Source: Chrysophaeum taylorii
Lineage: Eukaryota; Sar; Pelagophyceae; Pelagomonadales; Pelagomonadaceae
Length of the DNA: 64,000 bases
Direction of reading: 5' to 3'
NCBI GenBank assembly: GCA_029834535.1
Contig: JAQMWT010000578.1
Coordinates: 104,310-168,309, forward strand
Shown: positions 1-64,000 of the stretch, one piece after another
How the letters are laid out: every line of letters begins with the position of its first letter
Position numbering within the stretch: the stretch's first letter is position 1
Program-made: the position numbers and the translations under genes
Notes under the pieces: model-generated
Told to the model about the DNA's origin: nothing
The model's input: only the letters and a program-made list of their open reading frames with translations
Database searches by the model: none

Positions 1-205
1 CGAGCAGTAACTTCGCCATTTCGCACACCTCGCCCCGGGCGTCCACCGGGTTCATCGCCGTGTGGTGCAACAACGTGGCCCCGTGGAAGTATCCGTCGTA
101 CGGGGGGTCCGTGCTCACCACGCGCATCGCGACTACATCATCGTTTAATGCCGCTTCGAGCCCGGCCACGTCCCCGCGCGCGATGGCGCCGATGGCCCCC
201 AACAT
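1..205 (-). CDS. Ankyrin-repeat protein, N-terminal part (runs off window)
   Basis: Reading the minus strand from an ATG at 205-203 gives 68 uninterrupted codons to the window edge. The start reads MLGAIGAIARGDVAGLEAAL, and further on come GATLLHHTAMN and EMAKLLL, the ankyrin pattern (helix 1 LLHHTAMN, helix 2 EMAKLLL). Ankyrin proteins are binding scaffolds; no partner can be inferred. The product is truncated only because the window ends. Two more ankyrin-type stretches occur at 461-606 and 27.5-29.2 kb, so ankyrin genes are recurrent here. The start codon is the first ATG after a stop-rich region and looks natural. Confidence 0.7.
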   Translation of the reverse strand, partial: MLGAIGAIARGDVAGLEAALNDDVVAMRVVSTDPPYDGYFHGATLLHHTAMNPVDARGEVCEMAKLLL

Positions 206-460
206 GATGATACGTGGTCACATCTCCAAAGACGTCACATCTAGGGTTTCGGAATTGATTTCTCCCTCGCGGGGCAGTACTGCCCTAATAAAAGTCACTC
301 GACCGCCCAACAACAACTCTGGAAAAGCAGAGTAGAAGCCGGCCTGTGGCAAACGGCCAGCGCCCGTGTGGTGTTTTTTGGGTGCCAAGCCCTCGCGGGG
401 GACTCGGTGCCGGAGACGGGCGAAGGCGATCCGAGCTGCCGTTTGTCCTCGAAAAGGCCC
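206..460. other. Short intergenic stretch, nothing recognised
   Basis: It lies upstream of the ankyrin gene. Open frames here are short, start at non-ATG codons, and show no family signature. Confidence 0.5.
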
Positions 461-606
461 CGCTCGACGCGAAGTGCTAGCTACAAAGCTCGTCGGGGCG
501 ATGCTGCTGCTGCAATATGGCGCCCCGCTCGACGCGAAAGTGCTAGCTACAAAGCTCGTCGGGGCGATGCTGCTGCTGCAATATGGCGCCCCGCTCGACT
601 ACGTGC
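461..606 (+). repeat. 66-bp tandem duplication coding ankyrin-like 22-mers
   Basis: Two nearly identical units start at 461 and 526, with a partial third start at 592; the first unit lacks one A (65 bp against 66 bp). In one plus-strand frame each unit reads VLATKLVGAMLLLQYGAPLD, which resembles the second half of an ankyrin repeat (LVxxLLxxGAxxx). The length is a multiple of three, as expected for repeat expansion inside a coding region. No intact gene surrounds it, so it is probably a remnant of a decayed ankyrin gene. Confidence 0.65.
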
Positions 607-686
607 CGCTTCCGGATCCCGCGCCTAAGGGTGCGAGATAGATACAGCGCCCGCCACGAGCCGCCAGCATATTCAGCTTTGTCAAC

Positions 687-1022
687 ATGATTCGAACGTT
701 GGTCGGGGAAGAAGTCACGCCAAGGGAAGTCAACGCAGCTGTTGCGGCCCATCATCTATTGAAGAAAAATGACTGGATGGCGGGGCGAAAAGGCAAAATG
801 TGGGTTTTATAGAAGGGCGGCGATCAGCAAACCCGCGGCGCGGATCACTTTCCGGGAATGCTTGCTGCCGACGCCAAGGTTGAGTCAATCTACGATGCCC
901 TCGACGCCTTCGTGCCGAGATCTACGTCGAAGGAAAATCATGACGCCACACCCCCAACTGGATCCAAGAGACCGCGGCTCTCCGAGCAACGGCGCCGGGC
1001 TTTCGCTCCTCGAAACAACTGA
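687..1022 (+). pseudogene. Decayed unknown ORF with one in-frame TAG
   Basis: From the ATG at 687 the frame reads MIRTLVGEEVTPREVNAAVA and continues for about 111 codons to a TGA at 1020-1022, broken only by one TAG near 810. The part after the stop (ADHFPGMLAADAKVESIYDA and a KRPRLSEQRR basic patch) has protein-like composition. A further open stretch at about 1187-1353 (VEVMMEGVNKRLGHVAVRSF) lies in a different frame and may belong to the same lost gene. I do not recognise the family. It could be a mobile-element protein remnant. Confidence 0.3.
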
Positions 1023-1810
1023 GCTCCTGCGCATCCTGTTAGAGGCTCTGCGCATTCCCTTGCTTTGACTGTTTAGGCCCTCACCAAAGCATGATGTCAT
1101 CGCACTGTTGTTGTGTGCCCCGTCGAGCCTTCCCTCCAAAAGCAACAATACAAAGCTCGAACTCGCCAATAAAAGAGTGCCGATGCGAAAATCGCCGAGG
1201 TCGAGGTAATGATGGAAGGCGTCAACAAGAGACTGGGCCATGTGGCTGTACGCAGCTTCGGCGGCGAGTACAGCAAAAGGCTGCTTGACCGGCAGGCAAA
1301 GTTTCTCGATTTGAGGTTTGGTATCTTTCTTCGAAAGCGCGAACATCATGCCTAGTGCTCTCGATGCACCGCCCTCGGGATACCCGGGGTCTTCTCCGCG
1401 GCGTAAACTCAGTAGTATAAAGCGTGCGCCCGGTGCGCGATGAGCTTGTCGAAATTCGACCCGCGCAATCGCGCGATGCACTCCTTTTTGCAGCTCTTGC
1501 TGACGCACGGCGCCAGCTCACTCTCGTCCGAGAACGGTAGCAGCCGCCTCGGTTTCATCTCCTCGACGGCCTTTAAGTTGGTCCACGCCGCCTAGTCCGC
1601 CAAGTCCACTAACACGATCTCATCCCTTCGTCGAGCCCGGGCGTGACATCTGTGACGTCAGCTTCCTCAAAAACCGACCATAGCTTCGGTCGGCACCAGG
1701 GGCAAGCTGATCGTGTCATCGTCGTCCCGTAAGAGCGACGCCAAGCCATCAAACCCACCTCGAAAAGCTTCGTCGTGAACCATGGGTCACCCTCGACGTC
1801 TCCGACGTCG
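1023..1810. other. Intergenic / degraded sequence before the RidA-like gene
   Basis: Contains the 1187-1353 protein-like fragment noted with the previous entry and several overlapping short open frames on both strands. A 207-codon minus-strand frame (885-1508) has low-complexity composition and no recognisable motif. No RNA gene or repeat family was identified. Confidence 0.4.
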
Positions 1811-2335
1811 ATGTCTCAGCGCGAAAGCCCGGCCACCAAGGCCGGCCACCAAAAAGTGGACTTTGATCATAAAGTGGTGGTCACGAAACCCGCTCTGGAA
1901 GATAGGGCTATGATATTGTGTGTATTGGGTTTGGGGGCGGCGACGTTGATCGAGGCAACGGGGCCGTGGGGCCTCAGCAAGCGCGGTGGGGAGTTTGTGT
2001 TCGTGGCGGGGATGCGGGGCATCGAGCCTGCGACGAACAAACTCGTGGAAGGCCCCGAGGCGCGCATTCGCCAGGCCTTCCTTAACATGGCGGCCGTGGC
2101 CGCGGGCGACAACGCGACTCTCGAGGACGCGACGAGGCTGGTCGTCTACGTGACAGACATGTTTCGGTACCGGCCGATTGTCAACAGCGTCCAGGAGGAG
2201 TTGTGGGGGGGCGGGCCGTACCCCCCTCGTACAATCGTTGAAGTCCAGCGGCTGAACCAGGACGACATCGTCGAGGTCGAAGGGACGTTCTACGTTGGGA
2301 GTAAAAAGTGTAGTTATGATGATTTCGGGGGGTGA
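1811..2335 (+). CDS. RidA/YjgF/UK114-family protein
   Basis: 174 codons from the ATG at 1811; the frame extends further upstream only through a GTG. The family deaminates reactive enamines/imines or binds small ligands. Family hallmarks in order: GGEFVFVAGMRG (strand and turn after the substrate-proximal segment), LVEGPEARIRQAFLNMAAVA (the QA..N helix), LEDATRLVVYVTDM, and YPPRTIVEVQRLNQDDIVEVE with the conserved Arg that contacts substrate carboxylates. The roughly 40 residues before the domain are atypical. An in-frame ATG at about 1909 would give a shorter product with a hydrophobic start (MILCVLGLGAATL), possibly a targeting signal. The 3' end overlaps by 22 nt the stop region of the opposite-strand gene at 2314-2748. 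Confidence 0.75.
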   Translation: MSQRESPATKAGHQKVDFDHKVVVTKPALEDRAMILCVLGLGAATLIEATGPWGLSKRGGEFVFVAGMRGIEPATNKLVEGPEARIRQAFLNMAAVAAGDNATLEDATRLVVYVTDMFRYRPIVNSVQEELWGGGPYPPRTIVEVQRLNQDDIVEVEGTFYVGSKKCSYDDFGG

Positions 2336-2748
2336 TGTTTTTTGGGGACGAGGTCGGCGCATATCGTGTCGCAGTGGGTGCAGTCGGCAATGAATCGCTG
2401 GCACCGTCGCGCCTCGGTGCAGTCGTCCCCGAGATCGGGGCGGCAGACGAGGCCGTTCTCGAAGAATTTGTCGCAGCAGGTGGCCGACAAGACGCGGCCG
2501 TGGTTGTTTCGCACGGACATGGGGACCGTTGGAACCGTCAAGACGTCGCTCAAGGAGACGGGGCCGCCGAGGCACTGTTCGCGGCAGCAGTCGTCGGTCG
2601 TGTCGTCGCAGCTGAGAGAGAGCCGGGGGGACCACGTGTTGCCGCAGCACTTGTGGTGCTGGGAGCAGCAGGTCTGTGGTTGTTGTTGTTGTTGTTGTTG
2701 TTGTTGTTGGGCGCGGGCGACGAGGAAGAGGAGGAGGAACCCCCGCAT
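2314..2748 (-). CDS. Secreted Cys-rich protein with poly-Gln tract, unknown function
   Basis: 144 codons, ATG at 2748. The N terminus MRGFLLLFLVARA is a short signal peptide. A run of ten Gln encoded by (CAA)n follows, then about 115 residues rich in Cys (TCCSQHHKCCGNTW, CDDTTDDCCREQCLGG, SATCCDKFFENGLVC, DCTHCDTICADL), suggesting a disulphide-bonded extracellular module. I recognise no family. It converges with the RidA-like gene (22-nt overlap) and is divergent from the HD gene, with only 50 nt between the start codons, so the two probably share a bidirectional promoter. The glutamine tract is a TTG-type microsatellite on the plus strand and may vary in length. Confidence 0.6.
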   Translation of the reverse strand: MRGFLLLFLVARAQQQQQQQQQQPQTCCSQHHKCCGNTWSPRLSLSCDDTTDDCCREQCLGGPVSLSDVLTVPTVPMSVRNNHGRVLSATCCDKFFENGLVCRPDLGDDCTEARRCQRFIADCTHCDTICADLVPKKHHPPKSS

Positions 2749-2798
2749 CTTTCACTAACCCCTTTCTTCCCGAACCCTTAACCCCCCACGCTTGAACG
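2749..2798. promoter_or_regulatory. Candidate 50-bp bidirectional promoter
   Basis: Separates the divergent ATGs at 2748 (minus) and 2799 (plus). It is pyrimidine-rich on the plus strand, with no clear TATA box. Inferred from gene layout only. Confidence 0.35.
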
Positions 2799-4493
2799 AT
2801 GGATGCGATTAGCAGCAGCAAGCGCCAGAAAGTGAGCGAGGGGATCGGTGAGCGGTCGTCGACGGTGACGTCGACGGGGTCGGTGCTATCGTACACCGAC
2901 AACAACGGTCCGCGGACCCCGCGGAAGGGCGAGGTCGTGGTGGAAGAACGGAAGAAAAAGACAATCTTCGACCGGTTGTATGGGTCGATCGAGATGGAGC
3001 CGTTGCTGATCGCCGTGATGGACACCGAGGAGTTTCAACGGCTGGACAGGATCGCGCAGCTCGGGGGGAGCTCGTACGTGTATCCCTCGGCCAAGCACTC
3101 GCGAAAAGAGCATTCGATTGGCGTGGCCCATCTCGCGGGCAAGATGGTCAGACGTCTCCGCGACTCGATACCCATATCCGACGACGACGTGTTGTGCGTC
3201 GAGGTCGCGGGCTTGTGCCACGACATGGGGCACGGGCCCTACTCTCACATGTGGGAGTCGGTCTTTTCCGAAAGCTCGCACGAAAAAATGTCGCAGGAGC
3301 TCGTGAGGCGCGTGGCCGAGAAAATAAAATTTGGCGACTACTTCCAAGACAAGACGCGGAACCACGTCGAATTCGTCTGCGAGCTTATCGAGGGAGGCGA
3401 GGGCTTTTTGTACGACATCGTCTCGAACTCGAGGTCGGGGGTCGACGTCGACAAGATCGACTATCTCCAGCGCGACGCGATGGCGACGCTCGGGACGAGG
3501 GCGCCCTTCGACATCAACAGGCTGCTCCACTCGTGCAGAGTCATCGACGACCAGGTCTGGTTCGAGGAAAAGGTCGCAATGGACATCAATTCGATCTTCG
3601 CAATGCGAGCCGACCTTCACCGCCAAGTCTACCAGCATCGCGTCGCCAACGTCGCCGAGCTCATGATCACCGACGTGCTCAGGGTCGCCGACGAGTCGGA
3701 CTTTCGGGTCTGCGGGGCGCGCTTGAGCGACGCGGCCAAGAACCCCGCCATCTTCGTGAAACTCACGGACGGTATTCTTGAGGCCATCACGATGTCCACC
3801 GCCAGGGGTTTGGAGGCTGCTCACGCCATCCTCGATCGCTTGACGCGCAGAGACTACTATCGCGGCGTCGGCTCGGGGCGAGCTATACCCACGCTTCCGC
3901 TGTGCGCCAACTGCTCCCACGAAACGCAAATAAGAGACAAGTTCTGCGCCAAGTGCGGGCGCTCCACGAAGGACAGGGACTACGTTCTGGTTGAAGGCCG
4001 CCGGGTCCCTCCGGCCGTCGATCGCTCGGACAAGGACTGGCAGCGGCTCCTCGCCGAGCGCTCGGGGGTCGACCGCGCCACCTTCACCGTTGTCGTCTCC
4101 AAGGTCAAACGAGGCTGGCCGCGCGCGGTCTCGGACCCCTACGGAAACGAATGGGTCGACTACGACCCTATCGCCAACGTCAGCTTCTACAACCCGAAGA
4201 GACCGCCGTCCGAATGGAAAAAGTCACCAAAGCTCTCAAAAATGTACCTCCCCCAGCGAATGCTCGAACGCGTCGTCTACTGCTACTACAAGGAAAAAAA
4301 ATTCGCCGACTACGACCGCCTCGAACAGGCCTTTAACGCGCTCTTCGGTAACTTCGCCGTCGACGAGGGCCGCTCCAACATCAATAGTCCCTCGCCCCAG
4401 CGCGTCTCCTGCACCACGCCCACCTCGCAGCTTAGCCTCCTCCACCAAGCCCACCGCGGCGATTTCGACAGCCCCACCAAGACAGCCCTTTGA
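2799..4493 (+). CDS. SAMHD1-type HD-domain phosphohydrolase with inserted zinc ribbon
   Basis: 564 codons, intact. The SAMHD1/dGTPase family hydrolyses dNTPs to nucleoside and triphosphate. Motifs: RKEHSIGVAHLAG with metal-ligand His105, the CHDMGHGPYSH HD pair (His141, Asp142), and VDVDKIDYLQRDA with Asp218, matching the conserved DVDKxDY segment. Residues 1-50 are low-complexity and contain a basic KRQK patch that could be nuclear targeting. At residues 369-386, CANCSHETQIRDKFCAKCG forms a CxxC-x10-CxxC zinc ribbon between the HD core and the C-terminal lobe; I do not know this from animal SAMHD1. The SAM domain seen in animals is absent. A (TTG)n microsatellite follows the stop codon. Confidence 0.88.
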   Translation: MDAISSSKRQKVSEGIGERSSTVTSTGSVLSYTDNNGPRTPRKGEVVVEERKKKTIFDRLYGSIEMEPLLIAVMDTEEFQRLDRIAQLGGSSYVYPSAKHSRKEHSIGVAHLAGKMVRRLRDSIPISDDDVLCVEVAGLCHDMGHGPYSHMWESVFSESSHEKMSQELVRRVAEKIKFGDYFQDKTRNHVEFVCELIEGGEGFLYDIVSNSRSGVDVDKIDYLQRDAMATLGTRAPFDINRLLHSCRVIDDQVWFEEKVAMDINSIFAMRADLHRQVYQHRVANVAELMITDVLRVADESDFRVCGARLSDAAKNPAIFVKLTDGILEAITMSTARGLEAAHAILDRLTRRDYYRGVGSGRAIPTLPLCANCSHETQIRDKFCAKCGRSTKDRDYVLVEGRRVPPAVDRSDKDWQRLLAERSGVDRATFTVVVSKVKRGWPRAVSDPYGNEWVDYDPIANVSFYNPKRPPSEWKKSPKLSKMYLPQRMLERVVYCYYKEKKFADYDRLEQAFNALFGNFAVDEGRSNINSPSPQRVSCTTPTSQLSLLHQAHRGDFDSPTKTAL

Positions 4494-6218
4494 ACATGTT
4501 GTTGTTGTTGTTGTTGTTGTTGTTGTCTTTCCACCGAAGATACTGGTAATGTTAAGTCCGTCTACCTTGTTGTAACCTGCAAATCCAATATACTACTCCC
4601 CCCTCGCAAATCACCTCGCCTCGCCTATTCTCGACTGCTTGCCACTCTCATTAAAAATGGGGTTCGCTGTAGTAAATAATTGTGAAACGCAAAACCACCA
4701 GAGGGGTCCCGCCGCGTTGAGCTCCGTGGCAGCCCTCTGTCTGCATATGTAATGAGTTCGGGAGACTGGTACCTGCTGGAGGACATCTCCGGCGGCATAT
4801 CGATCGATCGGCGCAAGGGGCCGAGCCTCCGACAGCCAATCTTCGTTATCGGAGATTGATGTCGGGCAGAGCACACGTCATATCATTTGGTGCTGGGCAC
4901 CGATTCTGCTCTGCTCCGAGGTGGTGGTAATAATACGGACCTCCAAGAATTCAATTACTGGAATACGATCCCATTCGGTCGTCTCCGCCAGGAAGCGTCG
5001 GAAATGCGGAAGATTATGGTTGCTCGTTGCCAAAGACGAAAGCCAAGCGATCACAGGGCGCTCGCGTTACAGAGCTTCATGCAAGGCGCAACCTTCCGAG
5101 TCGGACATGTCGGTTCTCCTTCGTCATCGATCAGTCTTCGACCGGAACCTGCCGAGGATGAGATAAAGCGGCTGCTGGTACGTCGGGCGTGCTCGCAGAC
5201 GCCTATCGGGAGCGATGACATCTCGCCAGCGATACTCGCGCGTTTTCCCTGCGATTAGATTGAGAAGCTGATCGATTGGTGCTTTCATCTCGAAAGCAAT
5301 CATGGAGATTATTGCCATCAGCGACTCGACCTATGCGGACGACGATGCGCTATCTTATGAAGTAAGCAGGAAATCTTCGTGCCGGCACCACGCCGCAAGG
5401 TATGAGGCATGCAGTTGCTCACTGGCGCCCGAAGCGCTTGGAACGCCAAGGCACTCGTCGACGTCAGAGAACGCGCCGACGTCTGGCTTGCGCGAGTTAA
5501 GGCCGGGTGGACGCGCGCCACCGAGGATTCGCTCGCCGATCGTCGACATAACTCCTCAGGGCCTTCTCGGAGCGCTGCATCCGCGACCCAGACCTCCCGG
5601 CCCAGTTTCCCGACGACGACGGACGTGCTCTGCTCGACCTCATCTTCAGCATGGGACACAGCGACGACAGTGCCGTGTACATGCGACCCAAAACGCGAGT
5701 CTCCTGCTTGGTGAGCGCTGCACTGATCTCACTCACCCTCGGATATGGCCTTTTGCGACTACGTACCTACATACGGCCTCGTGTTGCGCGCTAGAGTTGA
5801 GGCGGCTCGGCTCATGCGAAGCCAAAGTCGTGCTCTAACAATGAGGGGGCGGCCAACCAGTCCAATTTGACTCCCCCAGCTTACGGGAGTTCGTTCCCGA
5901 GGCGGAGCTGTCGCCGTTTCAGGCTATGACGGTTGACGTCAGCCAGACGCGTGCAAATGTGTGTGTGTGTGTGTGTGATCCTACTTGGCTCAAGGATTTT
6001 AAGCACTGCGCCGCAATTGTCGAGCCAATGCCCAGGAGCGAACCGTCGGGAACCGGCGGAAAAAAATCCGAAATAATACCGATTATCGCGGAAATGACGG
6101 AGCTTCACAGACTAATTTGCCACAAAAATATCCAGATTTCGCGAAAACCACTGGTTGTCGTGACCGTTTCGGATTATTATCACAGTGAAACCAACCGAAG
6201 AAGACGGAAAAAAAAAGT
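4494..6218. other. 1.7-kb intergenic region with weak ORFs and microsatellites
   Basis: Begins with a (TTG)n microsatellite at about 4497-4527 just after the HD stop. Frames at 4887-5258 and 5302-5838 are open but have no recognisable motif. A (GT)n run lies at about 5945-5969. AT-rich sequence precedes the LPMO-like start codon. Possibly degraded mobile DNA; no family assigned. Confidence 0.4.
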
Positions 6219-7541
6219 ATGTTCAGCCTCGTAGTCATCCTGTTCGCCAGCCGCGTCGCCGGCCACGGCTACCTGTTCGAGCCCAAGTCACGACAGCGGC
6301 AAGCGCTTGACGCTAGGTCAGACTGGTGTCCCCACTGCGTGCTCGCGGCCCCCATGTTGGCCGATGTGCCGGGCTCCGAGACACGGTCGTGGCCCGGAAA
6401 CCAAGCCTTCGCCGAGCCTGGTACCGCACCGTCCGTCGGGTACCTGATGAATGGCGTCACCCCGTTCGGCGTGTGCGGCACCCAAAAGCAAGGCACCAAC
6501 GACTACAACTACCCCGACCCCGACGGCGAGTGGGGCACTACGATCGTCGGGACCTACAAGGCGGGCGAGGCCTTCGAAGTTTCGTGGTGTGCCAACGCTG
6601 ACCACGGTGGCGTCTACAGCTACCGTTTGTGCAACGACCCGTCGATCATCGCCAAGCTCCTCGCCGACGAGCCAATGTCCTCGGAAGAACAGGAGGAGGC
6701 CGAGGAATGCTTCCAGCGCACCGTGCTGCGGTGCGACGATGCCGACGGCAACGACTGCTCGATCCAGCCCGACTGCCGTGCAGATTGGGGTTGCGCGGCA
6801 GATCCAGGCAAGTACTTCCACTGCGGCCTGGGGTCGGGGCACGCGTGCGCGGCACCAGACGCCGACGCGTGCGAGAGCGGTCGCCTCGTCAAAGACAAGG
6901 TCGTGATCCCGGTCGAGTGGCCCGAGGGGCCGACCGTCCTCACGTGGCGCTGGGACTCGCACAAAACCACGGAGGTCTTCGCGGCCTGCGCTGACATCTA
7001 CGTCGAGGAGGGTGAGTTCCAGCCGACGGCGACACCGACGACCCCCCGGCCCAGCACGTCGGCCAAGCCAACCGTCGCCGCGACAGCCGAGCCCACGAAG
7101 AAGCCGACCGAGAAATCCGGCGGTCGTTGCTGTTGGTGGTCTAGTGCGATCGATTGGTGCGCCGAGGGCGCGTGCCCCAACGCGAGCGAAGACGAGAACG
7201 GCTGCGCGGCGAGCGAGGAGGACTGCCTTAGGTGCTCCTCGGCCGCGACCTTCTGCCCGCACGGCGGCGCGTCGAGCGGCACTCCCGCCCCGACGCCAAG
7301 ACCCACGCCTGCGCCGACGCCCAGACCCACCAGATCCCCGACGCCCGCTCCGACCCCCAGGCCCACGGGCTACTTGACCCCCGAGCCGACCAACGCCCGC
7401 GTCGTGGCGGGCCCCGACGCCGACCCACACTGCTGCTTTCTCGGCGAGTGTGGGGCCTGCGCGGCGCCGGTCTTCGCCGACTACCATTGCGGGGAGTCCG
7501 CCTCCGAGTGCGCTGCGTGCGCCGGCACGTACTGTGACTGA
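6219..7541 (+). CDS. Secreted LPMO-like protein (His-brace) with two Cys-rich modules
   Basis: 440 codons, intact. Residues 1-15 are a signal peptide; cleavage after Gly15 exposes His16 (HGYLFEP) as the mature N terminus, the first ligand of a copper His-brace. His129 in NADHGGVYSY is the expected second His. TVLTWRWDSHKTTEVFAACA near residue 250 matches the C-terminal strand of chitin-binding type-4 / AA15-like LPMOs. These copper enzymes cleave chitin or cellulose oxidatively. Next comes a Pro-Thr linker, a Cys-rich module (about 301-348, GRCCWWSS..CPHGG), a (TPRPTPAP)n linker, and a second Cys-rich module (about 398-440, PHCCFLGECGACAAP..CAGTYCD). The modules resemble each other and may bind glycans. 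The exact AA family is uncertain. Confidence 0.8.
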   Translation: MFSLVVILFASRVAGHGYLFEPKSRQRQALDARSDWCPHCVLAAPMLADVPGSETRSWPGNQAFAEPGTAPSVGYLMNGVTPFGVCGTQKQGTNDYNYPDPDGEWGTTIVGTYKAGEAFEVSWCANADHGGVYSYRLCNDPSIIAKLLADEPMSSEEQEEAEECFQRTVLRCDDADGNDCSIQPDCRADWGCAADPGKYFHCGLGSGHACAAPDADACESGRLVKDKVVIPVEWPEGPTVLTWRWDSHKTTEVFAACADIYVEEGEFQPTATPTTPRPSTSAKPTVAATAEPTKKPTEKSGGRCCWWSSAIDWCAEGACPNASEDENGCAASEEDCLRCSSAATFCPHGGASSGTPAPTPRPTPAPTPRPTRSPTPAPTPRPTGYLTPEPTNARVVAGPDADPHCCFLGECGACAAPVFADYHCGESASECAACAGTYCD

Positions 7542-10408
7542 GGTAAAATACATGAAGAAGCAAGTACGTGTGCTCAAGACCCCCGCCAACTCTTCTTTGA
7601 GACACCACCGGCCGGACTGAGAACTCTGGTGGGCATATGCCCGATTCCATAAAGCTAAATTTTTAGATCTACACCGCGCGTATTTTTGTATCTCTTGAAT
7701 CCAGTTCTAGGGAGCTCCAGTTTTGGCTCTAGCGGCTTGTTGCGAGCACCGCGGCTGCCTCGTGGATTCTATCAATATTGTGGATTTCCGAATTTCGTGC
7801 AGTTCCGAAAATCCGCAGAAAAAGAATAACTCTTGCCTCAACGACGGCGTCGTTGCACACATTATGGGAATCAGAGCAAACGTGATGGTGGCCGTCGGGC
7901 TCGCCAGTGGCGTCGAAGAGGTCCTCAAATTCAATGCGAGCGATCGTAACAAAAGTGACCGGCGAAATAGTCGCTTTCGACGCCCGACTTAAAATGTCAG
8001 CTGCTGAGGTCGCGGCCTGCGTCTTCGACGGCACGACCTTTTCCCAGCTGGCGAAGCTCAAAACGAGAGAAGGTGCATAGTGCGACGGCTTCGGCCTGTC
8101 TGTCGCGATATACGATGACACGGTGGTCGTCAGCGCGCGCGTGGCAGGCGGCCGTACGTTCTGGCGACGCTACCGGACCCATTTCTCTCACGAACCGAAT
8201 GGTCCCAGCCTCCAATAACCTTACCGTCGGCCCTCGCCGAGTCGGCGACGACCTCTCCCTCTGCATAACCTCAAGCCCTCGCTGTTCCTGACGACGTTAG
8301 TTACCCATCGGCGATGCCGTCGAGGGCGTCGTGGCTATTATGATACTCGCCCGCCCCCACGCCACCGGGTCGACAGCGGTGCGTACGATTACGAAGAGAG
8401 TGAGCGCGAACGCAAGGCTCCGAGTCTTGCATTTCGAAGGCGCTCTGCAATTCTGATGTGTGCTCTGCGTCCTGCGTCGAGACACGACAAGCACTGACAA
8501 GAAAGACCCGTTGCGCCTCATTATGGCCATCATAATTCAGATGGTTGATATCTTAAGTTGGCTCATCCTCATCGTAGCGCGAGTGCCACGGGCTATTCAA
8601 CCGCCCTGGCTATCTCGTGCCTGTCCTTCCATCCATGGTGAGTGGCCGATATGACGTCGAAGGTTAACCTATTATTGGCTCGTCGGTGCTCGAACAACAC
8701 AGCGTGGTCTTTCCTCGCGAAGAGGCTGTGAATGCTGCGTCATTCGTGGCCAGGTCGACGTCGGTGCGTGCGATCGATCAACAAGTGTGCGACTTGTGCG
8801 CGGCATTCATCGCGCGCAATGGCGAGATACCGTCGCTTTTTGGCCGAGTGGACTCTTCGGCTTAAGAAGAAAAGATGCGCAAAGGCGATGATGCAACGTT
8901 AGTGGCTTGCCATCCGAGGCGGTGAGTGAAGTGCAACCGCAATGGGACTCAGTGCCGAAATCAAACTTCAAACATAATTCGCCTGGACTCAGGAGGTCGA
9001 CCGCGGCAGCGGGTAGTATAGGGGTGTGTTAGGATCGGCGGCGACAAGGCGTGAGACGACATCTCTTTGCAGCTGCGACGGCATCGTCGGAGCGGCGAAC
9101 TTCGGGCGGTTTCAGAAGGTCAGAAGAGGGAAGTATTTTCGCGGTGCAGGGTTTTATTAAGCGAGGAAGTTCTGTAAGGAGAATGCGCTTGGGGTGCAGG
9201 GTTTTCAGAAATCGCCTGCTAAGAGGCGAAGGCAGAGTTTTTAAAGGTAGACTGCTAAGAGGTGGGGGGGGGGTGCGTGTGGGTGTCTTTAAAGGTCGAC
9301 TGCTAAGAGGGGGGGTGTGTGTGGTGCATGAAGGATGTGTGTGGTTTTGTGGGGTAGGAGGGATGTGCCTGACGGGCGTAGATAGGTATGCGGGACCTAG
9401 TCGGGGTCATCGCCGAGTCGTGGGGCAGGCGAAGAGAGGGGCGTGTGGGTGCTTGAAGGTGGGGGTGTGATTTTTAACGTCGGGGGGCGTTCTTTGTTTA
9501 TTTTTTATTTTATTGGTCGAGTGCTAAGAGGGGGGGGGGGTGGTGCGAGTAGGGGCGTGGGGGGTTGTGTATGGTGGATGTAGCACTGGCACGGAAGCAA
9601 GGGAGGAGTCGCTCGGCTTACGTTAGCCAGGATGGCAGACATCGCTCGCGGCATAGCGGCGGTCCCGGCATCGGCACCTGCGCCAAAGAACGTCTTCGCG
9701 AAAATGACGTTGACGATGCCGATACAGAAGCAGCAGAAACGGTTGATAGCGAGATTCGGTCAGCAGCTGGGCTCTGTGTGCCATTTGCCGGATAAATTGG
9801 CGATTGTGGCAAAATAGCGCCAACGACGAGCCAGGACGAGTCAAGGCGCAGACATTCTGTTGGGACAGTGATAGGGACCTCGGCGACGGCATGTGGTGAG
9901 CTCCCAACTGTCATGAAGGCTGCAAGCAACCCGGCCGCCAGTCCGAAGTCCGATCCCGAGATGCTACCCCTATTGTCAGCAACGACATCACGCGCAGGCG
10001 CATTTCCGTGATCGCCGGGACGCTCATGGAAACGCCAACAGCCCCTAGCCGTCGGGTCCTTGGCGGCTAGGCTCGCGCTCTGCCGTCCTCTTCAAACGGC
10101 CTGCGTCCCCGTAGTCTTCTCTTGCCCTCACTCACTTCGCTATGTTCTGCGCTCGCAGCTCTGATCGATCGCTCGGAGCTGCCCCTATTTCCACGCCGGC
10201 GGCTCTGCCCTTAACCTTTGAATTTACTCCTTATTCCTATCCCCCGAACCCGCTTCGCCTTTCTGAATATCTCCACACAGCCCACCAAGTCCCCGCTCCC
10301 ACAACCCCCCCTTAGCATCACAGTCGGCCTTAAAACTAACCCTACCTAGGTACTGTCTGTCATCCGTTTGTTTGCCTCAATCTTTTGACCACTTTTGATC
10401 ACTGAGTC
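7542..10408. other. 2.9-kb intergenic region, G/T-rich repeats inside
   Basis: No convincing gene. A 130-codon minus-strand frame (7729-8121) starts with ATG but has no family signature. From about 9200 to 9580 the plus strand is strongly G+T-rich and carries several copies of the motif CTGCTAAGAGG, part of a dispersed repeat described separately. The last 300 bp before the giant gene are C/T-rich and could include its 5' UTR or promoter. Confidence 0.45.
9287..9399 (+). repeat. Dispersed G/T-rich repeat, copy 1
   Basis: About 113 bp starting CTTTAAAGGTCGACTGCTAA and ending near TATGCGGGACCT. It is nearly identical to 27345-27457, including a GTGGGGTAGGAGGGATGTG core that occurs a third time at about 39874-39904. 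Shorter versions of its first part (TTTAAAGGTAGACTGCTAAG) lie just upstream at about 9240 and, diverged, near 9510. Whether it is a mobile element end or a satellite fragment is unclear. Confidence 0.75.
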
Positions 10409-13400
10409 ATGACCAGGGTATGGCGGGGGTCATGGCGGCGAAGGGTGCTGGCGGTGGCGGCCGTCGTCGGCGCAGACGAGTGTATGAACGGGACGTCGAT
10501 GGTGTTCGAGACAAGATACACGAGCTTCCAGGGTTCCTCGATCAGCGATCTGACACAGTATTGGTACGAGAACTATGCCGACGCTACGCCTGGAAGCGGG
10601 TACTGTGACGTGACCATCACCACCGCCACGGACTTGAGCAATGGTGCGCAGTGCGGAGGGAATAATTCCTATATCGCGTATTTCCTTGAGTTTAAGTTCT
10701 ATGCCGGTGCGTCTGGGACGTGGGCCTTTACCGCGATGATGGATACCGGCTGGGGCGGTTTCTTTGGGGTATACGATCAAAACTCGACGGCGATCGCCGA
10801 GTCACCACTCGCCGATTACTGGGGCAACCCCTACACGCTCTTGGCTAATCTAACCTATCGCGAACCATACTCTTTCCTCTCGATCGGCACGGAGAAATGC
10901 TGCGACGGTTCTGGTTACGTTTACGTATTGCCTCCCGGCGGGACTTACCAGATTGTTACGCAGTCTTTTCTTGAGAGCCAGTGCTCGTCAATCACGGCTC
11001 AGCCCTCGGAGTGTCCAAGCATTCGGCCGACGAGCATGCCCTCGTCGCTCCCGACGACGCCTCCGACCCCTGATCCCTCGCCGGCACCGACGACGCAACC
11101 GAGTCTGTCGCCGAGTGCCAACCCGTCGACGTCCCCGACATCCAACCCTGTTGAAAGCCCGTCTGGCGCGCCGTCAAGCCTACCGAACTCGATGCCTTCG
11201 CCGGCGCCCACATCGAACCCATCGTCTTCTCCATCTCCCAAACCGACGAGCTTACCAAGCACCGTGCCACGTTCTTCACCTTCAGCGCAGCCCTCTATTG
11301 TCCCAACATCCAGTCCGTCGACGTCCCCGACATCCAACCCTGTTGAAAGCCCGTCTGGCACGCCGTCAAGCCTACCGAACTCGATGCCTACGCCCGCGCC
11401 CACATCGAACCCATCGTCTTTTCCGTCTACCAGACCGACGAGCTTACCAAGCACCGTGCCACGTGCTTCACCATCGGCGCAGCCCTCTGTTGTCCCAACA
11501 CCCAGTCCGTCGACGTCCCCGACATCCAACCCTGTTGAAACCCCGTCTGGCACGCCGTCAAGCCTACCGAACTCGATGCCTACGCCCGCGCCCACATCGA
11601 ACCCATCGTCTTATCCGTCTACCAAACCGACGAGCTTACCAAGCACCGTGCTGCGTGCTTCACCATCGGCGCAGCCCTCTGTTGTCCCAACACCCAGTCC
11701 GTCGACGTCCCCGACATCCAACCCTGTTGAAAGCCCGTCTGGCACGCCGTCAAGCCTACCGAACTCGATGCCTACGCCCGCGCCCACATCGAGCCCATCG
11801 TCTTATCCGTCTACCAAACCGACGAGCTTACCAAGCACCGTGCCGCATGCTTCACCTACGGCGCTGCCCTCTATTGTCCCAACACCCAGTCCGTCGACGT
11901 CCCCGACATCCAACCCTGTTGAAAGCCCGTCTGGCACGCCGTCAAGCCTACCGAACTCGATGCCTACGCCCGCGCCCACATCGAACCCATCGTCTTATCC
12001 GTCTACCAGACCGACGAGCTTACCAAGCACCGTGCCACGTTCTTCACCTTCAGCGCAGCCCTCTATTGTCCCAACATCCAGTCCTTCGACGTCCCCGACA
12101 TCCAACCCTGTTGAAAGCCCGTCTGGCGCGCCGTCAAGCCTACCGAACTCGATGCCTACGCCCGCGCCCACATCGAACCCATCGTCTTCTCCGTCTCCCA
12201 GACCGACGAGCTTACCAAGCACCGTGCCGCGTGCTTCACCTTCAGCGCAGCCCTCTATTGTCCCAACGTCCAGTCCTTCGACGTCCCCGACATCCAACCC
12301 TGTTGAAAGCCCGTCTGCCGCGCCGTCAAGCCTTCCGAACTCGATGCCTTCGCCAGCCCCCACATCGAACCCATCGTCTTTTCCGTCTACCAGACCGACG
12401 AGCTTACCAAGCACCGTGCCACGTGCTTCACCATCGGCGCAGCCCTCTGTTGTCCCAACACCCAGTCCGTCGACGTCCCCGACATCCAACCCTGTTGAAA
12501 GCCCGTCTGGCGCGCCGTCAAGCCTACCGAACTCGATGCCTACGCCCGCGCCCACATCGAACCCATCGCCTTATCCGTCTCCCAAACCGACGAGCTTACC
12601 AAGCACCGTGCCGCGTGCTTCACCATCGGCGCAGCCCTCTGTTGTCCCAACACCCAGTCCGTTGACGTCCCCGACATCCAACCCTGTTGAAAGCCCATCT
12701 GGCATGCCGTCAAGCCTACCGAACTCGATGCCTACGCCCGCGCCCACATCGAACCCATCGTCTTATCCGTCTACCAAACCGACGAGCTTACCAAGCACCG
12801 TGCCACATGCTTCACCTACGGCGCTGCCCTCTAGTCCCCCAACACCTTCACACATTCCAACCTCTACGCCGACGCCGTTTCCCTCGGTCACACCCACCGC
12901 AACACCGTCGACAGCTCCCTCGATGTTGCCGAGCAGCTCGCGAAGCGGTGGTGCACCCTCGAGCCTCCCGTCTACCGCGCCGTCGACTCGCTATTCGACG
13001 AAGCTATCCGACGCACCGAGCCGTACTCCGTCATCACTCGCCACACTAGTGCCAACAGTCACGACGCCCTATCCGACGACGATTTTGCCGAACACGTCGC
13101 CGTCATCGGTGCCGACGAATCAGCCCAGTATGTTTCCGATGCCAACGACAACAACTGCGTTCGCGGCGAAGCCATCGCCGGTTCCATCAGCGCTCCCGAC
13201 GAAAGAATCCTCGAGGTTTCAACCTCGTCCGAGTGAGGGGCCGACTACCACACCCTCAAGCCAAGCTTCCGGAACCCTGTCGTCTAGTATGCCCAGCTTC
13301 TGGCCGTTGTCGACTCCCACCGTAGCCCCGACCACCGTGCCTGCGGCTGATCCCACGAGCACGCCCGTCTTGTCGTCGACGACCCGCACGAACCAGCCTA

Positions 13401-16400
13401 GCTCGTATCCTAAGGCCATCATGCCGACGTCCGCACCCCATCATACGTCGTCTCCGACGAATAGCCTGTCGCCGCTGCCTGCCGGCGTCCCGAGCAGCTC
13501 GATGCCTACTGCGAGCCCCTCTGCCATTCCGAGCGTGTCACCGTCTCTTGCACCATTGGCGATGCCGAGCTCCTGGCCATCGTTCCTTCCCACGAAAGAA
13601 CCCATCTCCACGAGGACTGTCGCCCCGTCTGCGAAGCCAACGAGCACGCCGAGTTCGTTGCACGCTTCCAAGCAGCCTAGCTCGTATCAATCTGCTTTAG
13701 AGGTCCCCTCAAGCTTTCCAACAACTGGCGCACCCAGTGCTGCATCAAAGAGCCAACAACCGCCTGACGACGTTCCCGAGTTTCCAATTACCTCGCCAAC
13801 ATCCACGCCAGTTCAAACAACAACCCAGCCAACATCCCCTCCCTCGACAAAGCAGTCGCCAAGTTCGTTTCCAACCACGATACCCTCGTCCGTGCCAGCC
13901 TCAAATCCGACATTAACGATGGTTCCGTCAGTATCATCAAGCAGCACGCCAAGTCCGAGACCATCAAGCCAGCATCAGACTGTAAGCCCATCGGCGACTC
14001 GGTCCGCGATACCATTGAGCACCCCCAGAAACAACAAGCCATCATCGCTTCCAACGAGCACGATTACCGCTGAGCCGACGGCCGCTCCATCTGCTGCGAA
14101 ACCATATACCGAGGCGACCAAGTCGCCGACGACAACAACCTATAAGTACCCCACCTCGTTTTTTCCGAGTGACATTCCCTCTCCGATTCCAGTGTCGATT
14201 CCAACGGCAACGTTACCGTTGCCTCTTCCATCATCAATGCCGAGAGTGATACCAACAAGCTGCCCGTCGGCTACTTCCTCCGTAGCACCATCGCGAAATT
14301 ACGCCGCCACGCCATCGGGAATTCCGACGAATGTTGTTCCTAGTTTACTTCCGACTTCCGGGCCATCTGAATCATCGTCATTTTTTGCCCCTACAAGTCA
14401 ACCCAGTTCGTTTCTGACCACTTTTGTGCCATCTCCAGTTCCATTCGCAACGCTGATGTCGATTCGGCCTACGAGTTTACCCAGCTCCGCGCTTACAGGG
14501 AGTCCCTCGAGCATTCTAAATGAGATACCAAGCGCTCCGCTGACGACAAGCCAACCATCTGTGATACCGACCGCTGCTGAACCTTCAGTGACACCAATGA
14601 ACGCCTCCGAGCCGTCAACATTGCTTCCCACCAAAGCACCAACCTCTCCACCATCAGCCATGACCTCGGTAAATCCAACGAGCACATCTAGCTCTTTTCC
14701 TACTTCAACGCCCGTAAAGCAGCAGCCAGGCTCACGTCCCTCTACCGTGCCCTCATCAGCAACCATCTCATACCCAACGCCGAATCCGACGCTGCTGCCT
14801 CTGAATGTGCCAAACTCCCAGCCTACTGGAAGTTACTTGAGCTTCTTCCCAAGGAGCGTGCCGAGTGCATTGCCTTCAACCCAACCAATCAGGACCCCCT
14901 CCACAGCTTCATCTGGTATGCCGTCAAGCGCACCGAGCTCCTCGCCATCATCGCTCCCCACATCCACCACCAAAGTTCTGACCCCTGTGCCAAGCGCAAG
15001 TCCCTCTGTTGTAGATGCGACGAACACTCCCAGCACATCGCCCTCATCGACACCCTCCAAGCAATCTAGCTCAAAGCCCACTGTGGCTGCGACATCAGCT
15101 CCCATCTCGCACGCAACAACAAATCCAACGACATTGCCTTCGATGTTGCCGAGCTCATTCGCAACTGCTAGTCCCTCAAACTTTCCTAGCCGTGTTCCAA
15201 GTTCATCGCTGTCGAGCCAGCCTCCTGGATCATTTACAGCCGCCCCGTCAGTGACACTATTAAGCGCACCGAGCTCAACGTCCACGGCAAGTCCCACGAG
15301 ATTCTCTAGTAGCGGTTCGAGTGGTTTGTTGCCCTCGAGCCCACCATCTACAGCGCAAGCAGCAGCCCCATCAGTGATGCCATCAAGCGATCCCAGCTCT
15401 TGGCCAATTCCGCTTCCCACAGACACCTCAGCGTCTGCGCCCACATCCGCACCCCTTGCGCATCCTACGACCGTATTTAGCTCGGTGCCGTCGTCAAAGT
15501 CGGCGAAACAGCCAGTCGTACATCCCACTGTGGCGCCGACGTCGGTTCCTGTCTCATTCTTGACAATGAGTCCATTGCAACTGCTGCCTTCATCGGAGCC
15601 CACGAAGCAGCCAATCATACATCCTGGTGTGATGCCGACGTCAGTTCCTGTCTCGGTCCCGACATTGAATCCATTGCCGCTGCCGTCGTCGGAGCTAACG
15701 AAGCAGCCAGTCTCACATCCCGATGTGGTGCCAACGCCAGTTTCTGACTCGCAGCTGCCGTTGTCAGAGCCCACAAAGCAGCCAGTCATTTGTCCCGGCG
15801 TGGTACCGACGTCAGTTACGGTCTCACCGCTGCCATCGTTGGACCCCACGGAGCCCACGAAGCAGCCAATCATACATCCCGGTGTGGTGCCTACGTCATT
15901 TAGTGTCTCGCCGCTGCCGTCGGGGTCCATGGAGCCTACAAAACAGCCAATCATACATCCAGGTGTGGTGCTGACGTCAGTTCCTGTCTCATTCCCGACA
16001 TTGAATCCATTGCCGCTGCCGTCGTCGGAGCCCACTGACAAGCCAATCTCATATCCCGACATAGTGCCAACTTCAGTTTCTGTCTCGCAGCTGCCGTTGT
16101 CGGAGCCCACGAAGCAGCCAATCACATATCCCGGCGAGGTGCCGACTTCAGTTACGGTCTCGCCGCTGCCGTCGTCCGAGCCTATGGAGCCCACGAAGCA
16201 GCCAATCTTACAACCTAATATGGTGCCGACAACAGCTCCTGTCCCGTGCCCAACAATGAGCACATTGTCGCTGCCGTCGTTGGAGCCCACTGAAAAGCCA
16301 ATCTCATATCCCGGCAAGGTGCCGACGTCAGTTTCTGACTCGCAGCCGCCGTCGTCGGAGCCCACGAAGCAGCCAATCACATATCCCGGCGTTGTGCCGA

Positions 16401-19400
16401 CGTCATTTAAGGTCTCGCCGCTGCCGTCGTCGGAGCCCACGAAGCAGCCAATCTCATATCCCGGCGTTGTGCCGACGTCATTTAAGGTCTCGCCGCTGCC
16501 GTCGTCGGGTTCCATGGAGCCCACAAAGCAGGCAATCTTGTATCCCAGTATGGTGCCGACGTCAGTTCCTGTCCCGTTCCCAACAATGAGTACATTGCCG
16601 CTGCCATCGTCGGAGCTCACGAAGCAGCCAGTCTCATATCCCGATGTAGTGCCAACGTCAGTTTCTGACTCGCAGCTGCCGTCCTCGGAGCACATGAAGC
16701 AGCCAATCTTATATCCCGGCGTGGTGGCCTCGCTGCTGCCGTCGTCGGAGCCCACGGAGCCCACGAAGCAGCCAATCTTGTATCCCAATATAGTGCCGAC
16801 GACAGCTCCTGTCTTGTTCCCAACAGTGAGCACATTGCCGCTGCCGTCGTCAGAGCTCACTGAAAAGCCAATCTTATACCCCGGCGAGGTGCCGACGTCA
16901 GTTTCTGGCTCGCAGCTGCCGTCGTCGGAGCCCACGAAGCAGCCAATCACATATCCCGGCGTTGTGCCGACGTCATTTAGTGTCTCGCCGCTGCCGTCGG
17001 GGTCCGTGGAGCCTACAAAGCAGCCAATCATACATCCAGGTGTGGTGCCGACGTCAGTTCCTGTCTCGTTCCCGACATTGAATCCATTGCCGCTGCCGTC
17101 GTTGGAGCCCACTGAAAAGCCAATCTCATATCCCGACAAGGTGCCGACGTCAGTTTCTGTCTCGCAGCTGCCGTTATCGGAGCCCACGAAGCAGCCAATC
17201 ACATATCCCGGCGTGGTGCCGACTTCAGTTACGGTCTCGCCGCTGCCGTCGTCGGAGCCTATGGAGCCCACGAAGCAGCCAATCTTACATCCTAATATGG
17301 TGCCGACAACAGCTCCTGTCCCGTGCCCAACAATGAGCACATTGCCGCTGCCGTCGTTGGAGCCCACTGAAAAGCCAATCTCATATCCCGACAAGGTGCC
17401 GACGTCAGTTTCTGACTCGCACCTGCCGTCGTCGGAGCCCACGAAGCAGCCAATCTCGTATCCCGGTGTGTTGCCGACGTCAGTTTCTGTATCGCAGCTG
17501 CCGCTATCGGAGCCCACAAAGCTGCCAATCATATGTCCCGGCGTGGTGCCGACGTCAGTTACGGTCTCACCGCTGCCGTCGTTGGAACCCACAGAGCCCA
17601 CGAAGCGGCCAGCCTTATATCCCAGTATCGTGCCGACGTCAGTTCCTGTCCCGTTCCGAACAGTGATTACATTGCCGCTGCCGTCGTCGGAGCCCATGAA
17701 GCAGCCAATCTCATATCCCGGCGTTGTGCCAACGTCAGTTTCCGTCTCGGAGCTGCCGTCCTCGGAGCACATGAAGCAGCCAATCATATATCCCAGCTGG
17801 TTGCCGACGACAGGTACCGTCTCGCCACTGCCGTCGTCGCAACCCCCAAAGCAGCCAATAGTACATCCCGGTTTTGTGCCGACGTCAGTTCCTATCTCGT
17901 TCCCGACAAAGACTACATTGCCGCAGCCGTCGAATGAGTCCACTAGGCAGCCAATCATACATCCCGGCGTGGTGCCGACGTCATTTACAGTCTCGCCACC
18001 ACCGTCGTCGGAACCGATAAAGCAGCCAATCTTACACCCTGGCGTGGTTCCGACGTCAGTTCCTGTCTCGCCACTGCCGTCGTCGCAGCCAACGAAGCAG
18101 CCAATCGAACATCCCGGCGTGATGCCTACGTCAATTCCTGTCTCGTTCCCAACAATGAGTACATTTCCGCTGCCATCGTCGGAGCCCACGAAGCAGCCAA
18201 TTTTACATCCCGGCGTGGTGCCGACGTCATTCACACTATCGCCGCAACCCTCGTCGGAGCTTACGAAGCGGCCAGTCTTATACCCTGGCGTGGTGCCGAC
18301 GTCAGTTCCTGTCTTGCCGCTGCCGTCGTCAGAGCCAACGAAACAACCAATCTTATATCCCGGTGTAGTGCGAACGTCAGTTCCTGTCTCGTTGCCGGTA
18401 ATGAATCCATTGCCACTGCCGTCGTCAGAGTCGACGAAACAGCCAATCTTATATCCCGGTGTGGTGCCGACGCCAGTTCTTGTCTTGCCACTGCCGTCGT
18501 CGCAGCCCACGAACCAGCCAATCATGTATCCCCGCGCGGTGCCGACGTCACTTATTATCTCGCCGCCACCGTCGTCGGAACCCACGGAACCCACGAAGCT
18601 GCCAATCTTATATCCCAATATAGAGCCGACAACAATACCTGTCTTGTTTCAGATAATGACACCATTGCCGCTGCCGTCTTCGGGGCTCACGAAGCATCCA
18701 GTCTCATCACCGAGAGTGGTGCGGACGTCAGCTCCCATCTCGTTCCTGACCAAGAATCCATCGCCACAGGCGTTGTCCGAGCCCACAAAGCAGCCAATCG
18801 TATCTCCCAGTGTGGTGCCTACGTCATTTTCTGTCTCATTCCCAACACTGAACCCCTCGCCGGAGCCGTTGTCGGAGCTAGCAATCGTATATTCTAGTGT
18901 GGTGCCGACGTCAGCTCCATTCCTGACAGAGAATCCATCGCGACTGCCGGCGTCGGAGCCTACAAAGCAGCCAATCGTATCTCCCAGTTTGGTTCCGACG
19001 TTGGGTCTGATCTCGTTTCCAACAATGAACCCATCGCAGCTGCCGACGTCGGAGCCCACGAAGCAGCCAATCGAATATCCTGCGCCGACGTCAGATCATT
19101 TCTCGTTCACAACAATGAATCCAGTGCAGTTACCGTCTAGCGCCCCGAAATCATTCCCATCTCCAAGTCCCTTGAGATTCCCAAGCAGTGTGCCGAGAGC
19201 ATGGCCTTCGATCGAATCATTTGGATCATTCTCAGCTGCACAAATAACGACGCCATCAAGCGTACGGAGCTTCTTGCCTTCGTCGCTTTCCGCCAATGCT
19301 CCAACCTTTTCACCTACAACCGCACCCTCTGCACAGCCGACAAGCGCGCCCAGCCCGTCGCCGTCGTTGCCGCCCTCGAAGCCATCCAGCTCGTATCCCT

Positions 19401-22400
19401 CTTCGGTTCCTACATCAGTCCCTATTTCGTTTCCAACATCAAAAGTTTCGCCATCGCCCTTCATTGTGCCAAGCTTGTTCCCAACCACCGGTCCTTGGAG
19501 GTTCCCTAGCATCATTCTGAGCACATCGCTGTGGCGCCAGCCGTATGGATCGCCGTCAGCTTCCCCATCGGCGGAGCCATCAAGCGGGCTCGGCTCGTGG
19601 TCGTCGTCGCTGTCAACCAAAGCTCCATTCTCCTCCGCGCCTACGGTCGCGCCATATGCACGGCCATCACATCCAAGCTTTCATCAAGGAGAGTTCTCAG
19701 CATCGCCCAGTTCAATAGTCTTCGCTGAGTCGCAGCCATCGACGCTTGAACGCGGCGGGAGCTGGACGGTTCAAAGCTCCTCACAACCTTCGAGGATTCC
19801 AACCGCAAGCACCTCGTTTCCTTCAAGTATACCAGTCAACCCGAGCTCCTTGCCAACACCACTCTCGAGCTCAAGTCGCGCACGACCCTCCGTGTTTCCC
19901 ACTGTTGCTCCATCGAGTGAACCAGATGTTCAGGTGTCGTGGGTGCCGACTCACCCTGCATCGATGCAGCCAATTCCACCACCAACGATTCAACCCAGCA
20001 AAGCATCAATAGCTGCCCAAACAACTAGCTCTCCGACATTGCCGCCACCAGAAATAGTGACCATTGCTCCGACGAAAAGTGTCTCGTCCGTGCCGAAAGC
20101 TCTGATGCTTAACTCCTCGCGCTTGCCAACCATCAAACCAACAAGTGGTGCATCCATGGTGCCTACTACAGGTGGTCTGATAACGATAGCAAGCACGTGT
20201 GAGGAACTCGACATTCCCGAGCCGCCTAAGCTCCTCTCGGCGCAATTTAGTTCCAGTGGCGCACGATTATATCTCTTCTTCGACTCGCCGACGAATCGCG
20301 CCCCGCGTGTCGCTGGTGAAGAGTTTGCATGCAACGAGCTGGTTGAATTCTCAGATGTAGAAATGACGACATGCATGTGGGTGAATTCGACGTTAGTGAC
20401 TTCTGTCATCAGCGACGCTGTGGACTTCATGCCAGGAAGCAATGTCACGCTCCTAGGTGGTGTGTTGGGTGCGATGTGTGCGAACAACGAACGGTGCGAG
20501 TCACTGTTTCAATTCAAAGACGCGCGCCAGGACTTTCGTGTGTTGATATGATGTAATGACCCTTCAGTTTGGTATGTTCCCAGGTGCGAGTGCTACAAAT
20601 CGGCGAACGAGATGACCATTGATGCAACCGGGCCCGCAAATGCCATCGTACCGCGTTCAGTATTTCAGGGACCAGCTTTGGTCTCTGTTTGCGACAATTT
20701 TACCCTGCGGGCCGATCAATCAACCGGCAGCGGTGGTCGGAAAATGACGTATTTCTGGAGTGCAGCCGCCGCCACGAAGAGTGCGATGTTGGCCGCGGCG
20801 GTGGACCGCGCGCAAGGGAACAGCTTCTTCGATTTGTCGAACTCCGAGTTGGATGAAATCATCGTTGTCACCTCGTTGCTCGAAATTACGTTGAGCCTGA
20901 CGAATTTTCTTGAGGTTCGCCACAAAACTCTCAGTCATGTCTCTCGGATTGATCGTGCTTTCTTCATAGGTCAACACGACTTCTAGCTACAGTACTCGAC
21001 TGACTTACGACCGGATCCCGTCGCTCGTGATTATCGGCGGCGCCAGCACCATTTTAGCGAGTCGAAGCGAGGCTCTCTCAATCGAAGCAGAAGGTTTTGC
21101 AACAAATTGTGACGGGAGAGCCGCCTTCGAGCGTCAAGTTGACTTCTTTTGGACGCTTTTTGAGGAGCAACCAGACGACGGGTCTCTACTTCGCACGGAT
21201 TATGTGTCGATCGCCAACAACAAGCGCTTTTTCAAGCTCAACGCCTTCGCAGAGCCCGGAGTCTTTTGTGATCGGAATCCATACACATTTCATGTCGTGT
21301 GCGTTACGTTCACGTAAGCCGTCGACCACAGGCCTTGGCGTCAAACGCCTCCTACGTGCTCCGCACTACTGTTGCCGACCAGGCCTTCTCGGAGCTAAAT
21401 AACACGCAAGACGTGTCTATTACGGTCGGCGTGGGCAAAGTCGTCGCGCTCATTGACGGTGGGGCGAACCAATCGGCCTCGACGCTGGAGGATATTTCGC
21501 TCTCAGCGACCGCATCATACGACGAAGATGATCCAACAGCAACACTGTTGTTCCGATGGCGTTGCGCGTCGGAGAACGCGAGCTTCTGCGACGAGATCCA
21601 AATGACATCGGGCCCCGTGCTTTCTATAGCGGCTGGGACGCTAGTGCCAAACACAACATACACGTTCAGCGTTGATGTCTTCTCACAGGATGGAAGAATT
21701 GCAGAAGCGCAGAAGATATTGACGACAGTGATTGCTAGGGCAATCCCTCGCGTAGACATCACATTTTTTGATAGTACCGTAAGCTCCACAGACAAGTTGA
21801 CAATTGAAGCAACCGTCGCATTGATTCCGGAAACCGCACACACAGAGCAGGTCGTTGTGTCAAACTGGCTGCTCACCCGTGGCGATCTCGACGCCGACCG
21901 GAGCCTCGAAAGTGTCGCGCGAACTCCGCTGAGCGCGTCGAAAGGATTAGATAGCAATGTGACTCGGTTTCATCCGATCGTGGTCGCGTCATCAGTGCTA
22001 TTGCCCAGTGGCACGTATGCGTTTGAGCTTGAGGCGACACTCGCGAGCAACCGCGCGTACGCAAGCATTTCGGTGATTGTTATCGAACCCCCGACTTCTG
22101 GGGGTCTAGACGTGATACCTGCCGCCGGCTATGCGTTGTACACGTTGTTTACGCTCGTGGCTGGGGGCTGGGTTTCGGCAGAGCCGCCGCTTCGGTACCG
22201 TTTCGAGACCGAGCGCGGCATCCTTCGCATTTCATCTCATGATACTGTACTTGGCAACGCACGCTTCCCGATCGGTGTTGTGCCACCCAGCCTTCAAGTT
22301 ACAGTCGTCGTTACCGACTTTCTTGAGAGCACGGCGAGCAAATCTAGCAGCGTGAACGTGAGCCATTCCAACACGTCGGCGCTTGTCGAACAAGAAGTCG

Positions 22401-25400
22401 ACGATGCCCTATCGGCCGGATTCGCAGAGTACTCACTCCACAAGGTCTGCCAAGTTATTGCCTCCACGGCAAGCATCTTTAACGGCGGCGTTGACGATGA
22501 CGAGGTGCTGGAAACGATCGTTGATGCGCTCGTGAGCGCCGTGGTAGATCTCATGGACCCCGAGCTCGAACAGATCGAAATGAGCATTGAATCGGTGCGT
22601 GCCTTGACCGAGATCGCCCTCGATGACTCCAAGGCGCGGAAAGTTCTTGACACGCTGAACGAGCTCACCTCGATGCTCGTGAACGTGGACGGCGGTTCCA
22701 GCAGCACGACGATTGAAAAAACAGTTACGGAAGCGCTAAGCAATTTACTGGCTAACGGGTTATTTACAACCGAGGACTCATCATCGCGACGACGTCGCCG
22801 TCTCGAAGGCGAAAGTCATCGAGATGACTCCGATGTCCTTCTCGAAACTGTTGATGCGCTAACGCTGGTACAGCGCGAAAAGCTCGTGTTGAACGAAGAA
22901 GCGATCGGAACGCGGGCTGCCAATCTGAGAACAGCATCGAAGCTTATATCGAATCAAGCCGAAGACGGAGCGCAAAAGATCGGAATCGCAGGCATGAACG
23001 CCTCGTCGTCGATCGTGCCGGACGACGACGGTTCTGTGTACGCTGTTTCCCTCACGGAATTCCTGATCAACCCGCATAACGCAGAAGAAGACAAGCCGGC
23101 CTTGTCGCGAGTCGTGCGCTTTGACCTAAATATCTCAAGTACTAATGAAGGCACAGCAACTAGTACCACGAAGACCGCCACAGATTTCAACTTGATGATC
23201 CCGGGAGAGGCGGCACTGAACGTGACGACGCCGGCGGTCACCGTATCAGCCGAGTGTGAGTGCGGCTTCGTTGGCTACAAGGAGGTGGAGTGCCCAAACG
23301 CGATTGCGTCGGTCTACTGCGACGGACTTGCGCCTGGTTTTTTCAACTACACGTGTAACTCGACGTCGCTCGCTTGTGCAACGTGGGACGTAAAGAGTCG
23401 TCTCTGGGTCCTGCCACCATCGTGCGAGACGGTCGCGGACGACGCCTCGACGCACTGCAATTGCCGTATCGAAGACTTCGTTACCAAAGACTACTCGACA
23501 CGTCGTGAGCTAACAAACGCCGCTGAGGAGTACACGCGAGTATTTGAAACCGAGCCGGACATACGTAGATCCCGACTCGTGCTGGCCGCATGCCTTGGTC
23601 TCGTCCTCGCCACCGTTGTTGCTGCGGCTGTCGGCGACCGCCTGGACCGGCGTAGCGAAGAACAGTTGGCGGCCAACGATGAAAGAGGAGTCCCGATTCA
23701 CAATTCCTGGATCTCGTTGTCGCAGAGCAGAAAGAGTCTCGAGGAAAACCATACGCCCACAACGCTCGCCCTTGCACGCCGACAGACGATCGAGCACGCT
23801 CCCTCCAGTTCGGAAAAAAGAATTGTCGATTCACTCACCCAACACCACCCCATGCTCAACTGGTTTTTTGTGTACAGCCCGGCCTCGCCCAGGAAGTACC
23901 GCGCTCTCAAGCTTGGTGCCAAGATAGCCCTCATATTCCTCATGCTGGCCCTCGAGGTTGTCTGGGTCGAGTTCCCCGACGTTGACTGCGGCGCGTACGA
24001 TGACGACCAGGGCAAGTGCGAAAGCAAGCTTCTGAGCCTCGTATCTCGCGCGCCGCTCTGTAGGTTTGACGTGTGCTCTGCGTCGTGTATCGGTAAAAGT
24101 ACACGGAAAGCGGCAGCCACCGTGGAACACTTCTTCTTGCTACTTGTCGTCATGGCCGTTGTCATCCCTTTATTTGCCATCTCAGATTGGCTCATCGACA
24201 ACTTCATCGCCGCGCCGGTGCCTCCGGCGCTCCAGGCCTGGTGGCTATGGCGTTCTTGTTCTCCTTCCTCTCTCCAAGGCGAGGACGCCACGTCGATCGC
24301 AGCCGGCGCTCCGTCGGCGCCCGAGTCGAGCGACGGCTTCGCACAAATCAAGATAGACTTTTACGACAAAGGAGAAAACAGTATCTTCGTCGGGAAACAA
24401 GAGTCCACGTCGGAGCTTGATGAGCAGCAGCAGCAGCAGCAAAGTCACGCCACACCTTATGATTCTATTGTTGTCACGTGGGGGGAAGAAGATGAGGCTG
24501 CGAGGAGGAGAAGATTAAGCCTCGAACAAGCGGAAACCGACCACGAAATCGGGACGGAAGAGGATGGGTCGCAGACCTTCATCACCTTCGACAGCGCAGA
24601 GAATTCTGGAGAAAACGAGGAAGCGTCGCGCCTGTCTCCTACGAAGAAGACCATCAGCAGCGAGGCCGACGACGACGATGGCGGTCGTAAAATGGAGGCG
24701 ACGTGGCCCCTGTTCGTTACGCGATGTCTCTCGAACCTCGAGTGCGACGGCGCCGATAGGCTGTTGTTGTCACCGGCTCCTCCTCAAAAAAAGATGAAAA
24801 CTACTAGCGAGACACCACGCGACGAAAGTTGGAGCAAGTCCTCGTTCCTTGGGATGTTGTCGCGGCGGGAAATGCCGAGCAGCAGCGGCGCGAGTTGCCG
24901 GGAGTCGTCGTTGTCGTCGTTTGAGTTGGAGTCGCCCAGCAGCCGTCGTAGCTCTCTCGGCAGGATGATGTCATTTGGTTGGTGGAAGTCTTCGGGATCG
25001 CCGCAGCAAAGTTTTGGCGACGTGACAAGCGGCTGGGCGTCGTCGTTGTCGTATTCGTGGACACTACCTGGATGTGAAACGCACGGTCGTCGTCGCTTTG
25101 CACTGCCGTCGTTTCGCCCGAATTCGTCGTCGTCGCCGTCGTCGTCGGTGTTTGGCCGGGATGGTGGAATTCGACGAAATTGGGTAGGTGCCACCGCGAA
25201 CCTCCAAGCGGCGGCGGCGGAGATGGACGTGCGCGCCTTGGCGCGCGTCGTCGTGCAGAACATGCGACTCGGACTCAAGGACCTCGAGAGTCGTCGCTCG
25301 CACGCCGCGTCGAACGCGAACTTTGAAGCAGCGACGATGCTGTTGGATCTCGAGGAGCATTTTCGAAGCAAGTGGAGTTGGGATCCGGACGAAGAGGCGT

Positions 25401-26383
25401 GGGAGGAGAACGTGGTGCGAACGCTTCGCGGGTACGTCCGCGACGCCTGGCTCCTGCGTGATCAAGTAGGGAAGATTTCTGCCGAAACGCCCGCGGCGAC
25501 CCTCGTCAAGCGGCTCGAGCGGCTCGTCGACGTCGAGCGCGCCTCGCACCTCACTTTAGTCGAGCGACGCATCTACGAAGCGACGTCGCGCGACGAGAAG
25601 AGGAGACAAACACCCTCTCCTGCCGCCTACGTCGCAGCTTGGCTTGTCGTTTTGGGGCTCGTAGGCGCCACCGTCTTCGTCGTGCTACGAGTCGCGACCA
25701 CGATGGGCTACGACCGCTCGATCCATTGGCTCCTCGCCGTCGTCGTCCATCTCGTGCTCATGTACGGCATTATCTACACGCTAGAAATCCTCTTGTTCGA
25801 AATAGCCCTACCCTCGCTCATCGCCGACAGATTGCGACATCTCGAGGATCCTACCGCGCTCAACGCGTATCCCTTCGAGCCGAACATCCCGACCTCGCCC
25901 GTCTTCTTTTTCTGTCAGCTCGATCCTTCGTACGCGTCGACGCGTATCGGAAGGCACGCCCTCGGCGACCAGCGCACGTCGTCGCGCGAAGAGGCTTTTT
26001 CGTACGACGAGCTCCCGGCTATATACGAGGACTTGACGTGGACTCCCTCGCCTAGAGTTCGCGCGGGCTTACGTCTCTGCGCAGCTCTCGTCGCGTTGCC
26101 CCACGCCCTCCACAAGCCCGCCTTCAAGCAGCTCGTTCTCGCGGTCAGCACCGTCGGGGCAGGTGCGACGTCAATTTTGCTCAACCGCCTTACTTCGGAC
26201 TCCGAGACGCTCTACGCTGAGATCTATTTTCTTCTCGCGGCCATCGCGGCTGTTGTTTTCGTCGTTTTTGTCTTGTGCATCTACGTCAAGTCACACGACG
26301 CCCCCGACCAGCCCCAGGTCGTCAACAAGTCTCCCCCAAGGATGACGTCTCCAGCAGCAGCAGCAGCAGAACCAGGCGAGTAA
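10409..26383 (+). CDS. Giant PT-repeat, REJ/GPS-type multi-pass surface protein (4 exons)
   Basis: Proposed exons 10409-20541, 20584-20914, 20970-21293 and 21332-26383. They sum to 15,840 nt (5,279 residues) with one frame throughout; all three introns are GT..AG and 42, 55 and 38 nt long. Order: signal-like N terminus; a globular ectodomain (about 25-200); Pro/Ser/Thr-rich stalk to about 3270 with two repeat arrays; a REJ/PKD-like extracellular region (about 3300-4250); a GPS-like site (about 4276-4316, CATWDVKSRLW..CNCRIEDF); then roughly seven hydrophobic spans, the first near 4345 (RLVLAACLGLVLATVVAAAV), interrupted by a large cytoplasmic loop with a Gln run near 4627. This architecture recalls polycystin-1-like or adhesion receptors, probably cell-surface. 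No PLAT domain or channel pore was identified. Splice sites come from frame logic alone. Confidence 0.75.
11131..12840 (+). repeat. 192-bp (64-residue) tandem repeat array inside the giant gene
   Basis: The same segment (reading TSPTSNPVESPSG) recurs every 192 bp, at 11131, 11323, 11515, 11707, 11899, 12091, 12283, 12475 and 12667: about nine highly similar units. Each encodes 64 residues dominated by Pro, Ser and Thr (for example TSLPSTVPRASPSAQPS). Near-identity at the DNA level suggests recent expansion or homogenisation. The composition fits an extended, heavily O-glycosylated or cell-wall-associated stalk. Confidence 0.92.
15590..18640 (+). repeat. Second PT-type array, about 24-25-residue degenerate units
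   Basis: Reads as variations of EPTKQPISYPGVVPTSVSVS and PLPSS, repeated dozens of times with more divergence than the first array. The two arrays differ in unit, so the stalk grew by at least two separate expansions. Codon choice leaves the opposite strand open for over 1,200 codons, which is a side effect of the repeat. Confidence 0.88.
20542..20583 (+). other. Intron 1 of giant gene (42 nt)
   Basis: GTTGAT..CCCAG; removal joins RDFRV to CECYKSANEM without a stop. Without splicing the frame meets TGA at 20549. Confidence 0.6.
20915..20969 (+). other. Intron 2 of giant gene (55 nt)
   Basis: GTTCGC..CATAG; falls between complete codons and joins LTNFLE to VNTTSSYSTRL. The unspliced frame ends at 20986. 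Confidence 0.6.
21294..21331 (+). other. Intron 3 of giant gene (38 nt)
   Basis: Acceptor CCACAG at 21331. Donors at 21294, 21297 or 21303 all keep frame; 21294 gives the longest intron and the join PYTFH/ALASNAS. The exact donor is uncertain. Confidence 0.5.
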
Positions 26384-27552
26384 TAACTCTCTCGGTAAAC
26401 GAATGAATAAATTTACTGTCGTCGTCAATTATATTTTCATCTTTCGGAGCTGCATTCTTGTGATAGTTTCGTTCATAAGGGCGCAGCGTGTGTCGGCGGT
26501 TTTCGAGCGGCGCGATCCTCGCTCGCTCGCGAAAAAAAAAGCATCGAATGAGGACATCAAGATCGACGGGCACCTAAGACTTAGCCTGCCTGAAGGGGCC
26601 TGAAAGGCCTTCTTAGTGAAGCTGATTATACTAGCTCTAGGCTAAATAAACCGATCGACTCGCGCAATGTCGATTGCGTATCAAGACCAGCTCCTCCGGC
26701 GTGTGTCGAACACAAGGCCGCGAGTTGACTGAGAATCAACGTCGTCGTCAACTTCCATACCCACGCCGAACGTTGCAGCTTCAAACAAGCCCACCGAGTA
26801 GGAGATTAGGTGCCAATCTTTGTCGCAGAGGGAGGACCGATGCCCCGCAAGGCGCAGGTTCATAAGGTCCTCATCACCCATCAGAAAATGGGCTTCTGTC
26901 TGGGAGCCTCTGAAATCAACGACTCTTTGTATTGCCCCTTCTCCATTCAGTGCTTTTGCCTCTTTCCACCACATGCCTTCAACCTGCGTTGAGCGGGATC
27001 ACTCTCCCGCCTGACTGCCAGCGGACTTGGACTGCTCCGGTATTGGCGGCGACGGCGGTCGCGGCGGCCTTGCCTCTGAGCCCGTCCCATCTAACTCCCC
27101 CAAACGCTCGTTCTGCCCCCCTTTCGATCTACGCGCCCTGCGCGTTCTACACCTCTCTTGCGCCCCATCTCACCATGCGCTCTTTTTGTTGCTCCCACCC
27201 CGCTTCTCACTGCGTTACCGCCCCTCTCTCCTCTGCTTTGCCTTTTTTTCTTTTTGCTTCCTCCATCGCCTCCTCTGCGGTCGGTCTTCTCTCTCTGTCT
27301 TCTCTGTCTTGTCTGTCTATCTGTCTGTCTCTCTGTCTGTCTGTCTTTAAAGGTCGACTGCTAAGAGGGGGGTGTGTGTGGGGGGCATGAAGGATGTGGG
27401 TGGTTTTGTGGGGTAGGAGGGATGTGCCTGACGGGAGGAGATAAGTATGCGGGACCTCTGTCTCTCTGTCTACGCGGGCAACTTATGCCGCCTTCCTTCG
27501 TTCTCGCCGCACCAGAAATAGAGTAAGGATTTCGGTAGGATTAGGGATTGTG
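26384..27552. other. Intergenic region with CT-rich and CTGT microsatellite sequence
   Basis: AATAAA near 26405 could serve as polyadenylation signal for the giant gene. From about 27150 to 27345 the plus strand is pyrimidine-rich and ends in a (CTGT)n microsatellite that abuts the second copy of the G/T-rich repeat. No gene identified. Confidence 0.5.
27345..27457 (+). repeat. Dispersed G/T-rich repeat, copy 2
   Basis: Near-identical to 9287-9399 in the same orientation, 18 kb apart on the other side of the giant gene. Differences are mainly in G-run length and single bases. Confidence 0.75.
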
Positions 27553-29152
27553 ATGTTGATGACCGCGTGCTTGGCGGGAAACGTGAGTGTCGTGCGGCGG
27601 CTGGTCGCTCGCAGTCCTTCCGACGTGAATCAGGTGGGTGACTTTTACTCGCCCCTCGGTGCCGCGAGCTTAAATGGCCACATCGGCGTTGCCCGTCTCT
27701 TGCTGAAATTCGGCGCTGACGTGAATCTTACGGCCAAGAACGGAAGCTCACCGCTCTACGCCGCATGCACGACGGGGCAGGTCGACGCGATAAGGCTGCT
27801 CCTCGATCATGGCGCTGACGTGAATCAGACCAACAACAACGGGTGCTCGGCTCTCCACGCCGCGTGCGAGAACAGCCACAAGGCCGTTGTACGTTTGCTC
27901 CTCGATCGTGGCGCCGACGTCAATATCGCCTCTCACTTTGGTGCCTCGGCGCTCTGTGTCTCGAGCTTTGAGGGCGACATCGACGTGTCATGCCTTCTGC
28001 TCGATCATGGTGCCGACGTCAACCAGGCTACCAACGAAGGCTGCACGCCTTTGGGCTTCGCGGTTTCGCGAGATCATGTCGCGATGGCAACCGTACTGCT
28101 CGAGACAAGCGGCGTCGACGTCGACAAGGTCGACCTTACGGGTAACACGGCGCTCTGCCAGGCCTGCAAGAGCGGGAACGTCGCCTTCGTTCGATTGTTA
28201 ATTTCGCGCGGTGCCAACGTCAACCACGCCGCCAACAACGGCGTCTCGCCACTGTTCATCGCGAGCGAGCATGGTCATGTTGCCGTCGCCAGCCACTTGC
28301 TTTCGTGCGGCGCTGACGTCAACCAGGCTAGCAAGGATGGCGTCTCGCCGCTCAACATGGCGTCTCACAACGGCCACGTTTCCGTCGCGCGATTGCTACT
28401 ATCGCGCGGCGCGGGCGTCAATCAGACCAACAGTGGCAAGCAAGGTCACGCCGCTTCACATAGCGATCCAGAAAGGCTACGTCGACATGGCTGCCGCACT
28501 GCTCGAGACGAGTGGCGTCGACGTGAACCTGGCCGACAAACACGGGGTATCTTAGTGCCGCGAGCGCGAACGGCCTCGTCGACGCGGTAACCCTGTTGCT
28601 AGATCATGATGCTGACGTCAACCAGGCCAGCAATTTCGGTGCCTCACCCCTAATAATTGTGTATTTAGGGCGATTTTGAATGGCCACGTCGAAGTGGCAC
28701 GTCTCTTGCTCGCGAACGGTGCCGACGTCGACGCCGTGACCAGGAGCGGGTTTTCGACCCTTCACGCCGCGGTTCAATCCGGCAAAGTTTCCGCGGTAAG
28801 TCTTTTGTTGAAACACGGCGCTGACGCCAACCAGACCGCCCCACTTATAAACGGCTTCATCGTTTCGCCGCTTCACGTCGCGGGCTGCAATGGTCTCGCC
28901 GACATATCTCGGGTGCTGCTCACCAACGGCGCCAACCCAAACCTAGTGGACTCTAGGGGCAGGACGTCTCTTGACATGGCGCGCCATCACCCCGTCGTTT
29001 TCCGGCTACTCACCTCCTCTCTCATCGACCTTCTTCTCGAATCTTCTTCCACCGATGATATTGACTTTGAGGTTCGAGAAGAAGGCCGCACGTCGAAGAA
29101 ATGCCCGCGCTGTACGGGACTGCGACGCCTCTGGTCCAGACAAGGGACCTGA
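27553..29152 (+). pseudogene. Ankyrin-repeat protein gene with about three frameshifts
   Basis: From the ATG at 27553 about 295 codons read as consecutive ankyrin repeats (GADVNQTNNNGCSALHAACE, with repeated DVNQA and VARLLL motifs). Near 28435 the frame shifts (VTPLHIAIQKGYVDMAAALL follows in another frame), again near 28550 (ANGLVDAVTLLLDHDADVNQ), and again near 28660, after which NGHVEVARLLLANGADVDAV runs to the stop at 29150-29152. All pieces are clean ankyrin sequence, so roughly 15 repeats once formed one protein. The C terminus carries KKCPRCTGLRRLW, a possible partial zinc site. Tiny introns cannot explain these single-base shifts, so a recent pseudogene is the simplest reading. Confidence 0.75.
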
Positions 29153-29564
29153 CGTAAACAAATTAAGCTCGTGTGGCGGACGGGCACCTGGTTTCTTTCC
29201 CTCCCTCCCTCTGATGAATGTGAATTGTGACGATAGTGATGATGATGATGATGATGTTGATGATTAGGAAGCAGGGTGGGCGTGCTCGAAGATTCTTCAG
29301 GTCGGGAGTCACCTTGGAACACGTCGCAACCGGAGTTATGAATGAATGAGTCTCCCGAGTCAGCTCGGGCTTTTGCTTTTTGCGAAGAAACAATAGTATA
29401 TGCGCCAGTGTCGCGCATCAACATATAGTTGTGGCAGCGAGCGACTCCTGTCAGAGCAACTTTTGTAATAAAGCCTCGTCTTTCACGGTCTTTGGTGCCT
29501 TCGGCGAGGCCAGCAGTGTGGCATACATTGGCATCTCCAAATTCTGCGCAGAGCAGCGCGGAAT
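29153..29564. other. Intergenic with GAT-type microsatellite
   Basis: A (GAT)n run lies at about 29236-29265. Otherwise no recognisable feature. Confidence 0.5.
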
Positions 29565-29905
29565 TTGGGTGGTGGTGGAAAGTGGCTGTGCCAACTTACT
29601 TTATTACCGGGGCCAAGGCGGCCCAGGTTCATACACCGCGAGAGGGTGATCACCAGTGCCTTGGGCCACGCGCGCTGTGCCCTCACCACCATCAGCCATG
29701 TCGCCACCTCGGGCAGCCCCACCGAGGCCGCCCGCGTCCAGCAGGACGTCACACTTCGTCGCACATACCTCCAGCGGCAGCATGCGTACGACCTGCGGGA
29801 GGGGCCCATCCCCTCTTCGCCTGCCCCGCGGCTCGGGGTCATCATCGGCCTTCGTGTGTTCTTTTGCCGAAAAAGGGTGGCCTTCACTAAGAGGTTCTTA
29901 TCGCG
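29565..29905 (+). other. Weak protein-like fragment
   Basis: One frame reads ALGHARCALTTISHVATSGS and RTYLQRQHAYDLREGPIPSS with helix-like composition, but it lacks an ATG start and no family is recognised. It lies directly before RT remnants and could be retroelement-derived or host exonic debris. Confidence 0.2.
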
Positions 29906-29979
29906 TCGTGATGATGCTCGAGATTTTCGCGCAAACGAAGATTGTCTGATCATCATCATACGCGCGCGTCTCTGTGTCT

Positions 29980-30990
29980 TAGCTAGAACGCGAATCGCAG
30001 CGCGGCTTTCGGCAGGAACAGGGGCCTACCGACGCAACCTCCAGCAGCCTGAAGATGGCTTTTTGTCGCGAGCACGGCATGGAAACGTGGGTCTTTATTC
30101 ATTGATTTCGTCGAGGCTATTATCGACAGGGTCCCGAAGAGAGATACTATTACAATTGCTGTCGAAGTTCGGCGTTCCAGCGAAACTCGTACGCCTCATT
30201 ACACCGCTTCACAGCATACAAGTACGGTTCTCCGTCTCCGGTGCTTCGATCGACTCAATCGTCGGCGTCGAGTAAAGTGGTGTCCTTGGTCAGGTTCCTT
30301 TCGTTCTGTACATGGCGGCCTTGACCATCTCATGGCGACGATACGATCCAGTATGCGTCGTAAAGACAAAGCAAGACGATGTACTCATCGCTACAACGCA
30401 AAACGCGGCGGCGCCGAGGGTACGTCGCACTCGAAGGAGAGTCAGCGTAGTCAAACGATGTGGCGTTGACACACGCGCCGTGAATGAGGAGACGCCCCGT
30501 CTCGTAAGGCACTTTGCCAGTTGGGATATTCAAGTCCACACGGGTGACCACCAAGCTTGGAAAGAGTCGAAATCCGAGATACTTTTCGTCGCCAAGCCAG
30601 GCAGTCCCTACAACTTACGATGGTGCCGACATCTCGGACTTAGGTGACGGTTGTCATATAACACCACCGCTGGGCAGGTAATGCTGCCCGCATGCCCTGG
30701 AATCGCCTTCCTCAGAGGATGCCTTCTCTTCTCTTCTCTTCTCTTCTCTCGGTGCGCCTCCAATGACTCCGCGGGTCCCGGCGGTTTAGGAAGATTCCAC
30801 GTACCAACGAAGACCTGGTACTCCCTCGCTCAAGATCGCGACAACTGGCGTCAGACTATTAATTAGCCCTGAATCCTCTTTTCTATCAGAACACCCGGTG
30901 ACGCTGATCCCACGCGCCACGGCGCTGGGATTAGCCTAAGCGCCATGCGTTGGGCTGGCTTTTAGCTACTTGTAGAGTGAGTTCGTGTTA
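29980..30990 (+). mobile_element. Decayed non-LTR retrotransposon (RT fragment plus 3' end)
   Basis: Pieces of a LINE-type reverse transcriptase lie in changing frames: the region around 30050-30270 corresponds to the RT stretch with LLSKFGVPAKLVRLITPLHS and FSVSGASIDSIVGVE, the palm/fingers segment before the catalytic loop. Near 30780-30866 a C-terminal piece ends SLAQDRDNWRQTIN. The 3' tail (about 30895-30985) contains an inverted-repeat hairpin ATCCCA..TGGGAT and matches 44000-44105. Many stops and frameshifts show it is dead. Confidence 0.75.
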
Positions 30991-31349
30991 CGAAAAGAAC
31001 GGTTTTTAACCGCTACAGGGCCGCCATAACAGCACCGACAACGCCCGAAAGCTGCTCGATCGACGGGCTCTGGTGCCCCCTCGATTGCATGAGAGTGCGG
31101 TGACCCGTCGAGGACAGTCGTTAGTTATTGGTTGGAAGGCGTTGAAATCGGTCACTCGCGGGGGTTGGCCGTCCTCTCGGGTTCTTCCGGTATTGTCCGC
31201 TACTTGTGGCGGAGCACCAGATTGCGACTTCCTTACCGGGCCTTCTCTAGTACGTCGACAATTTTCGTTTTAAATCTCGCTCTTGCGATATATATCTTGC
31301 GACAGTCGGCGCGTTATGGCCTTTAGAAGTTGGGGGATGAACTCGCGTG
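30991..31349. other. Intergenic, nothing recognised
   Basis: Only short frames lacking motifs. Confidence 0.4.
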
Positions 31350-31505
31350 CTAGATGACTAGTTCCTGGAGTTCATGGCTCTTGAAAGCCGCCCAGGGGTA
31401 GTCGGGGGAGGCTAGAGAGAGGGCCCACGCGAGGCCGCGCGCGCCGATCTTGAAGAGGGCGGTCTTTCGCTCCTTATTGGTGGTGGCGGGCAACAGAGAG
31501 GTATA
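31350..31505 (-). pseudogene. Possible C-terminal exon or gene fragment
   Basis: The minus strand from about 31505 to a TAG at 31352-31350 reads LLPATTNKERKTALFKIGAR, then GLAWALSLASPDYPWAAFKS and ELQELVI. Composition and a clean terminal stop look like a real C-terminal exon, but no start codon or upstream continuation was found in any frame. Family unknown. Confidence 0.3.
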
Positions 31506-31808
31506 ACTTGATCTTGAGCTTTTATGGGAAATGGGGGGCCTTTGGTTGGTGTCGCTTTAGCATACGCGAGGGCGACTGTCGGCGCAATGTCAGGTGGTGT
31601 CGAATTGCTTACAGGACTCCTCGAGGGGTCGGGGGTGTTGGCATTCTTGCTTGACTAGACCTCTTCCTTGATGAAACCACAATGCCCTCCAGCGAGTTCG
31701 TTCCCCGGCCCGCTTGTGTGCTGCTGCTGGTCAGTCGAGCGCCGATCTCGACCTTGGCATCGTTCCAAGAGTTCTTGTTATTACTGGGCTAGGAAGTAAC
31801 TTAAAATA
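31506..31808. other. Intergenic upstream of the 2OG oxygenase
   Basis: No feature recognised; would contain the promoter of the gene at 31809. Confidence 0.4.
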
Positions 31809-32882
31809 ATGAACCGCGTTCGACGCGCCTTAGCCATCGGTCAGCGCACGCGGCGTGTCGGGCTGCTGTGGCGCGCCGTGCGGATCGCGGCGCGCGAACG
31901 GTCGCGGGTGCCCCCCGACGCCGTGGAAGCCGTAGAGGCGCTCGGCGAGGCGGCCGTGAAGGCGTTGGCGCTGCGGCTGCTTCAACTCGGTGATCCGCGC
32001 GGCGAAGCTTTCCTCGGAGCGTACGCGTACCGGCTCTCCGACAGCGTGCTGGGGGCGAGCCGCGCGCGGCGCAAGAGGACCGTTGACATCGCGCGGCTGT
32101 TCGACGATATGTTTGAGCGCCGTCTCTTGGGCTCGATCGCGCTCGCGCTCGGACCGCAGTTCTGGACGGCCCATTGTTACGCGCTGGGGCGGCCATTTTT
32201 CAGCTACGTGCACCGCCTCGAAGACAAGACGTTGGTGGCGTGCGCCGCGCGACGGATCAGAGCGGTGCTCGAACCCGACTTCCCCGAGATTCGGAAGGCG
32301 AGGCTCGTCGAGTGGTGGGCACACAGGCGTAAGGCCTTTACCGGTCACCAAATGCACTACGACTCGGACGACGAGGGTCTGGGGGGGCACCCCCTCGTCT
32401 CGACGGTCCTCTACCTCGACGCGAACGGCGGCCCGACCCTCGTCACCTCTCAGAGGCCCGGAGACAGAGTTCTGAGGTTGAGCGACGGCGCCGCGGCGCT
32501 CGTTCCGCCGGCGCCGAATCGCCTCCTTGCGTTCCGGGGCGACCTCCTCCACTGCGTGGTGCCCGGAAGAAGGGGATCCGGCACCCGCGTCACGCTCATG
32601 ATCGCCTTTTGGGCCGAGCTCCGTGCCGTGCGTCCTTTCGAGGCCGCATCCGAACACTCGCGCGCAGCGGTGTGCTTTCCCACGTCCGACCAGGCACGGG
32701 CCCTCGCGTGGGCGCGCCCCTTCTACGACCTTCCGCCGTGCGAAGACTCATCGCAGCACCACCGACCCCGCCGGACCCCGCTCCCGTCTCCGCCTGCTTC
32801 TGTCTGGGTGCCGGTCGGGCATCGGGCCGCGAAAACCGTCGTCCCCTTACCCTCGTACGACACCTGTTTCCAGGGTTTCTAG
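31809..32882 (+). CDS. 2-oxoglutarate/Fe(II)-dependent dioxygenase-like protein
   Basis: 357 codons, ATG at 31809. The double-stranded beta-helix iron site is visible: HxD at His183/Asp185 (HQMHYDSDDE), a distal His248 (RGDLLHCVVPG), and Arg260 (TRVTLMIAFW), which would bind 2-oxoglutarate. HPLVSTVLYLDANGGPTLVT is the usual strand between them. Residues 1-150 are helical and very Arg/Ala-rich and not recognised; the last 80 residues are Pro-rich. The substrate is unknown; relatives hydroxylate proteins, nucleic-acid bases or small molecules. The stop lies only 4 nt before the next ATG on the same strand. Confidence 0.75.
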   Translation: MNRVRRALAIGQRTRRVGLLWRAVRIAARERSRVPPDAVEAVEALGEAAVKALALRLLQLGDPRGEAFLGAYAYRLSDSVLGASRARRKRTVDIARLFDDMFERRLLGSIALALGPQFWTAHCYALGRPFFSYVHRLEDKTLVACAARRIRAVLEPDFPEIRKARLVEWWAHRRKAFTGHQMHYDSDDEGLGGHPLVSTVLYLDANGGPTLVTSQRPGDRVLRLSDGAAALVPPAPNRLLAFRGDLLHCVVPGRRGSGTRVTLMIAFWAELRAVRPFEAASEHSRAAVCFPTSDQARALAWARPFYDLPPCEDSSQHHRPRRTPLPSPPASVWVPVGHRAAKTVVPLPSYDTCFQGF

Positions 32883-32886
32883 CTTG

Positions 32887-33354
32887 ATGATGATGATGCT
32901 GGTGATTCTTCTCGCCGCCGTCTCGGGCTTTCTCCACCAACACCACCAACGACGATGCAGCGTGCGTTGGGGGGGCGAGTGCGAGCCAGTCGAGGGGGAC
33001 TTCGTGCTGTATCGATTGCCAGGAGACCTCGATGAGGGAGGGGTTCGCGCGGGTGTCGTCCTCGCGGAGATGTCTTGCACGCAATGGATTCAGCCCGTGG
33101 AGATCAAGGAACCCATCGCCGAGGAGGGCGACGTCGTCTTCTACGAGGTGGTCACCGACGACGCGCACCAGGTCCAGGGGGGCTGCGTGGCAATTCTCGA
33201 CGCCGTCTGGGGTCAGCTCCCGATACCCTCGTTAGGGGGCGGCACCGGCTACAATAGTCCCGCAGTCAACTGCTGGACAGTCCGCTCCGCGGATCTCCCG
33301 GGGGACCTCATTGTCGACCTCAACCCCGGTGGCCTCGCGCCCTGGTGCCACTAG
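32887..33354 (+). CDS. Small secreted protein, unknown family
   Basis: 155 codons from four consecutive ATGs (32887). MMMMLVILLAAVSGFLHQHH forms a signal peptide. The mature part (VEGDFVLYRLPGDLDEGGVR, GGTGYNSPAVNCWTVRSADL, GGLAPWCH) has four Cys residues and balanced composition. I recognise no family. The frame is open upstream through the 2OG gene only at non-ATG codons. The 4-nt gap to the upstream stop is extreme for a eukaryote; alternatives are a dicistronic transcript or an unrecognised splice joining the two. Confidence 0.6.
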   Translation: MMMMLVILLAAVSGFLHQHHQRRCSVRWGGECEPVEGDFVLYRLPGDLDEGGVRAGVVLAEMSCTQWIQPVEIKEPIAEEGDVVFYEVVTDDAHQVQGGCVAILDAVWGQLPIPSLGGGTGYNSPAVNCWTVRSADLPGDLIVDLNPGGLAPWCH

Positions 33355-34024
33355 TAGTTTGCCCGGTGCAGAGTTGTTGTTGTTCCGCGCCACTTTATGA
33401 GAGGGGAGGGGAGCGGCATCCCCCCCCCCCCGACGTGCCCAAAGAAGGGTGACTACAGTGTGTTGTTGTTTTCTAGCAATGCGCCCGCATCGTACGCAAG
33501 GGGGGTCGTTTTTGGGGCGTCGTCGACGCGACATTTTTTGGCGAGGTCTACCACACCACGGACCCATGACGAGCGAGCGAGAATGAGAGCACAAGGTGTG
33601 CGGGATCTGGGGTGTTGTGCTCTTCGCCCACTACCCGGCGCTGGCATCGGGCACCGTCGTATGAAAAGACCCAGCGTGCTGGCTTCCACCTTCGGGGCAC
33701 CTTCGTGGTACGACCGGCGGCAAAAAAAGGACACGCCGATCACGCCTAATCTGACAGAGAGCGCGTTCCTTTATACGAGCGAGCGAGCAAGCAAACAAGC
33801 AAGCGCATTCGGGATCGACAAAGTGCACCAGCACTGTCGTCGCCTTTGATGCGGCGTCGACACTCAGAGGCCGTCGCTTCGAAAACGAAAGAATGGAGGG
33901 GCGGCGGGATGACGTAGAGTAGCGGCGACTTGCGTGATGATGAAAGAAGTTGCATTCATATACTGATGTAAGAAGAGCGAGCGACACCGTCGAGGAAAAA
34001 AGATTTCCGCCATATCAGTCAGTC
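33355..34024. other. Intergenic, nothing recognised
   Basis: Contains a C-run near 33421 and short overlapping frames without motifs; it lies between the tails of convergent genes. Confidence 0.45.
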
Positions 34025-34779
34025 TTAGTTGCGGCCAGCCATGACGCCGCCGTCGACGTTCGTGATAGTGCCCGTGATCCAGCCGGCTTTGTCCGAGGCC
34101 AGGTAGAGGAGGGCCTCGGCGACGTCCTCGGGGCGACCGTTGCGGCCGATGGGGTGGAAAGCATTGAAATTGGGGAGGGTCTTCTCGACTTGGTCGGGCG
34201 ACATAAACGTGCCGTAGACGGGAGTCTCGACGACGGCCGGCGCAACGCCGTTGACGCGGATGTTGTATAGCGCTAATTCGGTTGCGGACGAGAGCGCGAA
34301 CGCCGGCGTTAGCTGCCGAGTACGCCGCCGAGGGCGTCGCGCCGATCGCCTGCAGCGCCCACATGCTGCCAGTTTGGACGATCGCGCCACCGCCGCGCTC
34401 GCGCATAGCATCGGCCGCCGCCTGCGCCGTAAAGAACTTGCCCTTGAGAATGATGTTCAAAAAGCGGTCGTAGTCCTCCTCGGTGAGCTCGAGAAAGGGT
34501 TTGGGCCGCGTCGTTGAACAAAGTGTCGAGGCCGCCGAACTTTTCCTCGGTGAGAGCGACGAGCGCCGCGCCGGTCTTCGGATCCGAAATGTCCGCGGCC
34601 TGAATCGCTACCTTGGTCCCCGTAGGGTCGATCGCCTTGGCTGCCTCCTCGAGCTTGGCCTGGTCCCTGCCGTTGATGACAACGCATCCGCCCTCTTGCG
34701 CGAACCGCCGTGCCGTCTCGAGCCCGATCCCGGATCCCCCGCCAGTCACGGCGGCCACCTTCTTCTCGAACCGCATCAT
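34025..34779 (-). pseudogene. Short-chain dehydrogenase/reductase, two frameshifts, YxxxK lost
   Basis: The start (ATG 34779) reads FEKKVAAVTGGGSGIGLETA with the TGxxxGIG NAD(P)-binding motif, then LDTLFNDAAQ (the NNAG position). Near 34493 an extra base shifts the frame, after which NIILKGKFFTAQAAADAMRE and AAYSAANAGVRAL follow. A second shift near 34300 restores ATELALYNIRVNGVAPAVVE and the C-terminal GWITGTITNVDGGVMAGRN. All classical SDR regions are present in order, about 250 residues in total. The catalytic YxxxK reads Y-S-A-A-N, so the Lys that positions cofactor and lowers the Tyr pKa is Asn. Together with two shifts this indicates a pseudogene. Confidence 0.8.
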
Positions 34780-35604
34780 CACCTTTGCTTCCTTCGACCC
34801 GAAACTCCCGCGAAAAAGAGTATCGTGTTCCTGAAGGTGCTAGGGGCAAGCATCTTATTACGAAACCGAAACCTGTGCCTCAGACGGGTAGCACTGGGCT
34901 CGAACATGCCTCGCAGCCCTCGGCCTTGCCACAACGCCACGATTTTGTCGTTGGTGGGGTCGCGGTAGGCAGTTGCGCAACCATCGCGCATCAGATTCTA
35001 ATCCCGTTGCTTTTGGTCTTTCGTTCCGTTTTTTCGGAGAATGCTATCGCCAAGAATTCGTAACGCCTCAAACTTCCACAAGCACGGATCAAGCTTTGGC
35101 TCTGACAACCAAACTAAATGAGACATTTTAAGTGGGCGTGTGAGAGCTAATTGATGCGTAAATTCTACAAGTACGAGCCAGATGCTGCCGTCACGCGAAT
35201 TTTGCCATTTGGCGGTGCACGGCACTGGCACCCTCCCAGGACTACCTCAGAAGGTGATCCTAAGACAGAGCGGCGATACGCAGGGAGTCTGGGGTAGTGA
35301 GGGCAGCGACGCGCGGCCTCGCCAGCAGTTTCCCACGGCTTGGCGTGGTTAATACGCAGGAGCGTCCCAAATCGCGACTCAACATGGTGCTGTTGCCGTG
35401 GTCGTCCGCCATTCTTGGGCGAGAACATCAGTAGATAGAAGTACATGGTTTGCGTGCGACTGATCACCCCATTCTGGATCCTAAAATCCGAGAGGGAGAG
35501 AGTCTTCGCGAGTCGACTTGGGGTCGAGAGCGCGAAACTTGACAACCTCGAGTAACTGCGCGAGGCAACACTGTCCTGGAACACCCGAAGATTGTAGTTC
35601 AACA
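34780..35604. other. Intergenic / degraded, a 146-codon minus-strand frame of no known family
   Basis: The minus-strand frame 35165-35605 begins MLNYNLRVFQDSVASRSYSR and is open but has no motif. It abuts the retroelement 3' piece at 35605, so it may be antisense to retroelement sequence. Confidence 0.35.
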
Positions 35605-35968
35605 CCCCGTGCGAGACTGTACAGGACCACGCACCCCGTTTAAGCGTTCTTCACCGTCGCGTACCCGATCCTTCTCCCGACTCCCTCGCAAGATGCTCTC
35701 GTCTTGGGTCCGCTCCAAGCGCCCACCGGGGGCTCCGCAGATGACGTACGGGAGGTCGCTCGCCAAGGCACTCCGGAAATGCGACATCCCCTTCAACTCG
35801 TGGCACGACCTCGCACAAGACCGCGCGCAGTGGCGGTCCGCCATCAACGGCTTTTCATCCCTCGCCTCTACCCCAGCTGTGTGATTTTTGCTCTGTGATC
35901 CTGGACCGGCTACTGCCGGCCCAGCCTGGCTCCCATGCCCGGGAGAGGTCCGAAGTTAGTTAGTTAGC
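35605..35968 (+). mobile_element. LINE 3' fragment with (TTAG)n tail
   Basis: The plus strand encodes SWVRSKRPPGAPQMTYGRSL and AKALRKCDIPFNSWHDLAQD followed by RAQWRSAIN, a C-terminal tail typical of these retroelement ORFs (compare SLAQDRDNWRQTIN at 30.8 kb). After the stop near 35884 comes a short 3' UTR with hairpin CCGGC-TACT-GCCGG (about 35906-35919) and CCCATGCCCGGGAGAGGTCC, ending in TTAG repeats. The same 3' end recurs at 45690-45780. Confidence 0.7.
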
Positions 35969-37163
35969 GTACCCGATCCGGAGTCAGCTGTTCAGCTGGG
36001 ACATGGGACGGCAGCAGTTACGCCCGCGTAAAAAAGTCGCACGACCGTAACTGAACCGTAACTGAACACCTCCTTAGCCTCCTCCTCGAACACCCCCGCC
36101 AAGATCTCCCGCTGCTGCTGCTGCACTGTACGAGGAAGTGTCCGCAAATAAAAGCCGCGGCATCTCGAGTGTCAACCACCCACCGCCCTCGTAATTCCAA
36201 CCCAAACGAGTCTCAAATACGACAAGTTTGATATGCTTATTTGAAGTTTGATTAAACTTACAGTAGTTTTTATCATCGAGAAGATTCAAGTTTGGTCACA
36301 AATTTGATTGAGTACTTTTATGAGTTTGATGACCAGAATGCCAGTTTGATCACAAAGTTTGAGCACGATGTTACAAGAGCGGTCTCACTAAGCTACCACC
36401 ATACACATGCATCAAGATGCGAACATTCGCAGAACAACATCCACGAAACCACGAGGCCTGCGCAATACAGCGCTGATACCGCGCTGTTTCGTCGCCCAAG
36501 AGCATTCGGACGCACCTGACTTCGATGTTTATGATAGATTCCAGCGAACGACCCCTGTTTGTCATCTCGTGCCTGACGTTGCTGCTGTGGACATAATATA
36601 TCAGACGCATACATGCCGAGTAGAGCCGCCTGACTTGCCCTCCATGGTGCCGCCCTTTTGATGAGGAGGACCGTCACACGGCCTCGCGCGGAAGTGCTCG
36701 CTCCGAGCGAAAGCTCGATCTTCGTCGGCACGAAGAGTCGGAGCACGCGTGCCTTTCAGCAGACGTAACGATATTGTCTAGTTGCCCATCACAACGACCA
36801 GCACGCTCATAGAAGCTATGAATTATTGCACTTGAACGACAGACAATGCCGTCGCGCTAATGAGCATGTTGTACATACACGTCGTGCTTGCCGTTGTACG
36901 TGTCTCCCATCATCATCTGCTGCTAATAGTGTCGGCCTCGCGAACACGCATGGTCTGGACTTGGCCTTTGGTCAATCCTTGCAACTAAAGTGTTGTTGAT
37001 TGATTGATTGAGGGTGTGTACACGGGCGATCAAACGAAAACAATTTTGTGCAAACTTCTTGACTTACCCTCCTTTACAGAAAGAAGGCTGGTGATTTTCG
37101 GCGTTCTTCTTGTTGGAAGCGTGTGTATCGATCTTTGAAGCCTCTATTCGAAAAAAAAGGCAT
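35969..37163. other. 1.2-kb intergenic region, partly A/T-rich
   Basis: About 36190-36370 is A/T-rich with recurrent TTTGAT/AAGTTTGA words. A 117-codon minus-strand frame (36393-36746) shows no motif. Nothing else recognised. Confidence 0.4.
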
Positions 37164-38403
37164 ATGGAGGAGGCGCTCCTGGGAACTGGAGGTTCCAAGC
37201 CAATGCGGCTGGTGCCGGTGAAGGGAACAAAGGCGTTCGCGGCCCTCGTGATGGGCTTTCAATGGGTGGTGTTAGTCGGGTTCAAGGTTGCGTGCAAGGT
37301 GGATGGTCCTTTACAGGATGTGGAGTACTATACAATCTTCTCGTTGGCGTGGAACTGATGATGGTGGTCGGGTTTGGGTACCTGATGACCTTTCTGCGTT
37401 GGTACGGTTTGGGGTCCGCGGGACTGTCGTTTTTCGCGACGCGTCTGCGCGTGGAAGTCGCGCTGTTAGCGGAACCACTCTTCGAGCATTGGTACGAGAA
37501 GCGAGCAGAGATCGACTATAGGGCGTTGCTGAACGCCAACTTCTGCGTCGCGGCGATCCTGATATCTTTCGGGGGTCTCATCGGGAAGGTGAACCCAGCG
37601 CAATTGTGGACGTTGACGGTGTTCGAGGCTCTTTTCTAATGCGCTCACAAGCGCGTCGCCCTCGGCAAGTGGCTGGACGTTCGCGACGCTGGCGGGACGA
37701 TAAGTATCCACATGTTCGGCGCCTACTTTGGGCTTTCGGCATCTAGAATTCTCGGGAAACCCGTTGATGTTCGTCTCGAAAAAAAGTCGTCCCGCGCGTC
37801 CGACGTCATCTCGTTGATAGGGACTGTCTTTTTGTGGCTCTACTGGCCGAGCTTTGTGTCGGGTGGCCTCACTCCGGGAACATTCGAGGCCCAGAGAGCG
37901 ATCACAAACACGATAATCGCTCTCTTGGGGTCTGTCGTGGTTACCTTTGGGATGTCGCCGTACTTTTCTCGAGACGGGGCAAGCTGAGCCCCGTGCACGT
38001 CCAGAATTCGACATTGGCTGGAGGGGTTGCGATCGGCGCGACCGCCAATTTCCCACTGGGTCCCTTCGGCGCGTTGGTCGTGGGCTCGATGGCGGGCGCT
38101 TCGAGCGCGCGGGGCTTTGCGAAGGTCACCCCCGCGCTCGACGCGATCGTCCACGACTCCTGCGGCGTCGGGAATCTCCACGGCACCCCCTCCCTTTTAG
38201 GGGGCGCCGTCTCGGCAATCGTCCCGATCTGGATCGATGGCGCGGGCGCCCCGAAGACGCAGCTTGCCGGCATCGCCCTCACTCTCGTTATTTCCATCGC
38301 CTCGGGCTCCTTCACGGGGTCCCTTATGTCGCTTTTCGCCGAACCCGACGTCCCCACGGCCGACGACAGCCCCTACTGGGAGGTCGCGGACGACCTTGGA
38401 TAA
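37164..38403 (+). pseudogene. Rh-type ammonium transporter, two frameshifts and a stop
   Basis: Rh50/Amt-family membrane protein that conducts NH3/NH4+ (or CO2). The start (37164) reads MEEALLGTGGSKPMRLVPVK with a first membrane span. Near 37345 the frame changes and VGFGYLMTFLRWYGLGSAGL and LLNANFCVAAILISFGG follow. A TAA at 37637 interrupts; the same frame resumes with TISIHMFGAYFGLSA (pore-His region) and SLIGTVFLWLYWPSF. A last shift near 37975 leads to NSTLAGGVAIGATANFPLGP, HDSCGVGNLHGTPSLLGG (the other conserved His region) and a stop at 38403. All Rh signature blocks are in order, so loss is recent. No GT..AG pair repairs the TAA without deleting conserved sequence. Confidence 0.8.
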
Positions 38404-38446
38404 TAAATTGTCACAAAGTAGGGTCGTTGTGCTTGTCGAGCGTCAA

Positions 38447-38486
<40 letters not shown>

Positions 38487-38900
38487 AACGTGGATGTTGG
38501 CAAGGCGCTGCTCGCCCAGGTCTGCGACGCCGAGATGTCGCGAAGAAACCTGGCCGATTTAGAGGATCGTGCCGCCGACGGCCGACTGACCAAGCCGCGG
38601 CTCGAGAAGGAGCAGGTGCGAGTTGAGGCCGCTCTGCTGCTGCTGCTGCTGCCAAGATGAGACCAGGGGATATCCCCTCGACGCGAGAATCGTAGAGGCT
38701 ACCGTCCGCGGCGACGACGACGGGAGCACCGTAGAGGATTGACGCCGTCGTCGGCGACGAGAGTCGAACGCCTTTCCCGCGCGCTGGGGGTTCGCTTCGG
38801 TCGTCGCGAGAAGACCGACCCGGCAGGTACTGCTTGGGGGTGCCGCGGTTCTTCCGTTTCTGCTTTATCTCCGAGCGCCTTTGGGAACCACCCAGCGTGC
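38404..38900. other. Intergenic with (GAAA)n microsatellite
   Basis: A (GAAA)n run at about 38448-38488 and a (CTG)n run near 38634-38650. No gene seen. It separates the convergent Rh and GT17 genes. Confidence 0.5.
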
Positions 38901-39851
38901 TTAGTGATGATTTTCGTAGAGGAATGGGGCGAATGCCGTGTGGTTTTGGTCGACGGCCCACGGTTTCGATACGCGGAGGGGGTCCACGCGCGCGTGGTAC
39001 CTTACGAAGTGCCCCCAGTTCTCTTTGTTCGGGCGGCGGCGGTGGTCGTCGTCGTCCGTTGGTATCGCCGTGATCTCCCCGTGGATGTCGGGACAGCTCG
39101 CCCGAATATCCGCGAGGGAGCCCGACGATTCGACAAAGTCCGAATTGCTTCGGAGCTTCTCCTGAAACTCTTCGTCGGTTTCGAAGAATCCGGAAAGATG
39201 GAAGGAGGCGTTCTTGATCACGCCCTGCCGTACCCTCGCCTGGCACCCGTACCCGCCGGTCGGGACGCAACCCCACTTGGTCCGCAGCGCCTGCGCCCCA
39301 AACTTCAAAAGCGTCGCACCCGTCGTCAGCGCCGGACCCTTGCGCCAGAGCTGCGGAGTCTCGCGATCGCTCTGCGAAACCAGACACCCGAACCACGTCT
39401 CGAAATGCAACCCTTCGAGGGCGAAAACCTGCCGGTGGTACATCGCGCGTCTCTGGAACCGCACCAGCGTCTCGCGCCGCGGGATCTCGTCGACGTCCGA
39501 AATTATTACCAGGTCTTCTGGCTTTCCGCCGATCGCGACGAACGCTGCGCCGATCTCGTTCCTCGCAGCGCTCTCGTAGCACCACGCGTTCATCCCGCAC
39601 TCGGGCCGCGCCACCCTGTGCACGTGGATCCCGAGCCCCTCGGGGACCCGACCGTCGGCTTCCGATTCGCCTCCTTGGAACTTGAACTCCGTCATCACGA
39701 CGGCGTGCTTCTCGACCACACCAGCGAGCTCCGTATGCCGCACGCGCAGCGCAGCCACCTCGTGATTGTACATCGACACGTCCAGGATACGCCCCTCGTA
39801 ACTCGACGTCGACCTCCTCACCATACAACTTACTATCACCATCATTTTCAT
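38901..39851 (-). CDS. Glycosyltransferase family 17 (MGAT3-like)
   Basis: 316 codons from the ATG at 39851. GT17 includes beta-1,4-mannosyl-glycoprotein 4-beta-N-acetylglucosaminyltransferase, which adds bisecting GlcNAc in the Golgi. Signature: DLVIISDVDEIPRR (residues about 114-126), a DxD-type metal and nucleotide-sugar site, preceded by YNHEVAALRVRHTELAGVVE (the nucleotide-binding start) and followed by HLSGFFETDEEFQEKL and HTAFAPFLY. The N terminus (MKMMVIVSCMVRR) is short and may be a minimal membrane anchor. The frame stays open upstream through a (TTGTC)n microsatellite (39935-40066), giving a poly-LSCLV run I regard as non-coding. Donor and acceptor here are inferred from family. 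Confidence 0.8.
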   Translation of the reverse strand: MKMMVIVSCMVRRSTSSYEGRILDVSMYNHEVAALRVRHTELAGVVEKHAVVMTEFKFQGGESEADGRVPEGLGIHVHRVARPECGMNAWCYESAARNEIGAAFVAIGGKPEDLVIISDVDEIPRRETLVRFQRRAMYHRQVFALEGLHFETWFGCLVSQSDRETPQLWRKGPALTTGATLLKFGAQALRTKWGCVPTGGYGCQARVRQGVIKNASFHLSGFFETDEEFQEKLRSNSDFVESSGSLADIRASCPDIHGEITAIPTDDDDHRRRPNKENWGHFVRYHARVDPLRVSKPWAVDQNHTAFAPFLYENHH

Positions 39852-39873
39852 GTGGCAACCTGTTATGCGTGCG

Positions 39874-39904
39874 GTTTTTTTGTGGGGTAGGAGGGATGTG
39901 CCTG
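39874..39904 (+). repeat. Third, partial copy of the dispersed G/T-rich repeat
   Basis: Shares the core TTTTGTGGGGTAGGAGGGAT and a few following bases with 9287-9399 and 27345-27457. It lies just upstream of the GT17 start codon and next to the AAGAC microsatellite. Confidence 0.6.
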
Positions 39905-39934
39905 TTGTGTTTATGCTGATGAGGGTTTTCAAAT

Positions 39935-40066
39935 CACAAGACAAGACAAGACAAGACGAGACAAGACAAGACAAGACAAGACAAGACAAGACAAGACAAG
40001 ACAAGACAAGACAAGACAAGACAAGACAAGACAAGACAAGACAAGACAAGACAAGACAAGACAAGA
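39935..40066 (+). repeat. (ACAAG)n pentanucleotide microsatellite, about 26 copies
   Basis: A nearly perfect 5-bp tandem repeat with a single variant unit (ACGAG). It lies 85-215 bp upstream of the GT17 ATG, on that gene's promoter side, with T-rich TTGTC units on the coding strand. Confidence 0.95.
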
Positions 40067-40088
40067 AGGGGGGGTTGCGTGTGCTCAA

Positions 40089-41216
40089 CGCCGAGGCTGG
40101 TTATCTGTCACCACGCAGCCATGCTTCGATTTTGGCGGCTCATCCCTTCGAAAGGTACCGTGTCAATCTTCACGAGCGCCACCCACACCGAGGGATTGCA
40201 CCGTCGACCATAAACGGCCACGACATCATCGTGCTAGGCGCCATGGCTACATTCCGAAGAGACGACGACACTCTTCCCAAAACGTGTGGCAGTACGACGA
40301 GGGCCGGCCCACCCACGCCAGCAAAGTGCGCGACCGCAGCACGCATCTGTCGTAGGTATGTACTTCCGTCCGTCGCCTCGCGTTTCTTTTGTCTCCTTGG
40401 ACCTGCCGTCCGCGCTTTGTATCCAGCGTGCATTCCGTTGCCACCGGCTTCATTTTGACACCAGTATGCTTGCTGCCGTGCTGACCGGCTTGTCTTGACC
40501 TCAAGCGCCCTCTGTACCAGTAAAATATGGGTGGCTTCTCCGGATCTGCCTGATTGCCCATACCACTTTTGCTACTCTAGGATTAGGCTGCCACACCCTC
40601 GCGAGCTCTTCTGGAACCTCCCTTTGTGCACTTCGGTCCTGTGTCGCGCGCAAATCTATGCGACCACCTGCGCTGTGCCTCGCACTTCGCATCCAGCGTG
40701 CGTTGTGCCGCCGCCGCTTTTGTTTTGGTCTGCGCTCGCCTGCTCTTCTGTGCACCTCCCTTTGCGCTTCCATTGCTGTCACGTTCCGATCTTTGCACCA
40801 CTCTCTCTCTTTTGACTTCCCTCTCGCGTTCCGTTCTTGCGCCTGCCGTTCTTTTACCCTGCTGGGAGTTGCTATACACAACTAAGTAAGCAAGTAAACA
40901 GCGCTGTCGGTTTTTGCGGTGATGATGCGGAAGAGGTTTTCGAGGCGAGGTGGCGCCCTGCCAAAGCCCACCGCATGGTCCCTCGAGATGCACTTTCGTG
41001 GTCAAAAAAGCGGCACCCAGAACGCAGCAAAGACAGGTGCATCAAGCAACCATCCTTTGGGCCCTTTCCTCTACCAATAATAGGACAACTTATCAGAACT
41101 GAAGTTGCTTCTGGACTGCTCTCGTGGCGGCCGTGCGTCGCCGGCGGCACCGTGGCGGTGGCACAGGCCAGGTCGCGACCTGACGACATTGTTGTGAAAA
41201 CGTATGGGGGCGAAGC
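40089..41216. other. Intergenic; contains a repeat shared with 46.14-46.22 kb
   Basis: About 40515-40575 (GGGTGGCTTCTCCGGATC then TGCCTGATTG) is nearly identical to about 46178-46235. From 40560 to 40870 the plus strand is C/T-rich. No gene recognised. Confidence 0.45.
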
Positions 41217-41268
41217 TCAGCTCAGCGCAGCTCAGCTCAGCGCAGCTCAGCTTAGCTCAGCTCACCAA
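41217..41268 (+). repeat. Short GCTCA/GCGCA tandem repeat
   Basis: Alternating CAGCTCAG and CGCAGCTCAG units with few variants. Confidence 0.8.
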
Positions 41269-41454
41269 GGCCGCGAGGAGCGCAGGCACGCGCTTCTTCT
41301 CCTTGACGACGACCGTCTTGTTCTGCGGCATGGGCAGTTTCGTGCTGCGCACTGAACTGATCAACGCCGCCGCAACATCAACTAACAGACGTCAGTGTTG
41401 GTCCCAGTATTGGCGATGTTCTTTAGTCACGCGAAGCCAAGCCCTCCGCTCGGG

Positions 41455-41836
41455 TTTTTCCTCAAGCTCCGCAAATCGACTGCAAGTGGGGGAGCGCCGA
41501 GTGGAACTGGGGCAGCGCGACATTGGAGGCCCACAACCAGGCGTTTGGGCGGTCGCTCGACACGAAGGAGCGGTGCCTCGAGTGGCTCCTCCTCCGAGCT
41601 CAAGCGGGGCGAGAACGCATGGGTGGACGTCGAGCTCTGCCACGCGCTCGCCTGGCAGCGCGCAGGAACGTCGCTGCCCGAAGCCTACGCGAGTGTACAC
41701 TCGGCTCGTCGAGGTGGACCTCGGCGACGACGTGCGATGGCTGAGCGAGTGCATGGCCCCGGGCATCCTGAGCTACTGCCTCAACGTGCGGTTGGTCATC
41801 AAGGAAAATCGGCTGGATGGTTTCATTTCAAAGTGA
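41455..41836 (+). pseudogene. Frameshifted protein fragment, unknown family
   Basis: Reading across frames gives WGSAEWNWGSATLEAHNQAF and GRSLDTKERCLEWLLLRAQA, then GENAWVDVELCHALAWQRAG, then VYTRLVEVDLGDDVRWLSEC and NVRLVIKENRLDGFISK with a stop at about 41836. Each piece has normal protein composition and they abut, so a single coding sequence with two or three frameshifts is likely. I do not recognise it. The next bases begin the dispersed retroelement 5' segment. Confidence 0.4.
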
Positions 41837-41839
41837 TAC

Positions 41840-42440
41840 CATAGATAGATTCGAGCATGACAATCAGGCAGCGGTCGTCACGAGGTATAAGGACGAGGAA
41901 TGCAACGCGGCACGTCCTGGCGACCCACGTTCCACGATCGAAGCCAAAGACGACAATGCGCTCGCGACCACCGGCGAAAATGATGCGGCAGATGAATGCG
42001 AGGATGACAGCCAGGTCGAGGATGACAACCACGCTGCGGCGCGACGGGACCAGAAAACAGTCGCAAAGCGTCAGCAGTGGCACCTTCTTCGTTGCGACGA
42101 TGCTGGCAAGACATCAACGCAACCTCCGAACGAGACGAGGCGCTCGCACGCGTCCGCGTTGTGCCGCGATTGACTGGTTGTGCCAGGTCGCAATCGCAGA
42201 GGTTATCGGCGACGCTCGCGTCGGCCGCGTCGGAGCGCGCCGACGCAAGCATCCCGCTCGCCTCGAGGACGCGGCGGCGGTCGGCCTCGGCGTAGGCGGG
42301 GGATCGAAGGAACCGGCCGACGAGGCCCCGGAGGGGCTTGCTCCGGCGTCGAGGATAACTCGGTCGTATTCTGACAACGCCGCTCATCTTGAAGCGTTGC
42401 CACTTTCTGGGAACAATCAGTGTTCCGTTCAACATGCTTT
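41840..42440 (+). mobile_element. Retroelement 5'/ORF1-like segment, copy 1
   Basis: The frame EAKDDNALATTGENDAADEC, EDDSQVEDDNHAAARRDQK matches the right arm of the inverted repeat at about 62740-63260 (plus) and the left arm at about 55300-55850 (minus): three copies. It is acidic then basic, possibly a coiled-coil or nucleic-acid-binding ORF1. This copy runs straight into reverse transcriptase remnants at 42490, which is why I assign it to the retroelement 5' region. Confidence 0.55.
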
Positions 42441-44105
42441 ATCACCGCCAGCCTTGGTTTTACACAGAAGTCATTGAGGATATAACAGAGCGGCCACTCC
42501 GTGACGAACTTGGTGCTGAATCGTCAGATGACGAGATTCGTCGTGCTGTGCGGCAGCTCAGTCCTTCAACTGCTGGAGCATCGGGCGTTCGTGCGGAGAT
42601 AGGCGCGGACGCTCGCTGGTCGTCAGAGCACGTTTAGGACCCTCAGAACAGTAGCGGACGATTTGTGGTAGTCCGAGAAACAACCGGGAGCACGGGATAT
42701 CGGCCTTTTTGGTATTTTAACGAATAAAGTTGACCCTTCGCTGCCAGGTTCGTATCGCTGCGTGATGATTCTCGAGGTCGCGCAAGAGACTGTCTCCAAC
42801 GTCATTTCAGCTGAGCTAGAACACGAATCGCAGTGCGGCTTTCGGCCGGAACGGCGGATTGCCGACGCAACCTCGAGCCCGAAGATGGCATTGAAGATTG
42901 AAAAAGCGTCGTGAGCACGGCATGAAAACATGGGTTTCTATTCATTGATTTCGTCAAGGCTTTCGATAGGGACCCGCGGAAACTACACTGGCAAGTGCTA
43001 TCGAAATTCGGCGTTCCAGCGAAACTCGTACGCCTCTTTGTAGCACTCCACCGTATACAAGTGCAGTTCTCCGTCTCCGGCGCTACCGCCTCGATCGACT
43101 CCATCATCGGCGTTAAGGAGAGTGATGTCCTAGGTCCGGTTCTTTTCGTTCTATGCATGGCGGCCTTCACCATTTTTCATGTCGACGTCACGAAGGTCCG
43201 GAACCAGAGTGCGTTTTCAAGACGATGCAAGATGATTTGTTCACTGGACGTCCCTACAACGCGCAAAACGCGGCAGCGCTGAGGATGTGTCGCACTCGAA
43301 GAGTCGGCGTACGCAGCTGACCCGACAACCTACAATGGTGCCGACCTCGTCGACTTAGACGTAGTAGGTGACGGCAGTCGTATCACCGAAGTGGCAAACT
43401 CAAATACCTGGGCTCTGTACTCTTTTGCAACCGCAGTGCTTCTGAGGACGTTGACTCTAGTCTGAAGAAGGCGGCAGCGCCTTTCGGTCCTGGGCTCCCC
43501 CACTACGTTTTTTGCTCTGCATCTCTGCCCGAGCCAAACAAACTGATTACGTCAGTCTCATCCTCGCCTCATCCTCCTTCACGGTGCGGAATCATGGTGC
43601 CTAACCGAGGTTGTCTACAGTCGCCTACGATGCTTTCACGCGCAGTGCTCACGCGCGGTGTGTGCGGCGTTGCACGTCGCCAGAAAACCGTGGACCAACA
43701 TCCTAACGAAACTTCAACATTCCTCCCGCGCTTCAGCCGGGTGACTATCGACATCTACATCTCTCGCCGACAACTTCGCTGACCAGGCCACGTTTCCCGC
43801 ATGCCTTGGCATCGCCTCCCACGGAAGATATTCACCTCTTGGTGCGCCTCCGAACGTCCTCGCGGGTCCCCAGATTTCACGCACGGCCGTGGTTTCAACA
43901 AGCCGCAAATTCAACTCGACCCCTCTCTCAAAACCGCCGTGGCAAGTGGCGACACAAAATCCCAACTCGTCCTCAATTCCCCTTCCTACCCCCCCAGTAT
44001 CATCGCCCAGTGACTCTGATCCCACGCGCCACAGAGCTGGGATTAGCCGACGCCCCATGCATTGGGCTGGCCTCTAGAAAATTAGATAGAGTTAGTTATA
44101 GTTGA
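42441..44105 (+). mobile_element. Decayed LINE with reverse transcriptase remnants and hairpin 3' end
   Basis: SSDDEIRRAVRQLSPSTAGA begins the RT N-terminal region (42.5-42.64 kb). Next come KVDPSLPGSYRCVMILEVAQ and LEHESQCGFRPERRIADATS, the conserved LINE fingers segment, then KFGVPAKLVRLFVALHRIQV and ASIDSIIGVKESDVLGPVLF at 43.0-43.15 kb. A C-terminal piece (LPRKIFTSWCASERPRGSPD) lies near 43.82 kb. The 3' end (about 44010-44105) shares the ATCCCA..TGGGAT stem with 30895-30985. Many stops and shifts: inactive. Confidence 0.75.
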
Positions 44106-44505
44106 TCGCGAGATGCATAAGTATCAAAAATGGGCAGATGTACAGGTCGTCTCTCGCGTGCTGAGGCTAAGAGAACTATAACCTTGTTCTCTGCCAGACA
44201 ACATCACACGGCGAGGCGGGATGGTTTTTCCGTCCTTTCACCACTTCACTTCAGAATCCGCCGTAAAAATATAAATCGAGAAGAATATCCGGTACAACTT
44301 GTTGTTGTGTGCGAGAGAGTTCCACACCCGTGTCCTCAAGGCCGCCAAGGTCTCCAATTCTCCTGCGCCACGTGGTGCGCGCGGGGGTTGCTGCGCGTGC
44401 ATCTGTGGTGCCCATGAAATGAAGCATCATCCCTCTCGTGGGTGGTGCGTACAACACAGGTGTGCATCCACCGGCAAAAACTATATTAGTATCGGTGTTC
44501 TCCAG
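44106..44505. other. Intergenic, nothing recognised
   Basis: Short frames only; lies downstream of the aldo/keto reductase stop. Confidence 0.4.
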
Positions 44506-45477
44506 TCATGCGATGATAGAAGCGTCAAAGGCGATGGAGGCGTGTCGATCGAGGCGATTAATGGCCTGGATGTCGTCGTCTCTGAGGTGAAGCGCGAGGG
44601 CCGGGGCTCGGAGATTGTCAGCGAGGTGTGGGGTAGTGGTTGCCTTGCAGACCGGGTGGATGCCGCGAGCGATGAGCCAGGCGAGCGCGACTAGGGTGGG
44701 GGTGGCGCCAAGCCGGGCAGCGATGCGCTGGAGCTCGGCGCTCCCCAGAAGGTCAAGGCGGCCCGAGGCGAGCGGCGAGTACGCCTGAAGCTCCGCATCG
44801 GGCGCTAAGTCGCGCCACAGATCAACGAGTTCGAAGTTTGCGCAGTAGACGTGGCTCTCGAGCTGGACGAGATCGGGCGGAGACCCTGCGTTTCTTGCGT
44901 GTTCGCGCGCGTGGCGGCCGACGTAGTTGCTCACGCCGACTCGCGAGACGACGCCGCCGCGCTTGAGTGCTTCCAAAGCACGCCAGGTCTCGGCTCGGAG
45001 TTTCGCGTTCCGCGCGGGGGACTGCACGGCGTCGATGGTACCGGGGAAATGGACGAGCACGCTCTCGAGAGATTCGCCGATTGCGTCGCGCGATGCCATC
45101 ACCGACCTGATCGTCGAGGCGTAGGCCATGTCGTCATACCACACTTTGGTGCATACAGAAACCTCGCTGGGGTTCGCAATCAGCCCGCGCGACACGGCCT
45201 CCCGGATGCCGTCACCTATGGCCTCCTCGTTCTCGTAGTGCGTCGCGGTGTCGATTAACCTGTACCCGATGGCAATCGCGCTCACGACAGCCTCTCGGAC
45301 GCCCTCGTCGCCACAACACGTCCCTAGCCACAACGGCTGCGCTGCGGGAACCCCAGCGCACCCGGCGGTCGCGGGAAACCCAACGCACCAACTCGCGAGT
45401 GCGGCGCGCCTCGTTGGCGGCTGGACGCCGCCGACCACCACAGCCACAAGATGCCACCACCACGTCAGGCAGAGCAT
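44506..45477 (-). CDS. Aldo/keto reductase
   Basis: 323 codons from the ATG at 45477; the frame continues upstream to 45720 without a better ATG. NADPH-dependent carbonyl reductase family. Catalytic tetrad: Asp76 and Tyr81 (YRLIDTATHYENE), Lys111 (VCTKVWYD), His143 (VLVHFPGT). Later come VGVSNYVGRHA, VQLESHVYCANFELVDLW and the C-terminal NADPH phosphate-binding region around CKATTTPHLADNL. The N-terminal 45 residues (MLCLTWWWHLVAVVVGGVQP, then Arg/Ala-rich) look like a signal plus transit peptide, so plastid or secretory location is possible. The substrate cannot be told from sequence. Confidence 0.85.
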   Translation of the reverse strand: MLCLTWWWHLVAVVVGGVQPPTRRAALASWCVGFPATAGCAGVPAAQPLWLGTCCGDEGVREAVVSAIAIGYRLIDTATHYENEEAIGDGIREAVSRGLIANPSEVSVCTKVWYDDMAYASTIRSVMASRDAIGESLESVLVHFPGTIDAVQSPARNAKLRAETWRALEALKRGGVVSRVGVSNYVGRHAREHARNAGSPPDLVQLESHVYCANFELVDLWRDLAPDAELQAYSPLASGRLDLLGSAELQRIAARLGATPTLVALAWLIARGIHPVCKATTTPHLADNLRAPALALHLRDDDIQAINRLDRHASIAFDASIIA

Positions 45478-45689
45478 TTTTAAGAAGTAAAAAGAAGGCG
45501 AAAATAAAGAAAGAATTTCTGAGGCTGCGGAAGCCACAGCCTGGAACCCCATGAACAGGACGCAATACTTTGTTCCGGCCGGGGCGGCCGAAGGTTGCGC
45601 GTGCACACGGTAACCACGTGTGGAGGATGGCGAGAGCACTCGTCTGCGACTGGATCCAGATGCACCAGTCGCGATTGGCGGGATGTGAC

Positions 45690-45744
45690 TATTAGCACCC
45701 AGTGCCAGCCTGGCACCCATGCCCGGGAGAGGTCCGAAGTTAGG

Positions 45745-45775
<31 letters not shown>

Positions 45776-45780
45776 CCCGG
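45690..45780 (+). mobile_element. LINE 3' end with (TTAG)n tail, copy 2
   Basis: Matches 35925-35968: CAGCCTGG.ACCCATGCCC, GGGAGAGGTCCGAAGTTAG, followed by about eight TTAG units. It begins inside the upstream open extension of the aldo/keto reductase frame. No RT coding sequence precedes it, so it is a severely 5'-truncated insertion. Confidence 0.7.
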
Positions 45781-47610
45781 AGCGCGTAGATCCACAGGAT
45801 GTGAATCAAAAACCGTATGCCCTGTCACCGTTTCAGTTGACTCTGTACCCAAACGAAAAACTCAAATCGAATTCATTCCTCTGCAGCTGAAACGAGCGAA
45901 AAAGAGGGTTCCCCGCTTACCCTGGCAACGGACGCTGAGCTCGTCTACTCGAGGATGCCAGGAAATCAGGCAATCTCTCACCACCGCACAACAACCAGCA
46001 GCTCGCCGATCCTCTGACTTGAGGAACGACGCCTGATTTAAGGTAGAATGATACTCTCGATGGCACAGAGAAGGGGGGACGTAGTCGTTGAAGATATTCG
46101 TCTCGACATGCTCTGATGCGGCCTCTGTCCTCTCCTCAAGGATGCCGTACAGGGGCGGGGCTTGTAGCAGAAAAAAGACGGGTGGCTTCTCCGGATCAGC
46201 CTGATTGACCATACAGTTTTCGCTATATAAGGTTGGGACTGTCACAGGGCTCCTCACTCGCCGCTGCGCGCTAACAACCGAACACCCTGCCTCGAGTCCG
46301 AAACACGGTGATTGGTGATATGATTGAGTTGATTACAAGTAGCGCCGGGGGGTGCCAATAGCTGGGCGCTAAGTTGGGCAGGGGCACAGAGGTAAGTGTC
46401 AAGGATGGAAGGGCAAGGCCAAAGAATCAGGGTAAGGCCCTTCTAGCAGGAGTTGCTGCTACCACGAGGCAGTACACTGCCCAGAGTTTGCAAACGCCGC
46501 CGCTCGGGGGAATCATCAGGGCGAGAATACCTTCTTCCTCCCCTCGTCATCCACAGCTTGGGCGGCACAAGCAACAAAAGAGGGTGGCAAGAGGAATATC
46601 CGGTATCGCACCCCGAGTGTTTAAGCGGCGCGAGTGCCATCGGCAACGGGGCTTCAGAGCGATGTACCGTGAACGTCGCGTTCTTGTATTGAATCAAGCA
46701 CTGTCTTGCAGCAGAGAGACGGGAAATCAATCAACCAGATGACCCGTAAAATTGTGCGTGCTCGCAAGTCAAAGAAGAAGATTGAGGAGCTACGGGGTAG
46801 TCACGGAAGTATGTCGCGCCGTCGTCAACGTGGGAGTATTCAAAAGGCGGTGATGCGACTCGGAAGACCTGGTAGAGTGGCGATGTCCAACAGCGACGCG
46901 TGGGATAGGGGTGACATTAAAATTCCAAGGAACCAGCAGCTGTAAAAGGCGCTGCCTGGTGGCTAACAGTCGTGCAGGCCTTGCTTTGAGGAGCTAATTA
47001 GGCTGCCTGCCTGCCTGCCATGAGGAGGACTGTTTGTTATACGGACCCGGCCGCATAAGAGATGCGTGGTAAAACAAAGGTAGACCGCAGACTCATACGC
47101 GCGAAGAATCATCGCAAACCGAGTGAAGGGTCCACGGAACCAACCAACCGGAAGCTTGCGAAGTCCAGGAAGGGACCAAACTCGCAGGTTTTGCTCACTG
47201 CGTAGAATCCTACGATACACGCAGAGAGAGTCCCGGGTCCGCATAGCGAACGGCCGTGTAGAGACACGCGGTGGCGAAAATGGCGACAACAGCAGCAATT
47301 CCCTTGACACGGATCCGTCGGATCGGGTCGCGGCCGGCCATCACAGCCACCATCACTCGCAGAACAGAGAGGGCGGCCCACGCATCTGGAGGAAACCGGG
47401 TGGCGAGCCACAGTTAGTCAGTGAGTTAGGCAGTCAGTCGCTTGGCCGAGGTCCGAGCGTGGGTTCGGAGGTGTACCTGGCGCGGAGACGTCACGCGCGG
47501 ACGCAGCAGCAGGAGTTTTTAAGCAGCGGCGGCGGGACAAGAAAGAAAGAAAGAAAGAAAGGGTCCTTCCTACGAGAAAGCGACGTATATTATTAATTAG
47601 GCTTGTAAGG
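45781..47610. other. 1.8-kb intergenic region, repeats and weak ORFs
   Basis: 46178-46235 matches 40515-40575 (dispersed repeat). A (CTGC)n run lies near 47003-47022 and a (GAAA)n run near 47540-47560. A 122-codon plus frame at 46374 has no recognisable motif. Confidence 0.45.
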
Positions 47611-48615
47611 TCAGACGGCGTTGCAAAAGGCAAAGAAGGCGGCGGCGCCGGCGACGATGACGACGATAATTTTGGTGGCGATCTTAGTGGTGCCGCCGCC
47701 GGTGAGGTCGACGTCCTTTTTGGGGCGCGTCGTCTTGGCCTCGCGCTTGCCGTAGACAACGAAGAAGGGGTTGTGTACGTCTTTCTTGTTGTAGCGAAGC
47801 GGCTTACCCTCGTCGAGGTCGCCGGGATGGCCGTCGTAAGTTCCCGGGAACTGGAGGACCTCGCCCCCAGCGCACTCGACGATGGCGTGCGCGGCGCAGG
47901 TGTCCCACTCCATGGTGGGCGCCAACCGCGGGTAGACGTGAGCTCGACCCTCGGCGACCATAAGCAGCTTCAGGCTCGAGCCGTAGGACTGAAGCGAGGG
48001 GGTTGTGTACTTGGCGATAAACTGCTCCGTCTCGGGGGTATTGTGTGAGGCCGAAGCGACGATCTTGAGATTTGGATCCGTTTCCTCGAAGCGCGCGCAA
48101 AAGATACTTTTGTAACTGTCGTATCCGAGGGGATCGTCCGTCTCGCGAACTGGTGGCCCTAAACCCTTGACGCCCTTGTACATCACGGCGGTCGCGGGCA
48201 CGTAGACGACCCCAGCGATGGGGGTAGACCCCTCGACGAGCCCAATGTTCACCGTGAACTGGCCGTTTCGTTTTATGAATTCTTTGGTTCCGTCGAGGGG
48301 ATCGACGCACCAATAGTATTTCCACGCCGACCGTTCGGCGAATGACGTCATCGCGTTCTCTTCGCTCATTATGGGAAACGGGTACTTGGCTGCGAGCTCC
48401 TTGCAGATGATGTCGTTTGCGGCTTTGTCGGCGATCGTCAGGGGTGATCCGTCACCTTTTGATTTCGCGATAGACGCCCAGTTATCCAGCGGCGTCTCCG
48501 TGTACACCTTCATGATCGCGTCGCCGGCCTTCTTCGCGATCTGCGCGACCTCGTCGATAGATACATCCACCCCCCCCGCGCTGAACTTTCCGAAAGTCGA
48601 ATTCGTGGCTTCCAT
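47611..48615 (-). CDS. CysQ-like 3'(2'),5'-bisphosphate nucleotidase with C-terminal membrane anchor
   Basis: 334 codons from the ATG at 48615 (MEATNSTFGK). Inositol-monophosphatase superfamily; CysQ removes the 3' phosphate of PAP and PAPS and so links to sulphate metabolism. Metal-site motifs: SEENA (84-88), VDPLDGTKEFI (104-114), and near residue 240 MEWDTCAAHAIVECAGGEVL. TPLTIADKAAND fits the first metal-proximal loop. The last 25 residues (TKIATKIIVVIVAGAAAFFA) form a hydrophobic helix, a plausible tail anchor; this is unusual for the family. The frame is open upstream to an ATG at 48792 (59 more residues, basic and Leu/Ser-rich), which could encode a transit peptide. Confidence 0.85.
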   Translation of the reverse strand: MEATNSTFGKFSAGGVDVSIDEVAQIAKKAGDAIMKVYTETPLDNWASIAKSKGDGSPLTIADKAANDIICKELAAKYPFPIMSEENAMTSFAERSAWKYYWCVDPLDGTKEFIKRNGQFTVNIGLVEGSTPIAGVVYVPATAVMYKGVKGLGPPVRETDDPLGYDSYKSIFCARFEETDPNLKIVASASHNTPETEQFIAKYTTPSLQSYGSSLKLLMVAEGRAHVYPRLAPTMEWDTCAAHAIVECAGGEVLQFPGTYDGHPGDLDEGKPLRYNKKDVHNPFFVVYGKREAKTTRPKKDVDLTGGGTTKIATKIIVVIVAGAAAFFAFCNAV

Positions 48616-48792
48616 ACTTTTTTGGTGACGACGTCGCGCTGATTGTAGGGTAAGGGTCGAAAGCGTTGAGAGTGTTGGTCCTCGCAAGAGGCAGCTCACC
48701 AAGCTCAACTTAAAATTGTCCTTAAACAACATATACGCGCCGGCCCGTTTCTTTTTTCTGAGAGGCGCCATCCTGAGGTAGGTGGGACGCAT

Positions 48793-49049
48793 CGTATGAA
48801 AAAAAAAGCTGCCGACGTTATCTTCTTTCTGTTGCAGTTGCTCGGATGGCGTAATACTCCTTCCTATTCCATCATCACCCTAAAGTAATAGTATTATTAA
48901 CGCGCGTCACGATTGTTTGTCACCAACCCATGTCCGCATGAAGCGTGCCGCCGCTCTTCGTACCCGCCTTCTTCTTCGCAGAGGCCAATCAAGCAGCGGA
49001 CGACATATAGCAGGAAGATAAAAACGCGGTTCCGACGGTCGCGGAGGGG
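48793..49049. other. Intergenic, nothing recognised
   Basis: An A-run near 48800 and AT-rich sequence about 48870-48900; possible promoter of the CysQ-like gene. Confidence 0.4.
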
Positions 49050-49739
49050 TCACAGCCTCGAGCTGTGAGCACGAGAGCTCTCCGTCATCACAATCCGTAC
49101 GTACGTACGTACGTACGTACGTAGGTAGTAATACATCATCATCAAGGCGCGAAGGTCGAATAGAACACCCCCTCGCGTGTTCTGAGAGCTACATAGTCCT
49201 CTGCCGATGATGGGGTCTTGACCCGGCGTCATCGCCGATCCCAAGTTGAGGTGGGGTGATGAGGTCTGAACGGGCACGGGGCTGTGATCGTCGTCGCTCT
49301 TGAAAGGCGCACGCGTCGTCGTCGACCCGTCGTGGGCACTAGCGCTTCGAGAAGAAGAGTACGTCAAGGCAGAACACGTACAAAACCCGTGGAGATGAGA
49401 GTGGGCGGCTCGCATGCTCCTCAGGCTGGGAATACGTCGAGATTCTGGTGCCAGGCAGAATAAATGAGTGTCGCGGAGATTGACATCGGTGGTCTCCGAG
49501 AGAAGAGTGTCGCAGAGACACGTGGCGTTGTTGTCTGCGATAGCATCGTAGTGCTCCTGCAACGAAGGCCCAACTTGTTTTAAGATCCAAATCACATCGG
49601 GCCGATCGAACCGCCCGATGCACGCCGGGCGGCAGCGTCTCGGGGTTGCGACGGCCAATACCACCCCACATTGATCTCGTGGGGCAATCCAAGTCTGCCG
49701 CTCGTCCTCGGGCGGGAGAGTCATCCAGGTTGGACGCAT
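49050..49739 (-). CDS. Hypothetical ORF (229 codons), weak
   Basis: ATG at 49739 (MRPTWMTLPPEDERQTWIAP); the middle part RPDVIWILKQVGPSLQEHYD and LSETTDVNLRDTHLFCLAPE has ordinary protein composition. The C terminus runs through an (ACGT)n microsatellite at 49097-49125 as RTYVRTYVR, which is unlikely to be real coding. No family recognised. It could be a partial gene with a frameshift before the repeat. Confidence 0.25.
   Translation of the reverse strand: MRPTWMTLPPEDERQTWIAPRDQCGVVLAVATPRRCRPACIGRFDRPDVIWILKQVGPSLQEHYDAIADNNATCLCDTLLSETTDVNLRDTHLFCLAPESRRIPSLRSMRAAHSHLHGFCTCSALTYSSSRSASAHDGSTTTRAPFKSDDDHSPVPVQTSSPHLNLGSAMTPGQDPIIGRGLCSSQNTRGGVLFDLRALMMMYYYLRTYVRTYVRIVMTESSRAHSSRL
49097..49125. 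repeat. (ACGT)n microsatellite
   Basis: Seven self-complementary tetranucleotide units; perfectly palindromic, so it could form a hairpin on either strand. Confidence 0.95.
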
Positions 49740-50089
49740 TTCTTCTTTGTGGAAAGAGAACCCAAAGCACACTGAATTGGAGAAGAAACTGGGGCAATAC
49801 AAGGAGGCTGTTTGTACGAAGGCGGGGGTGTAATCAGCGCATGTTGTGTAAACATGGCAGGAATACAGTTTAGGAGGCAGATCGCCGCGATGATACAGCT
49901 TCTGCCACGCTCTGACAACCGCACCCGACGCAACGAACCGGGATACTTCGCAGCTGTAGCAGAGCTCTTATCAAACCTCTTATTCAAGCGCGCCATTCGG
50001 CTTTCGCGGCGTTTGCGGCAGCATCTCCGGACGCGCACGTCGCTTGCTACTAGCTGCGGGCTGCTCGTCGTGCCGTTTCCACGGCCGTG

Positions 50090-50400
50090 GTTATAGGCAA
50101 AGGGACGATGGATCTGCTTTGTGACGGGCTGAATGCCTGCTTGATGGAACGTCGCGGTATTGATGGGACTATCGGCCGTCTTTTGAAACAGCGGAAAGAA
50201 GGATGGGTCTTCACGTCAAGCGCTACCGCGAAAGTCGGTTTATGGTGCTCGCTGTTCGGCAGCTATTTCCGCCGAGCTTGAAAGCGAATAAAGTGCGGCT
50301 TTCTCTTTTGGCGGCGGGAACTTGAATTTCACTGCCGACACGACCTTCGATGGCACTGAAGAAGCGCCATGGCATGGAAATCGCGTCGTAGTAGTAGTAG
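50090..50400 (+). mobile_element. Small RT-fragment remnant
   Basis: Around 50255-50375 the words for ISAELESE, CGF and the ADTTF..MALKKRHGME region appear in shifting frames, matching the LINE RT segment at 42.82-42.92 kb. It ends in a (TAG)n run at about 50391-50412, just before the splicing-factor gene. Confidence 0.5.
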
Positions 50401-50524
50401 GTAGTAGTAGTAAAAGGCTTCTTTTTCGACGACAGAGGGTGGTTGGTTCATATTACACCGCACGGCGCCGGGACAGACAAAAGGGCGAAAAAAAAAGGAA
50501 AAGGTTCCGTTGAGTAATCGCCCG

Positions 50525-51761
50525 ATGGGACGGTCTGATGAGGAGGGGCGGAGGCAGCGTCGGCGCGATGATCGGCGGCGCAGGCGGTCGCGGTCGCGGT
50601 CGCGGTCGCGCGAGCGGCGGCGGTCTCCGTCGCCGGACGCTGACGTAGAGCGACACAAGTCAGAGATCGACGACCTGACGAAGGACCAGCGCACCGTGTT
50701 CGTGTCGCAGCTGGTGATGAAGGCCAGCGAGCGGCAAATCCGGAGTTTTTTCGAAAAGGTGGGGAAGGTGAAGGACGTGATCATGATCCGAGACAAATAC
50801 ACGAACAGGCACAAAGGTTTTGCGTACGTGGAGATGGCAAACTTGGAGTCGGTGCCGATGGTGCTCATGTTGAACGGAACGCTGCCTGACTTCCAGAAGT
50901 TTCCGATATTGGTCAAGGCGTCCGAGGCGGAGAAGAATTTTCTGGCGAAGCAGGAGGCCAACGCGGCGCAGCAGGAGGCGGAGGAGCGGCAGATGGCACT
51001 CCCTCCGGTAGCGACGGTGCGTCGCAAGCTCGTTCTCGGCAACTTGCACCCCGACATAACCGAGACCGACTTGAGGACCGTGCTGGCGCCCTTCGGGGAC
51101 GTCGAGGACGTCGAGCTCGCGGTCCCCGGCGAGGCCTTCGTGACGTTTACGAACGCCGACGACGCGCTGAAAGCATCCGCTAAGATTGGTGGCATCGAGC
51201 TGGGCGCGGATAAACCCATCACCGTGAAGTTTGCCGAACAGGCATCGGTCGCGGCGGCGGTGGGAGGCGGCGCGGCCACCACGGACTGGCGCCTCGATTC
51301 GGACGAGCAGGGCGGCATGGCAATGAACGCGCAATCTAGAGCGGCTTTGATGGCGCAGCTCGGGCAGCGAGCGGGCATGGGCGCTCAGGCGGCGTACGCG
51401 CCCGCTCAGCCCCAGAAACCGGCCAAGCTCGAAGGACCTCCGAAAGAAGCGTGAGCGTGTTTCGTTGTGTTGTCACAGTTTTAGGTGCAGGTTTGTGATG
51501 GCAAACATGTTCGACCCCACTTCGGAGACAGATCCTCATTGGCGACGGGATATCCGCGAGGACGTCACGGCCGAATGCGGCAAGTACGGCAAAGTTGTCC
51601 ACATCCACGTCGACAGCGTCTCCCCGCGAGGCCTCGTCCACTGTTTGTTCCAAGATCTCGCCTCGGCCGAGTCAGCGGCAACCCATCTTCACGGCCGTTG
51701 GTTCGCGGGCAGGGCTATCACGGTCACTTTCGTCGATCCTCGCACGCATCGCGCGCAGTGA
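50525..51761 (+). CDS. RBM39-like (CAPER-type) splicing factor, two exons
   Basis: Exons 50525-51450 and 51491-51761; 398 codons. Nuclear SR-type splicing factor that links U2AF-type recognition to exon choice. Order: basic/RS N terminus (RRRSRSRSRSRERRRSPSPD); RRM1 (RTVFVSQLVMKASERQIRSF, KGFAYVEM); Ala/Glu-rich linker; RRM2 (RKLVLGNLHPDITETDLRTV, EAFVTF); Gln/Ala-rich linker; and a C-terminal UHM (FVMANMFDPTSETDPHWRRD, KYGKVVHIHVD, GRWFAGRAITVTFVDP) with the GRWFAG loop that binds Trp-containing ligands. The intron sits exactly before the UHM; joining gives KEA-F-V-M-A-N-M-F, which matches the family. Without it the first frame ends at 51454. Confidence 0.92.
51451..51490 (+). other. 40-nt intron of the RBM39-like gene
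   Basis: GTGAGCG..GTGCAG. Phase 2; its removal restores the RBM39 UHM frame, strong evidence that 40-nt introns are spliced in this organism. Confidence 0.85.
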
Positions 51762-52574
51762 GTGCCTTGTCTTCTGTCTGCTGCGATCACTTTTATGCAG
51801 GTTCGCCTCGGAGATGTGACAGCGTCTTATCCATTGTCAAGCGTCATGCGAATGAGTCTAGGGGTTGATGTCGAGCGTCTCGGAAAAGAAGACCTCGCAG
51901 GTCTCTCTGTTTTGGACGACGATTTTTTTTCAGTGTCCGATGGGTTTTCGAGGATCGCTTCTCTTGCGATCGTCCCGGCAGGCTTTTTCTCTACAAAAAA
52001 AACAAACAAACAAGCTTCTGAACTTTTTTTATTCACTCACGGTGACTGTTCCTCCTCCGATTCGCCCTGCCCGTCTGTCTCCTCACCAAGCCGTTCTCAG
52101 ACTCGTCGATGCTTCTTCTTCTTGCGCCACCAGAGGAGAGGAGAGGAAGGGAGGGGAGGGGAGGGGACGCCCCCTGGTACGAGAGTGGAAACGACATCAT
52201 CATGGGCCGCGGCGGACCCCACATCCCTTCAAAAAAATTCTGGTCACCCCCCCCCCTTTTATAGGAGTAGTAGTAGTTTTTTTTAGGCTCTTATTAGGCA
52301 GGCTTGCTTGTGTACTGCTCTGGCTGCGGGTGTATGAACAAGGGTGGAATGAGACTTGTTCTTCTTCGGGATTTCTGCTGCGGGACCTTGCACCAGCCAG
52401 CCGCCACTGGCACGGGTGCGCTCAGCACTCTTTACTATGCGTTACGGGGACTGCTGCGAGGCGGGGAGGCACCACGACCCTGCCCTGCTCACGTCACTCT
52501 CCTAGTGTGTGTCGTGTCACACATCCTCCGGTTTTTTTTAGCGTCGCTCAGCCTTCAAGAAGGTCTGTCCGGCG
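51762..52574. other. Intergenic with a G-quadruplex-like tract
   Basis: 52147-52168 holds four runs of three or more G (GGGAGGGGAGGGGAGGGGAC) on the plus strand. Poly-T and poly-A runs flank it. No gene recognised. Probable promoter region of the methyltransferase gene. Confidence 0.5.
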
Positions 52575-52637
52575 ATGTGTCGAGCACCAGCGAAGCGTTC
52601 GAACGGTCACAGCGACGATGGTAAGCCTCGGACCGTG

Positions 52638-53306
52638 ATGAACAGACCGCTGCAGATTGGGTTCGTGGCGGCCCTTGTGCTTCCGCCGGTGTTAGCAGCA
52701 TCTTTAGACCCCGCGGGGGCATCAAAAGTCGGCGCTTGGCTCACCTACACATTTACTGGCTGGTTTGAGCCCCTGTTTGTTCTCGCCTCGTGCTGTCTCG
52801 CCGTCGAACGTGTCTGCTACACGGTGGTATGGTGCTGTCCGGGACGATTTGCCGCGTTCTGCGAAGCCGTGCGGTCGACTCCGCTCGGCGGGAAGACGCC
52901 CGTTGATGTCGTCGTCAAATTCTTCACGATCAACAAAATCTTTCAATACGGGGGTTTCGCGATTTTTTACCACCAATTCCCGCGCCCGACCCTCTTTCCC
53001 TTCGCGCTCGTCGTGGGGATGCAGCTCGTGCTGATCGGCCAGATCCTCAACGTCGGGATCTATCGCGCTATTGGGAAGGCCGGAGTCTACTACGGCTGCA
53101 AGTTCGACCAGCACGCCGAATGGTGCACCGGCTTTCCCTTTAATGTTGTCACGGCCCACCCCCAGTACCTCGGCTCGGTTTTGACAACCTTCGGCGCGTG
53201 CTTGCTCCTCGCAAATGACTCCGTTGTCGAACGCGGCTGGTTCGGCTTGGCGGCGATGCAGGCCCTCCAATACGCCTATATGGCTTACGTCGAACACCAT
53301 CTCTAA
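52638..53306 (+). CDS. Phospholipid N-methyltransferase-like (PEMT-type) membrane protein
   Basis: 222 codons from the ATG at 52638; an in-frame ATG at 52575 would add 21 residues, but GTAAGC follows it closely. Predicted spans: QIGFVAALVLPPVLAASL, PLFVLASCCLAVE, FPFALVVGMQLVLIG, and TTFGACLLLA. The block IYRAIGKAGVYYGCKF, WCTGFPFNVVTAHPQYLGSV matches the PEMT/phospholipid methyltransferase signature (SAM-binding GxG-like and TGFPF..HPQYxGS segments). PEMT methylates phosphatidylethanolamine toward phosphatidylcholine in the ER; the exact substrate is inferred. AATAAA near 53424 could be the polyadenylation signal. Confidence 0.75.
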   Translation: MNRPLQIGFVAALVLPPVLAASLDPAGASKVGAWLTYTFTGWFEPLFVLASCCLAVERVCYTVVWCCPGRFAAFCEAVRSTPLGGKTPVDVVVKFFTINKIFQYGGFAIFYHQFPRPTLFPFALVVGMQLVLIGQILNVGIYRAIGKAGVYYGCKFDQHAEWCTGFPFNVVTAHPQYLGSVLTTFGACLLLANDSVVERGWFGLAAMQALQYAYMAYVEHHL

Positions 53307-54626
53307 ACCACCATCTATCTAACAAGCTCTTGAACTGTCAGAGGATCGTGTCGAACGAACGAACGAACGAACGAACTAGGGGACCACGTAATGCACTGCG
53401 CCGACGAGGTGTAAAACACCTCGATAAATAAACACCGAATCTTGGACGCGCCTAATAATTATAACTTGCGCGGTAATAATTGTCGCGTGCTATTGTGAAA
53501 TCACTCGAGAGCGTTGATGATTGTTGGCACGTCAGAAAGCGTCACCATTACGTAATTCGACCCACGGGGGGGGGGAGTTTTTATTAGCTTCGCGGGTAGT
53601 TTCGCGAAGCTTTCGAGTTGTGTGGCTCAGACTATAAGCTTTATGTTGAAACGCCGCGATGGAATGGTTGTTCACAGTATCCGTGGTACTTTTCCGCCCG
53701 AACCATCATCACCATCTGCGCCTTCTTGTCGACTCGTCGCTGCGCCTTCTGATAGCGCGGCTCACAAACTTGTGCTACCGTTGGAACTTTGGCATGGCCG
53801 TGGACAATCGCGATCTTTCGGCAATGTAACGTGGCTGGTACGACAACTGGTTCCTTGAGGAGGTTGAGGAGATGACAAAGTTCTGGTGGAACGACCCGGC
53901 TCATCCCTTCTTTGTCTCCTCGAGGGACGTCTACATTCTACATCCTCCGCGCTGCCGGCGCGTCGCCCGACGAACATCGCGATGATGGTGATATGGCAAT
54001 GACATTGGTCCATCCGAGGACGGCGAGCTGTGGCGCGCGATTCTGCCTCCTGCTCTCCGATGGCTTGCCGATGTCTAGGGGTCGGTGATGATTCCGACAA
54101 CGCGCGCGTCTACCAAAGATGAATTTCGAATGAATGCACCCTCTTTTGCAGAAACTGCCGCCGCTTGTGTGTTTTATGACCTCAACCAGCGCGAACGCCC
54201 TTGACTCGCTTGACTTCCCTACTTTCGCCGAATTGTGGGAGGCCCTCGTCGCGGGATTTCTCGAAGACTTCTCCTTTTGACATTCACAGAAAGACGGCTA
54301 CTTTCCGGCGGCAGTATCACGAGAAGCACCCGCGCGTGTTCAACATCACCGAAATAATCGCGGGGTCAACGCCGGACGCGACATCGACGATCCGCGATAA
54401 AAAACGTCCTCTCTCCTCCGCGCACATCTCCGCGAGCCGTGGTGCGATGAGGCAACGCCTTCCATCACGAACCGACTGGAGCATTGCCTCTCGTTGGAAA
54501 CAGGCCACCCTTGAGTCAGCGTCCAACGCGCCCGCTTTCAGTCTCGACGACCACGTTCCGGCGCCTCCGACCCCGACTGCTGCGGGCGCCAGGCACCTCC
54601 CGCAGACGGCACAAGTCCTTATTCAA
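53307..54626. other. Intergenic region left of the inverted repeat
   Basis: (GAAC)n at about 53357-53378 and a G-run at 53566. A 158-codon plus frame at 54201-54677 crosses into the left arm and shows no motif, so I do not call it. No other feature recognised. Confidence 0.45.
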
Positions 54627-56688
54627 AACCATCGAGTCATCAACGCACCACTTATCGACACCAGCCCTCGAGGCTAGACTACTAACCCGACGTCTGCCCA
54701 GCGCCAGCACGATGGGCGGTCTTCTTTCAAAACGCACGAGGACCTGAGATGCCGACGCTGCCGCCGTTTGAAAAAGAGCGACGATATCGCCACCGGCAAA
54801 CGTGGCAACCGACTCGCGAAATGCACGGCCACATTGTAGTCAGACCGCAGTGACAACCTCGAGGGATACCTATATTGGGCTGTCATCAGCGTCCTTGTTA
54901 CACAGGCGTTGTGTGTAAAGCCAACTGCGACGTTTAGGAGTAAACTGCATCCTTGCGCTTCTGACGTCGGGCATTGGCTTGGACAGATACCGCTGGTGCT
55001 GAGAGCGAAAGAACGCCGTTCGCCCGTCATTTTCTCCGGCTCGTCCTTGAAAAGTCAGTCTGAATCCGAGCGAAACCGATAAGCGAATCGCCGGGTGGCG
55101 TGGAGGAAGGACATCAAGTTTCTTTTTTTTTATCTCCTAGGGGCCTCTCGCTTATACAGATATATACGAAACTTAAGAATATATCTAGAGGTATTGCCAC
55201 AACAAAATCAGAGACTAGAATTATGTACGATAAAAGAACGAGCTGCGCCCCAGCGCAGACTTTTTTTGTTCCAGTACCACATTACATCTGCCCATATTAT
55301 TGATACAAGCGTACACCTCGCGATTTGTTCCCAGAAATTGGCAAGGCGCCAAGATGAGCGGCGCCGTCAGAATATGACCGAGATATCCTCGACGCCGGGG
55401 TAAGACCCCCGCGGCCTCGTCGGCCGGTTCCTGCGATCCCCCGCCTACGCCGAGGTAGACCACCCCGCCGCGTCCTCGAGGCGAGCGGGATGCTTACGTC
55501 GGCGCGGTCCGACGCGCGCGTCGTCGACAACGTCTGCGGCGATCGGGACCTGGCACGAGCATCGCCAGCGTTCGCGTCACGACGCCGATGCGTGCGAGCA
55601 TCTCGTCTCGCTTGGACGTTGCGTTGATGTCCTGCAGCAACATTGCAAACCAAGAAGGTGACGCTGTCGACGCTTTGCGATTCTTTTCTGGTCCCGTCGC
55701 GCCGCAGCGTGGTTGTCATCTTGGACCTGGTTGTCATCCTTGCATTCATCTACCGCATCATTTTGACCGGTGGTCGTGAGCGCATTGTCGTCTTTGGCTT
55801 CGAATGTGGAACGTGCGTCGCCAGGACTTGACACGCTTCATTCCTCTTCCTTGCACCTCGCGGCGACAGCAGCCTGGCTATCGCGCTCGAATTCATCCAC
55901 GGCATCACTTTCGCTGCTGGTGCCGAGAGCATCGTCGTCTTGCGTATCTCTCGCGATCGCGCCGATCTTTTTGGAGGAGACGCCGTCGCTTGTCCGCGAG
56001 GTCCTGAGTGGGTATCACTCTGTTCGAATCTTTCGAAGCACAACAACGGCTAGCATCACACGAAACATACCGAACATTTGTGCACTTTATACCATTCATA
56101 ATTGTCAACGGCTGAGCGTACGCAGAAAAAAAGTAGAATCGCGGAAGCGATTTGACTCAAGGCGCAGAAACCTACCGAAATTTTGTGTTCCACCAGCACC
56201 AAAAAAAAACTATGTCCGTTTCGTGTCCGTTTGAAATACTCTTTTTAGGCCAATGTTTGTGACTGACTCAGACTGACGCAGGAAAATGAAACGGACCTCA
56301 AAACGAAGGAACGGACCGAAAATTGAAAAAGAACGGTCTTTCCTAGGCGCATGGGCTCGAACGGGCCCGTTCCGCGGCCGCGTCCCGGGTCCGGGCACTG
56401 CGCAAACCTGCCGACGAGGGGGTTCGGAGGGCGCGCAGCCCCCCGAAAATAAACGGCGGTCAAAGGCCGCGCGTGGGTAGGCGTAATCATGATATATATG
56501 TCGCGCGTTCGAGGTAATCCCGATCGGCGTTAGTATTCAGTTAGTGAGCGGCGTATGGCGATATTAAGGTGATCTCGTGCAAGACGAGTCTCGGCTGCGT
56601 GGCGAGCGGCCTCGCGAAACGATTCGCCCAGGACGCTCCGCGGGATACCGTCGCGTGGTTCGAGCGACAGCGCCATAGCACGTTTGAG

Positions 56689-56723
<35 letters not shown>

Positions 56724-57212
56724 TATCGTATCGAGGCGGCGGGATATCGTCGTGCTGAAGAGAGTGCTCCATGGAACACTCGTTGGCGAATTCTTCGCGA
56801 CGCGGTGATTGGTCGAGAACTCGTCGTCGTCGTCGAAAAGCACCGCCAGGATCTGCTTCTTCGAGCGGAGCAGCGTGCCGTGCGTCGTCGCAGCGACGTT
56901 TTTTGGCCGGTCGGCCGCGAAATGGGTCGGCAGGGACGTTGGGGATGGGGAGGCGCTCTTGGAAGGCCTCGGCGTCGGGATTTTCGACCAAGACCAGGCC
57001 GAGCTCCCAGTTTTGCATATTAATGTAGCCCGAGCGCACGCCGGAGCCCCAGGCCGCGGCCGACAAGTTGTGCGTAGACCCAGCCGTAGGTCCTGCCCTT
57101 GTCGTCGAAGAAACGATAAGCGTACTTGGCGCGCGCGGGGATGGCGACGTCGAGGTGGCGATTGGCGCGCGAGGCGGCTTGAGTACCTTGCTGCCCTGGA
57201 AGAGAAGGTCGA
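54627..57212 (-). repeat. Left arm of a large inverted repeat
   Basis: The reverse complement matches 61446-63949. From about 54627 to 56950 the match is nearly identical (for example the 118-codon frame at 54674-55030 and its mirror at 63546-63902 differ at only two residues). From 56950 to 57212 the match is clearly diverged but still alignable. The arm contains the 3' part of the Tdp1-like gene, the retroelement 5' segment and unassigned sequence. The outer end is abrupt at about 54627, where similarity stops inside AACCATCGA. Confidence 0.9.
55300..55850 (-). mobile_element. Retroelement 5'/ORF1-like segment, copy 2 (in left arm)
   Basis: Minus-strand frame reading SPGDARSTFEAKDDNALTTT and ECKDDNQVQDDNHAAARRDQ, the same element as 41840-42440. 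Confidence 0.55.
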
Positions 57213-58424
57213 GGCGGTCGAGTTCGGTGTGTGGGCCCTCTTGGAGGTGACCGTCGAAGGTGATGACGAGGGTAGCCGGTGGGGGTTCCAGCCCTCGAGG
57301 TCGTCTCGAAGATAGATCCCAGAGCCCAAGTTATTTTTCGATAGGGGCTTTCGCCCCAAGTGGCAGACGTTCGGGCTGTATGCGAAGAATTGGCACTCGT
57401 GATGCCGAGCACAGCCCATGAACCAATCGACGCCTCGAAGCGCGACGCGCGCGGTAGCCCATTGGGCCTTTGGACGAGCGCTCGTCGCTGATCCGGTGTC
57501 GACGCGAGGTCTGACCTCCTCTTCAAGGACAAGCCGCAAGACCACGCCACTCTTTGAGCACCAGACTTGGGGCGCGAAGGAGAGCGGGAGATGTGCCGCC
57601 GCGTCCCGCAGCCACTATTCGTCGAAGAGCGTCGCGCCGCCGGGCGTCGACGAACGTCGCGTCGAGGCGGTCCTCGTACGTTTCCGCCGGGATCTCTTCC
57701 TGTGAATCGAGAATACGAGTGATGATCCCAAAGACATCATCGGTGGTACCCTTCTCGTCGAACCAGTGCTTGCCCGGAACCGAGGTGACGATTTTGACCG
57801 CGGCGTCGCATTCGAGCAGCGTCGCGAGCCACTCGGAGATCCTCGGGCCGTCGAACTCCTCGTCGAGATGATTGTGCGGCACAAAAAGGTGACGAGGTCC
57901 AATCGGCGGCGCTCAAAGTCCTGGATCCACCAACACTCGAACATTCCAATCAATTCTTCTTCGCGCGCGTTGGACGACGATACGGCGACGCGGACGCCGT
58001 ACTCGCGCGAGATGAGCTTGAGGTGCTGGCAGGTTTTGGTACCTTCCTTGTGGAGGCTCCGGGAGCCACGGATACGCGGCCATCGTGTTTGGGCGTAGGC
58101 GGAAGAGACGCGGGGGCGGCGTCGATTGGCGTCGCGATCGTTAAAGAGATCGTCGCCGGCGACGAGCAACGGGACCTTTCTCTCCGTGTCCCAGCTTAAA
58201 AACCACTTCCGGAAGAAGGCGTCTGTGGACCGCGCGTCCTGAAATCGGAGCGCTTCCGCCGAAGAGCCTAGGTTGGACTAATCTTTTTTGTCTCGACGCT
58301 CCCCCCGTTGGCCCGGGCCTTTTGGCTTTCTCGAGGCGTTTTTAACGAAGAAGAACCGCTCGAGCGGCGAGTCCTCCTCGCTTTCATCCGTTTCCTGCCC
58401 CATCAACTCCGCCATGTCATCCAT
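56530..58424 (-). pseudogene. Tyrosyl-DNA phosphodiesterase (Tdp1-like) with C-terminal UIM, disrupted
   Basis: Tdp1 removes 3'-phosphotyrosyl adducts left by topoisomerase I. From the ATG at 58424 (MDDMAELMGQETDESEEDSP) one in-frame TAG occurs after RRDKKD. The first HKD motif is CQHLKLISREYGVRVAVSSS (HxK), then CWWIQDF. A homopolymer shift near 57885 leads to VPHNHLDEEFDGPRISEWLA, and further shifts to HLDVAIPARAKYAYRFFDDK and STHNLSAAAWGSGVRSGYIN, NWELGLVLVENP. In the second HxK the His is Arg (PARAK). The C terminus has a poly-Asp run then DLKRAMALSLEP, a ubiquitin-interacting motif, and a second weaker one (LNIAIRRSLTEY). At least four breaks: likely a pseudogene. The 3' part lies in the left arm. 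Confidence 0.7.
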
Positions 58425-58668
58425 GTCCGCCAAAAGACGACGACGACATCATCAGGGACCACTACAGTAGCCCTTCCTTTCAATTTATTAGTTGTTCAAC
58501 ACCTGCAGGCACATCGGCGCCTCCTCCAGCAGGATAAATCCCTGATTTGCAGGTTGGTTGGACACTTCCTTCCTCCCTCACTAGAAAAGGAGGAGGAGGA
58601 GGCAGATGTCAAGGATACTACTAAAAATCTGGGACGGGGCGACTAGGGCGGCGGCGGCGGCGGCGGCT

Positions 58669-59162
58669 TTATTGTCTGTCTGTCGTCCGTGTTGTCGTCG
58701 TCGTCGTCGTCGTCAGATCTCGATGCAGGTACGGAGCGTGGGCGAGCGTGAGGATGCGGCCCTCGTCGTCCGAGGTGCAGTCTCTTCGGTGGGAACTCGG
58801 GCGGAACTCTAGGGCGCGGCCGCTGAGGTGGTCGACGAGGGCGCCCGACTTTTCGTCGAGGACGACGAGGGCCGCGGGGACGCGACGGCGGCTGACGAGG
58901 AGGTGGTAGCCGCGTTGGTTGAGGTCGGCGACGATCTGCGCGCGCTTGGATTCGCTCACGATCATCGGCTTGGTCGACGACGACGACAGGGAACCTGAAA
59001 AACAACAACAACGTGAAAAAAAAGGCGGCGGCGGCGCAACAACGAACTCACAGTTCCGCAACATCTCTCCCAGGACGGTGATGTCGTCGTCGCGCCTCTT
59101 GGAGACGCTCTTCTTGCTGACGGTGCTACTACGTTCCTTGGATCTCAAGCCGGCGACCACCA

Positions 59163-59163
<1 letters not shown>
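58669..59163 (-). CDS. Small basic protein of unknown family (57-nt intron)
   Basis: ATG at 59163 (MVVAGLRSKERSSTVSKKSV). A GT..AG intron at 59051-58995 (GTGAGT..TTTCAG) joins EMLRNC to SLSSSSTKPMIVS; the unspliced frame is also open. The rest reads ESKRAQIVADLNQRGYHLLV, SRRRVPAALVVLDEKSGALV and HLSGRALEFRPSSHRRD, a plausible small alpha/beta domain. The C-terminal poly-Thr comes from a (GTC)n microsatellite and may not be conserved. No family recognised. A (TGTC)n run immediately precedes the start codon. Confidence 0.5.

Positions 59164-59199
<36 letters not shown>
59163..59199 (+). repeat. (TGTC)n microsatellite
   Basis: Nine perfect tetranucleotide units between the small basic protein's ATG and the divergent tautomerase. 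Confidence 0.9.
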
Positions 59200-59201
<2 letters not shown>

Positions 59202-59371
59202 AAAGATGTCAGAGAAGTCGAGGTTAGAGCCAGGCGGGCTGCTTGAAATGAAATGTATTACGAGGTTGGACGGACACGTCGATCCCTTTCCGACGAACGT
59301 TTGAAGTTAACTTCCCCATACATAGATAGTAAGTAAAAATAAAGCACGCAGTACAAGAGGGTAAGGAATCT

Positions 59372-59663
59372 ATGCCGTAAGTGTTGATGATGATTGCGTG
59401 AGCGACTCTCGACCTCCCCTTACTACAGGTTCGTGCAGATCACGTGGCTGCCCAAGGTCGCCCGGACCGCGGCCGTGCGGCGCGAGGTGGCCGAGGCCGT
59501 GATCAAGGCGATCAGCTCGTGCAAGGCGGCGGAGGTGTCGGCCGAGAATTTGGTGGTGCGGTTCGCCGAATCGAAGGACTCTTTTCCGTTGCCAAAGGGG
59601 TATTCGGCCAACCCCGAGCTCCAGGCCAATCGATGTGGTCCCGTGGGGGTCGGAAAAGATTAG
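59372..59663 (+). CDS. 4-oxalocrotonate tautomerase-like protein (two exons)
   Basis: Exons 59372-59376 and 59429-59663; 79 codons. A perfect donor GTAAGT after ATG-CC and acceptor CTACAG join M-P-F-V-Q-I-T-W-L-P-K, which places Pro directly after Met; Pro-1 is the catalytic base of the tautomerase superfamily once Met is removed. Then VRREVAEAVIKAISSCKAAE (helix) and AENLVVRFAESKDSFPLPKG match small 4-OT-type subunits of about 60-80 residues, which work as hexamers or trimers. Enol-keto tautomerisation is the family reaction; the substrate is unknown. The stop codon TAG at 59661-59663 overlaps the opposite-strand kinase stop at 59660-59662. Confidence 0.85.
59377..59428 (+). other. 52-nt intron of the tautomerase gene
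   Basis: GTAAGT..CTACAG; splits the Pro codon (CC/G). Confidence 0.8.
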
Positions 59664-61440
59664 GAAGAGGAGAAGCGCACCTTGGGGCCGAAGTCTGAAA
59701 AAATCTTGTTGTCGCCCTCGTAGGGTTTGAGGGCCATATCCTCGGGGTAGGCGTCGAAGAGGGAGGCGTCGGTGGCTGTTTTGAGGTTGGGGACGTAGGG
59801 TGGGGTGAGCTTTTTGGCGCGGAGGTTGTCAAAATCGATGGGGGAAAAGAAGGCGTGGGCCTTTATGGAAGGCGCGCCGTGGCGGGCGCCGAGGCGTTCC
59901 TTGAGGTCGCGGGCGAGGAGGCCCGTGACGAAGGCCTGGGTTAAGGTGTTTTTTTGGGGGAAATTTAATCTTTGCGGCGACGATGAGGCGGAAGACGGTC
60001 ATGGTGTCGTCGGGATTCGAAGCGTAGAAGGGCGAACGGCCGGCGAGGGTTTCGTAAACCAAAACCCCGAACGCCCACAAATCGACGTCGAAGCCGTAGC
60101 CCTTGCCGAGGACGCACTCGGGGCTCAGGTATTCGGGCGTCCCGAGGATGGTGTAGGTCTTTTTTTGGAGCACTTTGGCAAAGCCAAAGTCCACGATTCG
60201 AGCGAAGCCGCGATTGTCTATCAGCACGTTTCGGGCTTGAGGTCGCGATAGACGATCGCCTTGGCGTGGATGTGGTCTAAGGCGTCAATCACGCAGGCCG
60301 AGTGGAAGAGAGCTTCGTCTTCGTGGACGCCACCTTCGACCCGCGAGAAGAGCTCGCCACCCTGCACGAATTCCAACACGAAAAAACACACGTCCTTCGA
60401 CTGAAACGTCGCGTGACAGTGGAGTACGAACGGGTGACCCCGGAGCTTGAAGAGGATCCGTCGCTCGAGCTCGACGCTCTCCGCCTGGTTGAGGTCGACC
60501 ATCGCCTGCTTCACCAAAAGCTTGAGGGCGTAGGTTTCGTCGCCGCGCGTCGCGAGCTTGACGCGACCGAACGTTCCCGTACCCAGCGTCCTTCCGACGT
60601 CGAGAGAATCAAAAAATTCGGGCGTGTGCTGGTGGAAGTCGGTGGTCGACAGCTCGGCCTCCCGCTTTCGGAGCTTGTAGAACTCGACGTCGGTCTCGGC
60701 CGTCCCCTTGGACCACGGTCCGTCGTAGCTCTCGCCCTCGTCGACCGCGCGAATAATTCCAGCCGGACGATCGAGTATTAATCTTCCCTTGGTGACGGCG
60801 ATGAAGTGATCTTCCGATGCGGGGAGAGTCTCGTTGGCTCCCAGAAAACCCTTCTCCAAGTTCTCGTAGACCTTGTCGGGGTGGAGATTCCGGTTACTCC
60901 TCGAGGCGCGGACGACGTTCACGACGTTGCCTGTCCATCGCGTCCGACGCCGAACCCAACAGAGCTTCGAAATCCGACTTGGACAGCGTGATGCACTCGG
61001 CGGCCGTCTTCGCGACCACGTCGCAGGCCCGAGGCTGCCGGTGCGTGAGGGCGCGCTCCCCAAAGTGCGAGCCCGCCAAGAGCTCGACGCGCGCGTCTTC
61101 CGCGCCGATGCGACGACACTCGACCACGCCTTTCTTCAACATGTAGAACTTGTCGCCCGTCTCGCCTTTTTTGATAATAACCGACCCCGCCCCAAACTTT
61201 TCCTTCGAAACGTGCGCCGCCAGCTTGTAGAGATGCGCCGCGGGCAACCCCTGCAGAATCTTCACCGTTTTCAGGTCCGTAAAAATTTCGTCCAACGACG
61301 TGTTGCTCGACGACGCCAAAGCCCCTACCGAAACGGCTTCCGGTCGATCTTCCAGCACAACGACGCCTCGGTCGCCAGAACCGATGCGGCCCGCGGCTGA
61401 TTCATGATGAGCGCGAGTTCCCCGAACGATCCCCCTCGAG
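59660..61440 (-). pseudogene. cGMP-dependent protein kinase-like gene, 5'-truncated and frameshifted
   Basis: Minus strand, entered at 61440 inside the first cyclic-nucleotide domain (GGSFGELALIMNQPRAASVL, WKIDRKPFR). A shift near 61330 leads to the second CNB domain (AGSHFGERALTHRQPRACDV). Another near 60900 leads to the kinase: GTLGTGTFGRVKLATRGDET (GxGxxG), ALKLL Lys, YRDLKPE (HRD equivalent). A missing base near 60225 and a homopolymer shift near 59955 divide it; VDFGFAK, GTPEYLSPE and a C-terminal tail IFSDFGPKV follow, with TAA at 59662-59660. Order CNB-CNB-AGC kinase is that of PKG. The upstream half is missing: at 61446 the sequence changes to Tdp1-like DNA of the right arm. Confidence 0.8.
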
Positions 61441-61445
61441 CCGGC

Positions 61446-61880
61446 GACCTTCTCTTCCAGGGCAGCAATATGTCAAGCCTGCCCCGACGCCACCCACTGA
61501 CGTCGCCATCCCCGCGCGCGCCCTGCTTCGCTCAACAAGTTCTGCGCCGGGCACTCCAACGCCTCCATCGATCGCACGATGCCCTCGGCCTGTTCCTGCT
61601 CGGAGCTCCGCTAAACAAAACCGACGCTTCGAGGCCTTCCAAGAGCAGCACCTTCCCCACTCCCCAACGTCCCTGCCGACCCATTTCGCGGCCGACCGGC
61701 CAAAAACGTCGCTGCGACGACGCACGGCACGCTGCTCCGCTCGAAGAAGCAGATCCTGGCGGTGCTTTTCGACGACGACGACGGGTTCTCGACCAATCAC
61801 CGCGTCGCGAGGAATTCGCCAACGAGTGTTCCATGGGCACTCTCTTCAGCACGACGATATCCCGCCGCCTCGATACGATA

Positions 61881-61918
<38 letters not shown>

Positions 61919-62072
61919 CTCAAACGTGCTATGGCGCTGTCGCTCGAACCACGCGACGGTCCTGCGGAGCGTCCTGGGCGAATCGTTGCAGGCCGCTCGC
62001 CACGCAGCCGAGACTCGTCTTGCACGAGATCACCTTAATATCGCCATACGCCGCTCACTAACTGAATACTAA
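61446..62072 (+). pseudogene. Second copy of the Tdp1-like 3' end
   Basis: Plus strand. Reads, with shifts, from DLLFQGS through a diverged middle to LKRAMALSLEP and IRRSLTEY at the end. The region matching the catalytic second HKD is poorly conserved (61480-61620), and no N-terminal half is present. A (GAT)n run encoding poly-Asp lies at 61880-61918. Confidence 0.65.
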
Positions 62073-62639
62073 CGCCGATCGGGATTACCCGAACGCGCGA
62101 CATATATATCATGATTACGCCTACCACGCGCGGCCTTTGACCGCCGTTTATTTTCGGGGCTGCGCGCCGCCGAACCCCTCGTCGGCAGGTTTGCGCAGTG
62201 CCCGGACCGGACGCGGCGCGGAACGGGCCCGTTCGAGCCCATGCGCCTAGGAAAGACCGTTCTTTTTCAATTTTCGGTCCGTTCCTTCGTTTTGAGGTCC
62301 GTTTCATTTTCCTGCGTCAGTCTGAGTCAGTCACAAACATTGGCCTAAAAGAGTATTTCAAACGGACACGAAACGGACATTTTTTTGGTGCTGGTGGAAC
62401 ACAAAATTTCGGTAGGTTTCTGCGCCTTGAGTCAAATCGCTTCCGCGATTCTACTTTTCTGCGTACGCTCAGCCGTTGACAATTATGAATGGTATAAAGT
62501 GCACAAATGTTCGGTATGTTTCGTGTGATGCTAGCCGTTGTTGTGCTTCGAAAGATTCGAACAGAGTGATACCCACTCAGGACCTCGCGGACAAGCGACG
62601 GCGTCTCCTCCAAAGATCGGCGCGATCGCGAGAGATACG

Positions 62640-63260
62640 CAAGACGACGATGCGCTCGGCACCAGCAGCGAAAGTGATGCCGTAGATGAATTCGAGCGCG
62701 ATAGCCAGGCTGCTGTCGCCGCGAGGTGCAAGGAGAGGAATGAAGCGTGTCAAGTCCTGGCGACGCACGTTCCACATTCGAAGCCAAAGACGACAATGCG
62801 CTCACGACCACCGGTCAAAATGATGCGGTAGATGAATGCAAGGATGACAACCAGGTCCAAGATGACAACCACGCTGCGGCGCGACGGGACCAGAAAAGAA
62901 TCGCAAAGCGTCGACAGCGTCACCTTCTTGGTTTGCAATGTTGCTGCAGGACATCAACGCAACGTCCAAGCGAGACGAGATGCTCGCACGCATCGGCGTC
63001 GTGACGCGAACGCTGGCGATGCTCGTGCCAGGTCCCGATCGCCGCAGACGTTGTCGACGACGCGCGCGTCGGACCGCGCCGACGTAAGCATCCCGCTCGC
63101 CTCGAGGACGCGGCGGGGTGGTCTACCTCGGCGTAGGCGGGGGATCGCAGGAACCGGCCGACGAGGCCGCGGGGTCTTACCCCGGCGTCGAGGATATCTC
63201 GGTCATATTCTGACGGCGCCGCTCATCTTGGCGCCTTGCCAATTTCTGGGAACAAATCGC
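62640..63260 (+). mobile_element. Retroelement 5'/ORF1-like segment, copy 3 (in right arm)
   Basis: Acidic then basic frame: DDDALGTSSESDAVDEFERD at 62640-62740, followed in another frame by KDDNALTTTGQNDAVDECKD (62785-62900), an internal repeat of about 40 residues. Same element as 41840-42440 and 55300-55850. Confidence 0.55.
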
Positions 63261-63949
63261 GAGGTGTACGCTTGTATCAATAATATGGGCAGATGTAATG
63301 TGGTACTGGAACAAAAAAAGTCTGCGCTGGGGCGCAGCTCGTTCTTTATCGTACATAATTCTAGTCTCTGATTTTGTTGTGGCAATACCTCTAGATATAT
63401 TCTTAAGTTTCGTATATATCTGTATAAGCGAGAGGCCCTAGGAGATAAAAAAAGAAACTTGATGTCCTTCCTCCACGCCACCCGGCGATTCGCTTATCGG
63501 TTTCGCTCGGATTCAGACTGACTTTTCAAGGACGAGCCGGAGAAAATGACGGGCGAACGGCGTTCTTTCGCTCTCAGCACCAGCGGTATCTGTCTCAACC
63601 AATGCCCGACGTCAGAAGCGCAAGGATGCAGTTTACTCCTAAACGTCGCAGTTGGCTTTACACACAACGCCTGTGTAACAAGGACGCTGATGACAGCCCA
63701 ATATAGGTATCCCTCGAGGTTGTCACTGCGGTCTGACTACAATGTGGCCGTGCATTTCGCGAGTCGGTTGCCACGGTTGCCGGTGGCGATATCGTCGCTC
63801 TTTTTCAAACGGCGGCAGCGTCGGCATCTCAGGTCCTCGTGCGTTTTGAAAGAAGACCGCCCATCGTGCTGGCGCTGGGCAGACGTCGGGTTAGTAGTCT
63901 AGCCTCGAGGGCTGGTGTCGATAAGTGGTGCGTTGATGACTCGATGGTT

Positions 63950-64000
63950 ATGTGAATACGGACAGGCAAGTAGCAATACGTAACTGAACGAAGTACAACA
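63950..64000. other. Sequence beyond the right arm, too short to assign
   Basis: No similarity to the matching side of the left arm; the repeat ends at about 63949. Confidence 0.5.

Follow-up and report, generated by a model that had tools for sequence, protein, structure and literature searches.

The window analysed here is a 64,000-nucleotide stretch of the Chrysophaeum taylorii genome (contig JAQMWT010000578.1, positions 104,310 to 168,309 of the forward strand). On its + strand lies a gene of four exons (10409-20493, 20584-20914, 20970-21248 and 21332-26383), whose joined coding frame of 15,747 nt specifies a protein of 5,248 residues. The protein consists, in order, of a short Cys-rich head, a Pro/Ser/Thr stalk of about 3,060 residues, a REJ domain, a divergent Cys/Trp motif of GPS-like type and a membrane part with about seven predicted spans. 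The initial annotation had likewise joined four exons in one frame, but its length of 5,279 residues was revised with the refined splice sites. The features are as follows.

10409..11014, +, head: signal-peptide-like start and Cys-rich domain (about 200 residues) where the paralogs have the FG-GAP propeller
11015..20191, +, Pro/Ser/Thr stalk of 3,059 residues (composition, proline spacing)
11123..12846, +, repeat array 1: 192-bp (64-residue) unit, 9.0 copies (TRF, 94% matches)
about 15504..18731, +, repeat array 2: degenerate units of about 75 bp (25 residues), higher-order periods of 246-336 bp (TRF)
20192..20493, +, conserved post-stalk segment, end of exon 1 (paralog match; donor at 20494)
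20584..20914, +, exon 2, start of the REJ-like ectodomain (57-75% identity to nine paralogs; aligned splice sites)
20970..21248, +, exon 3, REJ-like ectodomain (63-77% identity to nine paralogs; GC donor in 10/10)
21332..26383, +, exon 4: REJ, GPS-like motif, seven-span module and stop codon (50-60% identity to nine paralogs, covering only the first 966 residues for C320)
21332..22417, +, REJ domain, Pfam PF02010, profile positions 44-436 of 452 (profile match)
23252..23536, +, GPS-like Cys/Trp region before the first span, with CATWD at 23375 and CNCRIED at 23456 (ten-copy alignment)
23576..24184, +, predicted spans TM1-TM3 (averaged hydropathy, nine copies)
24185..25630, +, long presumed cytoplasmic loop of 482 residues between TM3 and TM4 (averaged hydropathy)
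25631..26287, +, predicted spans TM4-TM7, TM6 being weak (averaged hydropathy, nine copies)

Gene model and splicing

An alignment of the window with nine same-genome paralogs was used to place the splice sites. Introns 1 (20494-20583) and 2 (20915-20969) have GT-AG ends in this alignment. Intron 3 (21249-21331) has GC-AG ends, with TTY before and GCA after the donor junction in all 10 aligned copies; the exact point of this donor is uncertain by a few codons (short direct repeat). A GT donor (GAGTC) for intron 3 was rejected because it is preceded by an in-frame stop in paralogs C320 and C349d and leads to loss of the frame in C331 and C349c.

All exon blocks of the window gene were repeated in nine of the ten same-genome loci fetched for comparison, and the end of exon 1 is conserved together with exons 2, 3 and 4 in nine paralogs (48-58% identity for the query 20021-20548). 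An ORF check of the window found open frames at 10406-20551 and 21272-26383, and if intron 1 stays unspliced a stop is reached at 20549-20551. The stop would fit two adjacent genes that had been wrongly joined, one for a PT-repeat wall protein (10409-20551) and the other, from 21332, for a separate REJ protein. This reading is hardly credible and was rejected on the paralog evidence: nine paralogs keep the same order, exon ends and splice sites, and a relative, L021, has a single unspliced frame, at least 3,332 residues long, that runs through FG-GAP, the PT stalk, an exon-2/3-like segment and most of REJ. That 10409-20551 and 21332-26383 are independent genes, the outcome named by the initial annotation as contrary to its model, is thus excluded as far as sequence can exclude it. 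By this comparison, the head and stalk are part of one predicted polypeptide with the REJ and membrane parts.

Head, stalk and core of the predicted protein

The secretion signal of the protein was judged by eye. In Pfam the head matched nothing except, below threshold and at its end, the PT repeat. Its relatives in the same genome are only C379:200486-200998 (45% identity over residues 21-194) and short pieces at C2:42964-43276, and the region C2:42-44 kb contains a broken copy with this head. An FG-GAP propeller was not found in the window gene, either in the Pfam scan of the head or in an FG-GAP search that scored 150 of 213 candidates. This gene is the only one of ten family copies with a different head in the propeller's place, and inferences on ligands drawn from the paralog heads are therefore not transferable to it.

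The stalk is composed of 23% P, 22% S and 12% T, and 407 of its 699 successive proline distances equal four residues; the Pfam PT repeat matches it only below the cut-off. Both of the different repeat arrays previously described in it proved to be real by TRF. Within-repeat pN/pS was 0.72 among 8 copies of array 1 and exceeded 1 in array 2, where only 4 units were comparable, and the arrays appear to be under little residue constraint. For the core without its cytoplasmic loop, dN/dS between the window gene and a paralog was 0.17-0.40 in two pairs, while the loop is fast evolving (0.49-0.52 against two paralogs). Judged by these ratios, the core is under purifying selection. The earlier argument that a frame open for 15.8 kb must be under selection therefore holds for the core, but hardly for the stalk.

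The proposed REJ-type ectodomain was borne out by Pfam PF02010, which matched the window protein with E 3.5e-36 and 125 bits against a cut-off of 25 (E 2.8e-36 in the genome search). At E<=1, exon 4 otherwise had only a weak PKD-like match in Pfam. A GPS-like Cys/Trp motif had also been proposed. Its columns align with those of L022 and L023 (loci C40 and C524:469202), two relatives from this genome in which Pfam does find GPS, but the window protein itself does not match this profile (E<=1), nor does its fragment (E<=10). The GPS match was above the cut-off in both scans for C40, and in one of two scans for C524:469202, falling below it in the other. Since the H-L-S/T cleavage tripeptide is absent from all 10 aligned family copies, the view of the core as autoproteolytic-receptor-like was not supported; the tripeptide, as judged by eye, is also missing from C40 and C524:469202. 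No GAIN match was found in the window protein with Pfam at E<=1, and an ectodomain profile searched against solved structures gave nothing bearing on GAIN, the best match being a KIAA0319-like protein (E 0.018, with a best stretch of 34 residues in the REJ part).

Membrane spans were predicted from hydropathy averaged over nine aligned copies, which yielded seven spans, in agreement with the number first proposed. Single copies gave 6 to 8 and the window copy alone 6, with overlapping peaks merged and weak ectodomain peaks excluded. The TM1-TM2 loop has 93 residues and the TM2-TM3 loop 53, including 5 Cys. PLAT, cation-channel and GPCR profiles did not match exon 4 (Pfam, E<=1), and no GPCR profile matched its last 279 residues at E<=10. 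We take the span pattern to resemble that of PKD1. A PKD1-like module was considered, but homology is not claimed because a membrane-module profile had no relevant match among solved structures (best E 0.082, in a low-complexity stretch).

A family of related loci

The genome, that of a photosynthetic organism, gave no match to a silicon transporter. A Pfam profile search found some 42 REJ loci in it, and of the 41 loci examined, 28 have a PT-rich open frame upstream of REJ. The stalk does not seem obligatory, since a distant relative, C357, has no PT-rich frame within 10 kb upstream, and sampling of one spot in each of 29 further REJ loci showed 12 that were not PT-rich there. None of the 9 PKD_channel places in the genome is near a REJ place.

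All nine close paralogs begin with an FG-GAP beta-propeller. FG-GAP_2 was found in the PT open frame of eight of them (in the search scoring 150 of 213 candidates), and the propeller of the ninth, C320, by blastp to other heads. In each of the two paralog heads scanned with Pfam, FG-GAP_2 matched as 7 repeats (E 1.4e-81 and 9.8e-113). Two paralogs have an extra head domain, a C-type lectin in C320 (Lectin_C, 7.7e-8) and a laminin-G domain in C349c (Laminin_G_3, 4.3e-7). From these sequence comparisons, the window gene is a member of a diversified algal family of predicted receptors, with a conserved core below different heads. Two of the paralogs, C331 and C349c, share a sharply bounded block of 9,275 bp with 99.2% identity, which extends from mid-stalk to a point about 150 bp beyond the stop codon; above this block, identity is about 85% in the upstream stalk (DNA) and about 67% in the propeller heads (protein), and the laminin-G domain is found in C349c only.

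Comparison with known proteins and possible function

Esi0130_0068 and other polycystin/REJ-like proteins (IPR002859) of another photosynthetic alga, Ectocarpus, have a core like that of the window gene, which shares REJ and the number of spans with them and has its GPS-like motif where they have GPS. The portions of PMC4700764 that concern Esi0130_0068 describe a protein of 1,427 residues with REJ, GPS and 6-7 spans, and report GPS and polycystin-channel matches, neither of which is found in the window protein. With an N-terminal extracellular part of 976 residues, Esi0130_0068 could not accommodate a stalk of 3,000 residues. The claim that no protein of exactly this order has been described thus requires qualification. 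The REJ, GPS and 6-7-span core is already described there, but for the full architecture no description was found by word searches of the open PMC literature.

Sea urchin SpREJ proteins and PKD1 (polycystin-1) similarly have a large ectodomain with REJ, and then a GPS-type motif before TM1, where the window protein has its GPS-like Cys/Trp region. SpREJ members, in the text of PMC1934368 that deals with them, have 0 to 11 spans, some lacking PLAT and some carrying C-type lectin domains, the latter with a counterpart here in C320. Unlike PKD1 and SpREJ, the window protein has about seven spans instead of eleven, lacks PKD_channel and H-L-S/T and showed no PLAT following TM1, and its family has the PT stalk and, in the paralogs, FG-GAP heads. 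Part of a 2026 review (PMC13197933) treats polycystin-1 as an atypical adhesion GPCR and notes a broad repertoire in unicellular species. Adhesion GPCRs, with a variable adhesive head, stalk, GPS-type motif and seven spans, are similar in outline, but the window protein differs from them in having no GPCR profile match, no cleavage tripeptide and a 482-residue loop between spans 3 and 4. Algal PT-repeat and FG-GAP surface proteins have the PT stalk in common with the window protein, and the FG-GAP_2 propeller in common with its paralogs. To our knowledge, these surface proteins are secreted or single-span, whereas here the stalk is joined to a REJ/GPS/multi-span core.

A cell-surface receptor is very likely, because head, PT stalk, REJ core and multi-pass membrane module occur in one polypeptide. 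More specifically, the gene probably encodes a giant stalked cell-surface recognition or adhesion receptor, similar to sea urchin REJ proteins or adhesion GPCRs but working without cleavage. The head could bind matrix or a partner such as another cell or a gamete or flagellum, lifted clear of the cell wall by a probably heavily glycosylated stalk that would measure some 0.6-0.95 micrometre if extended. The REJ/GPS region, remaining uncleaved, may then relay binding or pull to the membrane module, and the long cytoplasmic loop of this module would couple to signalling.

A role in cell-wall integrity or mechanosensing, with a wall-embedded stalk signalling stretch through the core and the head serving as an anchor instead of a recognition site, appears unlikely. 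Yeast Wsc-type sensors are the model for such a stretch-sensing stalk, and the long Ser/Thr/Pro stalk, the conserved core below variable heads and the weak residue constraint with composition and proline spacing kept, as befits a tether, would all agree with it; however, the propeller, C-type lectin and laminin-G heads of the paralogs point to ligand binding, and wall sensing would not call for such a number of paralogs. It is still less probable that the protein serves adhesion to substrates or in aggregates, integrin-like in use, with the membrane part chiefly an anchor and signalling secondary. FG-GAP beta-propellers, as in integrin-alpha-like proteins, are present in all nine close paralogs but were not found in the window gene, and purifying selection on the multi-span module suggests more than an anchor. 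The lack of a propeller in this gene alone of the ten, together with the broken copy bearing its head, might indicate a decaying, disused family member that has lost its propeller, but 15.7 kb open in frame, the low core dN/dS and splice sites matching those of the paralogs make this very improbable.

If the gene does encode an uncleaved recognition or adhesion receptor, a photosynthetic alga would offer an independent version of the design of head, stalk, GPS region and membrane module, with which one could ask which of these parts signalling needs. Polycystin/REJ proteins have been studied as animal egg-recognition and kidney-disease proteins, and the family described here supplies candidates for algal gamete or cell recognition that can be put to the test. 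The near-identical block with abrupt edges in C331 and C349c, and the occurrence of the window head elsewhere in a different protein context, raise the rather doubtful possibility of a diversified recognition repertoire, in which heads on a constant REJ/GPS/multi-span core would be swapped by recombination in the PT stalk for mating-type or self/non-self discrimination. Gamete recognition may be the most likely single use, a tentative preference that is favoured because several Ectocarpus REJ-like proteins have been reported as expressed in male gametes. The relevant passages of PMC3879662 list five polycystin/REJ-like proteins expressed in males only, but for Esi0130_0068 itself give a male/female log2 ratio of only 0.62 by RT-PCR and 2.22 by SOLiD.

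Gene structure and the joining of stalk to REJ domain

All comparisons were made within a single genome (70.8 Mb; 697 contigs, denoted C plus a number), and all relatives compared are paralogs. The REJ profile matched 45 places in this genome, counted as 42 loci; ten of the 44 places besides the window's own were fetched for comparison, selected because their REJ profile start position and their open-frame length were both similar to those of the window gene. The two long open frames described in the initial annotation were both present, and its joining of four exons into one frame (15,747 nt and 5,248 residues with the introns as refined below) agrees with the conservation of the exon blocks together in nine of the ten fetched loci. 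Identity between the window gene and these nine paralogs was 48-58% over the end of exon 1, 57-75% over exon 2, 63-77% over exon 3 and 50-60% over exon 4 (for the paralog on C320, over the first 966 residues only), and directly upstream each of the nine has a PT-rich (Pro/Ser/Thr) open frame, with lengths from about 2,000 to 3,465 residues. The tenth locus, on C357, showed only a weak match to the window. Alignment of the splice regions with the paralogs placed the introns as follows.

20494-20583, + strand: intron 1
20915-20969, + strand: intron 2
21249-21331, + strand: intron 3, with a GC donor in all ten family copies

A short direct repeat common to the exon end and the start of the next exon (GCCTTCGCA / GCCTTGGCG) borders intron 3. 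In a more distant relative on C492 (L021), FG-GAP repeats, a PT stalk, a segment similar to exons 2 and 3 and most of the REJ domain run without a break in a single frame, at least 3,332 residues long (3,550 by another count), and the joining of stalk and REJ there is therefore independent of any assumption about splicing. At the level of sequence comparison, the window gene is thus shown to encode one predicted polypeptide, in the order head, PT stalk, REJ, GPS-like motif and membrane spans.

A conserved core beneath the stalk

The REJ domain proposed in the initial annotation was matched significantly (Pfam E 3.5e-36), and about seven hydrophobic spans were likewise recovered; hydropathy averaged over nine copies gave seven peaks, the sixth weak, and single copies gave 6 to 8 predicted spans. 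C320, whose open frame stops after exon 4 residue 953, was left out of this average. For the proposed GPS-type core, a resemblance to autoproteolytic receptors was not supported. The pattern C..WD....W....C.......C.C was found in all ten aligned family copies, but H-L-S/T was missing from this region in all ten and the Pfam GPS profile did not match the window gene. Two relatives did match this profile (cut-off 22.5 bits), one on C40 with 28 and 23.3 bits in two scans and one at C524:469202 more weakly, with 23.4 and 19.6 bits, although both matches reach only profile position 36 or 37 of 45. With filters off and two sequences searched, the family profile aligned to C40 over GPS and TM1, TM2-TM3 and TM4-TM5. 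These Pfam-positive relatives and this alignment favour reading the Cys/Trp motif as a GPS that has diverged and is probably non-cleaving.

The initial annotation had also taken the open frame as a sign of selection, which applies to the core and not equally to the stalk. Among the five pairs compared, the window gene and its paralogs C524 and C349d (C349a-d being four genes on C349) gave dN/dS of 0.17-0.19 in REJ, 0.17 in the GPS-like region, 0.24-0.40 in the linker and membrane parts and 0.49-0.52 in the cytoplasmic loop, and the pairs C349a-C349b and C349d-C349c gave 0.14-0.35 outside this loop and 0.41-0.57 within it. For C331-C349c, the value of 0.70 in REJ comes from very few changes, at a divergence too low for firm ratios. 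These ratios show purifying selection on the predicted core. By comparison, within-repeat pN/pS was 0.72 in stalk array 1 (8 copies), and pN exceeded pS in array 2, where only 4 units of equal length were comparable; the stalk seems to be preserved in composition and not in residues.

Heads and stalks in the family

The window head, a Cys-rich segment of about 200 residues, had no Pfam match of its own, and its only relatives in this genome were on C379 and in pieces at C2:42-44 kb. The C379 relative (45% identity) shares its open frame with other sequence that looks extracellular by eye, where no PT stalk was seen; after the C2 pieces comes PT sequence whose frames are broken. The window stalk has 3,059 residues (23% P, 22% S, 12% T, 0.2% C), with prolines spaced by exactly four residues in 407 of 699 successive distances. 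At a rise of 0.2-0.31 nm per residue, it would measure roughly 0.6-0.95 micrometre if extended.

Eight of the nine close paralogs carry FG-GAP_2 repeats (Pfam) within the PT open frame, and the ninth, C320, has a head that blastp aligns with those of the others (E 4.6e-4 to 4.9e-21); alone among the ten family genes, the window gene has no propeller. C320 also has a C-type-lectin domain (Pfam) with a second, similar copy seen by eye, C349c a laminin-G domain, and C349d a Cys-rich segment in two copies with no Pfam name. Different predicted heads over one type of core are thus shown by sequence. Near the end of exon 1, eight paralogs share a domain, some 160 residues long and with no Pfam match, between the stalk and the post-stalk segment (e.g., residues 2741-2920 of the fetched part of the C349c frame); this low-PT segment was not seen in the window gene or C524. 

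For 29 further REJ loci, 1.2 kb was sampled 3.5-4.7 kb upstream, a survey of upstream PT richness irrespective of whether stalk and REJ share one frame. Seventeen were PT-rich (16 by rule, and C315 in a frame overlooked by it), and 12, with C178 borderline, were not at the one spot sampled. PT-rich upstream sequence was therefore found at 28 of 41 REJ loci (10 of 11 in the window group, C492 and 17 of 29), a count that leaves out the C2:200 kb locus (two places). Four REJ genes of this family lie within 70 kb on C349, and C322 has five REJ places within 84 kb, with partial REJ matches and PT-rich frames upstream.

C331 and C349c are 99.2% identical across 9,275 bp, from mid-stalk to about 150 bp past the stop codon, and the edges of this block are abrupt. 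Upstream of the block, identity is about 85% for the stalks at the DNA level and about 67% for the propeller heads at the protein level, and only C349c of the pair has the laminin-G domain. Since only the first 236 bp of the 5.2-kb downstream flank match (85%), the two are not haplotypes of one locus. Such a pattern is expected after recombination or gene conversion that broke within the stalk; the near-identity could also have come from misassembly in repeats.

Possible function and genomic surroundings

The protein would be located at the cell surface and glycosylated, and its head would bind a ligand; binding could be relayed to the membrane module by way of an REJ/GPS region that stays uncleaved, with signal output through the cytoplasmic loop. 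In outline, such a protein would work like both the PKD1 family and the adhesion GPCRs. The window gene product is not typical of the PKD1 family, as PLAT, a channel, eleven spans and a cleavage site were each looked for in the window gene and found absent, although sea-urchin REJ members themselves vary in several of these features, as excerpts of PMC1934368 describe; by profile, it is not an adhesion GPCR. A core that resembles this one is already known in Ectocarpus. In the open PMC literature searched, neither a PT stalk with propeller, lectin and laminin-G heads joined to such a core nor the window gene's different head was met.

The REJ-like proteins of Ectocarpus suggest, by analogy, gamete recognition as a use. 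Excerpts of the Ectocarpus reports describe five polycystin/REJ-like proteins with male-only expression (PMC3879662), and Esi0130_0068, with REJ, GPS and 6-7 spans, has been reported to be under positive selection in REJ (PMC4700764), with a modest male/female RT-PCR ratio (log2 0.62; PMC3879662). In sea urchin, gamete recognition is the supposed role of lectin-bearing REJ proteins, and antibodies to SpREJ1 induced the acrosome reaction (PMC1934368, same excerpts).

Elsewhere in the genome, a long Laminin_G_3 series at C106:32326-55604 has many identical scores, which probably reflects nearly identical repeats; 84 light-harvesting-protein places were found, and a search of the genome for silicon transporters gave no match, which marks the source as a photosynthetic alga, probably other than a diatom. 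On C578, the contig of which the window covers 64 kb, PKD_channel matches at C578:46706-50089 lie outside the receptor gene and end about 54 kb before the window start. The receptor gene is preceded on its own strand, at a distance of about 2.9 kb, by the frame of an LPMO_10 protein (6189-7541, + strand; Pfam E 1.6e-11) that has Cys-rich segments and linkers of the PT type; an Ankyrin-repeat frame (27445-28590, + strand; Ank_2 E 1.2e-60) lies about 1 kb downstream of the receptor gene. Other features of the window are as follows.

2796-4493, + strand: HD-domain protein with weak zinc-ribbon matches
39936-40066: ACAAG microsatellite, 26.2 copies, 98% matches
44506-45747, - strand: aldo/keto reductase
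47611-48879, - strand: inositol monophosphatase family protein
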